Of a stretch of 64,000 nucleotides of DNA, positions 1 through 64,000 are shown piece after piece. Under the pieces are notes generated by a model. That model made no database searches and was not told where the DNA came from. It worked only from the letters and a program-made list of their open reading frames with translations. This stretch comes from Methylotenera sp. (lineage in GTDB: Bacteria > Pseudomonadota > Gammaproteobacteria > Burkholderiales > Methylophilaceae), in assembly GCA_013141075.1 (NCBI GenBank), contig JABFRQ010000003.1:186001-250000 (forward strand), read 5' to 3'. The first letter of the stretch is position 1. Every line of letters starts with the position of its first letter. Made by a program: the position numbers and the translations under genes.

Positions 1-501
1 CAAACCAGTTTATGTGCAGAAGCCAGCCAACAAATCAGCATGTTGAGTATCTTAGCAAAAGCCTCAGGCTCCGCTGGTATGGCGGGCGGCCAAGCAATTG
101 ATTTAGCCGCGGTGGGTAAACCACTCACACAAACCGAACTTGAAACCATGCATCAATTAAAAACAGGTGCGCTCATTCAAGCTGCTGCTATGCTTGGCGC
201 AATAAGTGGCTCACAAGAGCAAATTATAGCCATGCAAACATACGCCATGAATATCGGCTTAGCATTTCAAGTAGTGGACGATATTTTAGACGTAGAAGCA
301 GACTCCAGCACACTGGGCAAAACAGCTGGCAAAGATGCAAATAGCAACAAACCAACTTACGTTTCCATATTAGGCTTAGACCAAGCTAAAAACCATGCAA
401 AACAACTATATGAAAATGCCATTATGGCGTTATCCCCTTTCGGCAACAAAGCACAACGCTTGCGCGAACTGGCAGACTTCATTACACGGCGCAGTTTTTA
501 G
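1..501 (+). CDS. ispA: Polyprenyl (farnesyl/geranyl) diphosphate synthase, C-terminal part
   Basis: The reading frame is open from the first base, so the gene begins upstream; about 166 C-terminal residues are present. The family condenses isopentenyl diphosphate with allylic diphosphates to make farnesyl diphosphate for ubiquinone and undecaprenyl carriers in the cytoplasm. Visible motifs are GGQAIDL and the second aspartate-rich motif in FQVVDDILD, followed by the basic tail typical of short-chain synthases. The first aspartate-rich motif lies outside the window. It is followed after 42 bp by dxs, the usual ispA-dxs pairing that links precursor supply to chain elongation. Exact product length cannot be told from this half. 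Confidence 0.9.
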   Translation, partial: QTSLCAEASQQISMLSILAKASGSAGMAGGQAIDLAAVGKPLTQTELETMHQLKTGALIQAAAMLGAISGSQEQIIAMQTYAMNIGLAFQVVDDILDVEADSSTLGKTAGKDANSNKPTYVSILGLDQAKNHAKQLYENAIMALSPFGNKAQRLRELADFITRRSF

Positions 502-543
502 CCGCCTAATTAACATTACTTTACCTTTTAAATAGACCAAATT

Positions 544-2433
544 GTGGCAAAATCAACTGTGACCCCGTTAATCAGCAAACCAATTCTTGATACGATAGAT
601 GCGCCACTGCAACTTCGCAGTTTAGAGCGTATACAACTCGTACAACTCGCGCAAGAATTGCGCACATTCATCATCGATAGCGTCGCCCAAACTGGTGGGC
701 ATTTAGCCTCAAACTTGGGCGTGGTTGAACTTACCATCGCACTACATTATGTATTCAATACGCCTGATGACCGCTTGGTGTGGGATGTTGGTCACCAAAC
801 CTACCCACATAAAATTCTCACTGGCAGACGTGAAGCGATGAAGAATCTGCGTAAGCCAAAAGGCATTGCAGGTTTTCCGCGTCGTGCTGAAAGTGAGTAC
901 GATACATTTGGCACGGGGCATTCTAGCACCTCTATCTCTGCCGCGCTGGGCATGGCTGTTGCTGCACAAAAAGCTGGCCTAGAGCGCCGAGCCATTGCGA
1001 TTATTGGCGATGGCGCAATGACCGCTGGCATGGCATTTGAAGCGTTAAACAACGCAGGTAATATGAGTGCGAACTTGCTGGTAATTCTCAACGACAACGA
1101 CATGAGCATTTCAAACAATGTTGGTGCGCTGAATAATTACCTAAGTAAATTATTGTCTAGTCGTTTTTACAACAAAGTGCGGTCATCTGGTAAAAAAGTA
1201 CTCTCTGGCATGCCGCCAATAATGGAATTTGCTAAACGTGCAGAAGAACACGTTAAAGGCATGGTATTGCCTGGTACTATGTTTGAAGAACTAGGGTTCA
1301 ACTACATAGGTCCGATTGACGGACATGATTTAGATGCATTAGTTGATACGCTTAACAACATCAAACAATTAAAAGGCCCGCAGTTTTTGCATATTGTGAC
1401 GCAAAAAGGCAAAGGCTTTGAACCTGCAGAAGAAGACCCTAATAAGTTTCACGGTGTAGGTAAATTTGACCCCTGCAATGGCGATGCACTAGCTGGAGCA
1501 TCTAAAAAAACCTACACTCAAGTATTTGGCGAATGGCTGGTAGACATGGCCGCGCTAGATGAGCGCTTAATTGGCGTAACGCCAGCCATGTGCGATGGTT
1601 CAGGTTTAAATACGTTTGCTGAAAAATATCCAAATCGTTATTTTGATGTGGGCATTGCTGAGCAACACGCTCTCACCTTTGCCGCTGGCATGGCTTGCGA
1701 TGGCTTAAAACCAGTTGTGGCAATCTACAGCACGTTTTTACAGCGTGCTTACGACCAGCTAATTCACGACATTGCCTTGCAAAACTTACCCGTATTATTC
1801 GCGATTGACCGCGCTGGCTTGGTGGGCGCAGACGGCCCAACACATGCTGGTAGCTTTGATTTAAGCTTTCTCAGATGCATTCCAAACATTGTGATTATGG
1901 CGCCTTCTGATGAAAATGAATGCAGACAAATGCTTTACACAGGTTTTCAATATAAAGGCGTTGCAGCAGTGCGCTACCCACGCGGCAGCGGCACAGGCGT
2001 GGTTATTGAACAAAAAATGCAAGCCATACCGATTGGCACCGCTGAAATAAAACGAGAAAGCCAAGCTAAAAAAATCGCTATTCTAAGCTTTGGCAGCATG
2101 CTCACTGCATGTTTAAAAGCGGGCGAAAAACTCGATGCCACGGTCGTGAACATGCGTTTCGTAAAACCAATTGACCGCGCAATGCTTGAAAAACTAAGCA
2201 TTGACCACACATTGATTGTAAGCGTTGAAGAAAACTCTGTGATGGGTGGCGCAGGCTCAGCCGTGATGGAGGCATTGCAAACCATGCAGCAAGCTAATAA
2301 GCCGCTTATTAGAACTTTATGTTTAGGTCTGCCAGATACATTTATTGAGCACGGCGTACATGAAACTATGTTGGCTGAGTGTGGTCTGAACGCTGAAGGC
2401 ATTGTTGCCGCAATTGCGAGACAAATAACCTAG
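544..2433 (+). CDS. dxs: 1-deoxy-D-xylulose-5-phosphate synthase
   Basis: Condenses pyruvate and glyceraldehyde 3-phosphate with thiamine diphosphate, the first step of the MEP isoprenoid pathway. The 629 residues match the usual length of about 620. Visible are the substrate-pocket H84 (VGHQTY), the thiamine diphosphate GDG at 155-157 with NN at 169-170, and the catalytic glutamate E373 in [13 protein letters not shown]; the C-terminal transketolase domain follows. The start is GTG at 544, 42 bp after ispA, suggesting one transcript. ispE, another pathway gene, lies at about 50 kb. Confidence 0.97.
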
Positions 2434-2480
2434 TGATATACTCAAGTATTAACTCAAAGTAATCGCTAAATGGAAATATC

Positions 2481-3299
2481 ATGAACCAAGCCACACTCTC
2501 AAATACAAAACCCAGCCCTATTGAAGACGTACAAAATACAATAGACACGCGCCATATTGCCATTGACAAGGTCGGCATCAAGGCCATTCGCCACCCTGTG
2601 ATTGTGAAAGACCGCTCCGGCGGAATGCAGCATACTGTAGCTATGTTCAACATGTACGTACATTTACCGCAGCAATTTAAAGGCACGCACATGTCACGTT
2701 TTGTTGAAATTCTCAACATGAACGAACATGCGATTTCAATTGAATCATTTGAAACAATTTTGCGCGAAATGGTGAAGCGTTTAGAAGCCGAATCTGGTCA
2801 TGTGGAAATGACTTTCCCTTACTTTGTGAATAAAGCCGCGCCAATTTCTGGCGTAAAAAGCCTGCTAGATTACGAAGTGACATTTATTGGCGCAATCAGC
2901 CATGACAAAATTGACATCACCGTTAAAGTACTCGTGCCAGTGACTAGCCTTTGCCCATGTAGCAAAAAAATATCAGATTACGGCGCACATAATCAGCGTA
3001 GCCATGTCACAGTCACCGCGCTTATCAGCGACTTTATTTGGATTGAAGACATTATTGACTTAGTTGAAAAACAAGCTTCATGCGAGCTTTATGGCTTGCT
3101 AAAACGCCCAGATGAAAAATTTGTTACCGAACGCGCTTACGACAACCCAAAATTTGTTGAAGACATGGTACGCGACGTTGCTGCGCAACTTAATGCAGAA
3201 GCACGCATTGTGGCTTACACTGTGGAGTCTGAGAATTTTGAATCCATTCACAATCATTCAGCTTACGCATTGATTGAGAACGACAAAAGAAAAAAATAG
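2481..3299 (+). CDS. folE2: GTP cyclohydrolase I, type IB (FolE2)
   Basis: Converts GTP to 7,8-dihydroneopterin triphosphate, the first step of tetrahydrofolate synthesis. The 272-residue protein has the FolE2 hallmark [18 protein letters not shown], which holds the metal-binding Cys and His, and a downstream glutamate-rich helix ([13 protein letters not shown]). FolE2 is the prokaryote-only form, unrelated in sequence to zinc-dependent FolE, and in several lineages is favoured under zinc limitation; no Zur operator was recognised here. It follows dxs by 47 bp on the same strand and precedes the dodecin gene. Confidence 0.96.
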
Positions 3300-3356
3300 C
3301 TTAAAAAAACGCCGCACTTCACAACTTTACGCTTTATTACAACAAAGGAGTTTCAA

Positions 3357-3560
3357 ATGTCTGTCGCAAAAGTAATTGAAATTATAGCCTCAAGTAACAA
3401 AAGTTTTGAAGACGCAATGGTACAAGGCGTAGCAAAAGCCTCTGAAACGCTACAAGGCATTACTGGCGCTTGGGTGCAAGACCAAAGCGTTAAAGTGAAA
3501 GATGGTAAGGTCACTGAGTATCGCGTAGTAATGAAGCTTACCTTTGTGCTTAAGGATTAA
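3357..3560 (+). CDS. Dodecin family flavin-binding protein
   Basis: A 67-residue protein with the full dodecin fold pattern: VIEIIASSNKSFEDAM, then GITGAWVQD with the flavin-stacking tryptophan, then a C-terminal strand ending in FVLKD. Dodecins form hollow dodecamers that store flavins and quench their photochemistry. An AAGGAG Shine-Dalgarno sequence precedes the ATG. An intrinsic terminator follows at 3592-3624. Confidence 0.93.
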   Translation: MSVAKVIEIIASSNKSFEDAMVQGVAKASETLQGITGAWVQDQSVKVKDGKVTEYRVVMKLTFVLKD

Positions 3561-3591
3561 ACTCTATTAAGCTTAGGAAAAATCTAACACT

Positions 3592-3624
3592 AACGGCCAA
3601 AGTTCATGTTTTGGCCGTTTTTTT
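3592..3624 (+). terminator. Intrinsic terminator after the dodecin gene
   Basis: The inverted repeat AACGGCCAAA / TTTGGCCGTT with an 8-11-nt loop is followed by a T-run. It ends the dxs-folE2-dodecin direction of transcription. Confidence 0.88.
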
Positions 3625-3685
3625 ATACTGAACAAGACCAAATTTATTCAGTAAAATCACGCTGAATTAGCCCCACTCCAATTCA

Positions 3686-3730
3686 CTGCCCTGTGAGCCG
3701 CTCTGCTATTGCCTCGCAGGGCAGCATTTT
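3686..3730. repeat. Hairpin repeat with CTGCCCTG arms
   Basis: The arms CTGCCCTGTGAG and CTCGCAGGGCAG pair over 12 bp (one G-U) around a 15-nt loop, then CATTTTTCTCT. The arm sequence GCCCTGYGAG is shared with hairpins at 27535 and 43235, suggesting a dispersed palindromic family, although the loop differs here. It may also work as a weak terminator. Confidence 0.55.
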
Positions 3731-3752
3731 TCTCTCGACAGTTTAAATGCCA

Positions 3753-3992
3753 TTATTTCAGCGTACTAAAACCATCTTCTCTAAAAATCACTTTAACTAT
3801 CGTGCCTTTAGATTGCTGCAGATTTGCAAAGCCAAGCGCAACCCGCGCATGGTGCTGCTGCGCGATTTCACGCACAATCGCCAAACCTAAACCGCAGCCA
3901 CTTTCTGCATTGCCTAGTACTCGATAAAAACGCTCTATTGGTCTTTTAATCTTCAGAGTGTCGCACTTCGTAGTTGAATCCGCCAATAGCAT
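3753..3992 (-). pseudogene. Truncated sensor histidine kinase (ATPase-domain remnant)
   Basis: A 79-codon frame encodes only the C-terminal end of a HATPase domain: ERFYRVLGNAESGCGLGLAIVREIAQQHHA, which corresponds to the F-box and G2-box of QseC/TctE-type kinases. The sensor, HAMP, dimerisation H-box, N-box and G1-box are all missing, and no partner response regulator is adjacent. The first 25 residues do not look kinase-like. The stop codon is intact, so the 3' end is original and the 5' part was lost. The likely reading is a decayed two-component system; translation is doubtful. Confidence 0.75.
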
Positions 3993-4040
3993 GTGTATAT
4001 TTCATCTAAAATGGTAGATGGGGTGCGGCAATTTGCCACA

Positions 4041-4069
4041 TTTTCAGCACTACATTTAGTTTGTAGAAT
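4041..4069 (+). promoter_or_regulatory. Candidate sigma-70 promoter of the TonB-dependent receptor
   Basis: TTTTCA (4041-4046) and TAGAAT (4064-4069) are separated by 17 bp, about 27 bp upstream of the start codon. The -10 matches five of six consensus bases and the -35 four of six. No Fur-type palindrome was seen. Confidence 0.45.
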
Positions 4070-4072
4070 ACC

Positions 4073-4089
4073 CCCCTTTATACAAGGGG
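4073..4089 (+). promoter_or_regulatory. Hairpin that masks the Shine-Dalgarno of the TonB receptor
   Basis: CCCCTT (4073-4078) pairs perfectly with AAGGGG (4084-4089) across a 5-nt loop. AAGGGG is also the only Shine-Dalgarno-like sequence, 6 nt before the ATG at 4096. The ribosome site would therefore be closed in the folded leader. This is seen in sequence; a regulatory role (thermometer, or opening by a ligand or protein) is inference. Confidence 0.5.
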
Positions 4090-4095
4090 TTTACC

Positions 4096-6339
4096 ATGCA
4101 GGAAATTAAACTTAAGAAGAATATACTTTCTAGCATTTTAACATCAGGCTTATTAGGAATAGTGGCTTTCAATACGGCTGCAGAGGAGGTCTCATTGCCA
4201 GCTATTGAAGTGCGTGCCGAAAAATTTCATATCAATGAAATGTCACGCCCGAACACCAGCGACACTGCTAGCATATTACAAGATCAACCCAGTTTAAGTT
4301 TTTATCGTGCTGGTGGCGTATCTAGCTTACCAGTCATTCATGGTTTAGCCGATGACCGCATTCGAATTAAAGTGGATGGCATGGATTTAATTTCAAGCTG
4401 TGCTAATCACATGAATCCGCCACTGTCATACATTGCACCAAATAATGTAGAAAATACACAAGTCTATGCAGGGATTAGCCCTGTTAGTCTAGGTGGTGAT
4501 AGTATTGCTGGGACTATATTGGTTAATTCGGCTACACCAGAGTTTGCAAAAGATGGGCAAGATTTATTGATAAAGGCAGAGATAGGTACGTTTTATCGTA
4601 GTAATAATGATGCGCGTGGCGTGAATCTATCAACCAGTGTTGCTAATGAAAAAGTGTATATGCGTTATACAGGTTCAACGGTTGAAGCGAATAATTACAC
4701 AGCTGGCGGTCATTTTAAGCCAGCTGGTTTAGCAACTATTAACGCTTCTAGTGATAGAACTAAAGATAGAGGTTATCTAGATAGTGATGAAGTGGGTTCT
4801 ACTTATTATAAAGCGCGCAACCACGCGTTGGCCTTTGGTTTGCAACATGAAAACCACTTGGTGGAATTTAAATTAGGTTTGCAAGATATCCCAAAACAAG
4901 GATTTGTGAATCAACGTATGGACATGACTGGCAACGAAGCAAAGCAATATAATTTAAGTTATAAAGGTCAATATGGCTGGGGTGCTTTAGAGGCACGTGC
5001 TTACCATGAAAACGTGCGCCACAACATGCAATTTGGCGATGATAAATTGTATTGGTATGGCGCGACTGGCACTGTTGCTGGAATGCCGATGGATACCGAA
5101 GGTAGAACGACTGGCTTAAATGTTAAGGGAGAATTTAAACTTACTGAGCGCGACACATTAAGTATAGGTGCAGAGTATCAGCGTTACCGTTTGGATGATT
5201 ACTGGCTTGCTTCACCACCCTCTATGATGATGGCACCCAATACTTTCTGGAACATTAACAATGGTCAACGTGACCGTTATGATGTTTTTGCAGAGTGGCA
5301 AGCAAAATGGAGTGAACAATGGTTATCTCAGCTAGGTTTGCGTAGTAGCACTGTAAAAATGGATACAGGCCGAGTGCAGGGCTATAACAATATGGGTGGC
5401 ATGATGGGCTATGGCAATCCAAATTTAGCAAATAGCATTCCAGGCGCATTTAACGTGGCTGACCGTTCTAAAACAGACAATAATATTGATGTCACAGCAT
5501 TAGCGCGCTATATGCCAAATGCAAGCCAAACCTACGAGCTGGGTTACGCGCTAAAGACACGCTCACCTAATGTGTATGAACGTTTTGCTTGGTCAAACAA
5601 CAATAGCATGGTCATGAATATGAACAACCTCTACGGTGACGGCAATGGTTATGTTGGAAATTTAAATCTAAAAGCAGAAAAAGCACATACGCTTAGTGTT
5701 ACTGCAAATTGGCATGATGCTACGCAAGAAAATTGGAGCTTTAAAGCCACGCCATATTTTACTTACGTGAGTGATTATATTGACGCGGTGACTTGTGCAA
5801 CGGTAGGTAAAGTGTGTGCGGCTCGCGGTGATGGTTTTGCCAATTTAAGTTTAGATAACCAATCCGCAAGGCTTTACGGCATTGATGTATCGGGGAAAAT
5901 GGCACTCGCCAGTGGTACAGGTTTGGGTAGCTTTAGCGCATTAGGCGCAGTTAATTACATGCGTGGTAAAAACAACACGACGGATGATGATTTGTACAAC
6001 ATCATGCCGCTCAATGCAAAATTCGCCCTTGAGCATCAACTAGGCAGTTGGACGAATACCATACAAGCCAAACTAGTGGAAAGCAAAGATAATGTACAAG
6101 AGGTACGAAAAGAGCTAAAAACAGCTGGCTTCGGCTTGCTTAATTTATACAGCAGCTACGATTGGAAACACGCACGTTTAGATTTTGCGGTAGAAAACGT
6201 TTTTGATAAATACTATGCAGACCCGCTAGGTGGTGCGTATCTCGGACAAGGCGCAACGATGGGAACGGGCGTTTTGCATAACTTAACGGTACCTGGCATG
6301 GGGCGTTCTGTAAACGTAAGTTTAACGCTTAAATATTAA
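4096..6339 (+). CDS. TonB-dependent copper receptor, OprC/NosA-like
   Basis: A 747-residue outer-membrane receptor: signal peptide (about 1-29), plug domain, then a 22-strand barrel ending in SVNVSLTLKY with a terminal aromatic. The plug carries SSCANHMNPP, giving C102-x3-M106, the CxxxM signature of the OprC copper site. The barrel loops are unusually methionine-rich (PPSMMMAPN, NNMGGMMGYG, SMVMNMNN). This supports import of copper or a copper complex for cuproenzymes rather than a siderophore. No TonB/ExbBD genes are nearby. Iron-siderophore or other metal uptake is the alternative. Confidence 0.85.
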   Translation: MQEIKLKKNILSSILTSGLLGIVAFNTAAEEVSLPAIEVRAEKFHINEMSRPNTSDTASILQDQPSLSFYRAGGVSSLPVIHGLADDRIRIKVDGMDLISSCANHMNPPLSYIAPNNVENTQVYAGISPVSLGGDSIAGTILVNSATPEFAKDGQDLLIKAEIGTFYRSNNDARGVNLSTSVANEKVYMRYTGSTVEANNYTAGGHFKPAGLATINASSDRTKDRGYLDSDEVGSTYYKARNHALAFGLQHENHLVEFKLGLQDIPKQGFVNQRMDMTGNEAKQYNLSYKGQYGWGALEARAYHENVRHNMQFGDDKLYWYGATGTVAGMPMDTEGRTTGLNVKGEFKLTERDTLSIGAEYQRYRLDDYWLASPPSMMMAPNTFWNINNGQRDRYDVFAEWQAKWSEQWLSQLGLRSSTVKMDTGRVQGYNNMGGMMGYGNPNLANSIPGAFNVADRSKTDNNIDVTALARYMPNASQTYELGYALKTRSPNVYERFAWSNNNSMVMNMNNLYGDGNGYVGNLNLKAEKAHTLSVTANWHDATQENWSFKATPYFTYVSDYIDAVTCATVGKVCAARGDGFANLSLDNQSARLYGIDVSGKMALASGTGLGSFSALGAVNYMRGKNNTTDDDLYNIMPLNAKFALEHQLGSWTNTIQAKLVESKDNVQEVRKELKTAGFGLLNLYSSYDWKHARLDFAVENVFDKYYADPLGGAYLGQGATMGTGVLHNLTVPGMGRSVNVSLTLKY

Positions 6340-6436
6340 TTGCGGTTAAGTTGGCATTTTTAGTTTGTAAGACTGCAATAAGGCTGAACTTTTAAAATTA
6401 AGGTTCAAAAGTAAGGTTTAATTCTAGTTAAAAAGT

Positions 6437-6465
6437 AAAAATGGGCAGATTTTTCTGCCCATTTT
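6437..6465. terminator. Bidirectional terminator between convergent genes
   Basis: AAAATGGGCAGA and TCTGCCCATTTT pair around a short T loop, with A/T runs on both sides. It lies between the TonB receptor (plus) and the protease gene (minus), so it can end both transcripts. Confidence 0.88.
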
Positions 6466-6487
6466 CACTTCAAGCTACTCAACAAAC

Positions 6488-7141
6488 TTAATATTTTTTA
6501 GTTAAGGTCAGTGCAATATCTTGCCGCTTCATATCCAGCCTATTTAACGCGCTCATGCCCATTAGCACGACCGATGGTGAGCCACCTTCAAGCACACTGC
6601 CTTCTACTTGATTCAGAGTAACCGCGCCAATTTTAAGGCTAGCAATCGTCACTCGATAGGCTGTTACCACGCCGTTGGCCGTGCCTATTTGAATAGGCTC
6701 GCCGCGTTTATAATCAATATTCGCGAATTTTGCATCGCCACTATTAAGCGCTACTGTAGTAGCCCCAGTATCCACCAAAAATTTAAGGGTTGCACCGTTA
6801 ATTTGGCAATCTGATAAAAAATGTCCTTCTCGGTTTGCATACAAAATCACGCTTGAGGCTGCAGCATTTGCGTTACCACCGCCCACTGAAGCAGCTTGCC
6901 CCATGCCAAGCTGCTTAGTTTTACCTTCAATTTGCAAGGTCGCCATTCTGCTATCGGCCGCAAGTAATTTAACGCCATCACTGGTTTGGCCTACGCTCAA
7001 TGTTTTTGGCTTGCCACCGTTAATGATTAGTACGGCTTTGCTGCTAAATAAGCCGACAATATTTACATTGGTATCGGCCAAGCAAGCGTTGGAAAATAAC
7101 AGGCTCGTCACTAATATTAGTGCGCTTCTCATGCTGTTCAT
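6488..7141 (-). CDS. Retropepsin-like aspartic protease (clan AA), exported
   Basis: A 217-residue protein with an N-terminal signal peptide ending near ANACLAD. The C-terminal domain carries the single-lobed aspartic protease motif FLVDTGATTVALNS and a downstream hydrophobic-hydrophobic-Gly region (VVLMGMSALNRL), matching the TIGR02281-type family. The N-terminal half (about 25-95) resembles a small beta domain found in such proteins. It probably works as a dimer in the periplasm; the substrate is unknown. Its ATG overlaps the stop of the upstream MFS gene by 4 bp, so the two are probably translationally coupled. Confidence 0.85.
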   Translation of the reverse strand: MNSMRSALILVTSLLFSNACLADTNVNIVGLFSSKAVLIINGGKPKTLSVGQTSDGVKLLAADSRMATLQIEGKTKQLGMGQAASVGGGNANAAASSVILYANREGHFLSDCQINGATLKFLVDTGATTVALNSGDAKFANIDYKRGEPIQIGTANGVVTAYRVTIASLKIGAVTLNQVEGSVLEGGSPSVVLMGMSALNRLDMKRQDIALTLTKKY

Positions 7142-8319
7142 CTAAACATCCCCTGTGTATTCTGCTTATTTATACTAAGTTTCAAGCCTAATCCTATCAC
7201 CAATAAACCCAATAGCGGGAATATCGCCGCGAGCATAAATGTGCGTTGCCCGCCTAAATATTGCAGCCCATAACCGCCTGCTACGCCGCCTATTGTGCCG
7301 CCGATGCCATACGCCACGCTATTATAAATTGCTTGGCCTTTAGCTTGATGGCGACCATTAAAAAATTGTGTAATCACTTCAACCGATGCCGCATGAAAGC
7401 TGCCAAACGTTGCCGCGTGCAAGCTTTGCGCAATGATGAGCAGCACTAGGTTGTCTACAGCAACGCCTATCATACTAAAGCGGAGGACAGCGAGCGCTAA
7501 ACTGATAAGTAAAATCGTTTTTAAGCTAAAACGTGCCATGATTTTTGGCATCAGCATAAAAATGCCAATTTCGCAGATAACGCCGACCGCCCACAGCAAG
7601 CCTATCATGCCTTTGCTGTAGCCACGGTCGCTTAAATAAATTGAATAAAAATTGTAGAGCACGCCATGCGCCGTGACCATGAGCGCGCAACCCACCAGCA
7701 ACGCAATCACGTTGGGCTGCTTAACTACCTGCCAAATAGAAAATGTATCATGCGCATGTGGGGCGATGGTGGCTTCTGGTAGTTTAAAAGCGAGCGCAAA
7801 TAAAGTAATTTGTACCGCCAACAAAAACCATAGCAATGTTTTAATGCCGTAAGCTTCTGTTAAAAAACCCAACATCACCGCCGCCACAATAAAGCCCAAC
7901 GAGCCCCACATGCGAATGCGGCTGTAATGGCCGTTGGTAGTAGCTAAATGCGCCAAAGTGAGCGATTCTGAAAGCGGCAAGGTAGAGCTGGTAAATAAAC
8001 TAAGCGAAGCCATCACCAAAAACAATGCCCAAAACCCATGCGCCCAAAACACCGCCACAAAGCCCATTAAACCTAATGCGGCGGTTAGCCTTATCCACTG
8101 CACGCGCTTGCCCGTATGGTCTGCCAACCAGCCCCAAAAATTAGGCGCAAAAATGCGGCTAATTTGGAATAAAGACATGAGAATGCCAATATCCGCAGGC
8201 GTGAAACTTTCAGAATTTAAATACAAACCCCAATATGGCACAAACGCACCAACAAAGAAGTAGTAAATAAAGTAAAAGCGGGATAGATTAAAGTGCAGTT
8301 TGTGGGTCAAGTGATGCAA
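7138..8319 (-). CDS. MFS transporter, phenylpropionate/HcaT-like (MFS_1_like)
   Basis: A 393-residue inner-membrane protein with twelve predicted hydrophobic segments. The N-terminal FYFIYYFFVGAFVPYWGLYL and the short loop motif WLADHTGKR after helix 2 fit the MFS_1_like branch that includes HcaT and nucleoside/oligosaccharide symporters. The substrate cannot be read from sequence. It is the first gene of a two-gene unit with the protease. Confidence 0.82.
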   Translation of the reverse strand: MHHLTHKLHFNLSRFYFIYYFFVGAFVPYWGLYLNSESFTPADIGILMSLFQISRIFAPNFWGWLADHTGKRVQWIRLTAALGLMGFVAVFWAHGFWALFLVMASLSLFTSSTLPLSESLTLAHLATTNGHYSRIRMWGSLGFIVAAVMLGFLTEAYGIKTLLWFLLAVQITLFALAFKLPEATIAPHAHDTFSIWQVVKQPNVIALLVGCALMVTAHGVLYNFYSIYLSDRGYSKGMIGLLWAVGVICEIGIFMLMPKIMARFSLKTILLISLALAVLRFSMIGVAVDNLVLLIIAQSLHAATFGSFHAASVEVITQFFNGRHQAKGQAIYNSVAYGIGGTIGGVAGGYGLQYLGGQRTFMLAAIFPLLGLLVIGLGLKLSINKQNTQGMFR

Positions 8320-8323
8320 TCAG

Positions 8324-8740
8324 TTAATCAATTTTGCATTTACATTGCGTGCAAATAGTGCTTTTTATAGGCTTCATCATCACGCCAATGTACAACAAAG
8401 CTAACGCTGCATTGGCTAGAAATGAGCTGTAAGACAAAGTTTGCCCTGTTTCTGCACAACCACATTTTGGACAAACTTCTGGGCTTAGGCTAAACGTTTC
8501 TACTAAAGGCTTTTCAAACTCACCTTTGTTAAAATCTGCCAACACTTGTTTGGCTTCACCAATTAAGGCACTTGGCACTTGCAAGCGAATATGGGCAAGC
8601 CCAACATTCAACAAGCTTTGTGCGTTAAAAAAATGTTCGCCTACCAAAAATACGGGAATGGCTTCACTTTCTAACAAGCCTTTGAAAATGTGCGCTTCAA
8701 GCGAGTTATCAAAAGTAGTAAGTGTGACCATATTGGGCAT
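8324..8740 (-). CDS. DUF2007 protein with zinc ribbon and a membrane segment
   Basis: A 138-residue protein. Residues about 1-70 match the DUF2007 fold (putative signal-transducing protein: TTFDNSLEAHIFKGLLESEGI-like start). Residues 93-98 CPKCGC and 131-136 CTQCKC form a split zinc ribbon around a hydrophobic stretch (LANAALALLYIGVMM). Function is unknown. It lies 2 bp downstream of aroC and 4 bp before the MFS gene, all on the minus strand. Confidence 0.75.
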   Translation of the reverse strand: MPNMVTLTTFDNSLEAHIFKGLLESEAIPVFLVGEHFFNAQSLLNVGLAHIRLQVPSALIGEAKQVLADFNKGEFEKPLVETFSLSPEVCPKCGCAETGQTLSYSSFLANAALALLYIGVMMKPIKSTICTQCKCKID

Positions 8741-8742
8741 GG

Positions 8743-9828
8743 TTAGAGTTTTGGCGTATTACACACCACATCCGCATTTTGCGCTCTATTTCGTAGCGCA
8801 TGATCCATCAACACCAGTGCCAACATCGCCTCGGCAATTGGCGTAGCGCGTACTCCTACGCACGGGTCGTGGCGGCCTGTGGTTTGCATAGTCACGGCGT
8901 TACCATTTTTATCAATCGAGCGACGTTCTTGCGGAATACTTGACGTGGGTTTGAGTGCAACATTCACTCGGATTTCTTGCCCCGTAGAAATGCCGCCTAA
9001 AATTCCGCCTGCATGGTTGGTGACAAAGCCTTGCGGCGTCATTTCATCTGAATGCACGCTGCCACGCTGCGAAATAGCAGCAAAACCTGCGCCAATTTCT
9101 ACGCCTTTTACTGCGTTAATGCTCATCATGGCATAGGCGATTTCAGCGTCTAGGCGGTCAAAAATTGGCTCACCCCAACCCACAGGCACGCCTTCTGCCA
9201 CCACGGTAATTTTTGCACCAACAGAATCGCGCTCGGCACGAACTTTATCTAAATATTCTTCTAATTGCGGTAACACTTTGGTGTTAGGTGAGAAAAATGG
9301 ATTTTCATTCACGCAATCCCAAGTTTCAAACGGAATTTCAATTTCACCTAACTGGCTCATGTAGCCACGAATCGTTACCCCAAAACGTTCAAGTAACCAT
9401 TTTTTAGCGATAGCGCCAGCGGCCACGCGTACAGCAGTTTCACGTGCGCTTGAACGTCCGCCACCACGATAATCGCGTATGCCATATTTTTGCGCATAAG
9501 TGTAATCTGCATGGCCTGGGCGAAAGGTATCCATGATTTTTGAATAATCTTGACTGCGTTGGTCGGTATTGCGGATTAGTAAACCAATCGGCGCACCCGT
9601 GGTTTTTCCCTCAAATACGCCAGATAAAATTTCTACCATATCGGCTTCTTGGCGTTGTGTAACATGGCGCGAAGTGCCAGGTTTGCGGCGGTCTAAATCA
9701 ATTTGTAAATCTTCTGCACACAGCGCCAAGCCTGGCGGACAGCCATCTACCACGCCGCCTATCGCCGCGCCATGTGATTCGCCAAACGAAGTAAATGTAA
9801 ATAAAGTGCCGATTGTATTACCTGACAT
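8743..9828 (-). CDS. aroC: Chorismate synthase
   Basis: Makes chorismate from 5-enolpyruvylshikimate 3-phosphate with reduced FMN, the last shikimate-pathway step. At 361 residues it has normal length. The three signatures are present: [16 protein letters not shown] near the N terminus, the arginine-rich [21 protein letters not shown] at about 125-145, and [17 protein letters not shown] near the C terminus. It heads the minus-strand run aroC-DUF2007-MFS-protease. Confidence 0.97.
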
Positions 9829-9867
9829 AATGCGTATCTCAATAAAATTTAGTTAATTTTAACATAC

Positions 9868-10590
9868 TCAAGATTTTAGGCCTTGAATCCACTGCATATA
9901 AACTTGGTTTGCCACTTTATTGAGAAAAAATACATGTAAAGGCAAAGTTTGTTGCATGTCATCTGCCTGCTGAACGGCAATACTACTGGCAGATTCTTTT
10001 AGTTCGTCAGCACCTGCTTCACACCATTTTTGCACCATGCCAATGGTCATTTCAATGTGCGTTTGAAACGCCAAATGCTTGCCAATTGACCACGCTTGGT
10101 TTTGGCAATACGGGCTGGCAAGCAAGTGAATAGCGCCTGCTGGCAAACTGAACGTTTCGCCGTGCCAGTGAAAGGCGTTAAATAGTTCAATCTCGCCAAA
10201 CCAATGTTTTGCCACTGCATTTTGGCTAACTGTCACTTTACCCCAGCCGATTTCTTTAACCGCATTTTTGCTCACAACGCCACCGAGTGCTTTACTAATA
10301 AGCTGCCCACCCAAGCAATGGCCGAGTAATGGAATATCATTAGCATAAGCTTCACGAATTAAGTCTAATATTGGTGCAATCCAAGGCAAATCATCATTCA
10401 CACTCATGGGACCACCCATCAATACCATGCCGCTGTGAGCCAATATCGACGCGGGTGCTGGCTTACCTTCATCTACCTCGTGTAATTGCCATGGTATATT
10501 TTGTGCGGTTAAAAAGTCGCCCAAATAGCCCGCGCCTTCGTGTGCAATGAAGCGAAATATAATGACTGGTTTCATGTTGCCTGAGTTCAT
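9868..10590 (-). CDS. Class I glutamine amidotransferase-like protein
   Basis: A 240-residue cytoplasmic protein of the GATase1 fold (GMP synthase glutaminase-like, stand-alone). The nucleophile elbow is [17 protein letters not shown], the catalytic His lies in [10 protein letters not shown] and the acidic partner in THIEMT. No synthetase domain is attached, so it may hydrolyse glutamine or a gamma-glutamyl compound; the true substrate is unknown. Its start overlaps the rluE stop by 4 bp. Confidence 0.82.
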
Positions 10591-11123
10591 ATTGAAAGCA
10601 CCTTGTAAGTGCCAGCTTCCAAATTATCAATCGTGTAATTGCCTATGGCATAGCGAATTAACCGCAAAGTAGGAAAGCCAATTTTAGCCGTCATGCGCCG
10701 CACTTGGCGGTTTTTACCCTCAGAAATTTTAATTTCTAGCCAACTGGTCGGAATCGCCTTACGCTCCCGTATTGGCGGGTCTCGCGGCCATAAATTTTCA
10801 GGTTCGCTCATAAGCCGCGCTTGGGCAGGTTTTGCTACAAAATCAGTTAAATCCAACCCTAATCTCAGTGGTTCTAAATCCGCATCGCAAGGCGCGCCTT
10901 CTACCTGCACCCAATAAGTTTTCAATTCTTTATGTTTTGGGTCACTTAAACGGTGTTGCAACAGGCCATCATCGGTTAAAATGAGCAAGCCCTCGCTATC
11001 TGTGTCTAATCGCCCTGCGGCGTACACATTTGGCGTATCGATATAGGCTTTTAACGTAGCATGCTTCTCGTGAGCAGTGAACTGGCACACTACGTTAAAG
11101 GGTTTATTGAATAAAATTATCAT
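10587..11123 (-). CDS. rluE: 23S rRNA pseudouridine synthase, RluE family
   Basis: A 178-residue protein of the RsuA/RluE group lacking an S4 domain, as RluE does. The catalytic aspartate is in [27 protein letters not shown] at the N terminus and the basic [22 protein letters not shown] motif region near the C terminus fit the family. RluE of E. coli modifies U2457 of 23S rRNA. The start codon is only 13 bp from the divergent icd start. Confidence 0.9.
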
Positions 11124-11136
11124 TAGGAATTATGTT

Positions 11137-12390
11137 ATGTCTTCAAAAATACTAGATTCAAAAATTATAGTGCCGAGCACGGGCGAAAAAATAACGGTCA
11201 ACGCCGACAATTCGCTCAACGTGCCGAATCATCCTATTATCCCATTTATTGAAGGCGATGGCATCGGGTTTGATATTACGCCACCAATGATTAAAGTAGT
11301 GGATACCGCCGTGAATAAAGCTTACGGTGGCGCACGTAAAATCTCTTGGATGGAAGTTTTTGCAGGCGAAAAATCCACGACTATTTACGACAAAAATACT
11401 TGGCTTTCAGACGAAACCATGAAGGCGCTCAAAGAATATGTAATCTCAATCAAAGGCCCGCTCACCACGCCTGTGGGCGGCGGTATACGCTCGCTGAACG
11501 TGACATTACGCCAAGAGTTAGACTTATACGTGTGCTTGCGCCCAATTCAATATTTCACTGGCGTACCTAGCCCTGTTAAAGCGCCAGAAAAAGTGGATAT
11601 GGTGATTTTTAGAGAAAACACTGAAGACATTTACGCAGGCATTGAATGGGCTGCGGGCTCTGATGAAGTAAAAAAAGTGATTCAATTTTTAAGCGACATG
11701 GGTATGCGTAAAAAAATTCGCTTTCCTGAAAGTTCGGCCATTGGCATTAAGCCAGTTTCAATAGATGGTAGCAAACGCTTAATCCGCAAGGCGATTCAGT
11801 ACGCGATTGATAACAATCGCAAATCTGTCACTATTACCCATAAAGGCAACATCATGAAGTTCACCGAAGGTGGCTTTAGAGACTGGGGCTATGAACTCGC
11901 AAAAGAAGAATTTGGCGCAGTTGAGATTGACGGTGGCCCATGGTGTAAATTGCCGAATGGCATTGTCATTAAAGACTGCATTGCCGACGCGTTCTTACAA
12001 GAAATTTTATTACACCCAGCAGATTACGATGTGGTAACTGCCTTAAACCTAAACGGCGATTACATGAGCGATGCTTTGGCGGCGCAAGTTGGCGGCATTG
12101 GCATTGCACCAGGCGCCAATTTAAGTGACACCGTTGCAATGTTTGAAGCCACTCACGGCACTGCGCCAAAAATCGCAGGTAAAGATTTAGCTAACCCTAG
12201 TTCTTTAATACTTTCTGCTGAAATGATGTTGCGCCATATGGGCTGGGTTGAAGCTGCAGATTTAGTGCTAAACGGTGTAGCAAAAGCAATTATATCTAAA
12301 CGTGTAACGGGCGATTTTTCAAGTCAAATGGAAGGTGCAACACAAGTGGGTACGGCGCAATTTGGTGATGAAATTATTGCAAATATGTAA
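11137..12390 (+). CDS. icd: Isocitrate dehydrogenase, probably NAD-preferring
   Basis: Oxidative decarboxylation of isocitrate to 2-oxoglutarate. The ATG at 11137 with AGGAAT upstream gives 417 residues, one more than E. coli Icd; an upstream in-frame GTG at 11077 adds residues unlike the family. The substrate loop [14 protein letters not shown] is intact. From my memory of E. coli Icd, an ungapped C-terminal alignment gives K344 kept, Y345 to Ile, V351 to Ala, Y391 to Gly and R395 to Ser. Three of these equal substitutions used to switch E. coli Icd to NAD. NAD or dual specificity is known in some obligate methylotrophs. Confidence 0.93.
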
Positions 12391-12536
12391 TGTAGCTAAG
12401 ATGTAAAAGGTACATTAAATTGTAAATTTTGTGCTGTAACAAGCGCAAAGACTTTACAAAAAAATTTCTAAAGGGCATTATTAGTTTGATAACAAGTAAT
12501 TGGGAAGGCTTTAATGTTGTTTATTGATAGAATTTT

Positions 12537-14258
12537 ATGTCTACTGTAGCACCAGCCAACAAACTTAGCGGACTCGCTCGCACTTTAATTCAAGAAAAAT
12601 TACTTTCTGAAGTTGAAGCAAATGCGATACAAGCGCAGGCCAATGCGGCTAGCTCGCTATTTATTACACGACTTATTCAAAGCAAAAAACTAAGTGCGCT
12701 AGTAATTGCCGAAACTTCTGCAAAAGCATTTGGCTTTCCTTATTTTAATTTAGATGCTTTTAACCCAGATTATTTGCCGCCTAAGAAAATTGACGAAAAG
12801 TTAATGTTGTCAAATCGCGTACTTGCCTTGCAAGTGCGTAACAACGTACTTTATGTTGCAATTTCTGACCCAACCAATCTACATGCCTTAGATAGCGTAC
12901 AGTTCCAAATGGGCATGAGCCTTTCTCCAGTAGTAGTAGAAGACGATAAACTCGGCCGCTGGATTGATAAGCTCATTGAAGCTAGTGACACCAGCATGAA
13001 GTCGCTAGATTTAGGTAATGATGATTACGACTTAGGTGGCGATGATATAGAGCAAGAGGACGTTGCGCAAACGCAAGAAGTTGACGATGCGCCTGTTGTT
13101 AAGTTTTTAAATAAAATGCTGTTGGACGCCATTAACATGGGCGCCTCTGACTTGCACTTTGAGCCTTATGAAAAGTTTTACCGCGTTCGTTATCGGGTAG
13201 ATGGCATTTTGCGCGAGATTACCCAACCACCACTAGCCATTAAAGATAAGCTCGCTTCGCGCATTAAAGTGATTTCCAGCATGGATATCTCTGAAAAACG
13301 TATTCCGCAAGATGGCCGCATGAAATTGGTGTTATCTAAAACGCGCACTATTGATTTTCGGGTTAGTACGTTACCGCTTATCAATGGTGAAAAAATCGTG
13401 ATGCGGATTTTAGATCCCTCTAGTGCCACGCTAGGCATTGAAGCGTTAGGCTACGAGCCTGCACAGAAAGAGGCGCTTCTTAGCGCTGTCAGCCGACCTT
13501 ATGGCCTTGTGTTGGTAACAGGGCCAACAGGTTCTGGCAAAACGGTATCACTTTACACTTGCCTCAATATTTTAAACAACCCTGGGGTTAATATTGCCAC
13601 GGCGGAAGACCCGTGTGAAATCCCGCTCGCTGGTATTAACCAAGTGAACGTAAATGATAAGCAAGGCCTTACTTTTGCCGCCGCGCTAAAATCATTCTTG
13701 CGGCAAGATCCAGACATCATCATGATTGGTGAAATTCGCGATCTTGAAACTGCAGACATGGCCATTAAAGCCGCATCTACAGGCCACATGGTGCTTTCAA
13801 CCTTACATACCAATGATGCACCTTCTACCCTAACGCGACTTTTAAATATGGGCGTAGCGCCGTTTAATATTGCGTCAGCTGTTTCACTCATCACCGCGCA
13901 ACGTTTAGCTAGGCGTTTATGTAAAAGCTGCAAAGTACCTATGAACGATGTACCAAATGAGGCCTTGCTTGGCGTAGGATTCACCGAAGCAGATTTAGAT
14001 GGATCATGGCAATTATATGGCCCTAAAGAAGGTGGCTGTGAAATGTGTAATAATGGCTACAAAGGTCGAGTTGGTATTTATCAAGTAATGCCAATCACCG
14101 ATGCGATTAGTCGAATTATTATGAAAAGTGGCACGGCGCATGATATTGCCGATCAAGCAAAAATTGAAGGCGTTAAAGATTTGCGTCAGTCTGGTTTAAT
14201 TAAAGTCATGCAAGGCTTAACCTCAATTGAGGAAGTCGAAGCTTGTACTAATGAATAA
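12537..14258 (+). CDS. pilB: Type IV pilus assembly ATPase PilB
   Basis: Hexameric motor that drives pilin polymerisation at the inner membrane. The 573 residues comprise an N-terminal MshEN/T2SSE_N domain (about 1-170) and the secretion ATPase domain with Walker A GPTGSGKT, Asp boxes (EDPCEIPLAGINQV), Walker B DPDIIMIGEIRD, and a tetracysteine zinc site (CKSC ... CEMC). Only a weak ribosome site precedes the ATG. pilC follows after 14 bp. Confidence 0.96.
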   Translation: MSTVAPANKLSGLARTLIQEKLLSEVEANAIQAQANAASSLFITRLIQSKKLSALVIAETSAKAFGFPYFNLDAFNPDYLPPKKIDEKLMLSNRVLALQVRNNVLYVAISDPTNLHALDSVQFQMGMSLSPVVVEDDKLGRWIDKLIEASDTSMKSLDLGNDDYDLGGDDIEQEDVAQTQEVDDAPVVKFLNKMLLDAINMGASDLHFEPYEKFYRVRYRVDGILREITQPPLAIKDKLASRIKVISSMDISEKRIPQDGRMKLVLSKTRTIDFRVSTLPLINGEKIVMRILDPSSATLGIEALGYEPAQKEALLSAVSRPYGLVLVTGPTGSGKTVSLYTCLNILNNPGVNIATAEDPCEIPLAGINQVNVNDKQGLTFAAALKSFLRQDPDIIMIGEIRDLETADMAIKAASTGHMVLSTLHTNDAPSTLTRLLNMGVAPFNIASAVSLITAQRLARRLCKSCKVPMNDVPNEALLGVGFTEADLDGSWQLYGPKEGGCEMCNNGYKGRVGIYQVMPITDAISRIIMKSGTAHDIADQAKIEGVKDLRQSGLIKVMQGLTSIEEVEACTNE

Positions 14259-14272
14259 TATGGGGAATCAAT

Positions 14273-15496
14273 ATGGCAGCTAATGCTAAAGCCACAAAAG
14301 AGCTCACCTACTCTTGGGAAGGCAAAGACAAAAAAGGCAAACTCATTAAAGGTGAGATGAAAGCGACTGGCGATTCATTCGTTAATGCTACCTTACGTCG
14401 CCAAGGCATTACCGTTACCAAAGTAAAAAAACAAAGTAGCTTTAAAAGTAAGGGCAGCGTATCAGAAAAAGACGTCACCCTATTTACACGCCAACTTGCC
14501 ACCATGATGAAAGCAGGCGTACCACTACTGCAGTCATTTGATATTGTAGGTAAGGGCCACAGCAACCCAGCCGTTGCTAAATTGTTGTTAGATATTAAAT
14601 CCGATATTGAAACAGGTAGCAGCATGAGCGCTGCCTTTCGTAAATACCCGCTACATTTTGATGCACTTTTTTGCAACCTAGTTGGAGCTGGCGAGCAGGC
14701 TGGTATTTTGGATACTTTGCTTGATCGCTTGGCGACCTATAAAGAAAAAATTCAAGCTATTAAAGGTAAAATTAAATCTGCGCTAATTTACCCAATTTCT
14801 ATTCTTGTTGTGGCCTTTGTAATTACTGCTGTGATTATGATTTTCGTAATTCCCGCGTTTGAAGATTTATTCAGCAGCTTTGGTGCCGACTTACCCACAC
14901 CGACATTGATTGTGATGGCGATTTCTAAGATATTTGTAGAATGGTGGTGGGCAATTTTTGGCTCAATTGGTTTAGCGGTATGGTTTTTCTTTTACACTTG
15001 GAAGCGTTCATTGAGTATGCAAGCCACTATGGATAAGCTGATGCTCAAAGCACCAATATTTGGCGAGATTATTCGCAAAGCTACCATTGCAAGATGGGCA
15101 CGTACTTTAGCAACCATGTTTTCTGCTGGGGTACCGTTAGTGGAGGCTTTAGATTCTGTTGCAGGTGCTTGCGGTAATCGCGTATATTATGATGCTACAA
15201 AAAAAGTGCAAAGCGAAATTAGCACAGGTACCAGCTTAACAGTTGCGATGCAAAATACGAATGTGTTCCCCAATATGGTCATGCAGATGACTGCAATTGG
15301 TGAGGAGTCAGGCGCCTTAGATTCAATGTTAAGCAAAGTTGCAGATTTTTTTGAGGCTGAAGTAGATGATGCTGTAGATGCAATGGCGAGCTTAATGGAA
15401 CCAATCATTATGGTGGTGCTAGGTACTTTAATTGGTGGCTTAGTCGTTGCTATGTACTTACCTATCTTTAAAATGGGTGCTGTAGTTGGCGGCTAG
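14273..15496 (+). CDS. pilC: Type IV pilus inner-membrane platform protein PilC
   Basis: A 407-residue polytopic protein with two T2SSF domains, each around a MMKAGVPLLQSFD / MFSAGVPLVEALD motif, and three long hydrophobic segments. It anchors PilB and the growing pilus. The start is preceded by GGGGAATCA. In many relatives pilD (prepilin peptidase) and coaE follow; here the strand ends at a terminator and dsbC faces it. Confidence 0.96.
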   Translation: MAANAKATKELTYSWEGKDKKGKLIKGEMKATGDSFVNATLRRQGITVTKVKKQSSFKSKGSVSEKDVTLFTRQLATMMKAGVPLLQSFDIVGKGHSNPAVAKLLLDIKSDIETGSSMSAAFRKYPLHFDALFCNLVGAGEQAGILDTLLDRLATYKEKIQAIKGKIKSALIYPISILVVAFVITAVIMIFVIPAFEDLFSSFGADLPTPTLIVMAISKIFVEWWWAIFGSIGLAVWFFFYTWKRSLSMQATMDKLMLKAPIFGEIIRKATIARWARTLATMFSAGVPLVEALDSVAGACGNRVYYDATKKVQSEISTGTSLTVAMQNTNVFPNMVMQMTAIGEESGALDSMLSKVADFFEAEVDDAVDAMASLMEPIIMVVLGTLIGGLVVAMYLPIFKMGAVVGG

Positions 15497-15526
15497 AACT
15501 AATTTACAGTCCAGCTGAAACTCTCA

Positions 15527-15560
15527 TAAAAAAAGCGACCAAACTGGTCGCTTTTTTTAT
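15527..15560. terminator. Bidirectional terminator between pilC and dsbC
   Basis: AAAAGCGACCA and TGGTCGCTTTT pair around a 3-nt loop with a poly-A run before and a poly-T run after, fitting the convergent gene arrangement. Confidence 0.92.
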
Positions 15561-15613
15561 TTTATAAATGAGTGCGCACTATGCCCTATACTTTCAAGCA
15601 TAGTACGGACACT

Positions 15614-16333
15614 TTATTTTTTAGCAGCTATCATTGCACGCTCAATTTCCTTATAAGGCTGCGCGCCTAGCATACGTTTACCATCGGCAAAAATTAGTGT
15701 TGGCGTGCTTGTTACACCAAGTTTTCTAGCTAATTCGCCAATTTTCTCAATTGGCACTTCGCAATTACTGGTTGTTTTTGGTAGTTGGTCGCGCATAATC
15801 CAATCTTCCCAAGCTTTTACGCGGTCTTTGGCGCACCAAATTGATTTAGATTTATTTGCAGAATCAGGGTGCAATTGCGCAATTGGGTATAAAAACGTAT
15901 ATACCGTTACATCGGTAATATTTGTCATTTCATTGCGCTCTAAGCGCTTGCAATAAGGGCAATCTACATCAGAAAACACCACCAATTTACGGCTACCGTT
16001 ACCTTTTACCACTTTAATGGCTTGGTCTAGCGGTAGACTATTGAAGTCAACTTTTGTAAGCTCTTCCATGCGCTCGCCAGTGATGTCTTTTTTAGTTTTT
16101 GGGTCAACCAAGCGGCCTTCAGCAATCAAAAAGCTCATTTTTTCATCGGTGTAGATAATTTGACCACCCATAAATACTTCATACAGACCGGCATAAGGCG
16201 TTTTGGTCACACTTTCAACCTTAAATTTTGGATAAGCCGCTTCTACAGCTTTTTTAACGCCAGCTTCATCTGCAAAAGCAAATGTACTGAATGCGGCGCT
16301 TAATAAGGTAAAGCTCACTAATTTTTTTAACAT
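15614..16333 (-). CDS. dsbC: Thiol:disulfide interchange protein DsbC
   Basis: Periplasmic disulfide isomerase. The 239 residues include a cleavable signal peptide (about 1-21, ending AFA-DE), an N-terminal dimerisation domain, and a thioredoxin-fold domain with the active site DCPYCKRLE and the cis-proline region SSTPTLIF-like (TSTPTLIFADG). A second cysteine pair (WCAKDR ... SNCEVP) is present as in other DsbC proteins. Reduction by DsbD is expected; dsbD is not in the window. Confidence 0.93.
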   Translation of the reverse strand: MLKKLVSFTLLSAAFSTFAFADEAGVKKAVEAAYPKFKVESVTKTPYAGLYEVFMGGQIIYTDEKMSFLIAEGRLVDPKTKKDITGERMEELTKVDFNSLPLDQAIKVVKGNGSRKLVVFSDVDCPYCKRLERNEMTNITDVTVYTFLYPIAQLHPDSANKSKSIWCAKDRVKAWEDWIMRDQLPKTTSNCEVPIEKIGELARKLGVTSTPTLIFADGKRMLGAQPYKEIERAMIAAKK

Positions 16334-16389
16334 TTAATTTCCTAAATTGATTAAATTCTTAACTGTATTCTTTTCCATAGCGCAACATT

Positions 16390-17583
16390 CTAAAGCGCTA
16401 TTGCATTTGCCACTAACATTTTTTTAATTACGTGGTAATTAGTCGCAGACAATCCCCAATTCCTTACATTTTTTATGACTACATTTTGCTGCTCAAATAA
16501 CTTATAAAGGCCATCAGTTAGCACTAACATATTCAGCAAATCAGCTTTTCTGATGCGCGTATAACGCTTCAGCAAGCTACTATCGTTCAACGGCCGATAT
16601 TGATTTTTTTCTTTATATATTTCAATTAAATCAACCACATCTCTAAATCCTAAATTCGCGCCTTGACCAGCCATTGGGTGAATTTGATGGGCTGCATCAC
16701 CAACTAACACCACACAATCACGCACAAATTGATGTGTTGTTTGCAAGTTAAGCGGAAAAGCGGCAAGGGGGCTTAATAAGTTAAATTCGCCCAAAATATT
16801 GCCACCAGCCGCCATTACGCGATTAGCGAATTCAGTCTCGCTCAGCTTTAACAATAAATCAGCTTGTTTGGTTGACACTGACCACACAATACTAAGGGTG
16901 TTATCTGGCAACGGTAACCAAGCCAAAATGCTATTTTTTCCGTCCTCATCTAACGCGAACCATTGTCTAGCAATGTTTGCGTGTGATTTTTCAATTTTAA
17001 AATTGGCTACAATCGCGGTTTGCCCATAAGACCTTTGTTGCATAGGCCAATTAAGCTGTTGACGCACCCATGAATGGCTGCCATCGGCGGCCAATAATAA
17101 GGTACTTTCTATCACTTGTTGATTTGCTAGGCGTAATATTGCCTTGCTTGGCGACGCACTAATAGCCTCGCAAGGGTAATCAAATAACGTACGAATACCA
17201 AGCGCTTCAACTAGCTTTAACAACGCGTGCATCAGCGCTTTAGCTTCTACAATAAAGCCTAGATTATCGGCATTGGCATCACTCGCCATGAGCGCTAGCG
17301 GCGCTTGCGCGGCATCGCCGTAAATCTCCATGGCTTGCATTTCACCTATACGTTTAGCATTAAGTAATTGCCAAACACCTAAACTTGCCAACCATTGCGC
17401 ATTTTTTGGACTAATTGCATAAATTCTTGCATCCCAAACAGCATCTTGAAAATCCGCCTTAGCTGGATTTTTGCTATCCACAATGACTACAGAACAACCT
17501 ACTTGATGCAGCGCCACCGCTGCTGCCAAGCCAACTAAACCAGCGCCCACAATGGCTACATCTGTTTTGATGGGTTTGCTCAT
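16390..17583 (-). CDS. UbiH/UbiF/VisC-family FAD monooxygenase (ubiquinone synthesis)
   Basis: A 397-residue flavoprotein hydroxylase with the FAD-binding GAGLVGLAAAVAL at the N terminus, a central DG motif, and GDAAHQIHPMAGQGANLGFRD, the UbiI/UbiF-type second FAD motif. It hydroxylates the ring of a polyprenylphenol in ubiquinone synthesis; which carbon cannot be decided here. It overlaps the start of its upstream paralogue's stop by 4 bp (the two are adjacent and co-oriented), so two ring hydroxylations are likely encoded together. Confidence 0.87.
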   Translation of the reverse strand: MSKPIKTDVAIVGAGLVGLAAAVALHQVGCSVVIVDSKNPAKADFQDAVWDARIYAISPKNAQWLASLGVWQLLNAKRIGEMQAMEIYGDAAQAPLALMASDANADNLGFIVEAKALMHALLKLVEALGIRTLFDYPCEAISASPSKAILRLANQQVIESTLLLAADGSHSWVRQQLNWPMQQRSYGQTAIVANFKIEKSHANIARQWFALDEDGKNSILAWLPLPDNTLSIVWSVSTKQADLLLKLSETEFANRVMAAGGNILGEFNLLSPLAAFPLNLQTTHQFVRDCVVLVGDAAHQIHPMAGQGANLGFRDVVDLIEIYKEKNQYRPLNDSSLLKRYTRIRKADLLNMLVLTDGLYKLFEQQNVVIKNVRNWGLSATNYHVIKKMLVANAIAL

Positions 17584-18740
17584 TTACCGAAACTCATTTT
17601 ACTTACCAAGTGTTTTTTTATCGGCTTCACCACATCAAACAAGCCTAAGCCTGCGCTTCTTAAACTGCGCATGCCGATAATATCGTTTGTAAAAATATTC
17701 ACCAAAAAGTCGGTAAACTGCAAACCGCCTTTGGTATCGGCTTGTCGGCTTGCTTGGTAGGCCTCTAGCATTGGAGCGCCTCCCAGAGCATCTTCTGTAG
17801 AAGCGCTAATGTGCTGCGCAAGCGACTCTGCATCGCGTAAACCCACGTTAAAGCCTTGACCAGCCACAGGGTGCATGGTTTGCGCGGCATTGCCGATAAC
17901 CACTAAATGCGGTGTGTCTGCCGTTTTTAATTGCGATAGTTTTAATGGAAAAGCCATGCGTTTTTCTACACTCAAAAAACGCCCAACTCTATCACCAAAT
18001 TGGGCATGAAATTGCGCTAAAAAGTCTGCATCGCTCAAGCTTAATAATGGCGTTATATATTCTTTTTTGCCTGTCCAAACTAAGCTAAAATCGCGTTCTC
18101 CATTAGGCAAAAGCGCCATTGGGCCATCTGCGGTAAAGCGTTCATAGGCAATATTATTGTGCGGCAACTCGGCGCGGACCTTGCTAATAAGCGCGTCGTG
18201 GCCATATTCTTTAGTTTCTTTTACGAGCCCTGCAATTTCATCCAAGCTGCGGCCGCCATCGGCCAACACGACCAATGCACTTTCCAAAATCTGCGATTTA
18301 CCTTGACGGTTGTAAGTAACGTTAGCGTGCGTAGCGTGATGGCTAATCGCTTCAGCACTTGCTTCAAAAACAAAATTTACGCTCGGCTGATTAGCCAGCG
18401 CACCATCAAGCGCCTCGCTCAATGCGCCGTAAGATAGCACGTAGCCAAGCGCCTCTTGTCCGTAATCGCTGGCATGCAATTTACTTCGCCCAAGGCTACC
18501 TTTTTGCGATACGTGAATTGTGTTGATGGCTGTGGCGCGAGGCGCTAACTTATCCCAAACACCAAGCTTTTCTAGAATACGCTTGCTACCATACGAGAGC
18601 GCCAGCGCACGGCTTTCAGCATAAGCTGCGCCTTGTTTACGCGCTTCAAGCACAGTCACGGCAATATCCTGTTTCGCCAACAGTAGCGCCAAGGTCGCGC
18701 CTACTGGCCCGCCACCTACGATGATAATGGGTTCCGTCAT
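17580..18740 (-). CDS. ubiH: 2-octaprenyl-6-methoxyphenol hydroxylase-like UbiH
   Basis: A 386-residue FAD monooxygenase with GGGPVGATLALLLA at the N terminus and GNAAQTMHPVAGQGFNVGLRD. The GNAAQ variant (Asn instead of Asp) is characteristic of UbiH as opposed to UbiF/UbiI, supporting the assignment. It starts directly after the pepP stop, recalling the classic pepP-ubiH-visC order. Confidence 0.88.
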   Translation of the reverse strand: MTEPIIIVGGGPVGATLALLLAKQDIAVTVLEARKQGAAYAESRALALSYGSKRILEKLGVWDKLAPRATAINTIHVSQKGSLGRSKLHASDYGQEALGYVLSYGALSEALDGALANQPSVNFVFEASAEAISHHATHANVTYNRQGKSQILESALVVLADGGRSLDEIAGLVKETKEYGHDALISKVRAELPHNNIAYERFTADGPMALLPNGERDFSLVWTGKKEYITPLLSLSDADFLAQFHAQFGDRVGRFLSVEKRMAFPLKLSQLKTADTPHLVVIGNAAQTMHPVAGQGFNVGLRDAESLAQHISASTEDALGGAPMLEAYQASRQADTKGGLQFTDFLVNIFTNDIIGMRSLRSAGLGLFDVVKPIKKHLVSKMSFGK

Positions 18741-20045
18741 TTAGCGCTTCATTTGGGCTTCAATATCCGCCACGGTTTTTACTGCATTTTTGGTGAGTAC
18801 TTCACAGCCATTTTGCGTGACTAGCACGTCGTCTTCAATACGAATGCCTATATTCCAAAATGCTTTTGGCACATTATCGGCAGGACGAATGTAGCAGCCA
18901 GGCTCAACGGTGAGCGTCATATTGGGTTCTAGCATACGCCATTCACCCGATTTGTTTTTATACTCACCCACATCATGCACATCCAAACCCAGCCAATGAC
19001 CAGTGCGGTGCATATAAAACTGTCGGTAAGCGCCGCTTTCTAGCACTGCATCTTTGCCGCCTTTGCAGAGCTTTAGGTCAATAAACCCTTGAATCAGCAC
19101 CTCTAGCGCGGCGTCATGCGGCGCATTCCAATGGTTGTTTGTATTCACTTTTTCAATCGCCGCCATTTGCGCGGCCAGCACTAGTTTGTAAACGTCTTTT
19201 TGCGCGGCGCTAAATTTTCCGTTAGTGGGAAATGTGCGCGTAATGTCGCTGGCATAGCCGTCTAACTCACAGCCCGCGTCAATCAGCAATAAATCGCCAT
19301 CATTTAACTTGGCATTATTGGCGTTGTAATGCAGCGTGCAAGCATTGGCGCCACCAGCAACGATGCTGGTATAAGCTGGCGCTTGTGCACCTTTGCGATA
19401 AAATTCATGCAAAAATTCCGCTTCTACTTCATATTCCATCATATGGGGTTTAGTAAACTGCATAGCGCGGTTATGTGCTGCGGCGGCGATATTGGCAGAG
19501 CTGCGCATTATTTCTTGCTCAAACGGCGATTTATAAAGCCGCATTTCATCCACCAATTTACGAATGTCGCAAATATCATCTGGCACACTAACGCCGCTGC
19601 GGGCTTGCGTGCGCAAGGTATTCAACCAGCCAGTGACGCGCGTATCCCAACTTGCGCTTTCGCCCAAACTAAAATGCAATTTAGGTTGATTAGCCAGCAG
19701 CTTTAATGCCACTTCATCTAAGGCGTTAATTGAATGCGCTTCATCAAAGCCAAACTGCTCTTTTGCCGCCTCTGCGCCATAACGAAAACCATCCCAAATT
19801 TCGCGCTCGATATCTTTATCGCGACAAAATAGAATGCTTTTTGGTTCGCTACCAGCCACCAACACCAGCACAGATTCAGGCTCTTTAAAGCCTGTTAAAT
19901 AGTAAAAAGAGCTATCAAATCGGTAAGGGTAGTGCGAATCACGATTGCGAATAACTTCAGGCGCAGTGGGAATAATGGCAATGCCAGCGCTCATTTTTTG
20001 CAAAAGTTGGCCGCGGCGCTGTTGAAATTCTTTTAAGTTAAGCAT
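18741..20045 (-). CDS. pepP: Xaa-Pro aminopeptidase PepP
   Basis: Removes an N-terminal residue preceding proline. The 434 residues have the AMP_N domain followed by the M24 pita-bread fold. Metal ligands are visible as IDAGCELDGYASDITRTF (two Asp), HRTGHWLGLDVHD (His), LTVEPGCYI (Glu) and RIEDDVLV (Glu). It overlaps the murU stop by 8 bp and is followed immediately by ubiH. Confidence 0.96.
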   Translation of the reverse strand: MLNLKEFQQRRGQLLQKMSAGIAIIPTAPEVIRNRDSHYPYRFDSSFYYLTGFKEPESVLVLVAGSEPKSILFCRDKDIEREIWDGFRYGAEAAKEQFGFDEAHSINALDEVALKLLANQPKLHFSLGESASWDTRVTGWLNTLRTQARSGVSVPDDICDIRKLVDEMRLYKSPFEQEIMRSSANIAAAAHNRAMQFTKPHMMEYEVEAEFLHEFYRKGAQAPAYTSIVAGGANACTLHYNANNAKLNDGDLLLIDAGCELDGYASDITRTFPTNGKFSAAQKDVYKLVLAAQMAAIEKVNTNNHWNAPHDAALEVLIQGFIDLKLCKGGKDAVLESGAYRQFYMHRTGHWLGLDVHDVGEYKNKSGEWRMLEPNMTLTVEPGCYIRPADNVPKAFWNIGIRIEDDVLVTQNGCEVLTKNAVKTVADIEAQMKR

Positions 20046-20766
20046 TTTTTTGTAAACTTTCGTCCAACTGTTTTAACCGTTCTGGCGTGCCAATATCGTG
20101 CCACACGCCCTGATAATACTGGGCTGTGGCGCTGTTATTGTCAATCGCCTTGCGTAATAATGGCGCTAATTTTGCAGGTTCGCCTTTTACAATTTCTGCA
20201 AATAAATTTGGGTGGTAAACGCCCACGCCTGAAAACGTCAGCATAGGCTCCCCTGTATTTTTCAATAGGCCATTTTGAATAGAAAAATCACCTTGCGGAT
20301 GTTGCGGCGGGTTATTAACTAAGGCTAAATGCACATTTTTGATGCCTCCAGCACCCGCATGGATATTGGCTTCCAGAGCAATGTTTTTATAATTTTTTGC
20401 AGTGTTTTTAAAGTCTATTTCGGTAAATACATCGCCATTGACCACTAAAAACGGCCCCTCATTTTTACCATTTTCTGTCAGCAAATGCAAAGCATTGGCA
20501 ATCCCACCCGCGGTTTCTAAAGCAATTTTTTCAGGGCTGTATTGAATTGACACGCCCCACACGGCGCCGTTCCCTAATGCCGCTTCAATTTGTTCGCCCA
20601 AATGTGCATGGTTGATGACAATTTCAGTAAAGCCAGCTTGTGCCAAGCGCTCTAAATGCCACACAATCAGCGGCTTGCCGCCCACTTTAAGCAAAGGTTT
20701 TGGCGTGTGGTCGGTAAGTGGGCGCATGCGCTCACCACGGCCTGCGGCTAGTATCATGGCTTTCAT
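20038..20766 (-). CDS. murU: N-acetylmuramate alpha-1-phosphate uridylyltransferase MurU
   Basis: Makes UDP-MurNAc from MurNAc-1-phosphate and UTP, the second step of the AmgK/MurU cell-wall recycling route that bypasses de novo synthesis (and hence the fosfomycin target). The N terminus MKAMILAAGRGERMRPLT is the nucleotide-binding signature; VVNGDVFTEIDF holds a metal-binding Asp. At 242 residues it is longer than the roughly 223 residues I recall for Pseudomonas MurU. The surplus maps mainly to residues 129-142 (IALEANIHAGAGGI), encoded by a palindromic repeat found elsewhere in the window. Confidence 0.9.
   Translation of the reverse strand: MKAMILAAGRGERMRPLTDHTPKPLLKVGGKPLIVWHLERLAQAGFTEIVINHAHLGEQIEAALGNGAVWGVSIQYSPEKIALETAGGIANALHLLTENGKNEGPFLVVNGDVFTEIDFKNTAKNYKNIALEANIHAGAGGIKNVHLALVNNPPQHPQGDFSIQNGLLKNTGEPMLTFSGVGVYHPNLFAEIVKGEPAKLAPLLRKAIDNNSATAQYYQGVWHDIGTPERLKQLDESLQKNA
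20344..20379. repeat. Palindromic repeat copy inside murU, in frame
   Basis: Contains CCGCATGGATATTGGCT (20355-20371), identical to the core of the intergenic copies at 43245-43261 and, reversed, 37606-37622, with similar flanks (GCCTC ... CCAGAG). Here the arms are degenerate. It lies wholly in the murU reading frame and codes the extra residues 129-142. Confidence 0.75.
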
Positions 20767-20768
20767 TA

Positions 20769-21800
20769 TTATAATTTCAACAACATTTTATAATTCGCAT
20801 CTGGGTGTTGGTCTTGCCCGCTTAAAGCGTCTAGCAAGCGCAACATGGGGCGCAACTCTACATAGCGCTCGCACACTTTATGCAGGTAATTCATCACTAG
20901 CGGCATATCTTTAATATAGCCATTTTTGCCATCTCGATGGCTTAAACGCGCAAATATACCCAGCACTTTAATGTGGCGTTGCGCGCCCATATATTCAAAA
21001 TCTCGGTAAAACTCGCTAAAATCATCTGGCACAGGCAAGCCTGCTTTTTTGGCAGGCTGCCAATAACGCACTGCCCAATCAATAATTTGCTCTTCATCCC
21101 AACTGATGTACGCATCTTTTAATAGCGATACTAAATCGTAAGTAATCGCGCCATATACCGCATCTTGAAAGTCTAAAACACCAGGGTTATTTTCTTTAGT
21201 AATCATTAAGTTACGCGAATGGTAATCTCTATGCACGTAAACCTGGCCTTGCGCGAGTATGTTTTTATTCAGCAAATCGAACGTGTTTTTTAGCACATTC
21301 TTCTGCTCGCTATTTAAGTCTAAACCTAAGTGTTTTGCCACATACCAATCTGGGAATAATTGCATTTCACGCGCGAGTAAGGCTTCATCATAAGCTGGCA
21401 GCACATTCGGTTTACTTGCGAGCTGCATTTGAATAAGCGCATCAGTGGCATTGCCGTAGAGCTTAAGCGCATTGTCGTTATTCAGCGCACTCAAATACGT
21501 ATCGTCGCCCAAATCGCTTAGCAATAAAAAGCCTTTGCTTAAATCTTGCGCTAACACTTGCGGCACGTTTAAACCTGCGTCTAACAGCAACGCTGCGATG
21601 TTTACAAATGGAGTGCAATCTTCTTGTGGCGGCGGTGCATCCATGGCAATTAAGGTGTTATACCCCAAAAATGAATTGGGCAAATGCACCCTAAAATAGC
21701 GCCTAAAACTCGCGTCTGCCGATGCGGTGGTAAGGGTAAATTCTGCTTGTTTCAAGGTTAAATTTAACCAAATGTTCAGTTGTTGTTGTCTATCGTCCAC
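20769..21800 (-). CDS. amgK: N-acetylmuramate/N-acetylglucosamine kinase AmgK (APH family)
   Basis: Phosphorylates the anomeric position of MurNAc/GlcNAc for recycling. The 343-residue protein has the aminoglycoside phosphotransferase fold with the catalytic loop VHRDYHSRNLM and the metal-binding LDFQDAVYG. Its place 2 bp upstream of murU separates it from true drug-modifying kinases. The lptD gene diverges from it across a 172-bp spacer. Confidence 0.92.
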   Translation of the reverse strand: MDDRQQQLNIWLNLTLKQAEFTLTTASADASFRRYFRVHLPNSFLGYNTLIAMDAPPPQEDCTPFVNIAALLLDAGLNVPQVLAQDLSKGFLLLSDLGDDTYLSALNNDNALKLYGNATDALIQMQLASKPNVLPAYDEALLAREMQLFPDWYVAKHLGLDLNSEQKNVLKNTFDLLNKNILAQGQVYVHRDYHSRNLMITKENNPGVLDFQDAVYGAITYDLVSLLKDAYISWDEEQIIDWAVRYWQPAKKAGLPVPDDFSEFYRDFEYMGAQRHIKVLGIFARLSHRDGKNGYIKDMPLVMNYLHKVCERYVELRPMLRLLDALSGQDQHPDANYKMLLKL

Positions 21801-21972
21801 GACTATTTATCCAATGTTATATAATGCTGTAATGCGATTTATTGATTGCCAAAAAACCCAATTTATGAGATTTTATCACTGATAAAATATATCGTTTAAA
21901 TAAAACCGCCTACTATAACCTCGTGCATTCAAATTCACCTTTTTTACGCCTAACAATTTCAGTGGTTTTTGC

Positions 21973-24381
21973 ATGCTGAAGCACCGTTTTTTAAACGGAT
22001 TGGCGGCTATTTTATTAGTTTGCAACTTTAGAGTGCAGGCTGCAGGTGAAACCGCACCTGTTGTTGACGAAATTGCCAACGCAGCCGATGCCATTGCCAT
22101 AGAAGGCGATAAACTTGAGCTACAACTTGATAGAAACTTGCGCGTATCAGGCAATGCCTCAATTAGTCGCGGCGAACAAAAAATTCTTGGCGATGTGATT
22201 GATTATGATGTGCTAAATGATACTTTACATGTCATTGGCAATGCGGAAATCAATGTAGGCGAAGCTAAACTAAAAGGCCCAGAGTTACATATGCAGCTCT
22301 CAACCAGCATTGGCGAAATTAAAAATGCTTCTATCAGCATAGAAAAAAAGCCTAGCACCGTTAAAGCACCGCCAAACACCCGCAGCTCAGAAACATTTTC
22401 TAAAAACTTAGGCAACTTACAAAATCAGCAAATAGGGGGTGATAGCTCTTATTCACTAACATCTGCAGTCATTGAAAGTACAGGTTTAGGTAATACTTCA
22501 ACTTTAAATACAGAAATTAAATCAACAGCGCCATCAACACAAGGTCGTGGCGACGCTAAGGCAATATTATTTGAAGGCCAAGATAAAAAAATGTTAAAAG
22601 GCGCACGTTTTACCACATGCGCGCCTGGCGTAGATGATTGGTATATTAAGGCCAAAGAATTAGAAATCAATGATTACACCGAATCAAGCGTGGCTAAAAA
22701 TGCCTACATAGAATTTAAAGGCATACCCATACTTTATACACCGTGGATTAGCTTTTCGTTTAATAATCAACGCAAAAGCGGCTTGCTTGCACCCACTTAT
22801 GGCACTACCACTAAAAGTGGTTTAGAGTTATCCGTACCTTTTTATTGGAATATATCGCCAAATATGGATGCCACTTTGGCAATGCGCGCATTAAGCAAAC
22901 GAGGCGTGCAATTGCAGGGTGAATTTAGATATTTAGAAGAAAATTTTTCTGGTATTGATAACCTTGAATTTTTACCTAAAGATAATCAATCTGGCGAAAA
23001 TCGTTATTACGCTAACTTAAAACATCAGCATAATTTTGGCAAAGGCTGGTCTGCGGGCTATAGCTTAGAAAAAGTATCTGACGACCAATATTTTGCTGAC
23101 CTTTCTACGCATATTGCAACCACCAGCCGTGTGACTCTACCACAACAATTTAATGTAGATTATGTGGATGACACATGGCGTTTTAATGCGCTTGCACAGA
23201 AATTTCAAACTTTAGATAACACTTCTTACCCATACGAGCGATTGCCGCAAATGACCTTAAACGGCAACCAATATTTTGGTGATTTTAATACCAATTTATA
23301 TACACAATTGGTCGCGTTTGACACCAACCATCGTGCGCCGACTACCGTAACTGGCACGCGGTTTAGCGTATACCCAAGCATCAGTTTGCCAATCAATGCC
23401 TCTTATGGCTTTGTTACGCCAAAAGTGGGCGTTCATCACACCAGCTATAGCTTGAATAATAACCCCAATAACCAAAATTCAGCTAGTCGCACACTGCCTA
23501 TCGTGAGCCTAGATGGCGGCTTATTTTTTGACCGAAGCTTAACTGTTGGCGAAGGTAATTACTCGCAAACCATAGAGCCTAGAATGTTTTATGTGTACAT
23601 TCCAACATCAAATCAATCTAACATTCCAGTTTTTGATGCTAGCGAATCTGATTTAAACTTCACCAGTTTATTTAGCGAAAATCAGTTCACGGGTGGTGAC
23701 CGCATTAACAATGCCAACCAATTAAGCTTATCACTGACATCCCGCCTGATTGAATCTGAGTCTGGCACGCAACGTTTATCAGCCTCTATTGGTCAGCGCT
23801 ACTATTTCGCTGATCAAAACGTTGCTTTACCTGGCTCAACTTTACGCCAAAACAATAGCTCAGACATTATTGCTGGCTTGAGTACCAATTTAAAAACCAG
23901 TTGGAATCTTGATGCGTTTTGGCAATACAACACAGACACTTCACGCTCAGTGCGCACAACTATTACCAGCAGATACAACCCCGAGCCAGGCAAAACTTTG
24001 AATCTAGGTTACAGCTACCGCAAAGACATTGCAGGTTCTACTATCAATTCTGGCATCAACCAAATTGACATCTCCGCCCAATGGCCTTTTGGCAATGGCT
24101 GGTATGGCATTGGACGTGCCAATTACTCATTCCAAGATAGTCGCAACATTGAAACTATCGCAGGGGTAGAATACAATGCTGGCTGTTGGGCAACAAGAAC
24201 GGTTATTCAGCACGTTACTACGGCAACAGCATATGCCAACACTGCATTATACTTTCAGCTTGAGTTAGGCGGCTTAGCCTCAATTGGCAATAATCCACTT
24301 AGCGTAATTAAGCGTAGCGTGCCAGGCTATGTAAGCGCTGGGCTTATTCCGAATACTTTACAACAACCCTATTACGAGTAA
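21973..24381 (+). CDS. lptD: LPS assembly outer-membrane protein LptD
   Basis: With LptE it inserts lipopolysaccharide into the outer leaflet. The 802 residues comprise a signal peptide (about 1-24), a periplasmic OstA jellyroll domain (LDRNLRVSGNASISRGEQKILGD region), and a large beta barrel. Only two cysteines are seen in the mature part, C216 (FTTCAPG) and C738 (NAGCWATR), so one interdomain disulfide is possible instead of the two in E. coli. It starts the conserved block lptD-surA-pdxA-ksgA. The partner gene lptE is at 32 kb. Confidence 0.96.
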   Translation: MLKHRFLNGLAAILLVCNFRVQAAGETAPVVDEIANAADAIAIEGDKLELQLDRNLRVSGNASISRGEQKILGDVIDYDVLNDTLHVIGNAEINVGEAKLKGPELHMQLSTSIGEIKNASISIEKKPSTVKAPPNTRSSETFSKNLGNLQNQQIGGDSSYSLTSAVIESTGLGNTSTLNTEIKSTAPSTQGRGDAKAILFEGQDKKMLKGARFTTCAPGVDDWYIKAKELEINDYTESSVAKNAYIEFKGIPILYTPWISFSFNNQRKSGLLAPTYGTTTKSGLELSVPFYWNISPNMDATLAMRALSKRGVQLQGEFRYLEENFSGIDNLEFLPKDNQSGENRYYANLKHQHNFGKGWSAGYSLEKVSDDQYFADLSTHIATTSRVTLPQQFNVDYVDDTWRFNALAQKFQTLDNTSYPYERLPQMTLNGNQYFGDFNTNLYTQLVAFDTNHRAPTTVTGTRFSVYPSISLPINASYGFVTPKVGVHHTSYSLNNNPNNQNSASRTLPIVSLDGGLFFDRSLTVGEGNYSQTIEPRMFYVYIPTSNQSNIPVFDASESDLNFTSLFSENQFTGGDRINNANQLSLSLTSRLIESESGTQRLSASIGQRYYFADQNVALPGSTLRQNNSSDIIAGLSTNLKTSWNLDAFWQYNTDTSRSVRTTITSRYNPEPGKTLNLGYSYRKDIAGSTINSGINQIDISAQWPFGNGWYGIGRANYSFQDSRNIETIAGVEYNAGCWATRTVIQHVTTATAYANTALYFQLELGGLASIGNNPLSVIKRSVPGYVSAGLIPNTLQQPYYE

Positions 24382-24386
24382 CTATT

Positions 24387-25694
24387 TTGCACACATTTAT
24401 TAAACGTTTGTTTCAGTTTGTTTTGCTCACCTGCGCTTTTGCCACACTTAATGCGCAAGCGGTGTCTGTGACCAAAATTGACCGTATTGTTGCGATTGTT
24501 GACCAAACGGTTATTACCGAGCATGAGTTAGAAAGCCGCATAGCGACAGTTACCGCACAATTTAAAAAGCAAGGTACAGAGCTACCTGAAGAAGCAGTTT
24601 TACGTAAACAAATTTTAGAGCGCCTCATTTCAGACACGCTACAAATTCAATATGCCGCACAAACTGGCCTAAAAGTGGATGACAATCAACTGGATAAAAC
24701 CGTAGAGCGCATTGCCGAACAAAACCAATTAACGCCTACAGAATTTAGCAACGCGCTGGCCAAAGATGGCATTAGTATGGCGAAGTTTAGATCAGACATC
24801 CGTAGTGAAATCACAATTGCTCGCCTGCGTGAGCGTGAAGTAGACGGCCGCGTTAATGTAACCGAGTCTGAAGTTGATAACTTTTTAACTAGCCAAGCGG
24901 CCAGCGGTGAAAGCCAAGATGAATTTGAAATTTCACATATCATCATTCGCACGCCCGAAGAAGGCACTACAGAAGAAATTCAAAAAGCCAAAGCTAAAGT
25001 CACTGATGCAATGAAATTGCTTAACTCGGGTACGCCTTTTGCTAAAGTTTCTGCCAATTTTTCAGATGCGCCTAACGCATTAGAAGGCGGTAATCTAGGT
25101 TGGAAGCAAGGCGCGCAAATGCCAGCTTTATTTTTAGACGCGTTAAAAACACTACAAGTGGGCGAAGTTTCTGAGCCATTACGCAGCCCAAATGGTTTTC
25201 ATATTCTAAAACTCACCAATAAGCGAGGCGGAAATTCGCCGCTAGTGATTCAGCAAACGCATGCGCGTCATATTTTGATTAAAATTTCAGAAATTATGTC
25301 TGAAAAAGAAGCCAAACAAAAAATGGATATGATTAAAGAGCGCTTAGATAATGGCCAAAAATTTGAAGCACTTGCCCGTCAATATTCAGAAGATAATACC
25401 GCCTCAAATGGTGGCGACTTAAGCTGGGTAAGCCCTGGCGACACCGTACCAGCGTTTGAAAAAGCCATGAATGACCTTAAAGACAATCAAATCAGCGCAC
25501 CTGTTCGCAGCCAATTTGGCTGGCATATCATTCAAGTATTAGAACGCCGCGGACAAGACATGAGTAAAGAAGCAAAACGCTTAAAAGCCCGCCAAGAAAT
25601 TCGTACGCGTAAGGCTGATGAAGCTTACCAAGATTGGATTCGGGAACTACGCGACCGCGCCTATGTTGAATATAGGCTTGAAGATAAGTTTTAA
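24387..25694 (+). CDS. surA: Periplasmic chaperone/peptidyl-prolyl isomerase SurA
   Basis: Escorts unfolded outer-membrane proteins such as LptD. The 435 residues contain a signal peptide (about 1-26), an N-terminal chaperone domain (IDRIVAIVDQTVITEHEL), two parvulin domains (from about 178 and 288, ISHIIIR and ARHILIK) and a C-terminal helix. The start is TTG at 24387, only 5 bp after lptD, with no ATG in a suitable place. Confidence 0.95.
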   Translation: MHTFIKRLFQFVLLTCAFATLNAQAVSVTKIDRIVAIVDQTVITEHELESRIATVTAQFKKQGTELPEEAVLRKQILERLISDTLQIQYAAQTGLKVDDNQLDKTVERIAEQNQLTPTEFSNALAKDGISMAKFRSDIRSEITIARLREREVDGRVNVTESEVDNFLTSQAASGESQDEFEISHIIIRTPEEGTTEEIQKAKAKVTDAMKLLNSGTPFAKVSANFSDAPNALEGGNLGWKQGAQMPALFLDALKTLQVGEVSEPLRSPNGFHILKLTNKRGGNSPLVIQQTHARHILIKISEIMSEKEAKQKMDMIKERLDNGQKFEALARQYSEDNTASNGGDLSWVSPGDTVPAFEKAMNDLKDNQISAPVRSQFGWHIIQVLERRGQDMSKEAKRLKARQEIRTRKADEAYQDWIRELRDRAYVEYRLEDKF

Positions 25695-25721
25695 TAAAGT
25701 ACATTTTACTACCTTATTCAA

Positions 25722-26711
25722 GTGACACTGTTGCCTAAAATAGCCATTACGGCTGGCGAACCTGCTGGCATCGGCCCAGACTTGTGCGTGATGTTAGCTC
25801 ATCAAAAACTCAACGCTAAAATTATAGTAATTGCCGATGCTACTATGCTTAAAGCGCGGGCAGCACAGCTTAATCTTGCTCTAAAAATAACCCCTTATAC
25901 TGAAAATTCAACTCAGCCACATATGGGTGATGGCACTTTAACGGTGTTGCACCAAGCCACAAATAGTGCCGTTGTTGCAGGCACGCTCAATACGCAAAAT
26001 AGCACGTATGTGTTAGAAACATTAACTACAGCAACATTGGGCTGCGTTAATAATAAATTTGATGCTATGGTCACCGCCCCCGTACACAAAGGTATTATTA
26101 ACGATGCTGGCATTGCGTTTACTGGCCATACCGAGTTTTTAGCTGAGCTTACTAATACGCAAAATGTAGTGATGATGCTAGTCGGTGGCGGCATGCGCGT
26201 GGCATTAGCCACTATTCATATTGCACTAAAAGACGTACCTGCCGCGATTACAAAAGCTGGCTTAGAAACTACCATCCGCATTTTGCACGCAGATTTAGTG
26301 CAAAAATTTGGCATCCCAAATCCGCGCATTTTGGTCGCTGGCTTAAACCCACATGCAGGTGAAGATGGCTATTTAGGCCGCGAAGAAATTGAAATCATCA
26401 ACCCAGTGTTAGAAGCATTACGCGCCGAAGGCATGCAGCTGATAGGTGCATTGCCTGCAGATACGCTCTTCGCCAAGCACCACTTAAACACCGCTGATGC
26501 CGTGCTGGCGATGTATCACGACCAAGGCTTGCCCGTACTCAAACACGCAAGTTTTGGTGAAGGTGTAAACGTCACACTTGGCTTGCCAATTATCCGCACC
26601 TCAGTTGACCACGGCACCGCGCTAGACCTCGCAGGCACGGGCAATATCAACATTGGCAGCATGTTGGCTGCCATTAAACTAGCCATTGAATTGGCGAATA
26701 AACGAATATGA
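25722..26711 (+). CDS. pdxA: 4-hydroxythreonine-4-phosphate dehydrogenase PdxA
   Basis: NAD-dependent step of pyridoxal phosphate synthesis. The 329 residues start near ITAGEPAGIGPDLC and show FTGHTEFLAEL and MYHDQGLPVLKH, which hold the metal-binding histidines, then LGLPIIRTSVDHGTALDLAG. The start is uncertain: GTG at 25722 or TTG at 25731. It overlaps the ksgA start by 4 bp. Confidence 0.95.
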   Translation: MTLLPKIAITAGEPAGIGPDLCVMLAHQKLNAKIIVIADATMLKARAAQLNLALKITPYTENSTQPHMGDGTLTVLHQATNSAVVAGTLNTQNSTYVLETLTTATLGCVNNKFDAMVTAPVHKGIINDAGIAFTGHTEFLAELTNTQNVVMMLVGGGMRVALATIHIALKDVPAAITKAGLETTIRILHADLVQKFGIPNPRILVAGLNPHAGEDGYLGREEIEIINPVLEALRAEGMQLIGALPADTLFAKHHLNTADAVLAMYHDQGLPVLKHASFGEGVNVTLGLPIIRTSVDHGTALDLAGTGNINIGSMLAAIKLAIELANKRI

Positions 26712-27487
26712 AACACATCGCAAAAAAACGCTTCGGCCAAAACTTTTTAACAGACCAAAGCGTTATCGCCAGCTTGGTAGATGCCATTTCACCCAAAGCA
26801 GATGACTTAATGGTTGAAATTGGCCCAGGCTTAGGCGCGCTCACCAAGCCATTGATGCAAAAATTAAACCTATTACACGTGGTTGAAGTTGACCGCGATA
26901 TCATCGCTTGGATGCAAAAAGAATACGCCAACAAGGCCATTGAAATTCACAATGCTGATGCGCTTAAATTTGATTTCACCCAACTTGCTGATAAAAAGTC
27001 AGGTAGCAACCTACGCGTTACTGGCAATTTGCCTTATAACATTTCTACGCCGATTCTTTTTCACCTGCTTGATAACATAAATGCAATTACCGACATGCAC
27101 TTTATGCTACAAAAAGAAGTGGTGGAGCGCATGGTGGCACAACCCTCAACGCCAGCATACGGGCGGCTTAGCGTGATGTTGCAATACAAATTACACATGG
27201 ATTATTTAATCACCGTGCCGCCAGAAGCGTTTGAACCAGCGCCAAAAGTTGAATCCGCCTTTGTGCGCTGCGTGCCACATGCAGTGCAGCCATTTGTGGC
27301 AAAAGATGAAGCTATGTTTGCCAAAGTAGTACTCGCTGCATTCGGCCAGCGCCGCAAAACCTTACGCAATACGCTCAAAGGCTTGCTTGAAGACGACGGT
27401 TTTACAGCGCTAAACATCAACTCGCAAAAACGTGCAGAAAATTTAAGCGTGGCAGAATTTGTAAGTATCGCCAATTATTTAAGCTAA
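26708..27487 (+). CDS. rsmA: 16S rRNA dimethyladenosine transferase KsgA/RsmA
   Basis: Dimethylates two adjacent adenines near the 3' end of 16S rRNA using SAM. The 259 residues begin KKRFGQNFLTD and contain the SAM motif EIGPGLGALT, acidic VVEVDRDI, and the catalytic NLPYNIS. It is the last gene of the lptD block, coupled to pdxA by a 4-bp overlap. Confidence 0.96.
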   Translation: MKHIAKKRFGQNFLTDQSVIASLVDAISPKADDLMVEIGPGLGALTKPLMQKLNLLHVVEVDRDIIAWMQKEYANKAIEIHNADALKFDFTQLADKKSGSNLRVTGNLPYNISTPILFHLLDNINAITDMHFMLQKEVVERMVAQPSTPAYGRLSVMLQYKLHMDYLITVPPEAFEPAPKVESAFVRCVPHAVQPFVAKDEAMFAKVVLAAFGQRRKTLRNTLKGLLEDDGFTALNINSQKRAENLSVAEFVSIANYLS

Positions 27488-27534
27488 AAAATTCATTCAA
27501 TAATAGCTAACAGTTCTCCCGAGAGAAAAACAAT

Positions 27535-27580
27535 GCCCTGCGAGCCGCCTACAGAGGGGCTCTCAGAGCATCGACTTCAA
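27535..27580. repeat. Imperfect hairpin repeat after ksgA
   Basis: ATGCCCTGCGAGCC and GGCTCTCAGAGCAT form a 14-bp stem with two mismatches. Arms GCCCTGCGA-CCGC and CAGAG-CATC resemble the copy at 43235, but the central loop differs. It lies just 3' of ksgA and may act as a weak terminator. Confidence 0.5.
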
Positions 27581-27670
27581 TCCCCTATAAAATTCACACT
27601 AAAATGGCCTAAAATTTAATATAAAATTACTCGCCATAAAGCATTCCTAAAGTGTTGCGCAAGCGAGTTC

Positions 27671-27679
27671 TGCTATAAT
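27671..27679 (+). promoter_or_regulatory. Extended -10 promoter of adk
   Basis: TGCTATAAT is a perfect extended -10 element (TGnTATAAT), 43 bp before the adk start. No good -35 is seen, which an extended -10 tolerates. Confidence 0.6.
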
Positions 27680-27712
27680 TATTTATCCATATTTAAATCA
27701 ATTCACCCTTAG

Positions 27713-28375
<663 letters not shown>

Positions 28376-28452
28376 ATCTCACTCACCAAGGATGTGCAAA
28401 TTAATTCAATTTGCACACCCTGCTACGCTTGCCAATACATAGGAATTTAATA

Positions 28453-28956
28453 ATGAGCGATAATACTTATCGAAGAGTTGGGGAAACATCCAAATGTCCT
28501 GCATGTGGAGTTCAAGTTGACGAAGGGGCATATCGATGTCCAAAATGCTTAATATTCTTCTGCTACAAATGCAGAAGAAGAGTGCAGCAATCAGAAAACC
28601 AATCTCAGTGCCTAAATCAAAAGTGTAGCTATTATGGAAAATTGTTATGTAAAATATGCGTAAAGCAAACTCCTCAATTTGCAAAAAAATCAAAGGAAAT
28701 TAAAGAGGACTTACTAAAAAGCAAACATAAATTAATTGCTTTCACCATCACCTTGATTGTTGCGCTCATATTATTATTCTATATTGGCTTAACTGGTAGC
28801 GTCCTATTAGGATCTGCTCTTATACTCAGCATACCTCTAGCATTTTTCTTTTCAAATCTAAAAAAATCAAGACTCATAGAAGAAGACGTCATAGTAAGCT
28901 CCGTAAGCTGTTGTATCGCGTGCGAGCAACCCGTTGAATATTTAAATACCAAATAA
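28453..28956 (+). CDS. Zinc-ribbon membrane protein, function unknown
   Basis: The ATG at 28453, with AGGA 12 nt upstream, gives 167 residues. The N-terminal half holds paired cysteines (CPACG, CPKC, CYKC, CLNQKC, CKIC), i.e. two or three zinc ribbons; two hydrophobic helices follow (FTITLIVALILLFYIGL, LLGSALILSIPLAFFF), then a C-terminal CCIAC. The codon use (AGA, ATA, TTA) is more AT-rich than in adk and leuS, suggesting acquisition. I do not recognise a specific family. Confidence 0.65.
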   Translation: MSDNTYRRVGETSKCPACGVQVDEGAYRCPKCLIFFCYKCRRRVQQSENQSQCLNQKCSYYGKLLCKICVKQTPQFAKKSKEIKEDLLKSKHKLIAFTITLIVALILLFYIGLTGSVLLGSALILSIPLAFFFSNLKKSRLIEEDVIVSSVSCCIACEQPVEYLNTK

Positions 28957-28964
28957 CATATATT

Positions 28965-29141
28965 ATGGATTTAGCTCAAACTTCTTTAATAATTGGCATA
29001 TTGGCGGGCTTTTTTGCTATTTGGAAAGAATTTAAACCCATCATATTAAGATATGTGAATAGGAAATTCAGAAGAAGGCCTAGTATTAGAACTTATAAAA
29101 AAAACACAGCCAAAAAATTTAAGCGCTATAAAAATAAATAG
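28965..29141 (+). CDS. Small basic membrane-anchored protein (58 aa), unknown
   Basis: A short frame 8 bp after the zinc-ribbon gene, starting ATG and encoding one hydrophobic segment (TSLIIGILAGFFAIW, about 7-20) and a very basic tail rich in Lys and Arg (RKFRRRPS, KKFKRYKNK). Its AT-rich composition matches the upstream gene, and the short gap suggests co-transcription. No clear Shine-Dalgarno sequence is visible, so it is a candidate only. Confidence 0.45.
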   Translation: MDLAQTSLIIGILAGFFAIWKEFKPIILRYVNRKFRRRPSIRTYKKNTAKKFKRYKNK

Positions 29142-29146
29142 CTAGC

Positions 29147-29212
29147 GTAGCCCGTATGCAATACGGGGTTCACTTCTACATCCGCAACTTCCCCGTGTTT
29201 CACACGGGCTAC
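29147..29212. repeat. 22-bp inverted repeat, each arm itself a hairpin
   Basis: Left arm 29147-29168 and right arm 29191-29212 are reverse complements with four mismatches. Each arm can also fold alone (CCCGT/ACGGG; CCCGTG/CACGGG). A REP-like dispersed element is likely. From 29213 to 29565 no gene is supported; the stretch holds two further palindromes. Confidence 0.7.
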
Positions 29213-29409
29213 AAATAACCAATCCACGTAAACTCAGGCATTGCGGCGTACTACGCTCAGCTAATACACCACCCCTGCTGTCGCGCCGAGTAGCGCAGTC
29301 TTAATGGGGGGTTCGGTGATCGGCTGTTTGAGCGTAAGCGAGTTTCCGATTGCCGCCCATTATGACGAGCAACGCAGGAAACAAGCGACAGGGGGTAGCC
29401 TTTTCTTTG

Positions 29410-29443
29410 ATTACTTTCTTTTGGCTACGCAAAAGAAAGTAAT
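29410..29443. repeat. 13-bp perfect inverted repeat (ATTACTTTCTTTT)
   Basis: ATTACTTTCTTTT and AAAAGAAAGTAAT flank the 8-nt loop GGCTACGC. This pair is familiar from dispersed repeats in many proteobacterial genomes, where its translation is often misannotated as a hypothetical protein. Confidence 0.7.
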
Positions 29444-29506
29444 TCGCCAGTCGCGCGAAAGCGACCACTCTCCAATATGAATAAATCCAAAATTCAAAGT
29501 CACTAG

Positions 29507-29526
29507 ATTCCGACCTACGTCGGAAT
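29507..29526. repeat. ATTCCGA...TCGGAAT palindrome
   Basis: A 7-bp perfect stem with a 6-nt loop, similar in design to the ATTCCC-N8-GGGAAT repeats of Neisseria. A single copy is seen in this window. Confidence 0.6.
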
Positions 29527-29565
29527 GACAGCGTGGTAGCCAAGTGATTACTTGTTATGCGCGGA

Positions 29566-29594
29566 ATGACGCGCACACCGCTTAAAGGTATAAT
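29566..29594 (+). promoter_or_regulatory. Sigma-70 promoter of leuS
   Basis: ATGACG (four of six -35 bases), a 17-bp spacer and a perfect TATAAT at 29589-29594, 36 bp before the leuS ATG. Confidence 0.6.
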
Positions 29595-29624
29595 CTAGAT
29601 ATTCATTTAACACCCTAAGAATAG

Positions 29625-32072
<2,448 letters not shown>

Positions 32073-32075
32073 GTG

Positions 32076-32585
32076 ATGCAAAGCCTTCGTTTATACACAT
32101 TTTCGCGCATCAGCTTAGCGCTTTTGTTAAGCCTGCTGCTTGCGGCTTGCGGCTTTCAACTGCGCGGCGTAACGCAGTTATCTTTCAAAAATTTGCATAT
32201 TCAGGGCAGCCCTATTAGCATTTCAAAAGAGCTAAAACAGTCATTCAAAACCAATGGTATTCACGTGGTTGATAGCGCTGAAGCCGCAGATGTGTTGCTT
32301 GAAATAATAAATGAATCTAACGAAAAGCGCATTTTATCGTTAAGTGGTGAAGGTGTAGTACGTGAATATGCGCTCAATTATAGCGTGAGTTTTAGAACGC
32401 GCGAGCCTGCCAACCCCACGTGGGACTCAGTGCAAACCGTGCAAACACGCCGAGATTTCTCATATAACGACAGCGCTTTGCTGGGTAAAGCAGAAGAAGA
32501 AGCCGCACTCAATAACGACATGCGCAAAGACGCAGTACGCGAAATTATGCGGCGCTTAACCGCTATTAAGCCAGCGACTAAATAG
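32076..32585 (+). CDS. lptE: LPS assembly lipoprotein LptE
   Basis: Partner and plug of LptD. The 169 residues begin with a lipoprotein signal ending LLLAACGFQLRG, so Cys about 25 is lipidated. The core matches LptE/RlpB. ATG at 32076 is chosen over GTG at 32073, 3 bp after the leuS stop. The position between leuS and holA is the conserved one. Confidence 0.93.
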   Translation: MQSLRLYTFSRISLALLLSLLLAACGFQLRGVTQLSFKNLHIQGSPISISKELKQSFKTNGIHVVDSAEAADVLLEIINESNEKRILSLSGEGVVREYALNYSVSFRTREPANPTWDSVQTVQTRRDFSYNDSALLGKAEEEAALNNDMRKDAVREIMRRLTAIKPATK

Positions 32586-32596
32586 CATAACCACAC

Positions 32597-33610
32597 ATGC
32601 AACTCGCGCAAGCACAGCTCGAAAAACACCTAACACAAGGCCTGCAAAGCCTTTATGTAATAGTGGGCGACGAACCGCTTGCACAGCGTGAAAGCTTAGA
32701 TGCGATTCGTGCCGCCGCCCGCGCGCAAGGCTTTGATGAGCGCAATAGCTTAATGGTTGAGCGCTATTTTAATTGGGCTCAAATTCAAGCTTACGGGCAA
32801 TCAATCTCACTTTTTGCTAGCCGCCGATTATTAGAAATCAACATTCCATCAGGCAAACCTGGTATTGATGGCGGCAAAGCCCTGCAAGCCTTAGCCAGCA
32901 AAGCGATACCGGACACCACCGTGGTGATTATTCTGCCAAAATTAGAGCGCGAAGCTAAAAATAGTGCGTGGTTTACCGCGCTTGAAAAGCAAGCCGTGAC
33001 CATTGTGATAGATGAAGTTGCCGCAGCACATTTACCCAAATGGATTGCCAACAGGCTCGCCCAACAAGGCCAGCATACCAGCCAACAAACACTAGAATTT
33101 TTAGCGCATCAGGTTGAAGGCAATTTGTTGGCAGCCAATCAAGAAGTACAAAAGTTAGGCTTGCTGTACCCGCAAGGCGAGCTTGCCGATGCTACTGTGC
33201 GTGAGGCAGTGCTAAACGTGTCGCGCTACGATGCATTTCAATTAGGTGAAGCCGTTTTACTGGGCGACACCGCAAGAACTGTGCGCATATTGCAAGGTCT
33301 ACAAGATGAAGGCGAAAACGCCGTCGCCGTAATGAGCCCGCTTATGTGGGTATTGCGGCCTTTAGTGCGCATTAAACAAGCCGAAATGAACGGCGAAAAT
33401 ATCATGAATGCAATGACCAACGCCCGCATTTATGGCGATAAACAAGCCTTAACCAAGCGTGCAATTGCGCGCTTAAGCTTACGCCAGCTAGAAGCCGCAT
33501 TACAAAAATTAGCTGATATTGATAAAACCGCCAAAGGCGTGATGCTGGGCGACGCTTGGCTGGAGATTTCACGGCTTTGTTTTGGGCTAGCAAAAGTGCG
33601 CGCACGCTAA
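32597..33610 (+). CDS. holA: DNA polymerase III delta subunit
   Basis: Clamp-loader subunit that opens the beta sliding clamp. The 337 residues show the start pattern LQSLYVIVGDEPLAQRESLDAIR, the AAA-like fold without an ATPase site, and the C-terminal collar region (SLRQLEAALQKLADIDKTAKG). It follows lptE by 11 bp. Confidence 0.94.
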   Translation: MQLAQAQLEKHLTQGLQSLYVIVGDEPLAQRESLDAIRAAARAQGFDERNSLMVERYFNWAQIQAYGQSISLFASRRLLEINIPSGKPGIDGGKALQALASKAIPDTTVVIILPKLEREAKNSAWFTALEKQAVTIVIDEVAAAHLPKWIANRLAQQGQHTSQQTLEFLAHQVEGNLLAANQEVQKLGLLYPQGELADATVREAVLNVSRYDAFQLGEAVLLGDTARTVRILQGLQDEGENAVAVMSPLMWVLRPLVRIKQAEMNGENIMNAMTNARIYGDKQALTKRAIARLSLRQLEAALQKLADIDKTAKGVMLGDAWLEISRLCFGLAKVRAR

Positions 33611-33629
33611 GAAAAAAGTATAATTAGGC

Positions 33630-34901
33630 ATGGATAAAAAGACAATGAACATTCAAAACTACATGCAACAAATGGGTATAGAGGCACGCAAAGCCTCGCG
33701 CTTAATGGCAAGCGCCGATACCAACATTAAAAACCAAGCACTGAACTATATTGCTGCCGCTATTTTGCGCGAAAAAACAGCGCTACTTGCAGCCAATAAA
33801 TTAGATTTAGACGCAGCACGCGCCAACGGTTTAGATGCAGCAATGCTAGACCGCCTCACGATTACCGAAAAATCTATCAACAGCATGGCAGAAGGTTTAA
33901 CGCAAATTGCTAACCTAGCTGACCCTATCGGCGAGATGACGGATTTTAAATATATGCCAAGCGGTATTCAAATTGGCAAAATGCGCGTGCCATTGGGTGT
34001 GATTGGCATTATTTATGAAGCACGCCCAAACGTGACGGTAGATGCGGCTGGGCTTTGCATTAAGTCTGGCAACGCGGCGATTTTGCGCGGTGGTAGTGAG
34101 GCGATTCATTGTAATCAAGCCTTAGCAAAGCTCGTGCACGAAGGCTTGCAGGCAGCGGGCTTGCCAACCACTGCGGTGCAAGTGGTTGAAACTACTGACC
34201 GCGCAGCGGTGGGCGAGCTCATCACCATGAAGCAATATGTAGATGTAATTGTGCCACGTGGCGGCAAGAGTTTGATTGAGCGTATTAGTAATGATGCGCG
34301 TATTCCAGTGATTAAGCATTTAGATGGTAATTGCCATGTGTATGTGGATGATGATGCGGATTTTGACAAGGCTTTACGCATTGTAGAAAACAGCAAAACA
34401 CAACGTTTAGGTACGTGTAACACGGCGGAATCATTACTGGTTGCGCGCTCAGTTGCCAATGAAATGTTGCCTAAATTGGCAGATATGTTGACCAAACACG
34501 GCATTGAGATTCGCGGCTGTACAGAAACTTGCGCGTTAGTGAAAAATGCAAAGCCAGCAACGGCTGAAGATTATTACACCGAATATTTAGCGGCGATTAT
34601 TTCATGCAAAGTGGTGAGTGGCTTAGATGAAGCGATTACACATATCAACCAACATTCTAGCCAACACACTGAAGCTATTGTGACGGAAAACTACACCAAA
34701 GCGCGCCGCTTTTTACGCGAAGTGGATTCAAGCTCTGTAATGGTAAATGCATCAACCCGCTTTGCAGATGGCTTTGAATATGGCTTGGGGGCTGAAATCG
34801 GCATTTCAACCGATAAGCTTCACGCGCGCGGCCCAGTGGGCTTAGAGGGCTTAACTTCGCTCAAATATGTAGTACTGGGCGACGGCCACGTAAGAGCATA
34901 A
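33630..34901 (+). CDS. proA: Glutamate-5-semialdehyde dehydrogenase (gamma-glutamyl phosphate reductase)
   Basis: NADPH-dependent second step of proline synthesis. The 423 residues carry the aldehyde dehydrogenase fold with [28 protein letters not shown] and the catalytic cysteine in [13 protein letters not shown]. nadD begins at the next base. Confidence 0.97.
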
Positions 34902-35540
34902 ATGCGCACAATCGGCTTATTGGGCGGCACCTTCAACCCGATTCACTTAGGCCATTTGCGTATGGCGCAAGAGTTGGCTGAAACACTTAATTTAAACGAA
35001 GTACGTTTTATTCCTTCAGCGAACCCGCCGCATAAGCCAGCGCCTGACATCAGCGCAGAACACCGCGCGGCGATGGTGCAATTGGCGATTGCCCATAATC
35101 CACTTTTTACGTTTGATAACCGCGAGCTGCGTAGAACTGGCGCTTCTTACACCATAGATACACTGCAAAGTATACGCAACGAACTCGGCGCGGATGTGAG
35201 TTTGGTCTTATTCATGGGCAGCGACGCATTTACCAAATTTCATACTTGGCATCGCTGGCAAGAAATTATCAACTTGTGTCATATCGCACTTGTGCAGCGC
35301 CCACTTGCAAGCAAAGAACCCTTACCCAAAATATTAGATACTTTTTTGCACAACCATTACTCTGAAAATACGCAAGACTTGCATGAAACGAGCGCTGGTT
35401 TTGTGACCATGCAGGCCATTACGCCGCTAGAAATTTCTTCCACAGCCATTCGTAATGCCTTACAAAACAAGCGTTCCGCGCGTTATTTAACGCCTCAGTG
35501 CGTGCTTGATTATATTGAGCAACATCAACTCAATTATTGA
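34902..35540 (+). CDS. nadD: Nicotinate-nucleotide adenylyltransferase
   Basis: Adenylates nicotinate mononucleotide in NAD synthesis. The 212 residues have GGTFNPIHLGHLRMA (GxFxPxHxGH) at 8-22 and ISSTAIRNAL near the C terminus. In most relatives rsfS and rlmH follow; here they are absent and an M48 protease gene comes next after 101 bp. Confidence 0.96.
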   Translation: MRTIGLLGGTFNPIHLGHLRMAQELAETLNLNEVRFIPSANPPHKPAPDISAEHRAAMVQLAIAHNPLFTFDNRELRRTGASYTIDTLQSIRNELGADVSLVLFMGSDAFTKFHTWHRWQEIINLCHIALVQRPLASKEPLPKILDTFLHNHYSENTQDLHETSAGFVTMQAITPLEISSTAIRNALQNKRSARYLTPQCVLDYIEQHQLNY

Positions 35541-35641
35541 GTGTTAGATTTAATTTACGAGATTTTACTCAAATAATAATATATATCTCACTTCATCAAC
35601 ATTTTTGCGTTATGCTTTTATTATGCTAATTGGAGTTCGCT

Positions 35642-37204
35642 ATGCTTAAACTAAATACATTTAATAACCTAATATTGGTAGCGGCACTTTCGCTGTTAAT
35701 TTCTGCTTGCGGCACAAACCCAGTGACTAAAAAACGAGAAATTCAGCTTGTTTCAGAATCGCAAGAAATCTCGATGGGCACGCAAAACTACTCGCCTGCA
35801 CGCCAGTCTCAGGGCGGAGATTACATTATTGACCCTGAGCTCACGGCTTATGTGCAAAGCGTGGGCGATAGATTAGCCAAGGTTTCTGACCGCCAATTAC
35901 CTTATGAATATGCTGTTATTAACGACTCAACACCCAACGCTTGGGCGATGCCTGGCGGAAAAATTGCATTTAATCGCGGTCTACTTTATGAGTTAAACAG
36001 CGAGGCCGAGTTAGCCGCCGTGATGGGACACGAAATGGTGCACGCAGCAGCGCGCCACGGTGCAAAAAGCATGGAACGCGGTATTTTTATGCAAGGCGCG
36101 ATGATAGCCGTTGGCATTGGCGCACAAAATAGCAATTATGCAAATTTAATTGTCGGTGGCGCCCAAATTGGTGCGCAACTTGCCACGAGTAAATATGGCC
36201 GTGATGCTGAAAGCGAATCTGACTTATACGGCATGCAATACATGAAAAAAGCGGGCTACGACCCAACCGCCGCGGTCACTTTGCAAGAAACCTTTGTACG
36301 TTTAAGTGCTGATAGAAAAAGCAATTTTATTGATGGCTTATTTGCAAGTCATCCGCCATCACCAGCACGCGTGGCCGCTAATAAAGTAACGCTTGAAAAA
36401 GTTGGCGCAGGCGGTGAGTGGGGTAAAGAAGTGTATGCGCAAAAAGTAGGTAAGCTAAAATCTACTCAAGCAGCTTATAAAGCTTATGACGAAGGCGTAA
36501 AAGCGCTTGCGGCAAAAGATACAGTAAAAGCGACTACATTGGCTAAGCAAGCCATTGCGGGCGAGCCACGTGAGGCGCGCTTTCAAGAGCTATTAGGCGA
36601 CATTGCCTTTACGCAGAAAAAACCACAAGAAGCATTAGCGTATTACGATAAAGCCATCAAACTACAGCCAGATTACTTTAAACCGCACATTCAAAGCGGC
36701 ATTGCACTATTTAATATGGGCAAAAAAGCTGAGGCAGAGCCTTTTCTAAAACGTGCAAATGAGCTGCTTCCAACTGCGCCTGGCCATGCATTACTCGGCC
36801 AAATTGCAGAAGGTCGCGGTGAAACTGATTTAGCCTTGCAACATTACCAAACGGCGGCTGATTCAAATTCTGACATTGGTAAAGATGCCACAGCACGTGC
36901 TGTACATTTAGATTTACCACGCAACCCTGCTAAATACATTCAATCTGGCGCAGTTGCAGACGAAACGGGCAGTTTATTTGCTGTAGTGCAAAACAACACA
37001 GGCGTGCCTGTAGGCCGCGTACAAGTGCGCGTGGTGAAATACGATGCACAAACTGGCCGCGCAGTGGCGCAAAGTGCACCAATGCTCATTAACGGCGTAG
37101 CGCCAGGTAAACGTAACCAAATTGCGATTGGTACAAAAGTAACCACTGCGCAAGAAGTGCAGCTTTATAAAGTGGTGGTTGAGGCAGCGGAAGTGGCGAA
37201 GTAA
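35642..37204 (+). CDS. M48-family metalloprotease lipoprotein with TPR repeats (BepA/YfgC-like)
   Basis: The ATG at 35642 with GGAG 6 nt upstream gives 520 residues and a lipoprotein signal (LLISACGTN). The zinc protease motif is HEMVH at 130-134, with the third ligand in ESESDLYG. Several TPR-like units follow (about 270-420), then a small beta domain. Such proteins work in outer-membrane protein assembly and quality control (BepA acts on LptD). This role is inferred from family and from lptD/lptE in the same region. Confidence 0.88.
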   Translation: MLKLNTFNNLILVAALSLLISACGTNPVTKKREIQLVSESQEISMGTQNYSPARQSQGGDYIIDPELTAYVQSVGDRLAKVSDRQLPYEYAVINDSTPNAWAMPGGKIAFNRGLLYELNSEAELAAVMGHEMVHAAARHGAKSMERGIFMQGAMIAVGIGAQNSNYANLIVGGAQIGAQLATSKYGRDAESESDLYGMQYMKKAGYDPTAAVTLQETFVRLSADRKSNFIDGLFASHPPSPARVAANKVTLEKVGAGGEWGKEVYAQKVGKLKSTQAAYKAYDEGVKALAAKDTVKATTLAKQAIAGEPREARFQELLGDIAFTQKKPQEALAYYDKAIKLQPDYFKPHIQSGIALFNMGKKAEAEPFLKRANELLPTAPGHALLGQIAEGRGETDLALQHYQTAADSNSDIGKDATARAVHLDLPRNPAKYIQSGAVADETGSLFAVVQNNTGVPVGRVQVRVVKYDAQTGRAVAQSAPMLINGVAPGKRNQIAIGTKVTTAQEVQLYKVVVEAAEVAK

Positions 37205-37530
37205 TGGTTAAGTACATTAAAGGAGAGAATCGTTTTGTTGACTTTAAAAGAGAAATTTCTCATTGGAAAAAAATACTATTTTTAGGTACATCTTCTTTTA
37301 TTTTTTTCTTTTGGCTAATACCGTATGGGCTAAGGTTGCTTATTAGCCTAGTTATGAAAAACCCAGAAGTGAAAATTGAAAATGCTGGAACACAAGCCAT
37401 TGCAGATGGTATGAATAACATTGTTAGTTTAGTTGCAAATGTTGCAATATATGGCCTAAAAATCTTTGCAGTAGTATTGCTATTAATATCAATATTTGGC
37501 GCCATTCGAAGCTATATTAGAAGTAGATAA
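37204..37530 (+). CDS. Small membrane protein, unknown function
   Basis: A 108-residue protein with two hydrophobic segments (about 26-50 and 82-102) and a charged N terminus. Its ATG shares one base with the stop of the M48 gene (TAATG), so it is translationally coupled. The AT-rich codon use resembles the genes at 28.5 kb. No family is recognised. Confidence 0.65.
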   Translation: MVKYIKGENRFVDFKREISHWKKILFLGTSSFIFFFWLIPYGLRLLISLVMKNPEVKIENAGTQAIADGMNNIVSLVANVAIYGLKIFAVVLLLISIFGAIRSYIRSR

Positions 37531-37597
37531 TCTCACCAATTAAAGTTAGCAACGCATCAACATTATAGTGTAATTTTTACACGACATCATTTCACCA

Positions 37598-37632
37598 CCT
37601 CTGTAAGCCAATATCCATGCGGTTTACAGAGG
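37598..37632. repeat. Palindromic repeat family member (minus orientation)
   Basis: CCTCTGTAAGCC and GGTTTACAGAGG form a 12-bp stem (one G-U). The core, read on the minus strand, is CCGCATGGATATTGGCT, identical to the copies at 43245 and 20355. Two further small hairpins lie in the 200-bp spacer, one at 37670-37683 (CCAGC/GCTGG). It lies 3' of bioD. Confidence 0.75.
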
Positions 37633-37730
37633 CATAAAAAATCCTCGGGCGATTTTCAGGCATGAATAGCCAGCTTCAGCTGGTATATTCTGCGGGGACA
37701 ACCCTTGCGGTTGTAAGCAAAATAGCTTTT

Positions 37731-38399
37731 TTAAAGCTCAAATTGCGCAGGTTTTTTCCACTGCACAGAACTTAAACAAGGCGCTGAGATACGCTGCTTT
37801 AAGCTGTGCAAATTTTCTTCAAAATTCATCATATTCGGCTCAATTTGGTTGGCGACCCAACCGGCTAATTTAAGGCCGCGCGCTTGAATGGCTTCTACTG
37901 TTAGTAGCGCATGGTTAATGCAGCCAAGTTTGATGCCTACCACCAAAATAATGGGAATATTCAATGCTACAGCAACATCTGCCAGCGTTTGCGTTGCATT
38001 TATTGGCACAAAAAAACCGCCCGCGCCTTCTACAATCACCACGTCTGCCAACTCGCTAAGTTGTGTGTAAGCTTGCTGAATCACTTCAATTTGCATATTA
38101 ACACTAGCAAGTTCTGCGGCAATATGGGGTGCAATGGCTGGTGCAAAGTGATATGGGTTAACGATATTTAACGGTGCTTTTACATTACTGGCATTGCTTA
38201 GCGCAGTGACATCTTCATTTAATAGCTCACCTGTTGTACCCAATTCACTAGGCTCGTTCAATTCGCAACCTGATGCGATGGGCTTCATACCCACAGCTTT
38301 AAAACCAAGCTGCACAAAATGTTGCACTAATGCGCTGGCGACATAGGTTTTACCTACATTGGTATCTGTACCGATAATAAAATATGATTGGCGCATCAA
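37731..38399 (-). CDS. bioD: ATP-dependent dethiobiotin synthetase
   Basis: Closes the ureido ring of dethiobiotin from DAPA, CO2 and ATP. The 222 residues show the P-loop GTDTNVGKTYVASAL and VEGAGGFFVPI. It is the last gene of the biotin operon, separated from bioC by 79 bp that hold a 26-bp perfect inverted repeat. Confidence 0.95.
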   Translation of the reverse strand: MMRQSYFIIGTDTNVGKTYVASALVQHFVQLGFKAVGMKPIASGCELNEPSELGTTGELLNEDVTALSNASNVKAPLNIVNPYHFAPAIAPHIAAELASVNMQIEVIQQAYTQLSELADVVIVEGAGGFFVPINATQTLADVAVALNIPIILVVGIKLGCINHALLTVEAIQARGLKLAGWVANQIEPNMMNFEENLHSLKQRISAPCLSSVQWKKPAQFEL

Positions 38400-38408
38400 T
38401 TTTTACCT

Positions 38409-38471
38409 GTCATTGCGAGCGTAGCGTGGCAATCCACCATTTTTAGATTGCCACGCTACGCTCGCAATGAC
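38409..38471. repeat. 26-bp perfect inverted repeat between bioC and bioD
   Basis: Arms 38409-38434 and 38446-38471 are exact reverse complements with an 11-nt loop. The arm (GTCATTGCGAGCGTAGCG...) resembles dispersed repeats seen in many bacterial genomes, whose translation gives peptides like PRYARND. There is no T-run in the bioD direction, so it is not an ordinary terminator. Confidence 0.85.
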
Positions 38472-38478
38472 AATTCCG

Positions 38479-39387
38479 TTATTTATTTCTAGATTTAAAA
38501 GTAATGGGCGAAACACCATCGTCAAACTTGGGTTTATCTTGCCCACGCCAAGCATGGCCGTACACCACTTCAAATGTGGCTGGGAGCTTTCCATCAACCC
38601 GAAACTGCTCGTAATTGGCCTCTAATTTTTGTAAGAAGCCGCGCCCTAACAAGCCTCTAGCTCGGCCATCTGTGGCGTTATGTGCGCCTATGCTTTTTAG
38701 ATCCCGCATCACACTTTTGGCATCATCATACGTTAAGGTAAAGCGCTCTACATCAAGCACTGGCGCGCTAAAGCCTGCGCGCACTAGCGCATCGCCTATG
38801 TCGTGCATGTCAATAAAGCGGCTTACGCTGGTGGTGCCATCTTGTTGTGTGGCTACACGTAATTCTTTGAGTGTATCTGGCCCAAAGGTACTGAACATGA
38901 GCAAACCTTCTGGCTGCAACACGCGGTAAAATTCTTGCAGTGCGGCGTCTAAATCGTTACACCACTGAATCGCTAAGTTAGACCACGCCAAGCCTACGCT
39001 GGCGCTGGCAACGGGCAAATGCTCAATATCCGCACAAATTAGATTTTGCTTTGGTGCTGCAAATTGACCTGTGCTAAAAAATATTTTTGCTTGATTGAAT
39101 AAACTGACATTTTGAGCCGTACGGCGCGTTTGTTGCAACATGGGCAATGCAAAATCTAACGACACTACTTGAGATTTTGCAAAGCGTTTTTGCAAGGCAT
39201 GGCTTGCAGCGCCTGTGCCACAACCCGCATCCAGTATGGTGCGTGGGTTAATCTTCACTAAATCTAAGCGGCTCAACATTTCCGTACGCACTTGTTTTTG
39301 CAGTATGGCGGCGGCATCATAAGTGCTGGCTGCACGCCCAAATGAAGCGCGCGCACGCGCTTTATCTATATGGTAAATATCGCCCAT
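38479..39387 (-). CDS. bioC: Malonyl-ACP O-methyltransferase BioC
   Basis: Methylates malonyl-ACP so that fatty acid synthesis can build the pimeloyl chain. The 302 residues contain the SAM motif ILDAGCGTGAASHAL, LICADIEHLP, and a C-terminal helical region typical of BioC. It lies 1 bp after bioH. Confidence 0.94.
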   Translation of the reverse strand: MGDIYHIDKARARASFGRAASTYDAAAILQKQVRTEMLSRLDLVKINPRTILDAGCGTGAASHALQKRFAKSQVVSLDFALPMLQQTRRTAQNVSLFNQAKIFFSTGQFAAPKQNLICADIEHLPVASASVGLAWSNLAIQWCNDLDAALQEFYRVLQPEGLLMFSTFGPDTLKELRVATQQDGTTSVSRFIDMHDIGDALVRAGFSAPVLDVERFTLTYDDAKSVMRDLKSIGAHNATDGRARGLLGRGFLQKLEANYEQFRVDGKLPATFEVVYGHAWRGQDKPKFDDGVSPITFKSRNK

Positions 39388-39388
39388 A

Positions 39389-40207
39389 TTAGTGGCTTGC
39401 AGGTTCTAAAAATTGCACTAAAGCATCAATAAACTGCTCTTGGTGCGATAAAAATGGGGCGTGCGAAGCGCCAGCCATTACCCGTAAATAACCCACGGGT
39501 AAGTTTTGCATCATCCAATGCGCGGCTTGCACAGGCGCCAAGGTATCGCGATCGCCATGAATCAATAGCGTTGGCTTTCTTAATGAGGCTACTTCTGCGC
39601 GCAAATCAGTATCTAGCAATATCGCCAGCGCTTTTAGCAGAGTTTGTGTGGTGGGCGCTGGGCGCTCTTCAAACTTTTTACGTAATAGGCGCACAGTGCT
39701 TCTTGCGCTTGTGTCGCCCATGCATTGCAACGTTAGAAATTGCGCCATAGTTTTGTGATAATCAGCATCTACATTGTCTGCAAATTTACTAAATACTTCA
39801 GGCGCGATGCCTGCGTTCCAATCTGGCAACGTATCAGTATTATTTTTTATCGCACTCTTATTTACAAAACAAGGTGTTGAGCCCACTAAAACCAGCCTAC
39901 GTACCGCATCTGGATGGTCTAACGCAAGCCGCATGGCCACTTGCCCGCCCCAAGACCAGCCTACTAAATCAGCATTTGCGGGTATCATTTCTGCAATTTT
40001 TTCTGCAATAATATGCAAGTGATATGGCTCAAGCGGACGGCTTGAGCCCATACCAGGAATATCCACAATATGCAGCGTAAACTGCTTACTCAAGCTTTTA
40101 ACCAACGGTTGCCACACCGCGCCATTCATCGCCCAGCCGTGCAGCAGCACTAAGTTTGGGCCTGCGCCTATAGATTCAATGTGGATGTTGGCTGGGGTAA
40201 TAATCAT
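39389..40207 (-). CDS. bioH: Pimeloyl-ACP methyl ester carboxylesterase BioH
   Basis: Removes the methyl group from pimeloyl-ACP methyl ester. The 272-residue alpha/beta hydrolase shows the nucleophile elbow GWSWGG, the catalytic Asp in HGDRDTLAP and His in GASHAPFLSH. It overlaps the bioF stop by 4 bp. Confidence 0.94.
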   Translation of the reverse strand: MIITPANIHIESIGAGPNLVLLHGWAMNGAVWQPLVKSLSKQFTLHIVDIPGMGSSRPLEPYHLHIIAEKIAEMIPANADLVGWSWGGQVAMRLALDHPDAVRRLVLVGSTPCFVNKSAIKNNTDTLPDWNAGIAPEVFSKFADNVDADYHKTMAQFLTLQCMGDTSARSTVRLLRKKFEERPAPTTQTLLKALAILLDTDLRAEVASLRKPTLLIHGDRDTLAPVQAAHWMMQNLPVGYLRVMAGASHAPFLSHQEQFIDALVQFLEPASH

Positions 40208-41361
40208 AATACCTGCTCTGCTTGGTGAATTGCGTTGATTAAGGCTTTTACATCATCTAAAGAGTGGGCGGCAGAAATTGAAATTCGCAATCGCGCCGTG
40301 CCTTTTGGCACCGTTGGCGGGCGAATCGCTGGTACTAAAATACCGCCTGCCTGCAAATATTCGCTTAACTTTACGGCCTCTACATTACCACCAACAATTA
40401 GTGGTTGCACAGCAGTAATTGATGGCATTAACTGCCATTTTTTGCAGTGTAGATTCGCCTTAAAGTAAGCAATCAAGCCGTGTAAATGTGTGCGTAATTC
40501 ATCGCCCTGCGCTATCAATTTTACTGATGCCGATAACGTAGCAGATAGCGCTGGCGGCGCTGGCGTTGAATACACATAGCTTTTTGCGGTTTGAATTAAG
40601 TAATCAATCACTACTTTTTCGCCTGCCACAAACGCGCCAGCCACGCCAGCGGCTTTGCCTAGTGTTGCCATCATAATAATGCGTGGTGATTTTAGCTTAA
40701 AGTGGTTTAGCGAACCCTCGCCATGTTCACCCAGCACGCCAAAACCATGTGCATCATCAATGTATAAATAAGCATCATATTTTTCGCAAAGCGCTAAGTA
40801 TTCTGGCAATGGCGCAAGGTCGCCATCCATACTAAATACGGCATCAACTGCAATGAGCTTATGTTTTGCGGTGCTGACCTTAAGCAAAGTTTCAAGCGCA
40901 GTCACATCGTTATGCGTAAAGCGATTAAATTCTGCCAGTGAATAATAGCCGCCATCGTTCAGGCAAGCATGATTCAATTTATCTGCGAAAATCGCATCGC
41001 CACGCCCTACCAGTGCGCCTAGTACGCCGATATTGGCCATATAACCTGTTGAAAATAACAGTGCGGCAGGTAGTTTTACAAATGCCGCCAACTGCTGTTC
41101 TAAATCGTCATGGTAGCGATGATGCCCAGTCACTAGGCCTGACGCGCCGCTACCCACGCCCGAATCACCCGCCGCTTTTTGCATAGCGGCAATTAAATCA
41201 GGATGGTTCGCCAAGCCTAAATAATCGTTACTGCAAAACGATAAATACGGCTTGCTGTTAGCAATAATATGTTCAGCTTGCGGCGAATCCAACAAACGGC
41301 GCTGGCGTAGCAAGCCATCTGCCTTACGCTGATCTAACGCTAATTGTAATGAAGCAAGCAT
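40204..41361 (-). CDS. bioF: 8-amino-7-oxononanoate synthase
   Basis: PLP enzyme joining pimeloyl-ACP and L-alanine. The 385 residues show FCSNDYLGLANHPDL, the PLP-ring region AVFSMDGDLAPL, DDAHGFGVLG and the lysine motif MATLGKAAGVAGAF. It lies 2 bp after bioB. Confidence 0.96.
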   Translation of the reverse strand: MLASLQLALDQRKADGLLRQRRLLDSPQAEHIIANSKPYLSFCSNDYLGLANHPDLIAAMQKAAGDSGVGSGASGLVTGHHRYHDDLEQQLAAFVKLPAALLFSTGYMANIGVLGALVGRGDAIFADKLNHACLNDGGYYSLAEFNRFTHNDVTALETLLKVSTAKHKLIAVDAVFSMDGDLAPLPEYLALCEKYDAYLYIDDAHGFGVLGEHGEGSLNHFKLKSPRIIMMATLGKAAGVAGAFVAGEKVVIDYLIQTAKSYVYSTPAPPALSATLSASVKLIAQGDELRTHLHGLIAYFKANLHCKKWQLMPSITAVQPLIVGGNVEAVKLSEYLQAGGILVPAIRPPTVPKGTARLRISISAAHSLDDVKALINAIHQAEQVL

Positions 41362-41363
41362 GC

Positions 41364-42389
41364 TTAAATCTTGTTAATGCCCAATTTTGCAAACATTTTT
41401 TTATCTTCTGATGCTTCAGGGTTCGCCGTTGTGAGCAATTTTTCACCATAAAAAATACTATTTGCACCTGCCAAAAAGCACAAGCTTTGTATGGCTTCAC
41501 CCATGCTTTGGCGGCCAGCAGAAAGGCGCACAAAGCTAGTTGGCATCATAATGCGTGCGGCGGCAATAGTGCGCACAAACTCAAATGGGTCTAGTGCTTC
41601 CGTGCCGTGCAGTGGCGTGCCTTCTACTTGTGTGAGCAGGTTAATCGGCACGCTTTCTGGTGGTTGCTCCATGTTTGCTAGCTGCGCCAACAAACCAGCA
41701 CGCTGATTGCGCGATTCACCCATGCCAATAATGCCGCCGCTACACACGTGAATATCTTGGCTACGCACGCGATCTAATGTATCTAAGCGGTCTTGATAAG
41801 TGCGTGTAGTAATTACATCGCCATAAAATTCTGGCGCGGTGTCTAAGTTGTGGTTGTAATAATCTAAGCCTGCTTCTTTTAACTGCTCGGCTTGGCCTTC
41901 TTTTAACATACCTAAAGTAGCACAGGTTTCTAAACCCATCGCTTTGACTTCGGCAATCATCTTTAATACTGGTTCTAAATCGCGCTGCTTCGGGCCGCGC
42001 CATGCTGCGCCCATGCAAAAGCGGCTTGCACCATTGTCTTTGGCTTCTTGCGCGGCAGCTATTACGTCATCTAACTTCATCAGCGGCTCGTCTTCAACCT
42101 CTGTATGGTAACGTGCTGCTTGCGGGCAATAGCCGCAATCTTCACTACAACCGCCTGTTTTAATTGACAATAATGTGCTCACTTGCACTGCATTTGGGTC
42201 AAAATTCGCACGATGCACAGCTTGTGCGCGAAACATTAAATCGCTAAACGGCAGCTCAAATAGCGCTACAATTTCATCTACACTCCAGCGATTCACCGTA
42301 TTATGTGCGTGCGGCTGAATATTTGCTTTTAGGCTATCCATATTGATGACGGCTTGTGTCTTAGATTCTGGTGAAGTTGATTCAAGCAT
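41364..42389 (-). CDS. bioB: Biotin synthase
   Basis: Radical SAM enzyme inserting sulfur into dethiobiotin. The 341 residues contain [12 protein letters not shown] with the CxxxCxxC cluster, YYNHNLDT and the second-cluster arginine region. AAGGAAC precedes the ATG. As first gene of bioBFHCD its promoter lies in the 118-bp divergent spacer to comF. bioA, which makes DAPA, is not in the window. Confidence 0.96.
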
Positions 42390-42507
42390 TTGCAGTTCCT
42401 TTAAATATTATGACCTAAATATATTTAGTCACTTTTGGTGTAAGCTTGCTTGCTACAAGCACCCATAAAACGCAATTATACCTTGTCAACCAAATGCAGC
42501 GCAAACC

Positions 42508-43230
42508 TTGAACATTAGATTAAAATTTAAGCAAATCGTCGCTACTGGCTTACAGACATTTGCCCAACAATATTGCCTGCTTTGCGCTGCGCACAATGGC
42601 AGCGAGCTGGGTTTATGCAATGCCTGCGCCACCAGTTTACCTTGGCACGGCGCGCCACAATGTCCACAATGCGGCTTACATTCAGATGGCTTAGTTTGCG
42701 GCCACTGTTTAAGCTCGCCGCCAGACTTTGATGCCACGCACAGCCTATTTACCTATGATTTTCCTGTAGATAGCATGTTACAACATTACAAATATCGTGA
42801 CATGCTGCACTTAAGCAATACCTTCGCCACATTATTTAGCCAAAAACTTGCGACAAAAAACAATGCCAATAAAATTGATTTAATCATCCCCATGCCTATG
42901 CACAGCGCGCGCTTAAAAGAGCGCGGCTTTAACCAAGCCTTAGAAATCGCCCGTATTATTGCAAAAAATTCTCAAATAAAATGTGATTTCACCACCTGCC
43001 AGCGCACCAAGCTCACCCCGCCACAAGCCAGCCTACCGCTGAAAGAGCGCATTAAAAATATTCGCGGCGTGTTTAGCTGCATGCAAAAATTACAAGGCTT
43101 GAATATCGCTATAGTAGATGATGTAATGACCACGGGCGCAAGCTTGAATGAGCTGGCAAAAACGTTAAAACAAGCAGGCGCAAGCCATGTGGAATGCTGG
43201 GTAATAGCAAGGACTTTACCGCACAAATAA
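42508..43230 (+). CDS. comF: ComF-family phosphoribosyltransferase-like protein
   Basis: A 240-residue protein linked to DNA uptake in competent bacteria. It has an N-terminal zinc-finger (CLLC, CNAC, CPQCG, CGHC) and the PRTase loop VDDVMTTGASLNELA. The start appears to be TTG at 42508. The location divergent to the biotin genes is common in proteobacteria (bioB-bioH-comF neighbourhood). Confidence 0.9.
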   Translation: MNIRLKFKQIVATGLQTFAQQYCLLCAAHNGSELGLCNACATSLPWHGAPQCPQCGLHSDGLVCGHCLSSPPDFDATHSLFTYDFPVDSMLQHYKYRDMLHLSNTFATLFSQKLATKNNANKIDLIIPMPMHSARLKERGFNQALEIARIIAKNSQIKCDFTTCQRTKLTPPQASLPLKERIKNIRGVFSCMQKLQGLNIAIVDDVMTTGASLNELAKTLKQAGASHVECWVIARTLPHK

Positions 43231-43234
43231 CCCT

Positions 43235-43270
43235 GCCCTGCGACCCGCATGGATATTGGCTCCCAGAGGC
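43235..43270. repeat. Palindromic repeat family member after comF
   Basis: Holds the 17-nt core CCGCATGGATATTGGCT (43245-43261) with arms GCCCTGCGA and CCCAGAGGC. The core is identical to the copies inside murU and at 37606-37622 (reversed). Confidence 0.75.
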
Positions 43271-43324
43271 ATCTATTTCACATTAAATATTACTGTCAAA
43301 CGCACTCTGCGTTAAAATACCACT

Positions 43325-43789
43325 ATGTTCCACATCGTCCTTTTTGAACCAGAAATTCCGCCCAACACGGGCAATATCATTCGCCTATGCGCCAATACTG
43401 GTGCGGCTTTGCATTTGGTGAAACCTTTGGGTTTTAATTTAGATGACAAGCAGCTTAAACGCGCGGGATTGGATTATCACGAATACTCTAGCTTGCAGGT
43501 GCATGAAAATTGGGCAGATTGCAAAATCGCTTTGATGGGCAAGCGTTTATTTGCCATCACCACCAAAGGCAGCACTCGGCATAGCGACACTCAATTTAAA
43601 GATGAAGATGTGTTTGTATTTGGCCCCGAAACACGCGGCTTGCCTGAAGAAATACGTGCTGAATTTACACCTGAACATAGGCTACGCCTGCCTATGTTGC
43701 CTGATAGCCGCAGTTTAAATTTATCTAACTCAGCCGCAGTGTTGTTATATGAAGCATGGCGGCAGGTTGGCTTTACAAACGGGATTTGA
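43325..43789 (+). CDS. trmL: tRNA (cytidine(34)-2'-O)-methyltransferase
   Basis: SPOUT methyltransferase modifying the wobble position of tRNA-Leu. The 154 residues have the N-terminal EPEIPPNTGNIIRLCANTG, the FGPETRGLP loop, and the knot motif LNLSNSAAVLLYEAWRQ. Length is normal for the family. Confidence 0.95.
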   Translation: MFHIVLFEPEIPPNTGNIIRLCANTGAALHLVKPLGFNLDDKQLKRAGLDYHEYSSLQVHENWADCKIALMGKRLFAITTKGSTRHSDTQFKDEDVFVFGPETRGLPEEIRAEFTPEHRLRLPMLPDSRSLNLSNSAAVLLYEAWRQVGFTNGI

Positions 43790-43874
43790 GAACGGCAGGC
43801 AGTTAATTTTCTTTGATTTTACTGTTGCATTTGGTTAATCTACAAACTTACGAATAATAAAGAATAAAACTACT

Positions 43875-44261
43875 ATGAAAATAATTTTGGCAGTAATTCT
43901 AATTAGTGCGGCTATTGCATACTTTTTCTATTCTAAAAAAGAAGCTAATAACCCCGCTAAAAATAATGTTAAAAAACCTGAGGCCTCTGCACCGAAGCCG
44001 CAGTATAGATGCGTGATAATTAACACTGGCTTAAATGCTTGCAGCGCAGCACAAGCCATGGCAATGAAGCCAATATTGATGAATGAAGCGCCCGTACTGC
44101 CGCTAAAGGGGTGCAATATGGCTAAGTGTGATTGTAAATTTACGCGGCATAATGACCGCCGCTTGGATAGTCGTAGAGATCGTTTAAAGTCAGCGGAGGA
44201 AATTATGGGCAATGCTAACAACCGCCGCGAAAAGAAAGAACGTCGCAAACAACGTTATTAG
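43875..44261 (+). CDS. Membrane-anchored hypothetical protein with conserved Cys motif
   Basis: A 128-residue protein with one N-terminal hydrophobic helix (about 3-19), a Lys/Pro-rich linker, then YRCVIINTG, CSAAQ and GCNMAKCDCKFTRHNDRR, and a strongly basic tail (NRREKKERRKQRY). The cysteine cluster could bind a metal. I do not recognise a named family. It converges on gpsA across 43 bp with no clear terminator. Confidence 0.65.
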   Translation: MKIILAVILISAAIAYFFYSKKEANNPAKNNVKKPEASAPKPQYRCVIINTGLNACSAAQAMAMKPILMNEAPVLPLKGCNMAKCDCKFTRHNDRRLDSRRDRLKSAEEIMGNANNRREKKERRKQRY

Positions 44262-44304
44262 TACTGTGTAAAGAAAATGGTGGTGTAAAAACCGTTATCA
44301 GTGC

Positions 44305-45309
44305 TTAAATTACCTCAGGCTTTTGCTCGCGCCCTAGTAAATCTGTTACCGCGTCTTTTGCACTTTTACCGTTACTTAAGGCTTGATTCACTTCAAATGT
44401 AATTGGCATATCTACACCTATTTTTTCAGCGCGACGCATCACTTCACGTGCGGTATTTACACCTTCAGCTACATGACCTAAACCTTGCAAAATATCTGCT
44501 AACGACTTACCGCTGGCGAGTTGCAAGCCCACCTCTCGGTTGCGCGAATATTGGCCTGTGCAGGTTAAAATTAAATCTCCCGCACCTGCTAAGCCCATAA
44601 AAGTTTCTGGGCTTGCGCATAGCGCTACGCCAAAACGTGTCATTTCAGCAAGTCCGCGCGTAATCATGGCGGCGCGGGCATTGTTACCAAAACCCATTCC
44701 ATCACTAATACCTGCGGCAATCGCCATCACATTTTTAACTGCGCCACCAACACAAACGCCAATCACATCGGTGGTGTGATACACGCGCAAATTTGCACCG
44801 TGAATAATTAAAGCGGCTTCGTTGGCAAACGCATCATCATTGGCCGCCAGCGTTACCGCCGTTGGTAAGCCGCGTACTAATTCTGCCGCAAAACTTGGGC
44901 CTGATAATGCACCCCAATGTTGCCCTGTGATTTTTGGGTCGCCAAGTTCTTCTATAGCCACTTCATAAGGCAGCTTGGCAGATTGCGGCTCTAGGCCTTT
45001 ATGCGCCCAAATAATTGGCAGTTTGCAACCTAGCACTTTGATGTCTTTTAAAATATTTCTAAAGCCCGCAGTTGGCACCACTGAGAGAATTAAATCTGCG
45101 CCGTTTAATGCGGTTTGCAGGTCATCTTCAACTTGCAGCTGGTCATTAAATTTAAAGTCGCCCAAATACATAGGGTTAGCGCGCGCTTTGCGCATGCCTG
45201 AAACGTGGCCAGCATTACGCGCCCAAAGGCTAACGTTGTGGCGCTGGCTAATATTCATCGCCAGCGCTGTACCCCATGCACCTGCGCCAAGAACGGCTAT
45301 TTTAGTCAT
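44305..45309 (-). CDS. gpsA: Glycerol-3-phosphate dehydrogenase [NAD(P)+]
   Basis: Makes sn-glycerol 3-phosphate for phospholipids. The 334 residues have the nucleotide motif VLGAGAWGTALA, SGPSFAAELVRGLPTAV, and the catalytic lysine region GGAVKNVMAIAAGI. It is the last gene of rhodanese-grxC-secB-SH3-gpsA; the secB-gpsA link is common. Confidence 0.96.
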   Translation of the reverse strand: MTKIAVLGAGAWGTALAMNISQRHNVSLWARNAGHVSGMRKARANPMYLGDFKFNDQLQVEDDLQTALNGADLILSVVPTAGFRNILKDIKVLGCKLPIIWAHKGLEPQSAKLPYEVAIEELGDPKITGQHWGALSGPSFAAELVRGLPTAVTLAANDDAFANEAALIIHGANLRVYHTTDVIGVCVGGAVKNVMAIAAGISDGMGFGNNARAAMITRGLAEMTRFGVALCASPETFMGLAGAGDLILTCTGQYSRNREVGLQLASGKSLADILQGLGHVAEGVNTAREVMRRAEKIGVDMPITFEVNQALSNGKSAKDAVTDLLGREQKPEVI

Positions 45310-45768
45310 TTATTCGTAACCCCAAGTTGCAGACAGTAAAATATAACCCGTAACGCCATCGCGATGCTTCACTTTAAGCCAACCATTATTCAGCTTTAAA
45401 TCGGCGACTTCTAGCACCACAGCCTTATCTACAGTGGCAATTAGTTTTGAAGTTACATCTGCGGCATGTCTAATTTCAGCATTATTAGTACTCACCAATA
45501 CCATGCGCTTAGCAGATAATTGTTTAGCTTCCACCCAATTAAGGCCACCTTCAGCATCGCGTACTTTCAGCCAATCACCTAAGTTCACCACAATTTCAAC
45601 TGGGTAATATTGGCTAAGCAACAAGACTTTTTTAGCGGCGCTTGAGGGCGCATCGTAAAGCACAGCTTTAGGCACCGCCACAGAACGAAAATCTAGCGCC
45701 GAGGCCATCAACGGAAAAAGCGCCAGAAAACTAGCAACAATGCGTAATTTTAAAGCGCTTTTTTGCAT
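45310..45768 (-). CDS. SH3-like domain protein, exported
   Basis: A 152-residue protein with a signal peptide (about 1-24, ending ASA-LD) and two tandem SH3b-like repeats (VAVPKAVLYDAPSSAAKKV and MVLVSTNNAEIRHAADVTSKL starts). Such domains bind cell-wall or peptide ligands in the periplasm. The exact role is unknown. It lies 9 bp after secB. Confidence 0.8.
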   Translation of the reverse strand: MQKSALKLRIVASFLALFPLMASALDFRSVAVPKAVLYDAPSSAAKKVLLLSQYYPVEIVVNLGDWLKVRDAEGGLNWVEAKQLSAKRMVLVSTNNAEIRHAADVTSKLIATVDKAVVLEVADLKLNNGWLKVKHRDGVTGYILLSATWGYE

Positions 45769-45777
45769 CGAAAAAAA

Positions 45778-46272
45778 CTAATGTTTACCAGCGGCCGCTT
45801 CAGCTTCAGCTTGCTGTTGTTTTTGTTGCGCAAATAGCGCTTCAAAATTGATTGGGTTGAGCAATACTGGCATAAAGCCTGCACGTACAACAAGGTCAGA
45901 TACTACTTCACGCGCGTAAGGGAATAAAATGTTTGGGCAGGTAATGCCAATAATCATCTCTAAATTTTCTTCTGGCACATTGCGAATTTGGAAAATACCC
46001 GCTTGCGTAATTTCAACCAAAAACACGGTTTTATCTGCAATTTTTGAAGTTACCGTTACTTTAAGCGCCACTTCAAATAAACCTTCTTCAAGCGCTTGTG
46101 CAGAATTACTTAATTCAATACCCACTTGTGGTTGTGCGCGATCTGTAAAAATTTGTGGCGCATTTGGAATCTCTAGTGAAGCGTCTTTTACATAAACTTT
46201 TTCAATACTAAAACCTGGTTGTTGCGCTTCATCGTTAGAATTTGCTGCTGCGTTGTTCTCTTCTTGTGCCAT
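45778..46272 (-). CDS. secB: Protein-export chaperone SecB
   Basis: Tetrameric chaperone delivering preproteins to SecA. The 164 residues contain FSIEKVYVKDASLEIPNAP, LTVTSKIADKTVFLVEITQAGIF-like core and the conserved CPNILFPYAREVVSDLV. The operon with grxC and gpsA is the classic order. Confidence 0.97.
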   Translation of the reverse strand: MAQEENNAAANSNDEAQQPGFSIEKVYVKDASLEIPNAPQIFTDRAQPQVGIELSNSAQALEEGLFEVALKVTVTSKIADKTVFLVEITQAGIFQIRNVPEENLEMIIGITCPNILFPYAREVVSDLVVRAGFMPVLLNPINFEALFAQQKQQQAEAEAAAGKH

Positions 46273-46352
46273 GATATTTTCTTTAAGTTAAGGTTAAAAA
46301 ATTAAGTATTGCTCATTAAAACGCTATTTTATCAGAGATTATGCGCGAATCT

Positions 46353-46610
46353 TTACTTCGCCAGTAGTGGCTCTAGGCCGCCCGCTAAATCTAGCGCACG
46401 TAAATCGTCAAAACCGCCCACATGAAAATCATCAATGTAAATTTGCGGCACGGTGCGGCGGCCTGTTTTTTGCATCATTTCATCACGTTTTTCTGGCTGT
46501 AAATCAATGCGTACTTTGTTAATTTCCGTCACGCCTTTGCTTGTCAATAAGCGTTCTGCATTGATGCAATAAGGGCAAACTGCAGTAGAGTACATGGTAA
46601 TCACTGGCAT
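46353..46610 (-). CDS. grxC: Glutaredoxin 3
   Basis: An 85-residue glutathione-dependent oxidoreductase with active site CPYC at 13-16, TVPQIYIDD (cis-Pro) and GGFDDLRALD. Its ATG shares one base with the stop of the upstream rhodanese gene (TAATG), so translation is coupled. Confidence 0.95.
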   Translation of the reverse strand: MPVITMYSTAVCPYCINAERLLTSKGVTEINKVRIDLQPEKRDEMMQKTGRRTVPQIYIDDFHVGGFDDLRALDLAGGLEPLLAK

Positions 46611-47113
46611 TAAACTGAGTCCTTTTCTACACTTTTCTCAATATTTTTTGTTTCTGCATTTTTATTGCTCACTTTTTTAGTGGCGGTTTTTGCGCCCGCC
46701 GCCTTGATAACCGTGGGCAATTTAGCCTCCATCCAAGCGTTTAAGCCACCTTGCAAGTTATGCACTTGCGTAAATTCAGCTTTGCGTAAAATATCGCAGG
46801 CCTTGGCAGAACGCGCACCACGTTGGCAATTCACCAAAATGGCTTTGTTTTGATATTTTTTAAGCTCGCCTACACGCTCAGCTAAGTTCGCCAATGGAAT
46901 ATGCGTTGCCTCGGCAATATGTCCGCTAGCAAACTCAGCATCATCGCGCACATCTAACACCAGCGCATTTGAGCGATTGATTAAGGTCACCGCTTCAGTT
47001 GCACTTAAATTAGGCACACCGCCAGCGCCTTTTTTTAGCAAAGGCAATAACAACATAAAGCCTGAACCAAAGGCCAAACCAATTAACAAGATATTACTTT
47101 TAATAAACTCCAC
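46610..47113 (-). CDS. Membrane-anchored rhodanese-like protein
   Basis: The GTG at 47113, with GAGGAAG just upstream, gives 167 residues; a longer in-frame start at 47155 has no ribosome site. One N-terminal transmembrane helix (about 5-27) precedes a rhodanese domain with active-site loop NCQRGARSAKA, then a Lys-rich tail. It probably carries persulfide sulfur or acts in redox handling with GrxC; the partner is unknown. Confidence 0.88.
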   Translation of the reverse strand: MEFIKSNILLIGLAFGSGFMLLLPLLKKGAGGVPNLSATEAVTLINRSNALVLDVRDDAEFASGHIAEATHIPLANLAERVGELKKYQNKAILVNCQRGARSAKACDILRKAEFTQVHNLQGGLNAWMEAKLPTVIKAAGAKTATKKVSNKNAETKNIEKSVEKDSV

Positions 47114-47250
47114 AGACTTCCTCTCAAAATTCAACTCTGACCAACATGGTGACACTTACACTAAAATTCAATACGGATTTTACGTGTAAATGCGCTAAAA
47201 TAGTGACATTACGCACACAAATTTCAAACAAAATTGTAGGACAATCAATT

Positions 47251-48804
47251 ATGTCAGCGCCGTTAAAAATCACACCAGTATGCTTGCTTATTCTAGATGG
47301 TTTTGGTTATCGCGAAGAAACCGCAAATAACGCGATTGCCCTAGCGCGCAAACCCAATATTGACGCGCTTTGGGCGCAATTTCCACATTCGCTGATTAAC
47401 GCTTCAGAGCATTATGTAGGCCTGCCAGACGGGCAAATGGGTAACTCTGAAGTGGGACACCTCAATATTGGCGCGGGTCGCGTGGTGTTTCAAGATTTTG
47501 AACGCATCAATAACAGCATTAAAACAGGCGAATTTTTTGAGCATGCCGCCTTAAAAAATGCGCTACTCAATATTAAGTCTAACAATAAGGCTTTGCATAT
47601 TTTCGGTTTGCTATCTGATGGCGGCGTGCATAGTCACCACTCCCATATTTTTGCCATGCTAGAAATGGCCGCAAATTTAGGCTTGTCGAAAATATACGTA
47701 CACGCCTTTTTAGATGGTCGCGATACGCCACCAGTGAGCGCCGCGCCATATTTAGCAGCGCTTGAAGCCAAAATTCGTGAATTAGGCGTAGGTAAAATTA
47801 TTTCTGTGAGCGGGCGCTTTTACAGTATGGATCGCGACAAACGCTGGCCACGCGTTGAAGCCGCTTATGCACTCATTACCGAAGGTATAGGCGAATATAC
47901 TTATGCCACGGCAGATGAAGCCCTGCAAGCGGCCTACGCACGCGGCGAGAACGATGAGTTTGTAAAATGCACTGCCATTCGCCAGCCCAATGAGGGCGCC
48001 ACCCATTTAGAAGATGGTGATTTAGTCGTCTACATGAATTTCAGGTCTGACCGCGCTCGCCAGCTAACCCATGCGTTGCTGAGCGAAGAATTTGACGGCT
48101 TTCACCGCCGCCATGTACCAAAGCTGGCTGGCTATTTTACGCTCACCATGCACGACGTAAAAGAAACCAAAGCCACTGCAATATTCCCAGCATCTGCGGT
48201 AAAAAATACCTTTGGCGAATATTTATCTAGCCAAGATTTAACGCAATTACGCATTGCCGAAACTGAAAAATATCCGCATGTGACTTTCTTTTTTAACGGC
48301 GGAGAAGAAACCGTATTTGCTGGCGAAGACCGCATTCTAGTGCCATCTCCGCCCGTGGCCACTTACGACATGCAGCCACAAATGAGTGCGTTTGAACTCA
48401 CAGACAAACTAGAAGAAGCCATTTTAAGCCGCAAATACAATGCAATTATTTGCAACTACGCCAATGGTGACATGGTCGGACACACAGGCAGCCTAGAAGC
48501 CGCTATCAAAGCCATTGAAACGCTAGACACCTGCGTTGGGCGCATTGTGAACGCCATGCAGAGCATTGATGGTGAAGTGATTATTACCGCCGACCACGGC
48601 AATGCCGAAACCATGTTTGATGTAGAAAATAATCAGCCGCACACACAACACACCACCAACAAAGTGCCATTTATTTACGTAGGGCGCGATGCTGCGGTGG
48701 CAGAAGATGGTGCGTTATCTGACTTAGCGCCAACCTTGCTACACATGATGGGGGTTGCACAGCCAAGTGAAATGACTGGTAAAAATCTGGTTACTTTCAA
48801 ATAA
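47251..48804 (+). CDS. gpmI: 2,3-bisphosphoglycerate-independent phosphoglycerate mutase
   Basis: Interconverts 3- and 2-phosphoglycerate with two manganese ions. The ATG at 47251, preceded by GTAGGA, gives 517 residues, the normal length. Metal site DGFGYRE, the phosphoserine in GQMGNSEVGHLNIGAGR, and ITADHGNAETMFD are visible. A 138-bp spacer separates it from the divergent rhodanese gene. envC follows after 7 bp. Confidence 0.96.
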   Translation: MSAPLKITPVCLLILDGFGYREETANNAIALARKPNIDALWAQFPHSLINASEHYVGLPDGQMGNSEVGHLNIGAGRVVFQDFERINNSIKTGEFFEHAALKNALLNIKSNNKALHIFGLLSDGGVHSHHSHIFAMLEMAANLGLSKIYVHAFLDGRDTPPVSAAPYLAALEAKIRELGVGKIISVSGRFYSMDRDKRWPRVEAAYALITEGIGEYTYATADEALQAAYARGENDEFVKCTAIRQPNEGATHLEDGDLVVYMNFRSDRARQLTHALLSEEFDGFHRRHVPKLAGYFTLTMHDVKETKATAIFPASAVKNTFGEYLSSQDLTQLRIAETEKYPHVTFFFNGGEETVFAGEDRILVPSPPVATYDMQPQMSAFELTDKLEEAILSRKYNAIICNYANGDMVGHTGSLEAAIKAIETLDTCVGRIVNAMQSIDGEVIITADHGNAETMFDVENNQPHTQHTTNKVPFIYVGRDAAVAEDGALSDLAPTLLHMMGVAQPSEMTGKNLVTFK

Positions 48805-48811
48805 TAATTGC

Positions 48812-50089
48812 ATGAATCATAAGTATTTCAAGCAAGCCCTGCCCTATACCGCGTTGTTCGCAATGTTGTTATTGCTTGCGCCGCTGGCAAATGCGAACAA
48901 GAAGGTTGAGCAATCCAAGCAAAATTTGAATGAAGTGCATCAACGTTTAGAATCGCTCAAAAAAGAGCTTGATAGCTCAAAAGAAGCGCATAAAGATGCA
49001 GCAGACGCGCTAAAAGAAAGTGAAGTGGCGATTAGTGCGGCCAATAGAAAGCTGTATGACATTAACCAGCAACAGCAAAAAAACAAAAAAACACTTTCTA
49101 AACTGGCTTCTGATTCTATCGCAACAAATCAATCGTTATCTGAGCAACAAAAATTGTTAAGCAGCCAGCTTTATCTGCAATACACACAAGGGCAACAAAG
49201 TTACGCGCAAATCATTCTGCAAAATGAGAACCCCAGCGCCATTGCGCGCGATGTGCATTATTTTTCTTATGTGGCAAAAGCACGCGCGGCACTCATTCAC
49301 AAAATGCAGGGCAACCTCACTAAAATCAACCAATTAAATGATGAAACCGCGGCTGCGTTAAAAGAAGTTGCCGAGCTGAAACAAAAACAATTGGAAGAGA
49401 AAAAAGCTTTAGAAAACCAAAAACAGACTAAATCCAAAGTGGTGAGTACCTTGTCTCAACAAATTGCGACACAGCGTAATGAGATTAAAAAACTAAGCCG
49501 TGATGAAAAATCACTTTCACAATTGGTTGAGCGCTTGGCGAAAATTGTGCCACCACGCCCTAAAAAAATACCGAAACTCACTCCCAAAGACAACATCGCA
49601 GGCAACGCATCACCCACGCAAAGCCAACCGCCTAAAGAGGTAATTGCAAACAATGCTGAGCCTAGTAGCGACAGCGCTGAGAATGCAGGAGCGAATTTCG
49701 CTGCCCTGCGAGGCAAGCTGCGCCTGCCTGTGCGAGGTGATGTCACCAACCGCTTCGGTTCAAGCCGAGAAGAAGGCATCTCATGGAAAGGCTTATTTAT
49801 TAAGGCCAATGAAGGCGCAGAAGTAAAATCTATCGCCACGGGTCGCGTAGTATTTGCCGACTGGATGCGCGGTTTTGGCAACTTGATTATCGTAGACCAT
49901 GGTGACGGTTATATGAGTTTATACGGCAACAACCAAGCGGTGCTAAAACAAGTGGGCGAAAGCGTAAAAGCGGGCGATGCGATTGCCTCAGTGGGTAACA
50001 GCGGCGGTAACGAAACCAATGGCTTATATTACGAATTACGCCGCCAAAGTCGCCCGTTTGACCCATTAAGTTGGAGCAGATTAAATTGA
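48812..50089 (+). CDS. envC: Murein hydrolase activator EnvC-like (degenerate LytM)
   Basis: Activates division amidases. The 425 residues include a signal peptide, a long coiled coil (about 30-245, many Lys/Gln/Glu heptads), a Pro/Ser linker and a C-terminal LytM domain. The LytM metal ligands are missing (SWKGLFIKA where HxxxD is expected; MSLYGN instead of HxH), so it should be a non-catalytic activator. The gpmI-envC pairing matches E. coli. Confidence 0.92.
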
Positions 50090-50973
50090 TTCACGCAGCG
50101 CCCATGCAAGATTTTCAACCTTTTTTGGCTCCTGCAAAAATCAATTTATTTTTGCATATTACTGGCCAACGCGCGGATGGTTATCACCTTTTGCAAACGG
50201 TTTTTCGACTACTAGATTTCTACGACACTATTTATCTAAAACCCACGAAAACTAGCGCCATTAAACGTGTTAATACCGTTGCTGGCGTGCCAGAAACGCA
50301 AGATTTATGCGTGCGTGCCGCAACACTTTTGCAGCAATATGCAAAATGTCCGCTTGGCGTAGAAATTTTTGTTGAGAAAAAAATCCCCATGGGCGGCGGC
50401 TTGGGGGGCGGTAGCTCAGATGCTGCAACCGTACTTTTAGCACTAAATCAGCTATGGAAACTCAACTTAAGCCGCACCCAATTACTATCGCTAGGCCTGC
50501 AATTGGGCGCCGATGTGCCATTTTTCATCTACGGCACTAATGCTTGGGCAGAAGGCGTTGGCGAGCAGTTGCATGCAATTGCGTTGCGCGATGCTTATTA
50601 TGTGGTGCTAACGCCGAATGCACATGTTTCAACCGCACAAATATTTGCCAATAAGCAATTGACAAAAAACACGATTCCTAAGACAATGTCGGACTTTTCT
50701 GGGGCCAGTAATTTTGGTGCGGGTAATTTAAGCACTGGATTCAAGAATGACCTTGAAAAAGTAGTCTGCGATAATTACCCTCCAGTACTAGCTTGCTTAA
50801 CATGGCTTAAACAGTTTGGTGATGCTAGAATGAGCGGCTCTGGTGCTTCAGTTTTTTTAGAAGTAGCAAGCGATAAAATTGCGACTGAAATATGCAATCA
50901 AAAGCCAAGCAATATAAAAGGTTTTGTTGCAAAAGGGTTAAATCAGCACCCCTTAATAAGCTTTTGCGAATAG
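50086..50973 (+). CDS. ispE: 4-diphosphocytidyl-2-C-methyl-D-erythritol kinase
   Basis: GHMP kinase of the MEP pathway, working in the same route as dxs and ispA at the window start. Motifs: [20 protein letters not shown] near the N terminus, [17 protein letters not shown], and [14 protein letters not shown]. The start is uncertain: TTG at 50086 overlaps the envC stop and has GGAG at 50073; ATG at 50104 lacks a ribosome site but gives the usual spacing. Confidence 0.94.
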
Positions 50974-51006
50974 GCTTTGCAGCTAATTAAAAAATGATTA
51001 AATAAT

Positions 51007-51083
51007 TGGGGAGTCGCCAAGTTGGTTAAGGCACTGGGTTTTGATCCCAGCATCCGAAGGTTCGAGTCCTTCCTCCTCAGCCA
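51007..51083 (+). tRNA. tRNA-Gln (UUG)
   Basis: Full cloverleaf with anticodon TTG in CTGGGTTTTGATCCCAG, T-arm GGTTCGAGTCC, and encoded 3' CCA. One G-U pair lies in the acceptor stem. Its site between ispE and prs is the usual one in betaproteobacteria. Confidence 0.95.
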
Positions 51084-51218
51084 AATTTAAATGTAGCGTG
51101 CGTGTGCAGTCTGCATTACTGAAATAACAAGCGTGTAGATTTTTGGATTTACGCGCTTTTATTTTTACTAACGCTTTATTTAACAAAGTTTTTCAGTTTT
51201 ACTTTAGGAAATCAACAG

Positions 51219-52169
51219 ATGTCTAACGGCAACTTGATGGTCTTTACTGGCACCGCTAACCCAGTGCTCGCGCAAGAAGTGGCAACACACCTTGGCATTG
51301 AGCTTGGGCGCGCGCATGTTGGTACATTTAGCGATGGTGAAACCACAGTTGAGTTGCTAGAAAATGTGCGCGGTAAGGATGTATTCGTATTGCAATCTAC
51401 CAGCCACCCTACTAACGACAGCCTAATGGAAGTCATGGTGATGGTAGATGCGCTACGCCGCTCATCTGCAGGCCGTATTACTGCCGCAATCCCCTATTTT
51501 GGTTATTCTCGGCAAGATCGCCGCCCACGCTCAGCACGTGTGGCGATTACGGCAAAAGTCGTGGCCAATATGCTAACAGGCGTGGGTGTAAACCGCTTGC
51601 TAACAATGGATTTGCACTCAGACCAAATTCAAGGTTTTTTTGATATTCCTGTTGATAACATTTACGCAACACCAATTTTGCTTGCCGATTTATTAAAGCA
51701 AAATCATGACAACTTAATGGTAGTTTCACCAGATGTAGGCGGCGTAGTGCGTGCACGTGCTGCGGCTAAACAGCTCAATGCAGACTTGGCCATTATTGAC
51801 AAACGTCGCCCAAAACCAAACGTCGCCAAAGTGATGAATATTATTGGTGATGTGGCAGGCCGAACATGCGTAATTATGGATGACATGGTGGACACCGCGA
51901 ATACGCTTTGCGAAGCCGCCGCCGCCTTAAAGAAAAATGGCGCAATCAAAGTAATTGCCTACGCTACGCACCCAGTGTTATCTGGCGGCGCCGCAGAGAG
52001 AATTTTGAACTCTGAGCTAGATGAATTGGTTGTCACCAATACCATTGCGCTCAATGCAGCTTCTGCCAATTGTAAAAAAATCCGCCAACTCAGTGCAGCT
52101 GAATTGTTGGCAGAAACCATACGTAGAATTAGTAGTGAAGATTCCGTTTCTTCACTATTTATGGATTAA
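51219..52169 (+). CDS. prs: Ribose-phosphate pyrophosphokinase (PRPP synthetase)
   Basis: Makes PRPP from ribose 5-phosphate and ATP for nucleotides, His, Trp and NAD. The 316 residues show [31 protein letters not shown], the metal site [15 protein letters not shown], the catalytic region IDKRRPKPN and the PRPP loop [14 protein letters not shown]. Confidence 0.97.
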
Positions 52170-52190
52170 TTCATTTTAAAATTTTTAACC

Positions 52191-52220
52191 CTGTTTTCTG
52201 GTCGCGGAAAACAGTTTTTT
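52191..52220 (+). terminator. Intrinsic terminator after prs
   Basis: CTGTTTTC and GAAAACAG pair around an 8-nt loop, followed by six T. rplY begins 46 bp downstream and needs its own promoter or read-through. Confidence 0.88.
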
Positions 52221-52266
52221 ATGCAGTACCCACTTTGTAACAAGTAGTGGTTTTAGGAGCAATAAA

Positions 52267-52878
52267 ATGTCTATCGAAATTAAAGCAGTAAAACGTGATG
52301 TAAAAGGTACGGGTGCGAGCCGCCGTCTTCGTCACGCAGGCGTAGTGCCAGGGGTAGTGTACGGTGGTGGTAAAGAAGCGATAACGCTAGAAATTAACGC
52401 AAAAGAATTGTTCATGGAGTTCCGCCATGAAGCATTTCACGCGTCAGTGTTAAGCTTAAACTTAGACGGCAAAAAAGAAAATGTTTTGCTACGTGACTTT
52501 CAAATGCACCCAGTACGCAACACTATTCAACACATTGACTTTCAACGCGTTTCAGCTACTGAAAAAATCCACGTTAAAGTGCCTTTCCACTTTATCAATG
52601 CGGATGTTGCACCAGGCGTAAAAATCGGCGGCGGTATTGTGGCGCACATTTTGACTGAAGCTGACGTAAGCTGCCTAGCAAAAGATTTGCCAGAGTTTAT
52701 TGAAGTTGATGTTGCTAAACTTGAAATGGGTCACTCAATCCACTTATCAGAAATCAAACTGCCAAAAGGCGTTGAGTTTGTAAAACTTGCACACGGTGAC
52801 GATGCTGCAATTGCCTCAATTGCTAAAACACGTGGCGGCGTTTCTGAAGCAGCAGCTGAAGAAACTCCAGCGGCTTAA
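52267..52878 (+). CDS. rplY: 50S ribosomal protein L25 (CTC/TL5 type)
   Basis: Binds 5S rRNA. The 203 residues are the long form: L25 domain (1-92, RDVKGTGASRRLRHAGVVPGVVYGG) and C-terminal TL5 domain (VPFHFINADVAPGVKIGGG). The ribosome site is TTAGGAGC. Confidence 0.96.
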   Translation: MSIEIKAVKRDVKGTGASRRLRHAGVVPGVVYGGGKEAITLEINAKELFMEFRHEAFHASVLSLNLDGKKENVLLRDFQMHPVRNTIQHIDFQRVSATEKIHVKVPFHFINADVAPGVKIGGGIVAHILTEADVSCLAKDLPEFIEVDVAKLEMGHSIHLSEIKLPKGVEFVKLAHGDDAAIASIAKTRGGVSEAAAEETPAA

Positions 52879-52901
52879 TTTTTTTAAGCATGCACAATAA
52901 G

Positions 52902-52931
52902 CGCGCACTTTATATGAAGTGCGCGTTTTTT
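52902..52931 (+). terminator. Intrinsic terminator between rplY and pth
   Basis: CGCGCACTT and AAGTGCGCG pair around TATATG, followed by a run of T. The pth ATG is 18 bp further on. Confidence 0.88.
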
Positions 52932-52948
52932 ATTGGTACTATTGCACA

Positions 52949-53524
52949 ATGACAGGCATTAAACTTTTTGTAGGCTTAGGCAACCCTGGCGATAAATATA
53001 CCGCCACCCGCCATAATGCTGGCTTTTGGTGGGTAGATCAGCTAGTCGCTTCATCAAATAGTAAACTTGCAATGGACACCAAGTTTTTTGGGCTAGCTGG
53101 CAAATTGAGCCCAACTGCCGACACTTGGCTACTAAAACCCACAACATTTATGAATTTAAGTGGCAAAGCCGTTGCTGCACTGGCAAATTATTACAAAATT
53201 TTACCCGAGCAAATTTTAGTTGTTCACGATGAATTAGATTTACCGCCAGAAACCGTCAAGCTTAAAAAAGGCGGCGGTCATGGCGGGCATAATGGCTTAA
53301 AAGATATTACTACCGCACTTGGCACTGCCGACTTTTGGCGCTTGCGAATAGGTATTGGCCACCCAGGTGACCGCAACGAAGTCATTAACTTTGTGCTAAA
53401 AGCGCCGTTAAAAGATGAGCAAATTGCCATCAATTTAAGCATTGATGCCAGCATACAAATTGTGCCGCAGTTATTAAACGGTGATTTTGATGCGGCAATG
53501 TTAAAATTACACACCAAGAACTAA
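52949..53524 (+). CDS. pth: Peptidyl-tRNA hydrolase
   Basis: Recycles peptidyl-tRNAs released from ribosomes. The ATG at 52949 gives 191 residues starting TGIKLFVGLGNPGDKYTATRHNAGFWWVD-like with catalytic His in TRHNAG; KPTTFMNLSG and VVHDELDLP follow. An upstream in-frame start inside the terminator was rejected. Confidence 0.95.
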   Translation: MTGIKLFVGLGNPGDKYTATRHNAGFWWVDQLVASSNSKLAMDTKFFGLAGKLSPTADTWLLKPTTFMNLSGKAVAALANYYKILPEQILVVHDELDLPPETVKLKKGGGHGGHNGLKDITTALGTADFWRLRIGIGHPGDRNEVINFVLKAPLKDEQIAINLSIDASIQIVPQLLNGDFDAAMLKLHTKN

Positions 53525-53549
53525 TGTTAAAAATGAATAGAGAAAATAC

Positions 53550-54635
53550 ATGAAATGCGGAATTGTTGGCCTACCAAACGTAGGAAAATCTACCCTATTC
53601 AACGCCATTACTAACGCTGGCATTGCGGCAGAAAACTACCCATTTTGCACTATTGAGCCCAATGTCGGCATTGTAGAAGTGCCAGATACACGCATGCAAG
53701 CCTTAATTGACATTGTGAAACCGCAAAAAGTACAGCCTGCGATTGTTGAAATGGTTGATATTGCTGGCTTGGTAGCAGGCGCCTCAAAAGGTGAAGGCTT
53801 AGGCAATAAGTTTTTAGCGAATATCCGCGAAACTGACGCGATTGCTCACGTGGTGCGCTGCTTTGAAGATGCTAACGTGATTCACGTAGCCAATAAAATT
53901 GACCCAATGTCAGACATTGAAGTGATTAACACTGAGCTCGCATTGGCAGACATGGAAACCGTAGAAAAAACCATGCAGCGCGAAGGTAAAAAAGCTAAAA
54001 GTGGCGATAAAGATGCCATCGCCCTAATGGCAGTGCTAGACAAAGTGTTACCTTGCCTAAACCAAGCCAAAGCCGTGCGCACGCTGGGCTTAGATGACGA
54101 CGAATTGCAAATACTAAAACCACTTTGCTTAATTACCGTTAAGCCTGTGATGTACCTTGCGAATGTGGATGAAAAAGGCTTTGAAAATAATCCGCACTTA
54201 GATAAAGTAGTTGCGCTAGGCAAAGCTGAAAATGCGCCTGTAGTGTGCATTTGCGCCAAAATTGAAGGCGAAATTTCTGAGCTTGATGAAGAAGATAAGC
54301 TATTATTTTTAAGCGAGCTCGGCCAAGATGAACCAGGCCTAAACCGCGTAATTCGCGCGGCTTATGATTTACTTGGCCTACAAACCTACTTCACCGCTGG
54401 CGTGCAAGAAGTACGCGCTTGGACAGTTAAAAAAGGCGCAACCGCCCCACAAGCCGCAGGCGTAATCCACACAGACTTTGAACGCGGCTTTATTCGCGCA
54501 GAAGTGATTCAATACGACGAATACGTAAAAAACAAAGGCGAGCAAGGCAGTAAAGAAGCAGGCAAAATGCGCCTTGAAGGCAAAGAATACATTGTGCAAG
54601 ATGGCGATGTGATGCACTTTAGGTTTAACGTTTAG
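53550..54635 (+). CDS. ychF: Redox-regulated ribosome-binding ATPase YchF
   Basis: Obg-family P-loop protein that prefers ATP. The 361 residues show [15 protein letters not shown] at 6-20, the G3 region [21 protein letters not shown] in place of the GTP-specifying NKxD, and the C-terminal TGS domain. pth-ychF is a widely conserved pair. Confidence 0.96.
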
Positions 54636-54637
54636 CT

Positions 54638-54740
54638 CTTTTGCATGAAATTGGCCTTGCACGGCGTTGCGCTCACTTGTCGTACTTATCGTACTGCCTG
54701 CGTTTCGCGCGCCTTGTTCAAAGCCGATTTGATGCAAAAG
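54638..54740. repeat. 103-nt imperfect inverted repeat after ychF
   Basis: Outer arms CTTTTGCAT / ATGCAAAAG extend with mismatches to about 28 bp; the centre contains GTACTTATCGTAC. It resembles a small non-coding mobile repeat (MITE- or REP-like). No gene is supported in it. Only one copy is seen. Confidence 0.6.
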
Positions 54741-54857
54741 TAAATTAGCTAAAACCACCCTAAAAACACAAAGTATTTTTGACAATTCACGCCTAAACCA
54801 CTAGAATTGCGCCCTTGCTAAAGTTTAAGAATTTAAACCTTAGCAACCAGTTTAAAC

Positions 54858-54934
54858 GGTGATGTAGCTCAGCTGGTTAGAGCACAGGATTCATAATCCT
54901 GGGGTCGAGGGTTCAAGTCCCTCTTTCACCACCA
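54858..54934 (+). tRNA. tRNA-Met (CAU), target of the integrated element
   Basis: Cloverleaf with D-arm GCTCAGCTGGTTAGAGC, anticodon CAT in CAGGATTCATAATCCTG, T-arm GAGGGTTCAAGTCCCTC and encoded CCA. The acceptor stem has a T-T mismatch at pair 6-67. Elongator Met is favoured; Ile with lysidine is the alternative. The 3' half is duplicated at 63185-63231. Confidence 0.9.
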
Positions 54935-54935
54935 A
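54889..54935 (+). repeat. attL: 47-bp direct repeat in the tRNA-Met 3' half
   Basis: Runs from the anticodon loop (ATTCATAATCC) through the CCA end plus one base. It is identical to 63185-63231. Flanking bases differ on both sides, so the core is exactly delimited. Confidence 0.95.
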
Positions 54936-54941
54936 TAAAGA

Positions 54942-54972
54942 CGCGGCATCCCAAAGGGTGCCGCGTTTTTTA
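54942..54972 (+). terminator. Terminator after tRNA-Met, supplied by the element
   Basis: CGCGGCA-CCC and GGG-TGCCGCG pair around AAA, then TTTTTT. It lies inside the element, so insertion replaced the host terminator, which is now at 63235. Confidence 0.85.
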
Positions 54973-54989
54973 TTTTTATAAACACAAAT

Positions 54990-55018
54990 ATTTATAGCGT
55001 ATTTATAGCAAATTTATA
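54990..55018. repeat. Left subterminal repeat (TTTATAGC units), probable integrase arm sites
   Basis: A 29-bp sequence identical to 63034-63062, made of TTTATAGCG, TTTATAGCA and TTTATA units about 11 bp apart. It lies 55 bp inside attL. Confidence 0.75.
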
Positions 55019-55090
55019 TCTTCGAACCTGCCCCCAATAAAAAATCCCCGACTAAGCGGGGAATGTAATATGTAAATTTAAGAAATTAGC

Positions 55091-55993
55091 TTACTGCTCA
55101 TAAATAGACCTTACTATTATTCGCTTTGGTATAAGTTGATTTTTCTTTGCAGAGAAATCTCTTTCTAAAGTAACGTCTGCAACGATATGAGCCTTACCAT
55201 AAAGACTCGCGGGTTCTAAGGTAGGATCAAGCTCAATCCTCACTCTATCTGTAATGCCCTCTATAGAGCCTGCCCAGCCTGTTTTCTTACTATCCAAATC
55301 AGTAGCTCTTAGTTTTACTGATACACCATTTAAATCTTCAAATCTATTGTTTTTTCTAGGTATGAATTTTTTAGGTACTTGCCGAACAGTCTCTACAGGT
55401 ATACTAGCCTTCTCATCACCTTCCCCAAAAGTAACATAAGATTTATTATCATTTTTTAGTGGCTCAAAAAAGTTTAAAGTCTGTTTAGCAACTTCATTCT
55501 TATCTTGAATATGTTTCTTTACTGCGGCATTCACCTCAGCTTTTAACTCCTCACTTATGGTGTTTGGAGCGAAGTTGATAATCATAGCGTTAGGGCTATT
55601 TTCTATGTGTGACGTGGGCTGCGCTTGAGGGACAGTATTATTTTTAGTGAGGTACTCAAAACCAACCGTCAGAGCACCACCTAAAATTGCACCCAGTATT
55701 ATATTCCTCATATTAGTTTGGTGTAGCCACCTTAAAAAGTCGTCATATTTTTGTTGATCGCCGAAAATTACTTTAATTACAAACTCTTCGACTAAACTTC
55801 CAGTTTCGATTTTTTGAACGTATATTTGATGTCCAAGAATCTCAACGTTTGATATTTCACTAATTATATTGTCTGCATTTTGCAGTAATATTTCGAGAGA
55901 CTTTAGAGCGTCGATTACATCATTTAGTGGAACTGGTTCTTCTGTTTCATATTTGATTTTATACTTTAAAAGCACTTCATAGCTATTATTCAC
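55091..55993 (-). CDS. Unknown membrane-anchored protein, element cargo
   Basis: A 300-residue protein starting GTG with GGGAG 7 nt upstream. Residues 1-95 form a soluble domain (YEVLLKYKIKYETEEPVPLNDVI), residues about 97-115 a Gly/Ala-rich helix (NIILGAILGGALTVGFEYL), and the remainder (120-300) is soluble, predicted mixed alpha/beta. It is AT-rich and lies next to an XRE regulator on the same strand. I do not recognise the family; a membrane effector of phage defence is a guess from context only. Confidence 0.7.
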   Translation of the reverse strand: MNNSYEVLLKYKIKYETEEPVPLNDVIDALKSLEILLQNADNIISEISNVEILGHQIYVQKIETGSLVEEFVIKVIFGDQQKYDDFLRWLHQTNMRNIILGAILGGALTVGFEYLTKNNTVPQAQPTSHIENSPNAMIINFAPNTISEELKAEVNAAVKKHIQDKNEVAKQTLNFFEPLKNDNKSYVTFGEGDEKASIPVETVRQVPKKFIPRKNNRFEDLNGVSVKLRATDLDSKKTGWAGSIEGITDRVRIELDPTLEPASLYGKAHIVADVTLERDFSAKKNQLIPKRIIVRSIYEQ

Positions 55994-56154
55994 TCAATGC
56001 TCCCTGATTTTTTAAGGTAGACGATTATTATGCCTTATAACTGTACTAAGTAAAATCGCATACCCTTAATAATCTTATTATTGCTTTCGGATAGTAGATT
56101 AAGTCCACTGTCAGTATGATTGCAAATTAACTGTCCTAATATTGTAGTTAAAAT

Positions 56155-56415
56155 TTACTTATCCGTTTGAATATTTAAATACAGTCTTTCTGTTTCCAAT
56201 AGTAAATCAGCAGCAGACACTTTCAACGCTTTACCTAAGCCTATAAGCGTCCTTAAAGAAGGCTGCCTAATTCCTCGCTCAATGCGCGAAACAAAAGTTC
56301 TATCCACGCCAGCTAAAAAAGCCAGCTCCTCTTGAGATATGCCAAACTCGGCTCTACGCCTACGCAAAATATCGCCAAAAATTCTTTCTAATTCTAAATT
56401 GTCCGCATTTTCCAT
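56155..56415 (-). CDS. XRE-family helix-turn-helix regulator
   Basis: An 86-residue cytoplasmic DNA-binding protein; HTH_3 domain at about 14-70 with ISQEELAFLAGVDRTFVSRIERG as recognition unit region. It is divergent to the secreted-protein gene and upstream of the membrane protein gene, so it may regulate one or both. A short N-terminal acidic tail precedes the domain. Confidence 0.9.
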   Translation of the reverse strand: MENADNLELERIFGDILRRRRAEFGISQEELAFLAGVDRTFVSRIERGIRQPSLRTLIGLGKALKVSAADLLLETERLYLNIQTDK

Positions 56416-56496
56416 GCAGTCAATATCAATTTAATGTAGCATATAGTCCACGCACTATAGGCACGTCTCAATTTCAGATTCTAATCGGGATTCATT

Positions 56497-57099
56497 ATGT
56501 ATTTATCTAAATGTAAGTTTTTGGTATTAGCTTTTGCGTTATTTAATAATTACGCCTATGCAAGCTCTGTGAAATTAGATTTTAAAGGCCTTGTTCTCGG
56601 TGAACTAGCATCCACAGAACAAATTGAAAATACTTTAAACGCAGGGTGTAAATCACAAATAAATGAGAGCTGCAATGATTCAGAATTAACGATATATGAA
56701 AGCACTAAAATCAAATGTGGTGAAGGAGGCAATGGTGGAAAAGTTTGCAACGGCTTTACCACCATCGCAGGTGAACGGGCAGAAGCAAACATTGTAATCG
56801 GCTCAAGTGGAAAATTACAAAGAGTTTGGTTGAGAACTTCATCATATAGCTTTGACAGTATTTCAGATGAGCTAATCAAAAAGTTTGGGAAACCTTCGCG
56901 TGTTAAAAATTCTAATGTTCAGAATAGATTTGGTGCCACATATCCGCAGAAAGAGCTTGTATGGAAAGGTGCTAACAGTGCAACTCTAAATTTTGAGAAA
57001 TATGGTAGTAAACTAGATGAGTCATCGCTGTACTTTAGCACCAAAGAAGACTTAGAAATGTTACTAAATAAATCAAAAACGGTTAAAAACGATTTATAA
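56497..57099 (+). CDS. Exported protein, unknown function, element cargo
   Basis: A 200-residue protein with a signal peptide (about 1-22, ending AYA-SS). Four cysteines lie between about 50 and 85 (AGCKS, ESCND, IKCGE, KVCNG), then GKPSRVKNSNVQNRFGATYPQKELVW, a pattern seen in uncharacterised exported proteins. It is the only plus-strand gene of the element. Role unknown. Confidence 0.75.
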   Translation: MYLSKCKFLVLAFALFNNYAYASSVKLDFKGLVLGELASTEQIENTLNAGCKSQINESCNDSELTIYESTKIKCGEGGNGGKVCNGFTTIAGERAEANIVIGSSGKLQRVWLRTSSYSFDSISDELIKKFGKPSRVKNSNVQNRFGATYPQKELVWKGANSATLNFEKYGSKLDESSLYFSTKEDLEMLLNKSKTVKNDL

Positions 57100-57100
57100 G

Positions 57101-57274
57101 CTACTTCGCTAGAAATTCCCGTGTGTCTTGCAGTAATCTCTCTTGAGTTGCCATGGCTTTCGCTTCCCACAAGTCAATTGGCAATAGTGGCGGGAAGTTA
57201 TTGGTTTGGCGATTGATTGAGGATTGCTCAATACGCTGCAATCTACGCAAAATCGTGGATGAAACTTTGTACAA
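57101..57274 (-). CDS. Small ORF (57 aa) overlapping the 119-aa gene
   Basis: The frame opens at TTG 57274, right after an in-frame stop, and ends at TAG 57101. It codes for ILRRLQRIEQSSINRQ followed by PPLLPIDLWEAKAMATQER, amphipathic and well formed. The overlap with the upstream gene suggests coupling; it could instead be the remnant of a longer gene. It converges with the exported protein gene 1 bp away. Confidence 0.4.
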   Translation of the reverse strand: MYKVSSTILRRLQRIEQSSINRQTNNFPPLLPIDLWEAKAMATQERLLQDTREFLAK

Positions 57275-57602
57275 TTAAATCGTCCTCAAAAACTTTATTA
57301 AAGTAATCATCTATTTTTGAATTAACTATTTCAAACTCGAGCGGATGTTTTGACCGACAGGTAGGTGTCATTACTGCCCAGTTTTGGGCATGAGGTATCC
57401 TTCCTGTTATCTCGTGCCAAAAAGACTTGAAAGCCCCAAAAGTTAATATCGCGGATTTAATTGATGCATCAAGGTTGCCTTCGTCAAAAAGGAAATATCT
57501 AGTGTCATACTCCAAGATGATTGCGTGGTCTTCTTCTTTGTGGGCTTCAAGGATTAAAAACCTGTTTTCCACATCACATATAGCATTGGTTAAATGATTC
57601 AT
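57243..57602 (-). CDS. Hypothetical protein (119 aa) of the element
   Basis: An acidic protein without signal or membrane segment: VENRFLILEAHKEEDHAIIL, then FKSFWHEITGRIPHAQNWAV. Its ATG overlaps the stop of the DUF5681 gene by 4 bp, so it is expressed with it. No family is recognised. Confidence 0.65.
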   Translation of the reverse strand: MNHLTNAICDVENRFLILEAHKEEDHAIILEYDTRYFLFDEGNLDASIKSAILTFGAFKSFWHEITGRIPHAQNWAVMTPTCRSKHPLEFEIVNSKIDDYFNKVFEDDLIVQSFIHDFA

Positions 57603-58060
57603 GCTTTTCCCTCCAATAATGCTAATCGCTGCTCAAATTCTGATATTTGCTTGATGCCATAAAGCATAGAGATTGCTTCAATAATTTGCTTACCCATATC
57701 AGGCGACACTTCACCGTTTGCGATTGCTTGCAGCACAGATTCTGCTTGCTCGGTAACACCTGCTTTAGCGTCAAAGTCAAATTGCACTTTTTCACCTTGT
57801 GCTTTGAGGGCAGGTGCGACACGCGATAACACAATGCCAGCAGCTTGCACGTCACCAGCCAAAGCAGCATCAATCACCACACGCACTACAGCATTAGCAT
57901 CATCGAGTAGGGCTTGCGTAACTTTAGTTCTTGCATCGACAATCCCCTTTGGACGACCAGACTTGTTAGGGCTAGGCATTCCACGTACCCATTGCGGATT
58001 GCCTTTTTGTTTTGGAGTTGATGCATCTAGTTTTAACTCATCCATTTTTGATCTCATCAT
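57599..58060 (-). CDS. DUF5681 domain protein
   Basis: A 153-residue protein. The N-terminal part KGNPQWVRGMPSPNKSGRPKG matches the DUF5681 signature (GNP..GRPKG), followed by a helical domain (VVRVVIDAALAGDVQAAGIVL) and a C-terminal helix ending EFEQRLALLEGKA. DUF5681 proteins are common in phages and islands, often near packaging genes; a small-terminase-like role is possible but unproven. It lies 15 bp after the 232-aa gene. Confidence 0.8.
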   Translation of the reverse strand: MMRSKMDELKLDASTPKQKGNPQWVRGMPSPNKSGRPKGIVDARTKVTQALLDDANAVVRVVIDAALAGDVQAAGIVLSRVAPALKAQGEKVQFDFDAKAGVTEQAESVLQAIANGEVSPDMGKQIIEAISMLYGIKQISEFEQRLALLEGKA

Positions 58061-58075
58061 ATGTTTATCAATGCT

Positions 58076-58774
58076 CTACGCTTTTAGCGCATCTAGGGCG
58101 TGTTTATTTACTTTCTGCAATTCAAAAATACGGTTTCTAGGTACGCCAACTGCCTTTTCCATTTCAGAGAACAACAGACCACCGCGAGTTTCCAACATTT
58201 CTTTAGCCCTTCGCAACGCTGCCAAAACTTTGGCAGTCTGGGGTGAGGATTGCTCATGCAGCATACGTGTTCTTAGCTGACGCTCTTTTTCAGACATGCC
58301 TGATAGAAAAGATGGCGCACCTAAAATGGCTCTTAATGTAGCCACATCATGACTAGCAAAAGCATCATCAATGAATTTCAATCTATCTTCTACAGATAGT
58401 CCTTTAACATGCGCGCGAATTTCTGCGCTGATATTGAAGCGTTCCGCATCTGCGCTTATTGGTGAGTTAAGCTGACCATCTAGCGCATCTATGCTAGTCG
58501 TCATGCTTGCAACAACTGAGTCGAATTTCTTGCACACGCGTGTTAAGTGCTTTTCTGCTAACTCGCCAACAAGCATGTGAACATTTTCTTTCGTCCACGC
58601 CTGATTTTTAGCAGCTAAATCTTTAGCAACGTACACCTTGCTAATCGAATCATATGCTTCTGAAAATGCCTCCACCGCAGCATTCAGATAAGGTAAAACT
58701 TCTGTGTCACCGTCTGCAATTTTTTCAATATTCTTGGGATGCAAAGTTGGTGTTATGTGTGCATTTATGTCCAT
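58076..58774 (-). CDS. Hypothetical helical protein (232 aa) of the element
   Basis: Soluble, mostly alpha-helical. The C-terminal segment (LFSEMEKAVGVPRNRIFELQKVNKHALDALKA) looks like a helix-turn-helix unit, so DNA binding is possible. It begins just beside the iteron cluster, which would suit a replication accessory. No family recognised. Confidence 0.65.
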   Translation of the reverse strand: MDINAHITPTLHPKNIEKIADGDTEVLPYLNAAVEAFSEAYDSISKVYVAKDLAAKNQAWTKENVHMLVGELAEKHLTRVCKKFDSVVASMTTSIDALDGQLNSPISADAERFNISAEIRAHVKGLSVEDRLKFIDDAFASHDVATLRAILGAPSFLSGMSEKERQLRTRMLHEQSSPQTAKVLAALRRAKEMLETRGGLLFSEMEKAVGVPRNRIFELQKVNKHALDALKA

Positions 58775-58860
58775 GTGTTTCTCCTAATAGCTGATATAGG
58801 GCTTAATTTTAGGAAAGTAACAATTAAAAAGCTTGATAAAAACACACAAAATCAAAGTGA

Positions 58861-59010
58861 TATGTAAGTGGTAACTTATTATTTCAAATACTGTGGCCGT
58901 AAATACGTAAGTAAGTGAGTTGCTATATACAAATACTTACTTACGCCTAGGGCGTGTAAGTACGTAAGTAAGTGATAATGTGTTTTTAACTTACTTACGC
59001 CACTTACGTA
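58861..59010. repeat. Iteron cluster, probable replication origin of the element
   Basis: TACGTAAGTAAGTGA occurs at 58904-58918 and 58961-58975; ACTTACTTACG occurs inverted at 58935-58945 and 58989-58999; shorter variants are at 58863-58869 and 59002-59010. The direct and inverted spacing next to a primase gene fits an origin. The 239-bp gap 58775-59013 holds no gene. Confidence 0.75.
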
Positions 59011-59013
59011 ACA

Positions 59014-61041
59014 TCAAACCACACGCCACCTAAAAGCTTTATTGCTGGACGAATTTCTATACTCTTCGCGTTCAATCAAACTGCTACGCTCAGCATTCAT
59101 TAACAAACTGTTTAGTTTTTTACTCGTTAATCCTTTAGGGTAATTTACATCATCATTAAGCATATTGAATGCGCGATTTTTTGCATTAAATATTGGCGAG
59201 ATATAATCACCTCGCTTGTAGTATTCATAAATCAGACCTAACAAGCATGTGGTTAATTCTTCATCATTTGCGTTGTCAGATAAGCTATCCACAATGCAGG
59301 AGCTAATTTCATTTCCATCTTCATCTCTGCCATATACGACACCTTTCAATGCAAAATTGGCAGCCCGCCCACTTATGCCATCTTTATTCTTTGTGACCTT
59401 CCAAGCTCTGCTGCCGTCATTGTCAGATACTTCAATTGCAGTATCTAAAGCACCATTTAACCCTGACCAGCCACGCAACCCCCTAGTTTGGTCTTTACCA
59501 GTGTGGTGAACTATCAGCACACATCCACCTAATTTTTCTTGAATGGCAATAATATGGTTAATCAAATTACCCATATCCTTGCTAGAGTTTTCATCAATAC
59601 TTGGCGCACTAGCAGCCAATGTGTCAATACACAAAACCCCGTCATCCACCCCTGCATCTTTTATGAGAGTGACAATATTTTCGCAATCTGAACTTTCAAG
59701 TAAGTTGATAGGATACTCAATAAAACTAATGCCACAACTGCCGCCTTTAAAATCTCGATACGCTTTAACTCGTTGCGATGTACCAGCTTTACCTTCTAAT
59801 GTTAAATACACTACGGGACAAGGACGCACTGTGTAGCCAAACCAACTTTTGCCACTCGCTATTGCACCTAGCATATCTAAAACCAAAAATGACTTTCCTG
59901 AACCTGGTGCCCCGTAGATAGCTGCAAAACCCTCTTGAGGCAAAATGCCGTTTATTCTCCAACGCATAGGTGGTCTATTTGCAATTTCATCCTCGCTTAT
60001 TAGTCTTAATTTATCTAATGCTTTAGATGTTCTAGTGCTTGAATACGACTTCTTAAGAAAAGCGTTTGCTAGCAGATTGAACGCCATTTCTTTACCATGC
60101 TGGATTTGTTTAGCATCATTTATTAAATGTTGATTCGCTTCTTCAAGCGTTCGTTTTGCATAATCAGGGCGTGCCGCCTTATCGCGTTTGCCTAACGCTG
60201 ATAGTCTAAAAGTTTGCCAACATTGGCTTGGCGAATCACATTGCGGCAACAAAAGCTTGACCAAAGCCAAGTCTGCTTCCGACTGCGATGGATACCTTCC
60301 TTCCCAGTCTCCGTTAAATAACTTTCCAAGTTCACCCGAATCTTCAGTGGCACGTGACGCAAGTCCCCAGTTTGGTGAACTATCATTTTCCAGACTGATT
60401 TGTTCGTTATTATTTGATGGAATTTCAGCAACTAACTGATTGAGTAAAAGCTGACCTTGGGATATAGCTTTATTTTTCACCACATTTCCCGTACAAACAA
60501 TAAATCGCTTTTGTGAGTAAATCTCTACACCATCACGTTTCTTGCCTTTACCAATTTTTCCGCGTAGCCATATGTGATAGCCTTTGTCGCCTTGTGAACG
60601 TTCGGTATAACTATCAGAAGCATCAATAATCTTGTCAAATTGTTCTATGTGTTCATCTGGTGTATTATCTTTTACGTCTAAATCTATGCAGGTAAACGGG
60701 TCATCTTTAGTCAGCACATAGCCAATATGTAAACCTTTAGCTGCGGCAGCTTTGCAAACACTATCAAAGTCTGACCATGTGGCAGGGTCAGTGCTGCTTG
60801 CTGGTTTATAACTTGGTGTTAAGGGGCGTTTGTCTGCCCCTGCCACACACCACTGCTTACGCTCGCGCATTTCTGCGGGTATGTTTGCCCATAGTTGTTT
60901 GCTGTCGGCTGGGGCTTGGTTTATATACTGGTCGCCATGTTGGGGTTGGCTACTTTCAATATCACCTGTAATCGCTGGTAAATAACCCCCATTATCAAAC
61001 ATGCCACGATTAGTTTCTGTTAAATTAGTGTTGCTGCTCAT
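59014..61041 (-). CDS. Primase-polymerase / RepA-type ATPase replication protein
   Basis: A 675-residue protein. The N-terminal part (about 50-190) is primase-polymerase-like: ERKQWCVAG, the metal-binding CIDLDVKD (D120, D122), KGYHIWLRG and GVEIYSQKRFIVCTG. A linker precedes an AAA_25/RepA-type ATPase with Walker A GAPGSGKS (377-384), Walker B VLCIDTLAA (D473) and VHHTGKD. It probably primes and unwinds at the iterons nearby. AGGAG lies upstream of its ATG. Confidence 0.85.
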   Translation of the reverse strand: MSSNTNLTETNRGMFDNGGYLPAITGDIESSQPQHGDQYINQAPADSKQLWANIPAEMRERKQWCVAGADKRPLTPSYKPASSTDPATWSDFDSVCKAAAAKGLHIGYVLTKDDPFTCIDLDVKDNTPDEHIEQFDKIIDASDSYTERSQGDKGYHIWLRGKIGKGKKRDGVEIYSQKRFIVCTGNVVKNKAISQGQLLLNQLVAEIPSNNNEQISLENDSSPNWGLASRATEDSGELGKLFNGDWEGRYPSQSEADLALVKLLLPQCDSPSQCWQTFRLSALGKRDKAARPDYAKRTLEEANQHLINDAKQIQHGKEMAFNLLANAFLKKSYSSTRTSKALDKLRLISEDEIANRPPMRWRINGILPQEGFAAIYGAPGSGKSFLVLDMLGAIASGKSWFGYTVRPCPVVYLTLEGKAGTSQRVKAYRDFKGGSCGISFIEYPINLLESSDCENIVTLIKDAGVDDGVLCIDTLAASAPSIDENSSKDMGNLINHIIAIQEKLGGCVLIVHHTGKDQTRGLRGWSGLNGALDTAIEVSDNDGSRAWKVTKNKDGISGRAANFALKGVVYGRDEDGNEISSCIVDSLSDNANDEELTTCLLGLIYEYYKRGDYISPIFNAKNRAFNMLNDDVNYPKGLTSKKLNSLLMNAERSSLIEREEYRNSSSNKAFRWRVV

Positions 61042-61054
61042 TGCTTTACTCCTG

Positions 61055-61083
61055 CCCCAGTTCGCCCAAACTGGGGTTTTTCT
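61055..61083 (+). terminator. Hairpin in the primase leader; terminator on the plus strand
   Basis: CCCCAGTT (61055-61062) pairs with AACTGGGG (61069-61076), followed by TTTTTCTT on the plus strand, where no gene ends. On the minus strand it lies just before the primase Shine-Dalgarno site, without a T-run. Confidence 0.6.
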
Positions 61084-61185
61084 TTATGCGGCTGACAATA
61101 TGCTTGAATGCCCGCGTGACGCGCAATTTTTCATTATTATTTCAATCCGTTAGATACTGGCTTTACAGTCTTGGGACTAAGTAGG

Positions 61186-61407
61186 TCAAGCAGCCGCTAG
61201 CTGAGAAGCTGCTGTTTGATGCTTATTTTTATCTAACCATTCCTGCACGTCTTTGGGGTCATAGCGGACTGTACCATTGGGCATTTTGACGTGTTTTGGC
61301 AGGTCATGGCCTTGGCAACGCAAGCGTTCAACGGTATTAGTTTTTAAGCCTATTAGGCTCGCAAGGTCTTTAGTGCTGAGAAGAGGGGTAAGTGTCGAAG
61401 TAGTCAT
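61186..61407 (-). CDS. AlpA-like helix-turn-helix regulator / excisionase
   Basis: A 73-residue protein: LLSTKDLASLIGLKTNTVERLRC is an excisionase-type (HTH_17) domain, and KMPNGTVRYDPKDVQEWLDKN the wing. AlpA-type proteins activate integrase or replication genes of P4-like elements and PICIs. It lies between integrase and primase, as expected. Confidence 0.88.
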   Translation of the reverse strand: MTTSTLTPLLSTKDLASLIGLKTNTVERLRCQGHDLPKHVKMPNGTVRYDPKDVQEWLDKNKHQTAASQLAAA

Positions 61408-61509
61408 TTCAATATCCTTTAGTTACTCACCGCAGAACATCAAAATGTATTGGATGGGTCAGCGGCGATAAAAATTAAATAAATTTTTACCGTCACTCCC
61501 CATGGAGCC

Positions 61510-61583
61510 ACCGAAAGTGTATTTTGACTCAAACTTCACTAAGCCATGCTTAGTAAGTCAAAACAGATAACGATAATTTCGGT
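61510..61583. ncRNA. 74-nt nested palindrome, candidate structured RNA or operator
   Basis: Three nested helices: ACCGAAA/TTTCGGT (61510-61516 with 61577-61583), TTTTGACT/AGTCAAAA (61522-61529 with 61556-61563) and ACTAAGC/GCTTAGT (61538-61544 with 61548-61554), with a CAT loop. It lies in the 266-bp spacer between alpA and integrase, which holds no gene. Strand of transcription unknown. Confidence 0.5.
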
Positions 61584-61673
61584 GCATCGATAATTTAAAT
61601 ATAGCAAATTAAAAATTGAAATACAACATAAAAACGCTGATATAAAACAAAAAATAAGATAATAAAAATCAGG

Positions 61674-63014
61674 CTAGCCAAACCTGAGAATATTTTTCCC
61701 TTGCAAAGTAGCCTCGGCAATTTTGACTTGTTTAACTATAAACTTTGCCACAGCTTCGCTAGCACCTGCCAGAGCTTTTGGATCAGGATTGTTGCTGTAG
61801 CTCATTCCATGAACATCACTTGCCATATGATTGAGTAATTGCCTGCGTTCGTCATCACTGACTTTTTGCTGCTTTGCAATATCATCGTGACTACGCCTAA
61901 GGTCATGAAGTGAAAGGGAAATTTCCGAAACTTCACTCACCACCCCCATTGTGGCGCGAGCATCTGAAATATGCGGTAATTTTTTGCCGAAGCTTGGGAA
62001 CACATAAATTTCATCTGCTTTTAAGATTGCCCTGCGCTGCTCCAAAAGGTCTTTTAGCAAGCTATTTATTGGCAGTCTGATTTCATTATGGTTCTTAACC
62101 ACATCACCACGTAATGTGAAGTAACCTTTTTCTAAATTTACATCTGTCCATTTCAAACTGCCAGCCTCCATCCTACGGCAGCCCGTTAGCAAAAGAAATT
62201 GCACATAATCAACGCTAGTTCTATCGTTGATATTTGCATTCACTAGACGGCGCTTTTGTAAAGCTAGCCAGACTGCACCAATCTTATCTAATGGAATACG
62301 GCTTGTTCTCGCTTTCTCAGGATTTGGCTTTCTTATTTTGAACATGCGCGATACTGGGTTTGTCACAAAGATTAAAGGCTCACCTTCTTCATTGGTAAAC
62401 ATCTCTCTTGCATGGTTGATTAGCGCCCTCAGGTTCACAAAACATTGTGTGGCTTGACTGGCAGCGCCACGATTAGTTATTTGCTCATAACGGTCTAGGC
62501 ACTTCTCTCTAGTAATGCTTGCAATTGGTTTATCTGCCCAGTCACCAAGGTTATTTTCCACATGGTGTTTTAGGTCGCGCTTTGTGGTGTCACGAAGTTC
62601 GCCATGTTTGGTTCGTTTATTGATTAGGTAATGCTGCATGACTTCGCGCAAGGTGATAGTTTTAGCCTCACTGTCTGCCGCCTTACGCTTACGTTCAATT
62701 TCTGTTTCTTTAGCTTTAATTACAGGGTCAACACCTGCCAGCATTTCTGCTTTTATCTGTACGGCTTTTGCCCTTGCTTGGTCAACCCGATACGGGTCAT
62801 TGTGCCTGCCGATACTGATAAGGCGTTCTTGCTTAGAACCTTTAACTCTAAACTGAATAAAGTAAGTGCGCGTTTTTCCATTCGGGCTAACTCGAAGTCC
62901 GAAGCCCTTAGTTTCACTATCCCAAATAGTGGTCACAAGCCCCTCGGGATAGTTTCGCTCGGCTATCGTATTGGTGATTTTTACCTGTTTAATGACATTG
63001 CTATTTTGTGCCAT
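61674..63014 (-). CDS. int: Tyrosine recombinase integrase, P4 type
   Basis: Integrates and excises the element at tRNA-Met. The 446 residues contain an N-terminal arm-binding DUF4102 domain (about 15-100, TKGFGLRVSPNGKTRTYF), a core-binding domain, and the catalytic domain with TGCRRMEAGSLKW (Arg 280/281), K307, HDLRR (H370, R373), LLNHMAS (H396) and the nucleophile Y406 in HGMSYSN. All catalytic residues are present, so it may be active. It reads away from attR. Confidence 0.95.
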   Translation of the reverse strand: MAQNSNVIKQVKITNTIAERNYPEGLVTTIWDSETKGFGLRVSPNGKTRTYFIQFRVKGSKQERLISIGRHNDPYRVDQARAKAVQIKAEMLAGVDPVIKAKETEIERKRKAADSEAKTITLREVMQHYLINKRTKHGELRDTTKRDLKHHVENNLGDWADKPIASITREKCLDRYEQITNRGAASQATQCFVNLRALINHAREMFTNEEGEPLIFVTNPVSRMFKIRKPNPEKARTSRIPLDKIGAVWLALQKRRLVNANINDRTSVDYVQFLLLTGCRRMEAGSLKWTDVNLEKGYFTLRGDVVKNHNEIRLPINSLLKDLLEQRRAILKADEIYVFPSFGKKLPHISDARATMGVVSEVSEISLSLHDLRRSHDDIAKQQKVSDDERRQLLNHMASDVHGMSYSNNPDPKALAGASEAVAKFIVKQVKIAEATLQGKNILRFG

Positions 63015-63033
63015 GTGAATTTCCTCACTAAAA

Positions 63034-63062
63034 ATTTATAGCGTATTTATAGCAAATTTATA
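63034..63062. repeat. Right subterminal repeat (TTTATAGC units), probable integrase arm sites
   Basis: Identical over 29 bp to 54990-55018, followed by a further TTTATAGCA unit. It sits 20 bp upstream of the integrase start, so integrase binding could also repress its own gene. Confidence 0.75.
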
Positions 63063-63184
63063 GCATTTATTAAAATCTAAAGCAAGGAAAATAAAATGGG
63101 GAATGTTCGTAAGTTATTGATATATTGATGTTTTATAAAGGAATTACAAGGAAATTAAAACTAAATAAAGCTTATTCATAACTT

Positions 63185-63231
63185 ATTCATAATCCTGGGG
63201 TCGAGGGTTCAAGTCCCTCTTTCACCACCAA
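63185..63231 (+). repeat. attR: 47-bp direct repeat of the tRNA-Met 3' half
   Basis: Exact copy of 54889-54935. It lacks the 5' half of the tRNA, so it is not a functional tRNA gene. It marks the right end of the element. Confidence 0.95.
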
Positions 63232-63234
63232 ATA

Positions 63235-63264
63235 AAAAGCCACGCCTTCGGGTGTGGCTTTTTT
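63235..63264 (+). terminator. Original host terminator of tRNA-Met
   Basis: AAAAGCCACGCC and GGTGTGGCTTTT pair (one G-U) around a TTCG tetraloop, with a T-run. It was separated from the tRNA by the insertion. Confidence 0.88.
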
Positions 63265-63340
63265 ATTGGGTTTTGGCTTCGTTATTAGGTGAAACTGGGC
63301 TACACTTGCGCATCAAAATAACTAAAAAAGATTGATTTTT

Positions 63341-64000
63341 ATGTTTGAGCAAACCTTCAAAAACATCGACGATATTCTGCATAAAGACGCAGGTGCAACC
63401 AGCGAGCTAGATTACACCGAGCAAACTTCTTGGATTTTGTTTTTAAAGTATTTGGATGCACTAGAGCAAACCAAAGCCCAAGAAGCTGTTTTTGTTGATA
63501 AACCTTACCAATATATTATTGATGAAGCTTACCGCTGGCCAACTTGGGCGGCGCCCAAAACCGCCGATGGCAAGTTTGACCACAACAACGCCAAAACAGG
63601 CGATGACCTTAAAGACTTTGTGAATCACAAACTATTCCCCTACCTTAAAGGCTTTAAGCAGCGCGCCACTGGGCCAAACACCATTGAATACAAAATCGGT
63701 GAGATTTTTGGCGAAATTAACAACAAAATTCAAAGCGGCTATAACCTGCGTGAAGTGATTGAGCGCATTGATGAATTAAGCTTTAACACCCAAGCGGAAA
63801 AGCATGAGCTTTCGCACCTATACGAAGCTAAGATTAAAAACATGGGCAACGCAGGCCGTAACGGTGGTGAGTATTACACGCCACGCCCGCTGATTCGCGC
63901 CATGATACAAGTGACCAACCCTAAAATTGGTGAAACAATTTATGACGGCGCTGTGGGTAGCGCGGGCTTTTTATGCGAAGCGTTTGATTACCTGCGTAGC
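63341..64000 (+). CDS. hsdM: Type I restriction-modification methyltransferase HsdM, N-terminal part
   Basis: The frame runs from ATG 63341 off the window end (220 residues). The N-terminal helical domain (FKNIDDILHKDAGATSELDY) is followed by GGEYYTPRPLIRAMI and the SAM motif IYDGAVGSAGFL of adenine methyltransferases. Partner hsdS and hsdR should follow outside. It lies beyond attR, thus outside the element. Confidence 0.93.
   Translation, partial: MFEQTFKNIDDILHKDAGATSELDYTEQTSWILFLKYLDALEQTKAQEAVFVDKPYQYIIDEAYRWPTWAAPKTADGKFDHNNAKTGDDLKDFVNHKLFPYLKGFKQRATGPNTIEYKIGEIFGEINNKIQSGYNLREVIERIDELSFNTQAEKHELSHLYEAKIKNMGNAGRNGGEYYTPRPLIRAMIQVTNPKIGETIYDGAVGSAGFLCEAFDYLRS

Follow-up and report, generated by a model that had tools for sequence, protein, structure and literature searches.

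An integrated element of 8,296 bp in a tRNA-Met gene of a Methylophilaceae bacterium is probably a PICI-like phage satellite whose packaging would combine a small terminase of its own with the large terminase of a helper phage. It lies within the window, the 64-kb stretch of DNA that was analysed, and an earlier sequence-only reading had already proposed a phage satellite. That proposal is supported by unoccupied insertion sites in related genomes and by a gene that resembles a small terminase (TerS) gene in its position, which constitutes the strongest evidence for a satellite and had been overlooked; mobilisation by a phage is presumed. Judging from its genes, the element can probably copy itself, and it most likely travels in the particles of another virus, since no shell gene of its own is recognised and one of its genes resembles a packaging guide. 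In the cycle envisaged here, excision would be switched on by AlpA or by a helper signal, and the Rep protein would replicate the circle from an iteron array at the 3′ end of rep. The DUF5681 protein, acting as a small terminase, would bind element DNA and direct it towards a tailed helper phage, to its large terminase and proheads, after which the DNA would enter a new host and integrate at tRNA-Met. Neither a capsid-size gene nor a pac site was noted in the element.

The tRNA-Met insertion site

The integration target is a tRNA-Met (cat) gene, located by ARAGORN at 54858-54934 on the forward strand. Both ends of the element are 47-bp repeats in forward orientation, a left att copy at 54889-54935 and a right one at 63185-63231; their comparison gave 47/47 identical positions, confirming the exact att repeats described earlier. 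The element DNA rebuilds the 3′ end of tRNA-Met and brings with it a hairpin with a T run (54937-54970, forward strand), which probably serves as a replacement terminator and has a similar counterpart at the same place in G039, the genome of a sister element. The chromosomal terminator of the tRNA is displaced to 63234-63263 (forward strand); in G008, where the site is empty, its counterpart stands directly 3′ of the tRNA. This unoccupied site (L074) and that of G002 (L072) both show the order tRNA-Met, terminator, hsdM, with the same hsdM neighbour as at the element, so that the empty sites expected in relatives are indeed present. An hsdM-like ORF in G025 begins ~105 bp past the tRNA 3′ end. 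When compared with its own genome, the tRNA region gave seven matches; apart from the tRNA itself, it is near-identical only to the right end of the element, and the remaining matches share 73-86% identity.

Inside both ends lie TTTATAGC repeats, two on the left (54991-55009, forward strand; similar repeats occur in G039) and three on the right (63035-63064, forward strand), which are probably the arm sites of the integrase. Other integrases and other element types also occupy the tRNA-Met site, one of them with a conjugation coupling protein. In G036 and G050, the elements that occupy this tRNA (34% integrase) proved to be unrelated, and the Rep protein of the one in G036 matches a filamentous-phage-type model. 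The att sites of PICIs are described as never being occupied by prophages. Eight TerL queries matched none of 20 regions downstream of the tRNA, in a search of low sensitivity, with five regions shorter than 10 kb and two lacking the tRNA end.

Gene content and the replication module

All ten genes of the element were scanned against PHROGs, and nine of them (excluding the 57-aa gene) also against Pfam, PADLOC and NCBIfam. In these scans nothing from a virion or conjugation family and no lytic or structural phage gene exceeded the cut-offs, and TerL, portal, relaxase and coupling protein had no match within the element. The previous statement that virion and conjugation genes are missing holds at these cut-offs, with two qualifications: the DUF5681 protein is TerS-like by position, and a 300-aa protein has a sub-threshold match (23.8 bits, cut-off 60) to the NCBIfam model LAPAL, "putative phage structural protein".

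Integrase, replication module and master regulator are arranged in a conserved order that recurs in the sister element. The tyrosine integrase (446 aa, 61674-63014, reverse strand) matches PF13356 (Arm-DNA-bind_3) and PF00589 in Pfam, the AlpA-like regulator or excisionase (73 aa, 61186-61407, reverse strand) is an HTH_17 protein by the Pfam and PHROGs scans, and the replication protein (675 aa, 59014-61041, reverse strand; Pfam, PHROGs) joins a phage-primase-like N-terminal half to an AAA_25 ATPase. These matches bear out the P4-type integrase, AlpA-like regulator and primase-polymerase/ATPase named in the sequence-only reading. No relative of the replication protein was confirmed in genome contigs or viral contigs.

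The 300-aa protein (55091-55993, reverse strand) belongs to phrog_4506 in the PHROGs scan and appears as cargo, its gene being missing from the sister element. A homologue follows the repressor gene directly in E. coli phage 1H12 and lies elsewhere in Pseudomonas phage PseuP_222. Together with the preceding gene for an HTH_3 repressor-like protein (86 aa, 56155-56415, reverse strand; Pfam; dN/dS 0.21), it looks like a repressor and lysogeny-expressed accessory pair, perhaps for the exclusion of other phages. Another cargo slot holds a 200-aa ORF with a start that resembles a signal peptide by eye (56497-57099, forward strand), replaced in G039 by two other genes. The operon on the reverse strand ends with a 57-aa gene with a TTG start (57101-57274; dN/dS 0.15); the 119-aa gene (57243-57602, reverse strand; dN/dS 0.29) overlaps the DUF5681 gene by 4 bp.

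The candidate replication origin (58893-59013) lies on the 3′ side of rep and contains four CGTAAGTAAG iterons in alternating orientation, although two sets around an AT-rich stretch are not clearly resolved. The array at 58906-58999 holds the only 4 copies within the window, and four copies of any 10-mer arose in 0/1000 dinucleotide shuffles of the intergenic stretch. It is likely to be the replication origin; the iterons mentioned earlier comprise two different things, this array and the TTTATAGC repeats, which are probably arm sites.

The sister element in G039 occupies the same tRNA and measures 8.1 kb. Identity between the two reaches 96% for the integrase, 98% for the DUF5681 protein and 90% for a 232-aa protein, and the seven shared genes besides rep have pairwise dN/dS values of 0.05-0.29. 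The sisters differ in one block of 2 kb (58893-60902), which takes in most of rep and the iterons lying at the 3′ end of that gene and varies as a unit, with flanking DNA at 86-88% identity. Across the whole intergenic stretch of G039, the count of the most frequent 8-mer was reached in 22/500 dinucleotide shuffles, which is not clear-cut; a clearer result was obtained with a shorter stretch and mononucleotide shuffles. If the satellite reading is true, the two sisters constitute a natural swap experiment for replication-origin specificity. No structural or conjugation gene is recognised in the ORF list of the sister within its att sites, so by that list homologues are not always accompanied by such genes.

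The DUF5681 protein and its contexts across the order

The 153-aa DUF5681 protein (57599-58060, reverse strand; Pfam) is encoded without TerL and is under strong constraint (dN/dS 0.05). Its TerS-like assignment is suggested by position: in phage seszw a DUF5681 gene lies just ahead of TerL, in phage Bas77 a single small ORF separates the two, and in G038, a member of the genus, the gene again stands just before TerL. In a direct search, TerL lay just downstream of DUF5681 in 40/80 IMG/VR loci, whereas drawing other ORFs from these contigs as a control gave 1192/15600 (7.6%); iterated profiles found TerL present in 74/80 loci. Most viral-contig matches span only the N-terminal half of the DUF5681 family, and the 153-aa protein as sole query gave no confirmed match among viral contigs. 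Its structure model (pLDDT 79.7, pTM 0.41) matched no solved TerS, with no PDB match at E ≤0.001, and the DUF5681 profile found nothing credible among the sequences of solved structures (best E 0.13). In the open-licence literature DUF5681 is named in one paper, which gives no function. It lists the family, with 2 peptides, among the proteins detected in purified Salmonella phage particles, an unexpected location for a small terminase that counts against the TerS reading.

The neighbouring gene encodes a helical protein of 232 aa (58076-58774, reverse strand). Its distant relative in G017, another contig of the genus, is encoded between TerS and TerL (23.7 bits; best of 500 shuffles 6.5). Searches of phages, plasmids and viral contigs returned no relative of the 232-aa protein, and searches of viral contigs and phages none of its G017 counterpart; a single-sequence structure model of the 232-aa protein (mean pLDDT 46.7) was discarded.

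DUF5681 genes were found at 28 places, that of the window included, and 20 contexts were examined. TerL adjoins in three (L143, L144, L145; the first by 45% identity to L144). Repeat-bounded orphans account for five (L134, L140, L142, L151, L152), with the DUF5681 match partial in the last two and, in L151, on the strand opposite rep and int. Two more are orphans by integrase and tRNA, the second repeat not being found (L135, L150); three contigs end too early for classing (L133, L139, L141), and seven contexts are without class (L136, L137, L138, L146-L149). The five repeat-bounded elements, which come from four genomes of the order and measure 5.5-9.6 kb, combine an integrase with orphan DUF5681, and one carries a head-morphogenesis gene. 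The integrase of the tRNA-Met element is rare at >90% identity, occurring in 2/187 family genomes, the host's own included. There is an even chance that these elements belong to an as yet unnamed lineage of satellites that spans this betaproteobacterial order, methylotrophs included. Its members would be small and mostly integrated at tRNA genes, and would share an integrase, an exchangeable rep-ori cassette and an orphan small terminase of the DUF5681 family with which they redirect the packaging of a helper; cassette swaps would allow escape from copy-control or helper interference. If the satellite reading is right, a DUF5681 gene without TerL beside an integrase would be a simple marker for satellites in environmental genomes.

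Known satellites, alternative explanations and host

Gram-negative PICIs, reported chiefly in Enterobacteriaceae and Pasteurellaceae, offer the closest comparison (EcCICFT073 and kin; PMC6092414). Like the element, they carry int, alpA, pri-rep and an origin 3′ of rep in one direction, show no recognised structural or lytic genes, hold cargo genes and in some cases include a terS homologue. The element differs in size (8.3 kb, sister 8.1 kb, against a search criterion of 12-15 kb), in its AAA_25 helicase half, in the DUF5681 family of its TerS-like gene, in having no recognised capsid gene and in an att site common to other element types. PICMIs of Vibrionaceae (PMC10803314) are likewise small, with an integrase, a regulator, a replication gene and no recognised capsid-remodelling gene, whereas they lie by fis and PICMI115 is without terS.

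The earlier reading placed the int-alpA-primase order with both P4-like satellites and Gram-negative PICIs. P4-like satellites share the P4-type integrase domain, AlpA-like regulator and primase-helicase; they have helper-control genes of the psu/delta/sid type and a different helicase half. P4 itself is probably not the nearest relative: the Pfam, PHROGs and NCBIfam scans of the element returned nothing named psu, sid or delta, and the helicase half of the element matches AAA_25. Open-licence literature yielded no paper on phage satellites in Methylophilaceae, and none on phage satellites with integrase and primase in Burkholderiales; one paper there deals with genomic islands of Methylophilaceae (PMC10872708).

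A satellite that does without DUF5681-based packaging is an unlikely alternative, overlapping the PICI-like reading, so the likelihoods of the two need not add up to certainty. DUF5681 would then be a DNA-binding, virion or regulatory protein encoded before TerL in phages, and packaging would use a cos/pac-like site or a headful concatemer, as in PICMIs. This would accord with the particle proteome, the structural mismatch to solved TerS and PICMI115, yet tight TerL adjacency recurs and bounded elements retain DUF5681 without TerL. An integrative mobilizable element, which would excise, replicate and move by means of conjugation genes supplied by another element in the same cell, is improbable. 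In G039 the sister has a second element in tandem behind it, which encodes an integrase of its own as well as a type IV coupling protein; this neighbour was set aside as a sign of conjugation, given its position beyond the att sites of the sister. Moreover, relaxase and mobilization families all stayed below cut-off, the HTH protein matched only the HTH part of the MobT model (24 bits against 600), and the conserved operon keeps its TerS-like gene under strong constraint.

A self-replicating integrative plasmid, living on cargo and spread only by chance transduction or transformation, is quite improbable. It would explain the element's own rep and probable origin, and six plasmid records, all typed non-mobilizable, hold a relative of the 153-aa protein; one of them, a Waddlia plasmid of 15.6 kb, has integrases and a primase and no annotated virion gene. 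However, annotated genes for capsid, tail or baseplate make three of the six look phage-linked (Shigella 13.3 kb, Citrobacter 8.6 kb, Enterobacter kobei 34.3 kb). The last two, of which the larger consists of about four 8.58-kb repeats, resemble the element in unit size, a tyrosine integrase and a 153-aa relative without annotated TerL; they differ in having major capsid and tail assembly genes, in being plasmids and in a protein only 28-29% identical. It is very improbable that the element is a decaying prophage remnant retaining early and terminase-adjacent genes. Its genes do have relatives in phage replication and packaging regions, but exact att sites, purifying selection, a compact operon, the swapped rep-ori block, the sister and siblings of similar layout argue against decay.

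No helper phage was identified for the presumed PICI-like satellite: the two prophages that two TerL families revealed in its own genome are Mu-like, and no link to the element was found. The same genome has no second DUF5681 gene. The best named YchF matches place the host in Methylophilaceae, and two of its genes exceed the curated cut-off for hexulose-phosphate synthase, as do 2/14 control genomes, in agreement with the methylotroph-like host suggested earlier.

Insertion and occupancy of the tRNA-Met site

The sequence-only reading had placed an integrated element at 54889-63231, and the positions it gave for the 47-bp repeats, the tRNA-Met and the genes agree with ours. The insertion point is the 3' end of tRNA-Met, which is rebuilt by the element's left end; this end also supplies a terminator-like hairpin, and the chromosomal tRNA terminator has been pushed away to 63234-63263. 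On the right, the element adjoins an hsdM gene, followed by a Fic protein gene and then by genes that, judged by eye alone, resemble hsdS, hsdR and recN. Empty sites, proposed earlier as a check, are present in two relatives (G008 and G002) as tRNA, terminator and hsdM, the same gene that flanks the element's right end.

The tRNA-Met site is a hotspot. YchF, its left neighbour, was used as a query to find the site, giving matches in 52/52 genus genomes, a few being a mere fragment or another GTPase; the tRNA 3' end is visible in 26 of the 30 retained loci, the window's own counted. After the tRNA, the loci other than those of G008 and G002 hold varied other sequence (by eye), and 8 of 20 longer downstream reads contain a second integrase family, shared with the tandem neighbour of the related element in genome G039. 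This neighbour should be read with caution, because G039 is 85% complete with 6% contamination.

Just past tRNA-Met (loci L053-L081), short repeats beside the att site vary by locus, such as GGCAACATATAGGCAACA in L056, and are probably arm sites of other integrases. Two further genomes carry elements of 7.5-8.9 kb in the same tRNA-Met, unrelated to that of the window (34% integrase identity): G036 (L102, reverse complement, ~1879-9387) and G050 (L103, reverse complement, ~1969-10896). The G036 Rep matches REP_ORF2-G2P, of filamentous-phage type, and the two elements are possible filamentous phage satellites.

The DUF5681 protein and its putative link to packaging

The 153-aa protein encoded at 57599-58060 (-) scores 31.5 bits against DUF5681 (Pfam cut-off 27.5), and its designation as a putative small terminase (TerS) draws on gene position and family membership rather than on fold. 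By tblastn it matches 126 phage records, every one below 60% identity. In Bas77 and seszw, the two phages examined with annotation, a DUF5681-like gene lies upstream of the large terminase gene (TerL), separated from it in Bas77 by one 52-aa ORF. An IMG/VR search with a sibling profile found at least 96 relatives, of which 80 were retained, near-duplicates included. Among the matches listed, iterated profiles detected a TerL ORF in 74/80 loci, starting -150 to +1000 bp from the gene's end in 64/80 by our own count, and numerous matches were restricted to the N-terminal half. Direct search with eight TerL queries placed TerL in this interval in 40/80 loci among the matches listed, against a background of 1192/15600 when other ORFs on these contigs were drawn instead, not every one of them a real gene. 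The structure prediction (pTM 0.41) shows a helical protein whose C-terminal helix is long; against the PDB the model matched nothing at E 0.001 or better, and in BFVD the sole match at E <=0.001 was unnamed, with named DUF5681 proteins at E >=0.02. One published phage structural proteome includes a DUF5681 protein (PMC8954984).

Across 52 genus genomes, the sole match of the neighbouring 232-aa gene beyond the window and G039 is on G017:C15 (25% identity over 124 residues; 23.7 bits, compared with a maximum of 6.5 in 500 shuffles), where it is flanked by a TerS-like gene (phrog_309, E 0.0003) on one side and TerL (phrog_2, E 6e-30) on the other. This 8,152-bp contig (L104) ends past TerL and holds, within 8 kb, an integrase, an AlpA-like gene, primase-like pieces (by eye), TerS, a 233-aa gene and TerL; it represents a compact prophage or else a satellite that encodes a terminase itself.

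Small DUF5681 elements across the order

DUF5681 profile A1 was positive in 26/399 genomes of the order, at 28 places including the window's own, and contexts were read for 20 of the other 27. Direct repeats of 18-45 bp close five DUF5681 elements in four genomes of two families, two of them in G272. All five encode an integrase, accompanied by a primase- or helicase-type protein in L134 (9.6 kb), L142 (6.8 kb) and L151 (6.5 kb), by a DUF3987 protein in L152 (7.1 kb), and by no recognised replication protein in L140 (5.5 kb). The repeat overlaps a called tRNA in L140, L142, L151 and L152; none is called at that of L134. When 21 genomes were searched with two TerL families, no TerL came up beside these elements. 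A PHROGs scan covering ten of the other ORFs in L134, L140, L142 and L152 revealed one head-morphogenesis gene piece, in L142 (phrog_324, E 2e-20). A phage packaging gene, once with a head gene, in small repeat-bounded elements is the strongest comparative support for the following reading. The window's element is probably a satellite of some phage, and its packaging through its own DUF5681 TerS is a reasonably likely part of this reading. It is classed as PICI-like rather than as a PICI, because its 8,296 bp fall short of the 12-15 kb size criterion of PMC6092414 and its induction by a phage is a prediction.

In L143, L144 and L145, TerL comes directly after DUF5681, its identification in L143 being based on similarity to L144. 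Inspection by eye of the sequence downstream of TerL turned up no portal or capsid gene, and these are perhaps small terminase-bearing elements. An E. kobei plasmid of 34,300 bp (NZ_CP110875.1) resembles an 8.58-kb unit, with major capsid, tail assembly and DUF5681-like genes, repeated head to tail about four times, judging by how its annotated genes are spaced (best self-lag 8,581).

The sister element, cargo and host

In G039 the same tRNA is occupied by a related element, with 86-95% DNA identity in aligned blocks spanning int, alpA, the first ~46 codons of rep (59014-61041 (-), 675 aa), the operon of the 232-aa, DUF5681, 119-aa and 57-aa genes, the HTH gene and both ends. The two differ in the phrog_4506 and 200-aa slots, in a short gap between int and alpA, and at 58893-60902, which covers the bulk of rep and the entire iteron array. 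The window's array consists of four copies of CGTAAGTAAG, with no further copies in 64 kb; that of G039 has eight copies of AGTTGCA in 238 bp and none elsewhere in the 20-kb locus. At least eight copies of any 7-mer occurred in 0/1000 mononucleotide shuffles for G039, and a stricter test on a longer stretch was reached by 22/500 dinucleotide shuffles. Rep identity is 26%, against a range of 72-98% among the seven remaining shared proteins, so that replicase and repeat array differ together; we infer that the pair was swapped as one functional unit.

The phrog_4506 gene (55091-55993) comes after the repressor gene, as in E. coli phage 1H12, and lies at another place in phage PseuP_222. The position after the repressor is that of lysogeny-expressed exclusion genes such as lambda rex.

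The top two named neighbours of the host YchF come from a Methylophilaceae MAG (94%) and from Methylophilus aquaticus (92%), and two host genes exceed the curated cut-off for hexulose-phosphate synthase. The genome also holds two Mu-like prophages, on contigs C4 (with Portal_Mu) and C8 (with a Mu transposase; L153, L155 and L156 cover the two), and a Cas9 gene (L156:3867-6008) lies some kb beyond the latter.
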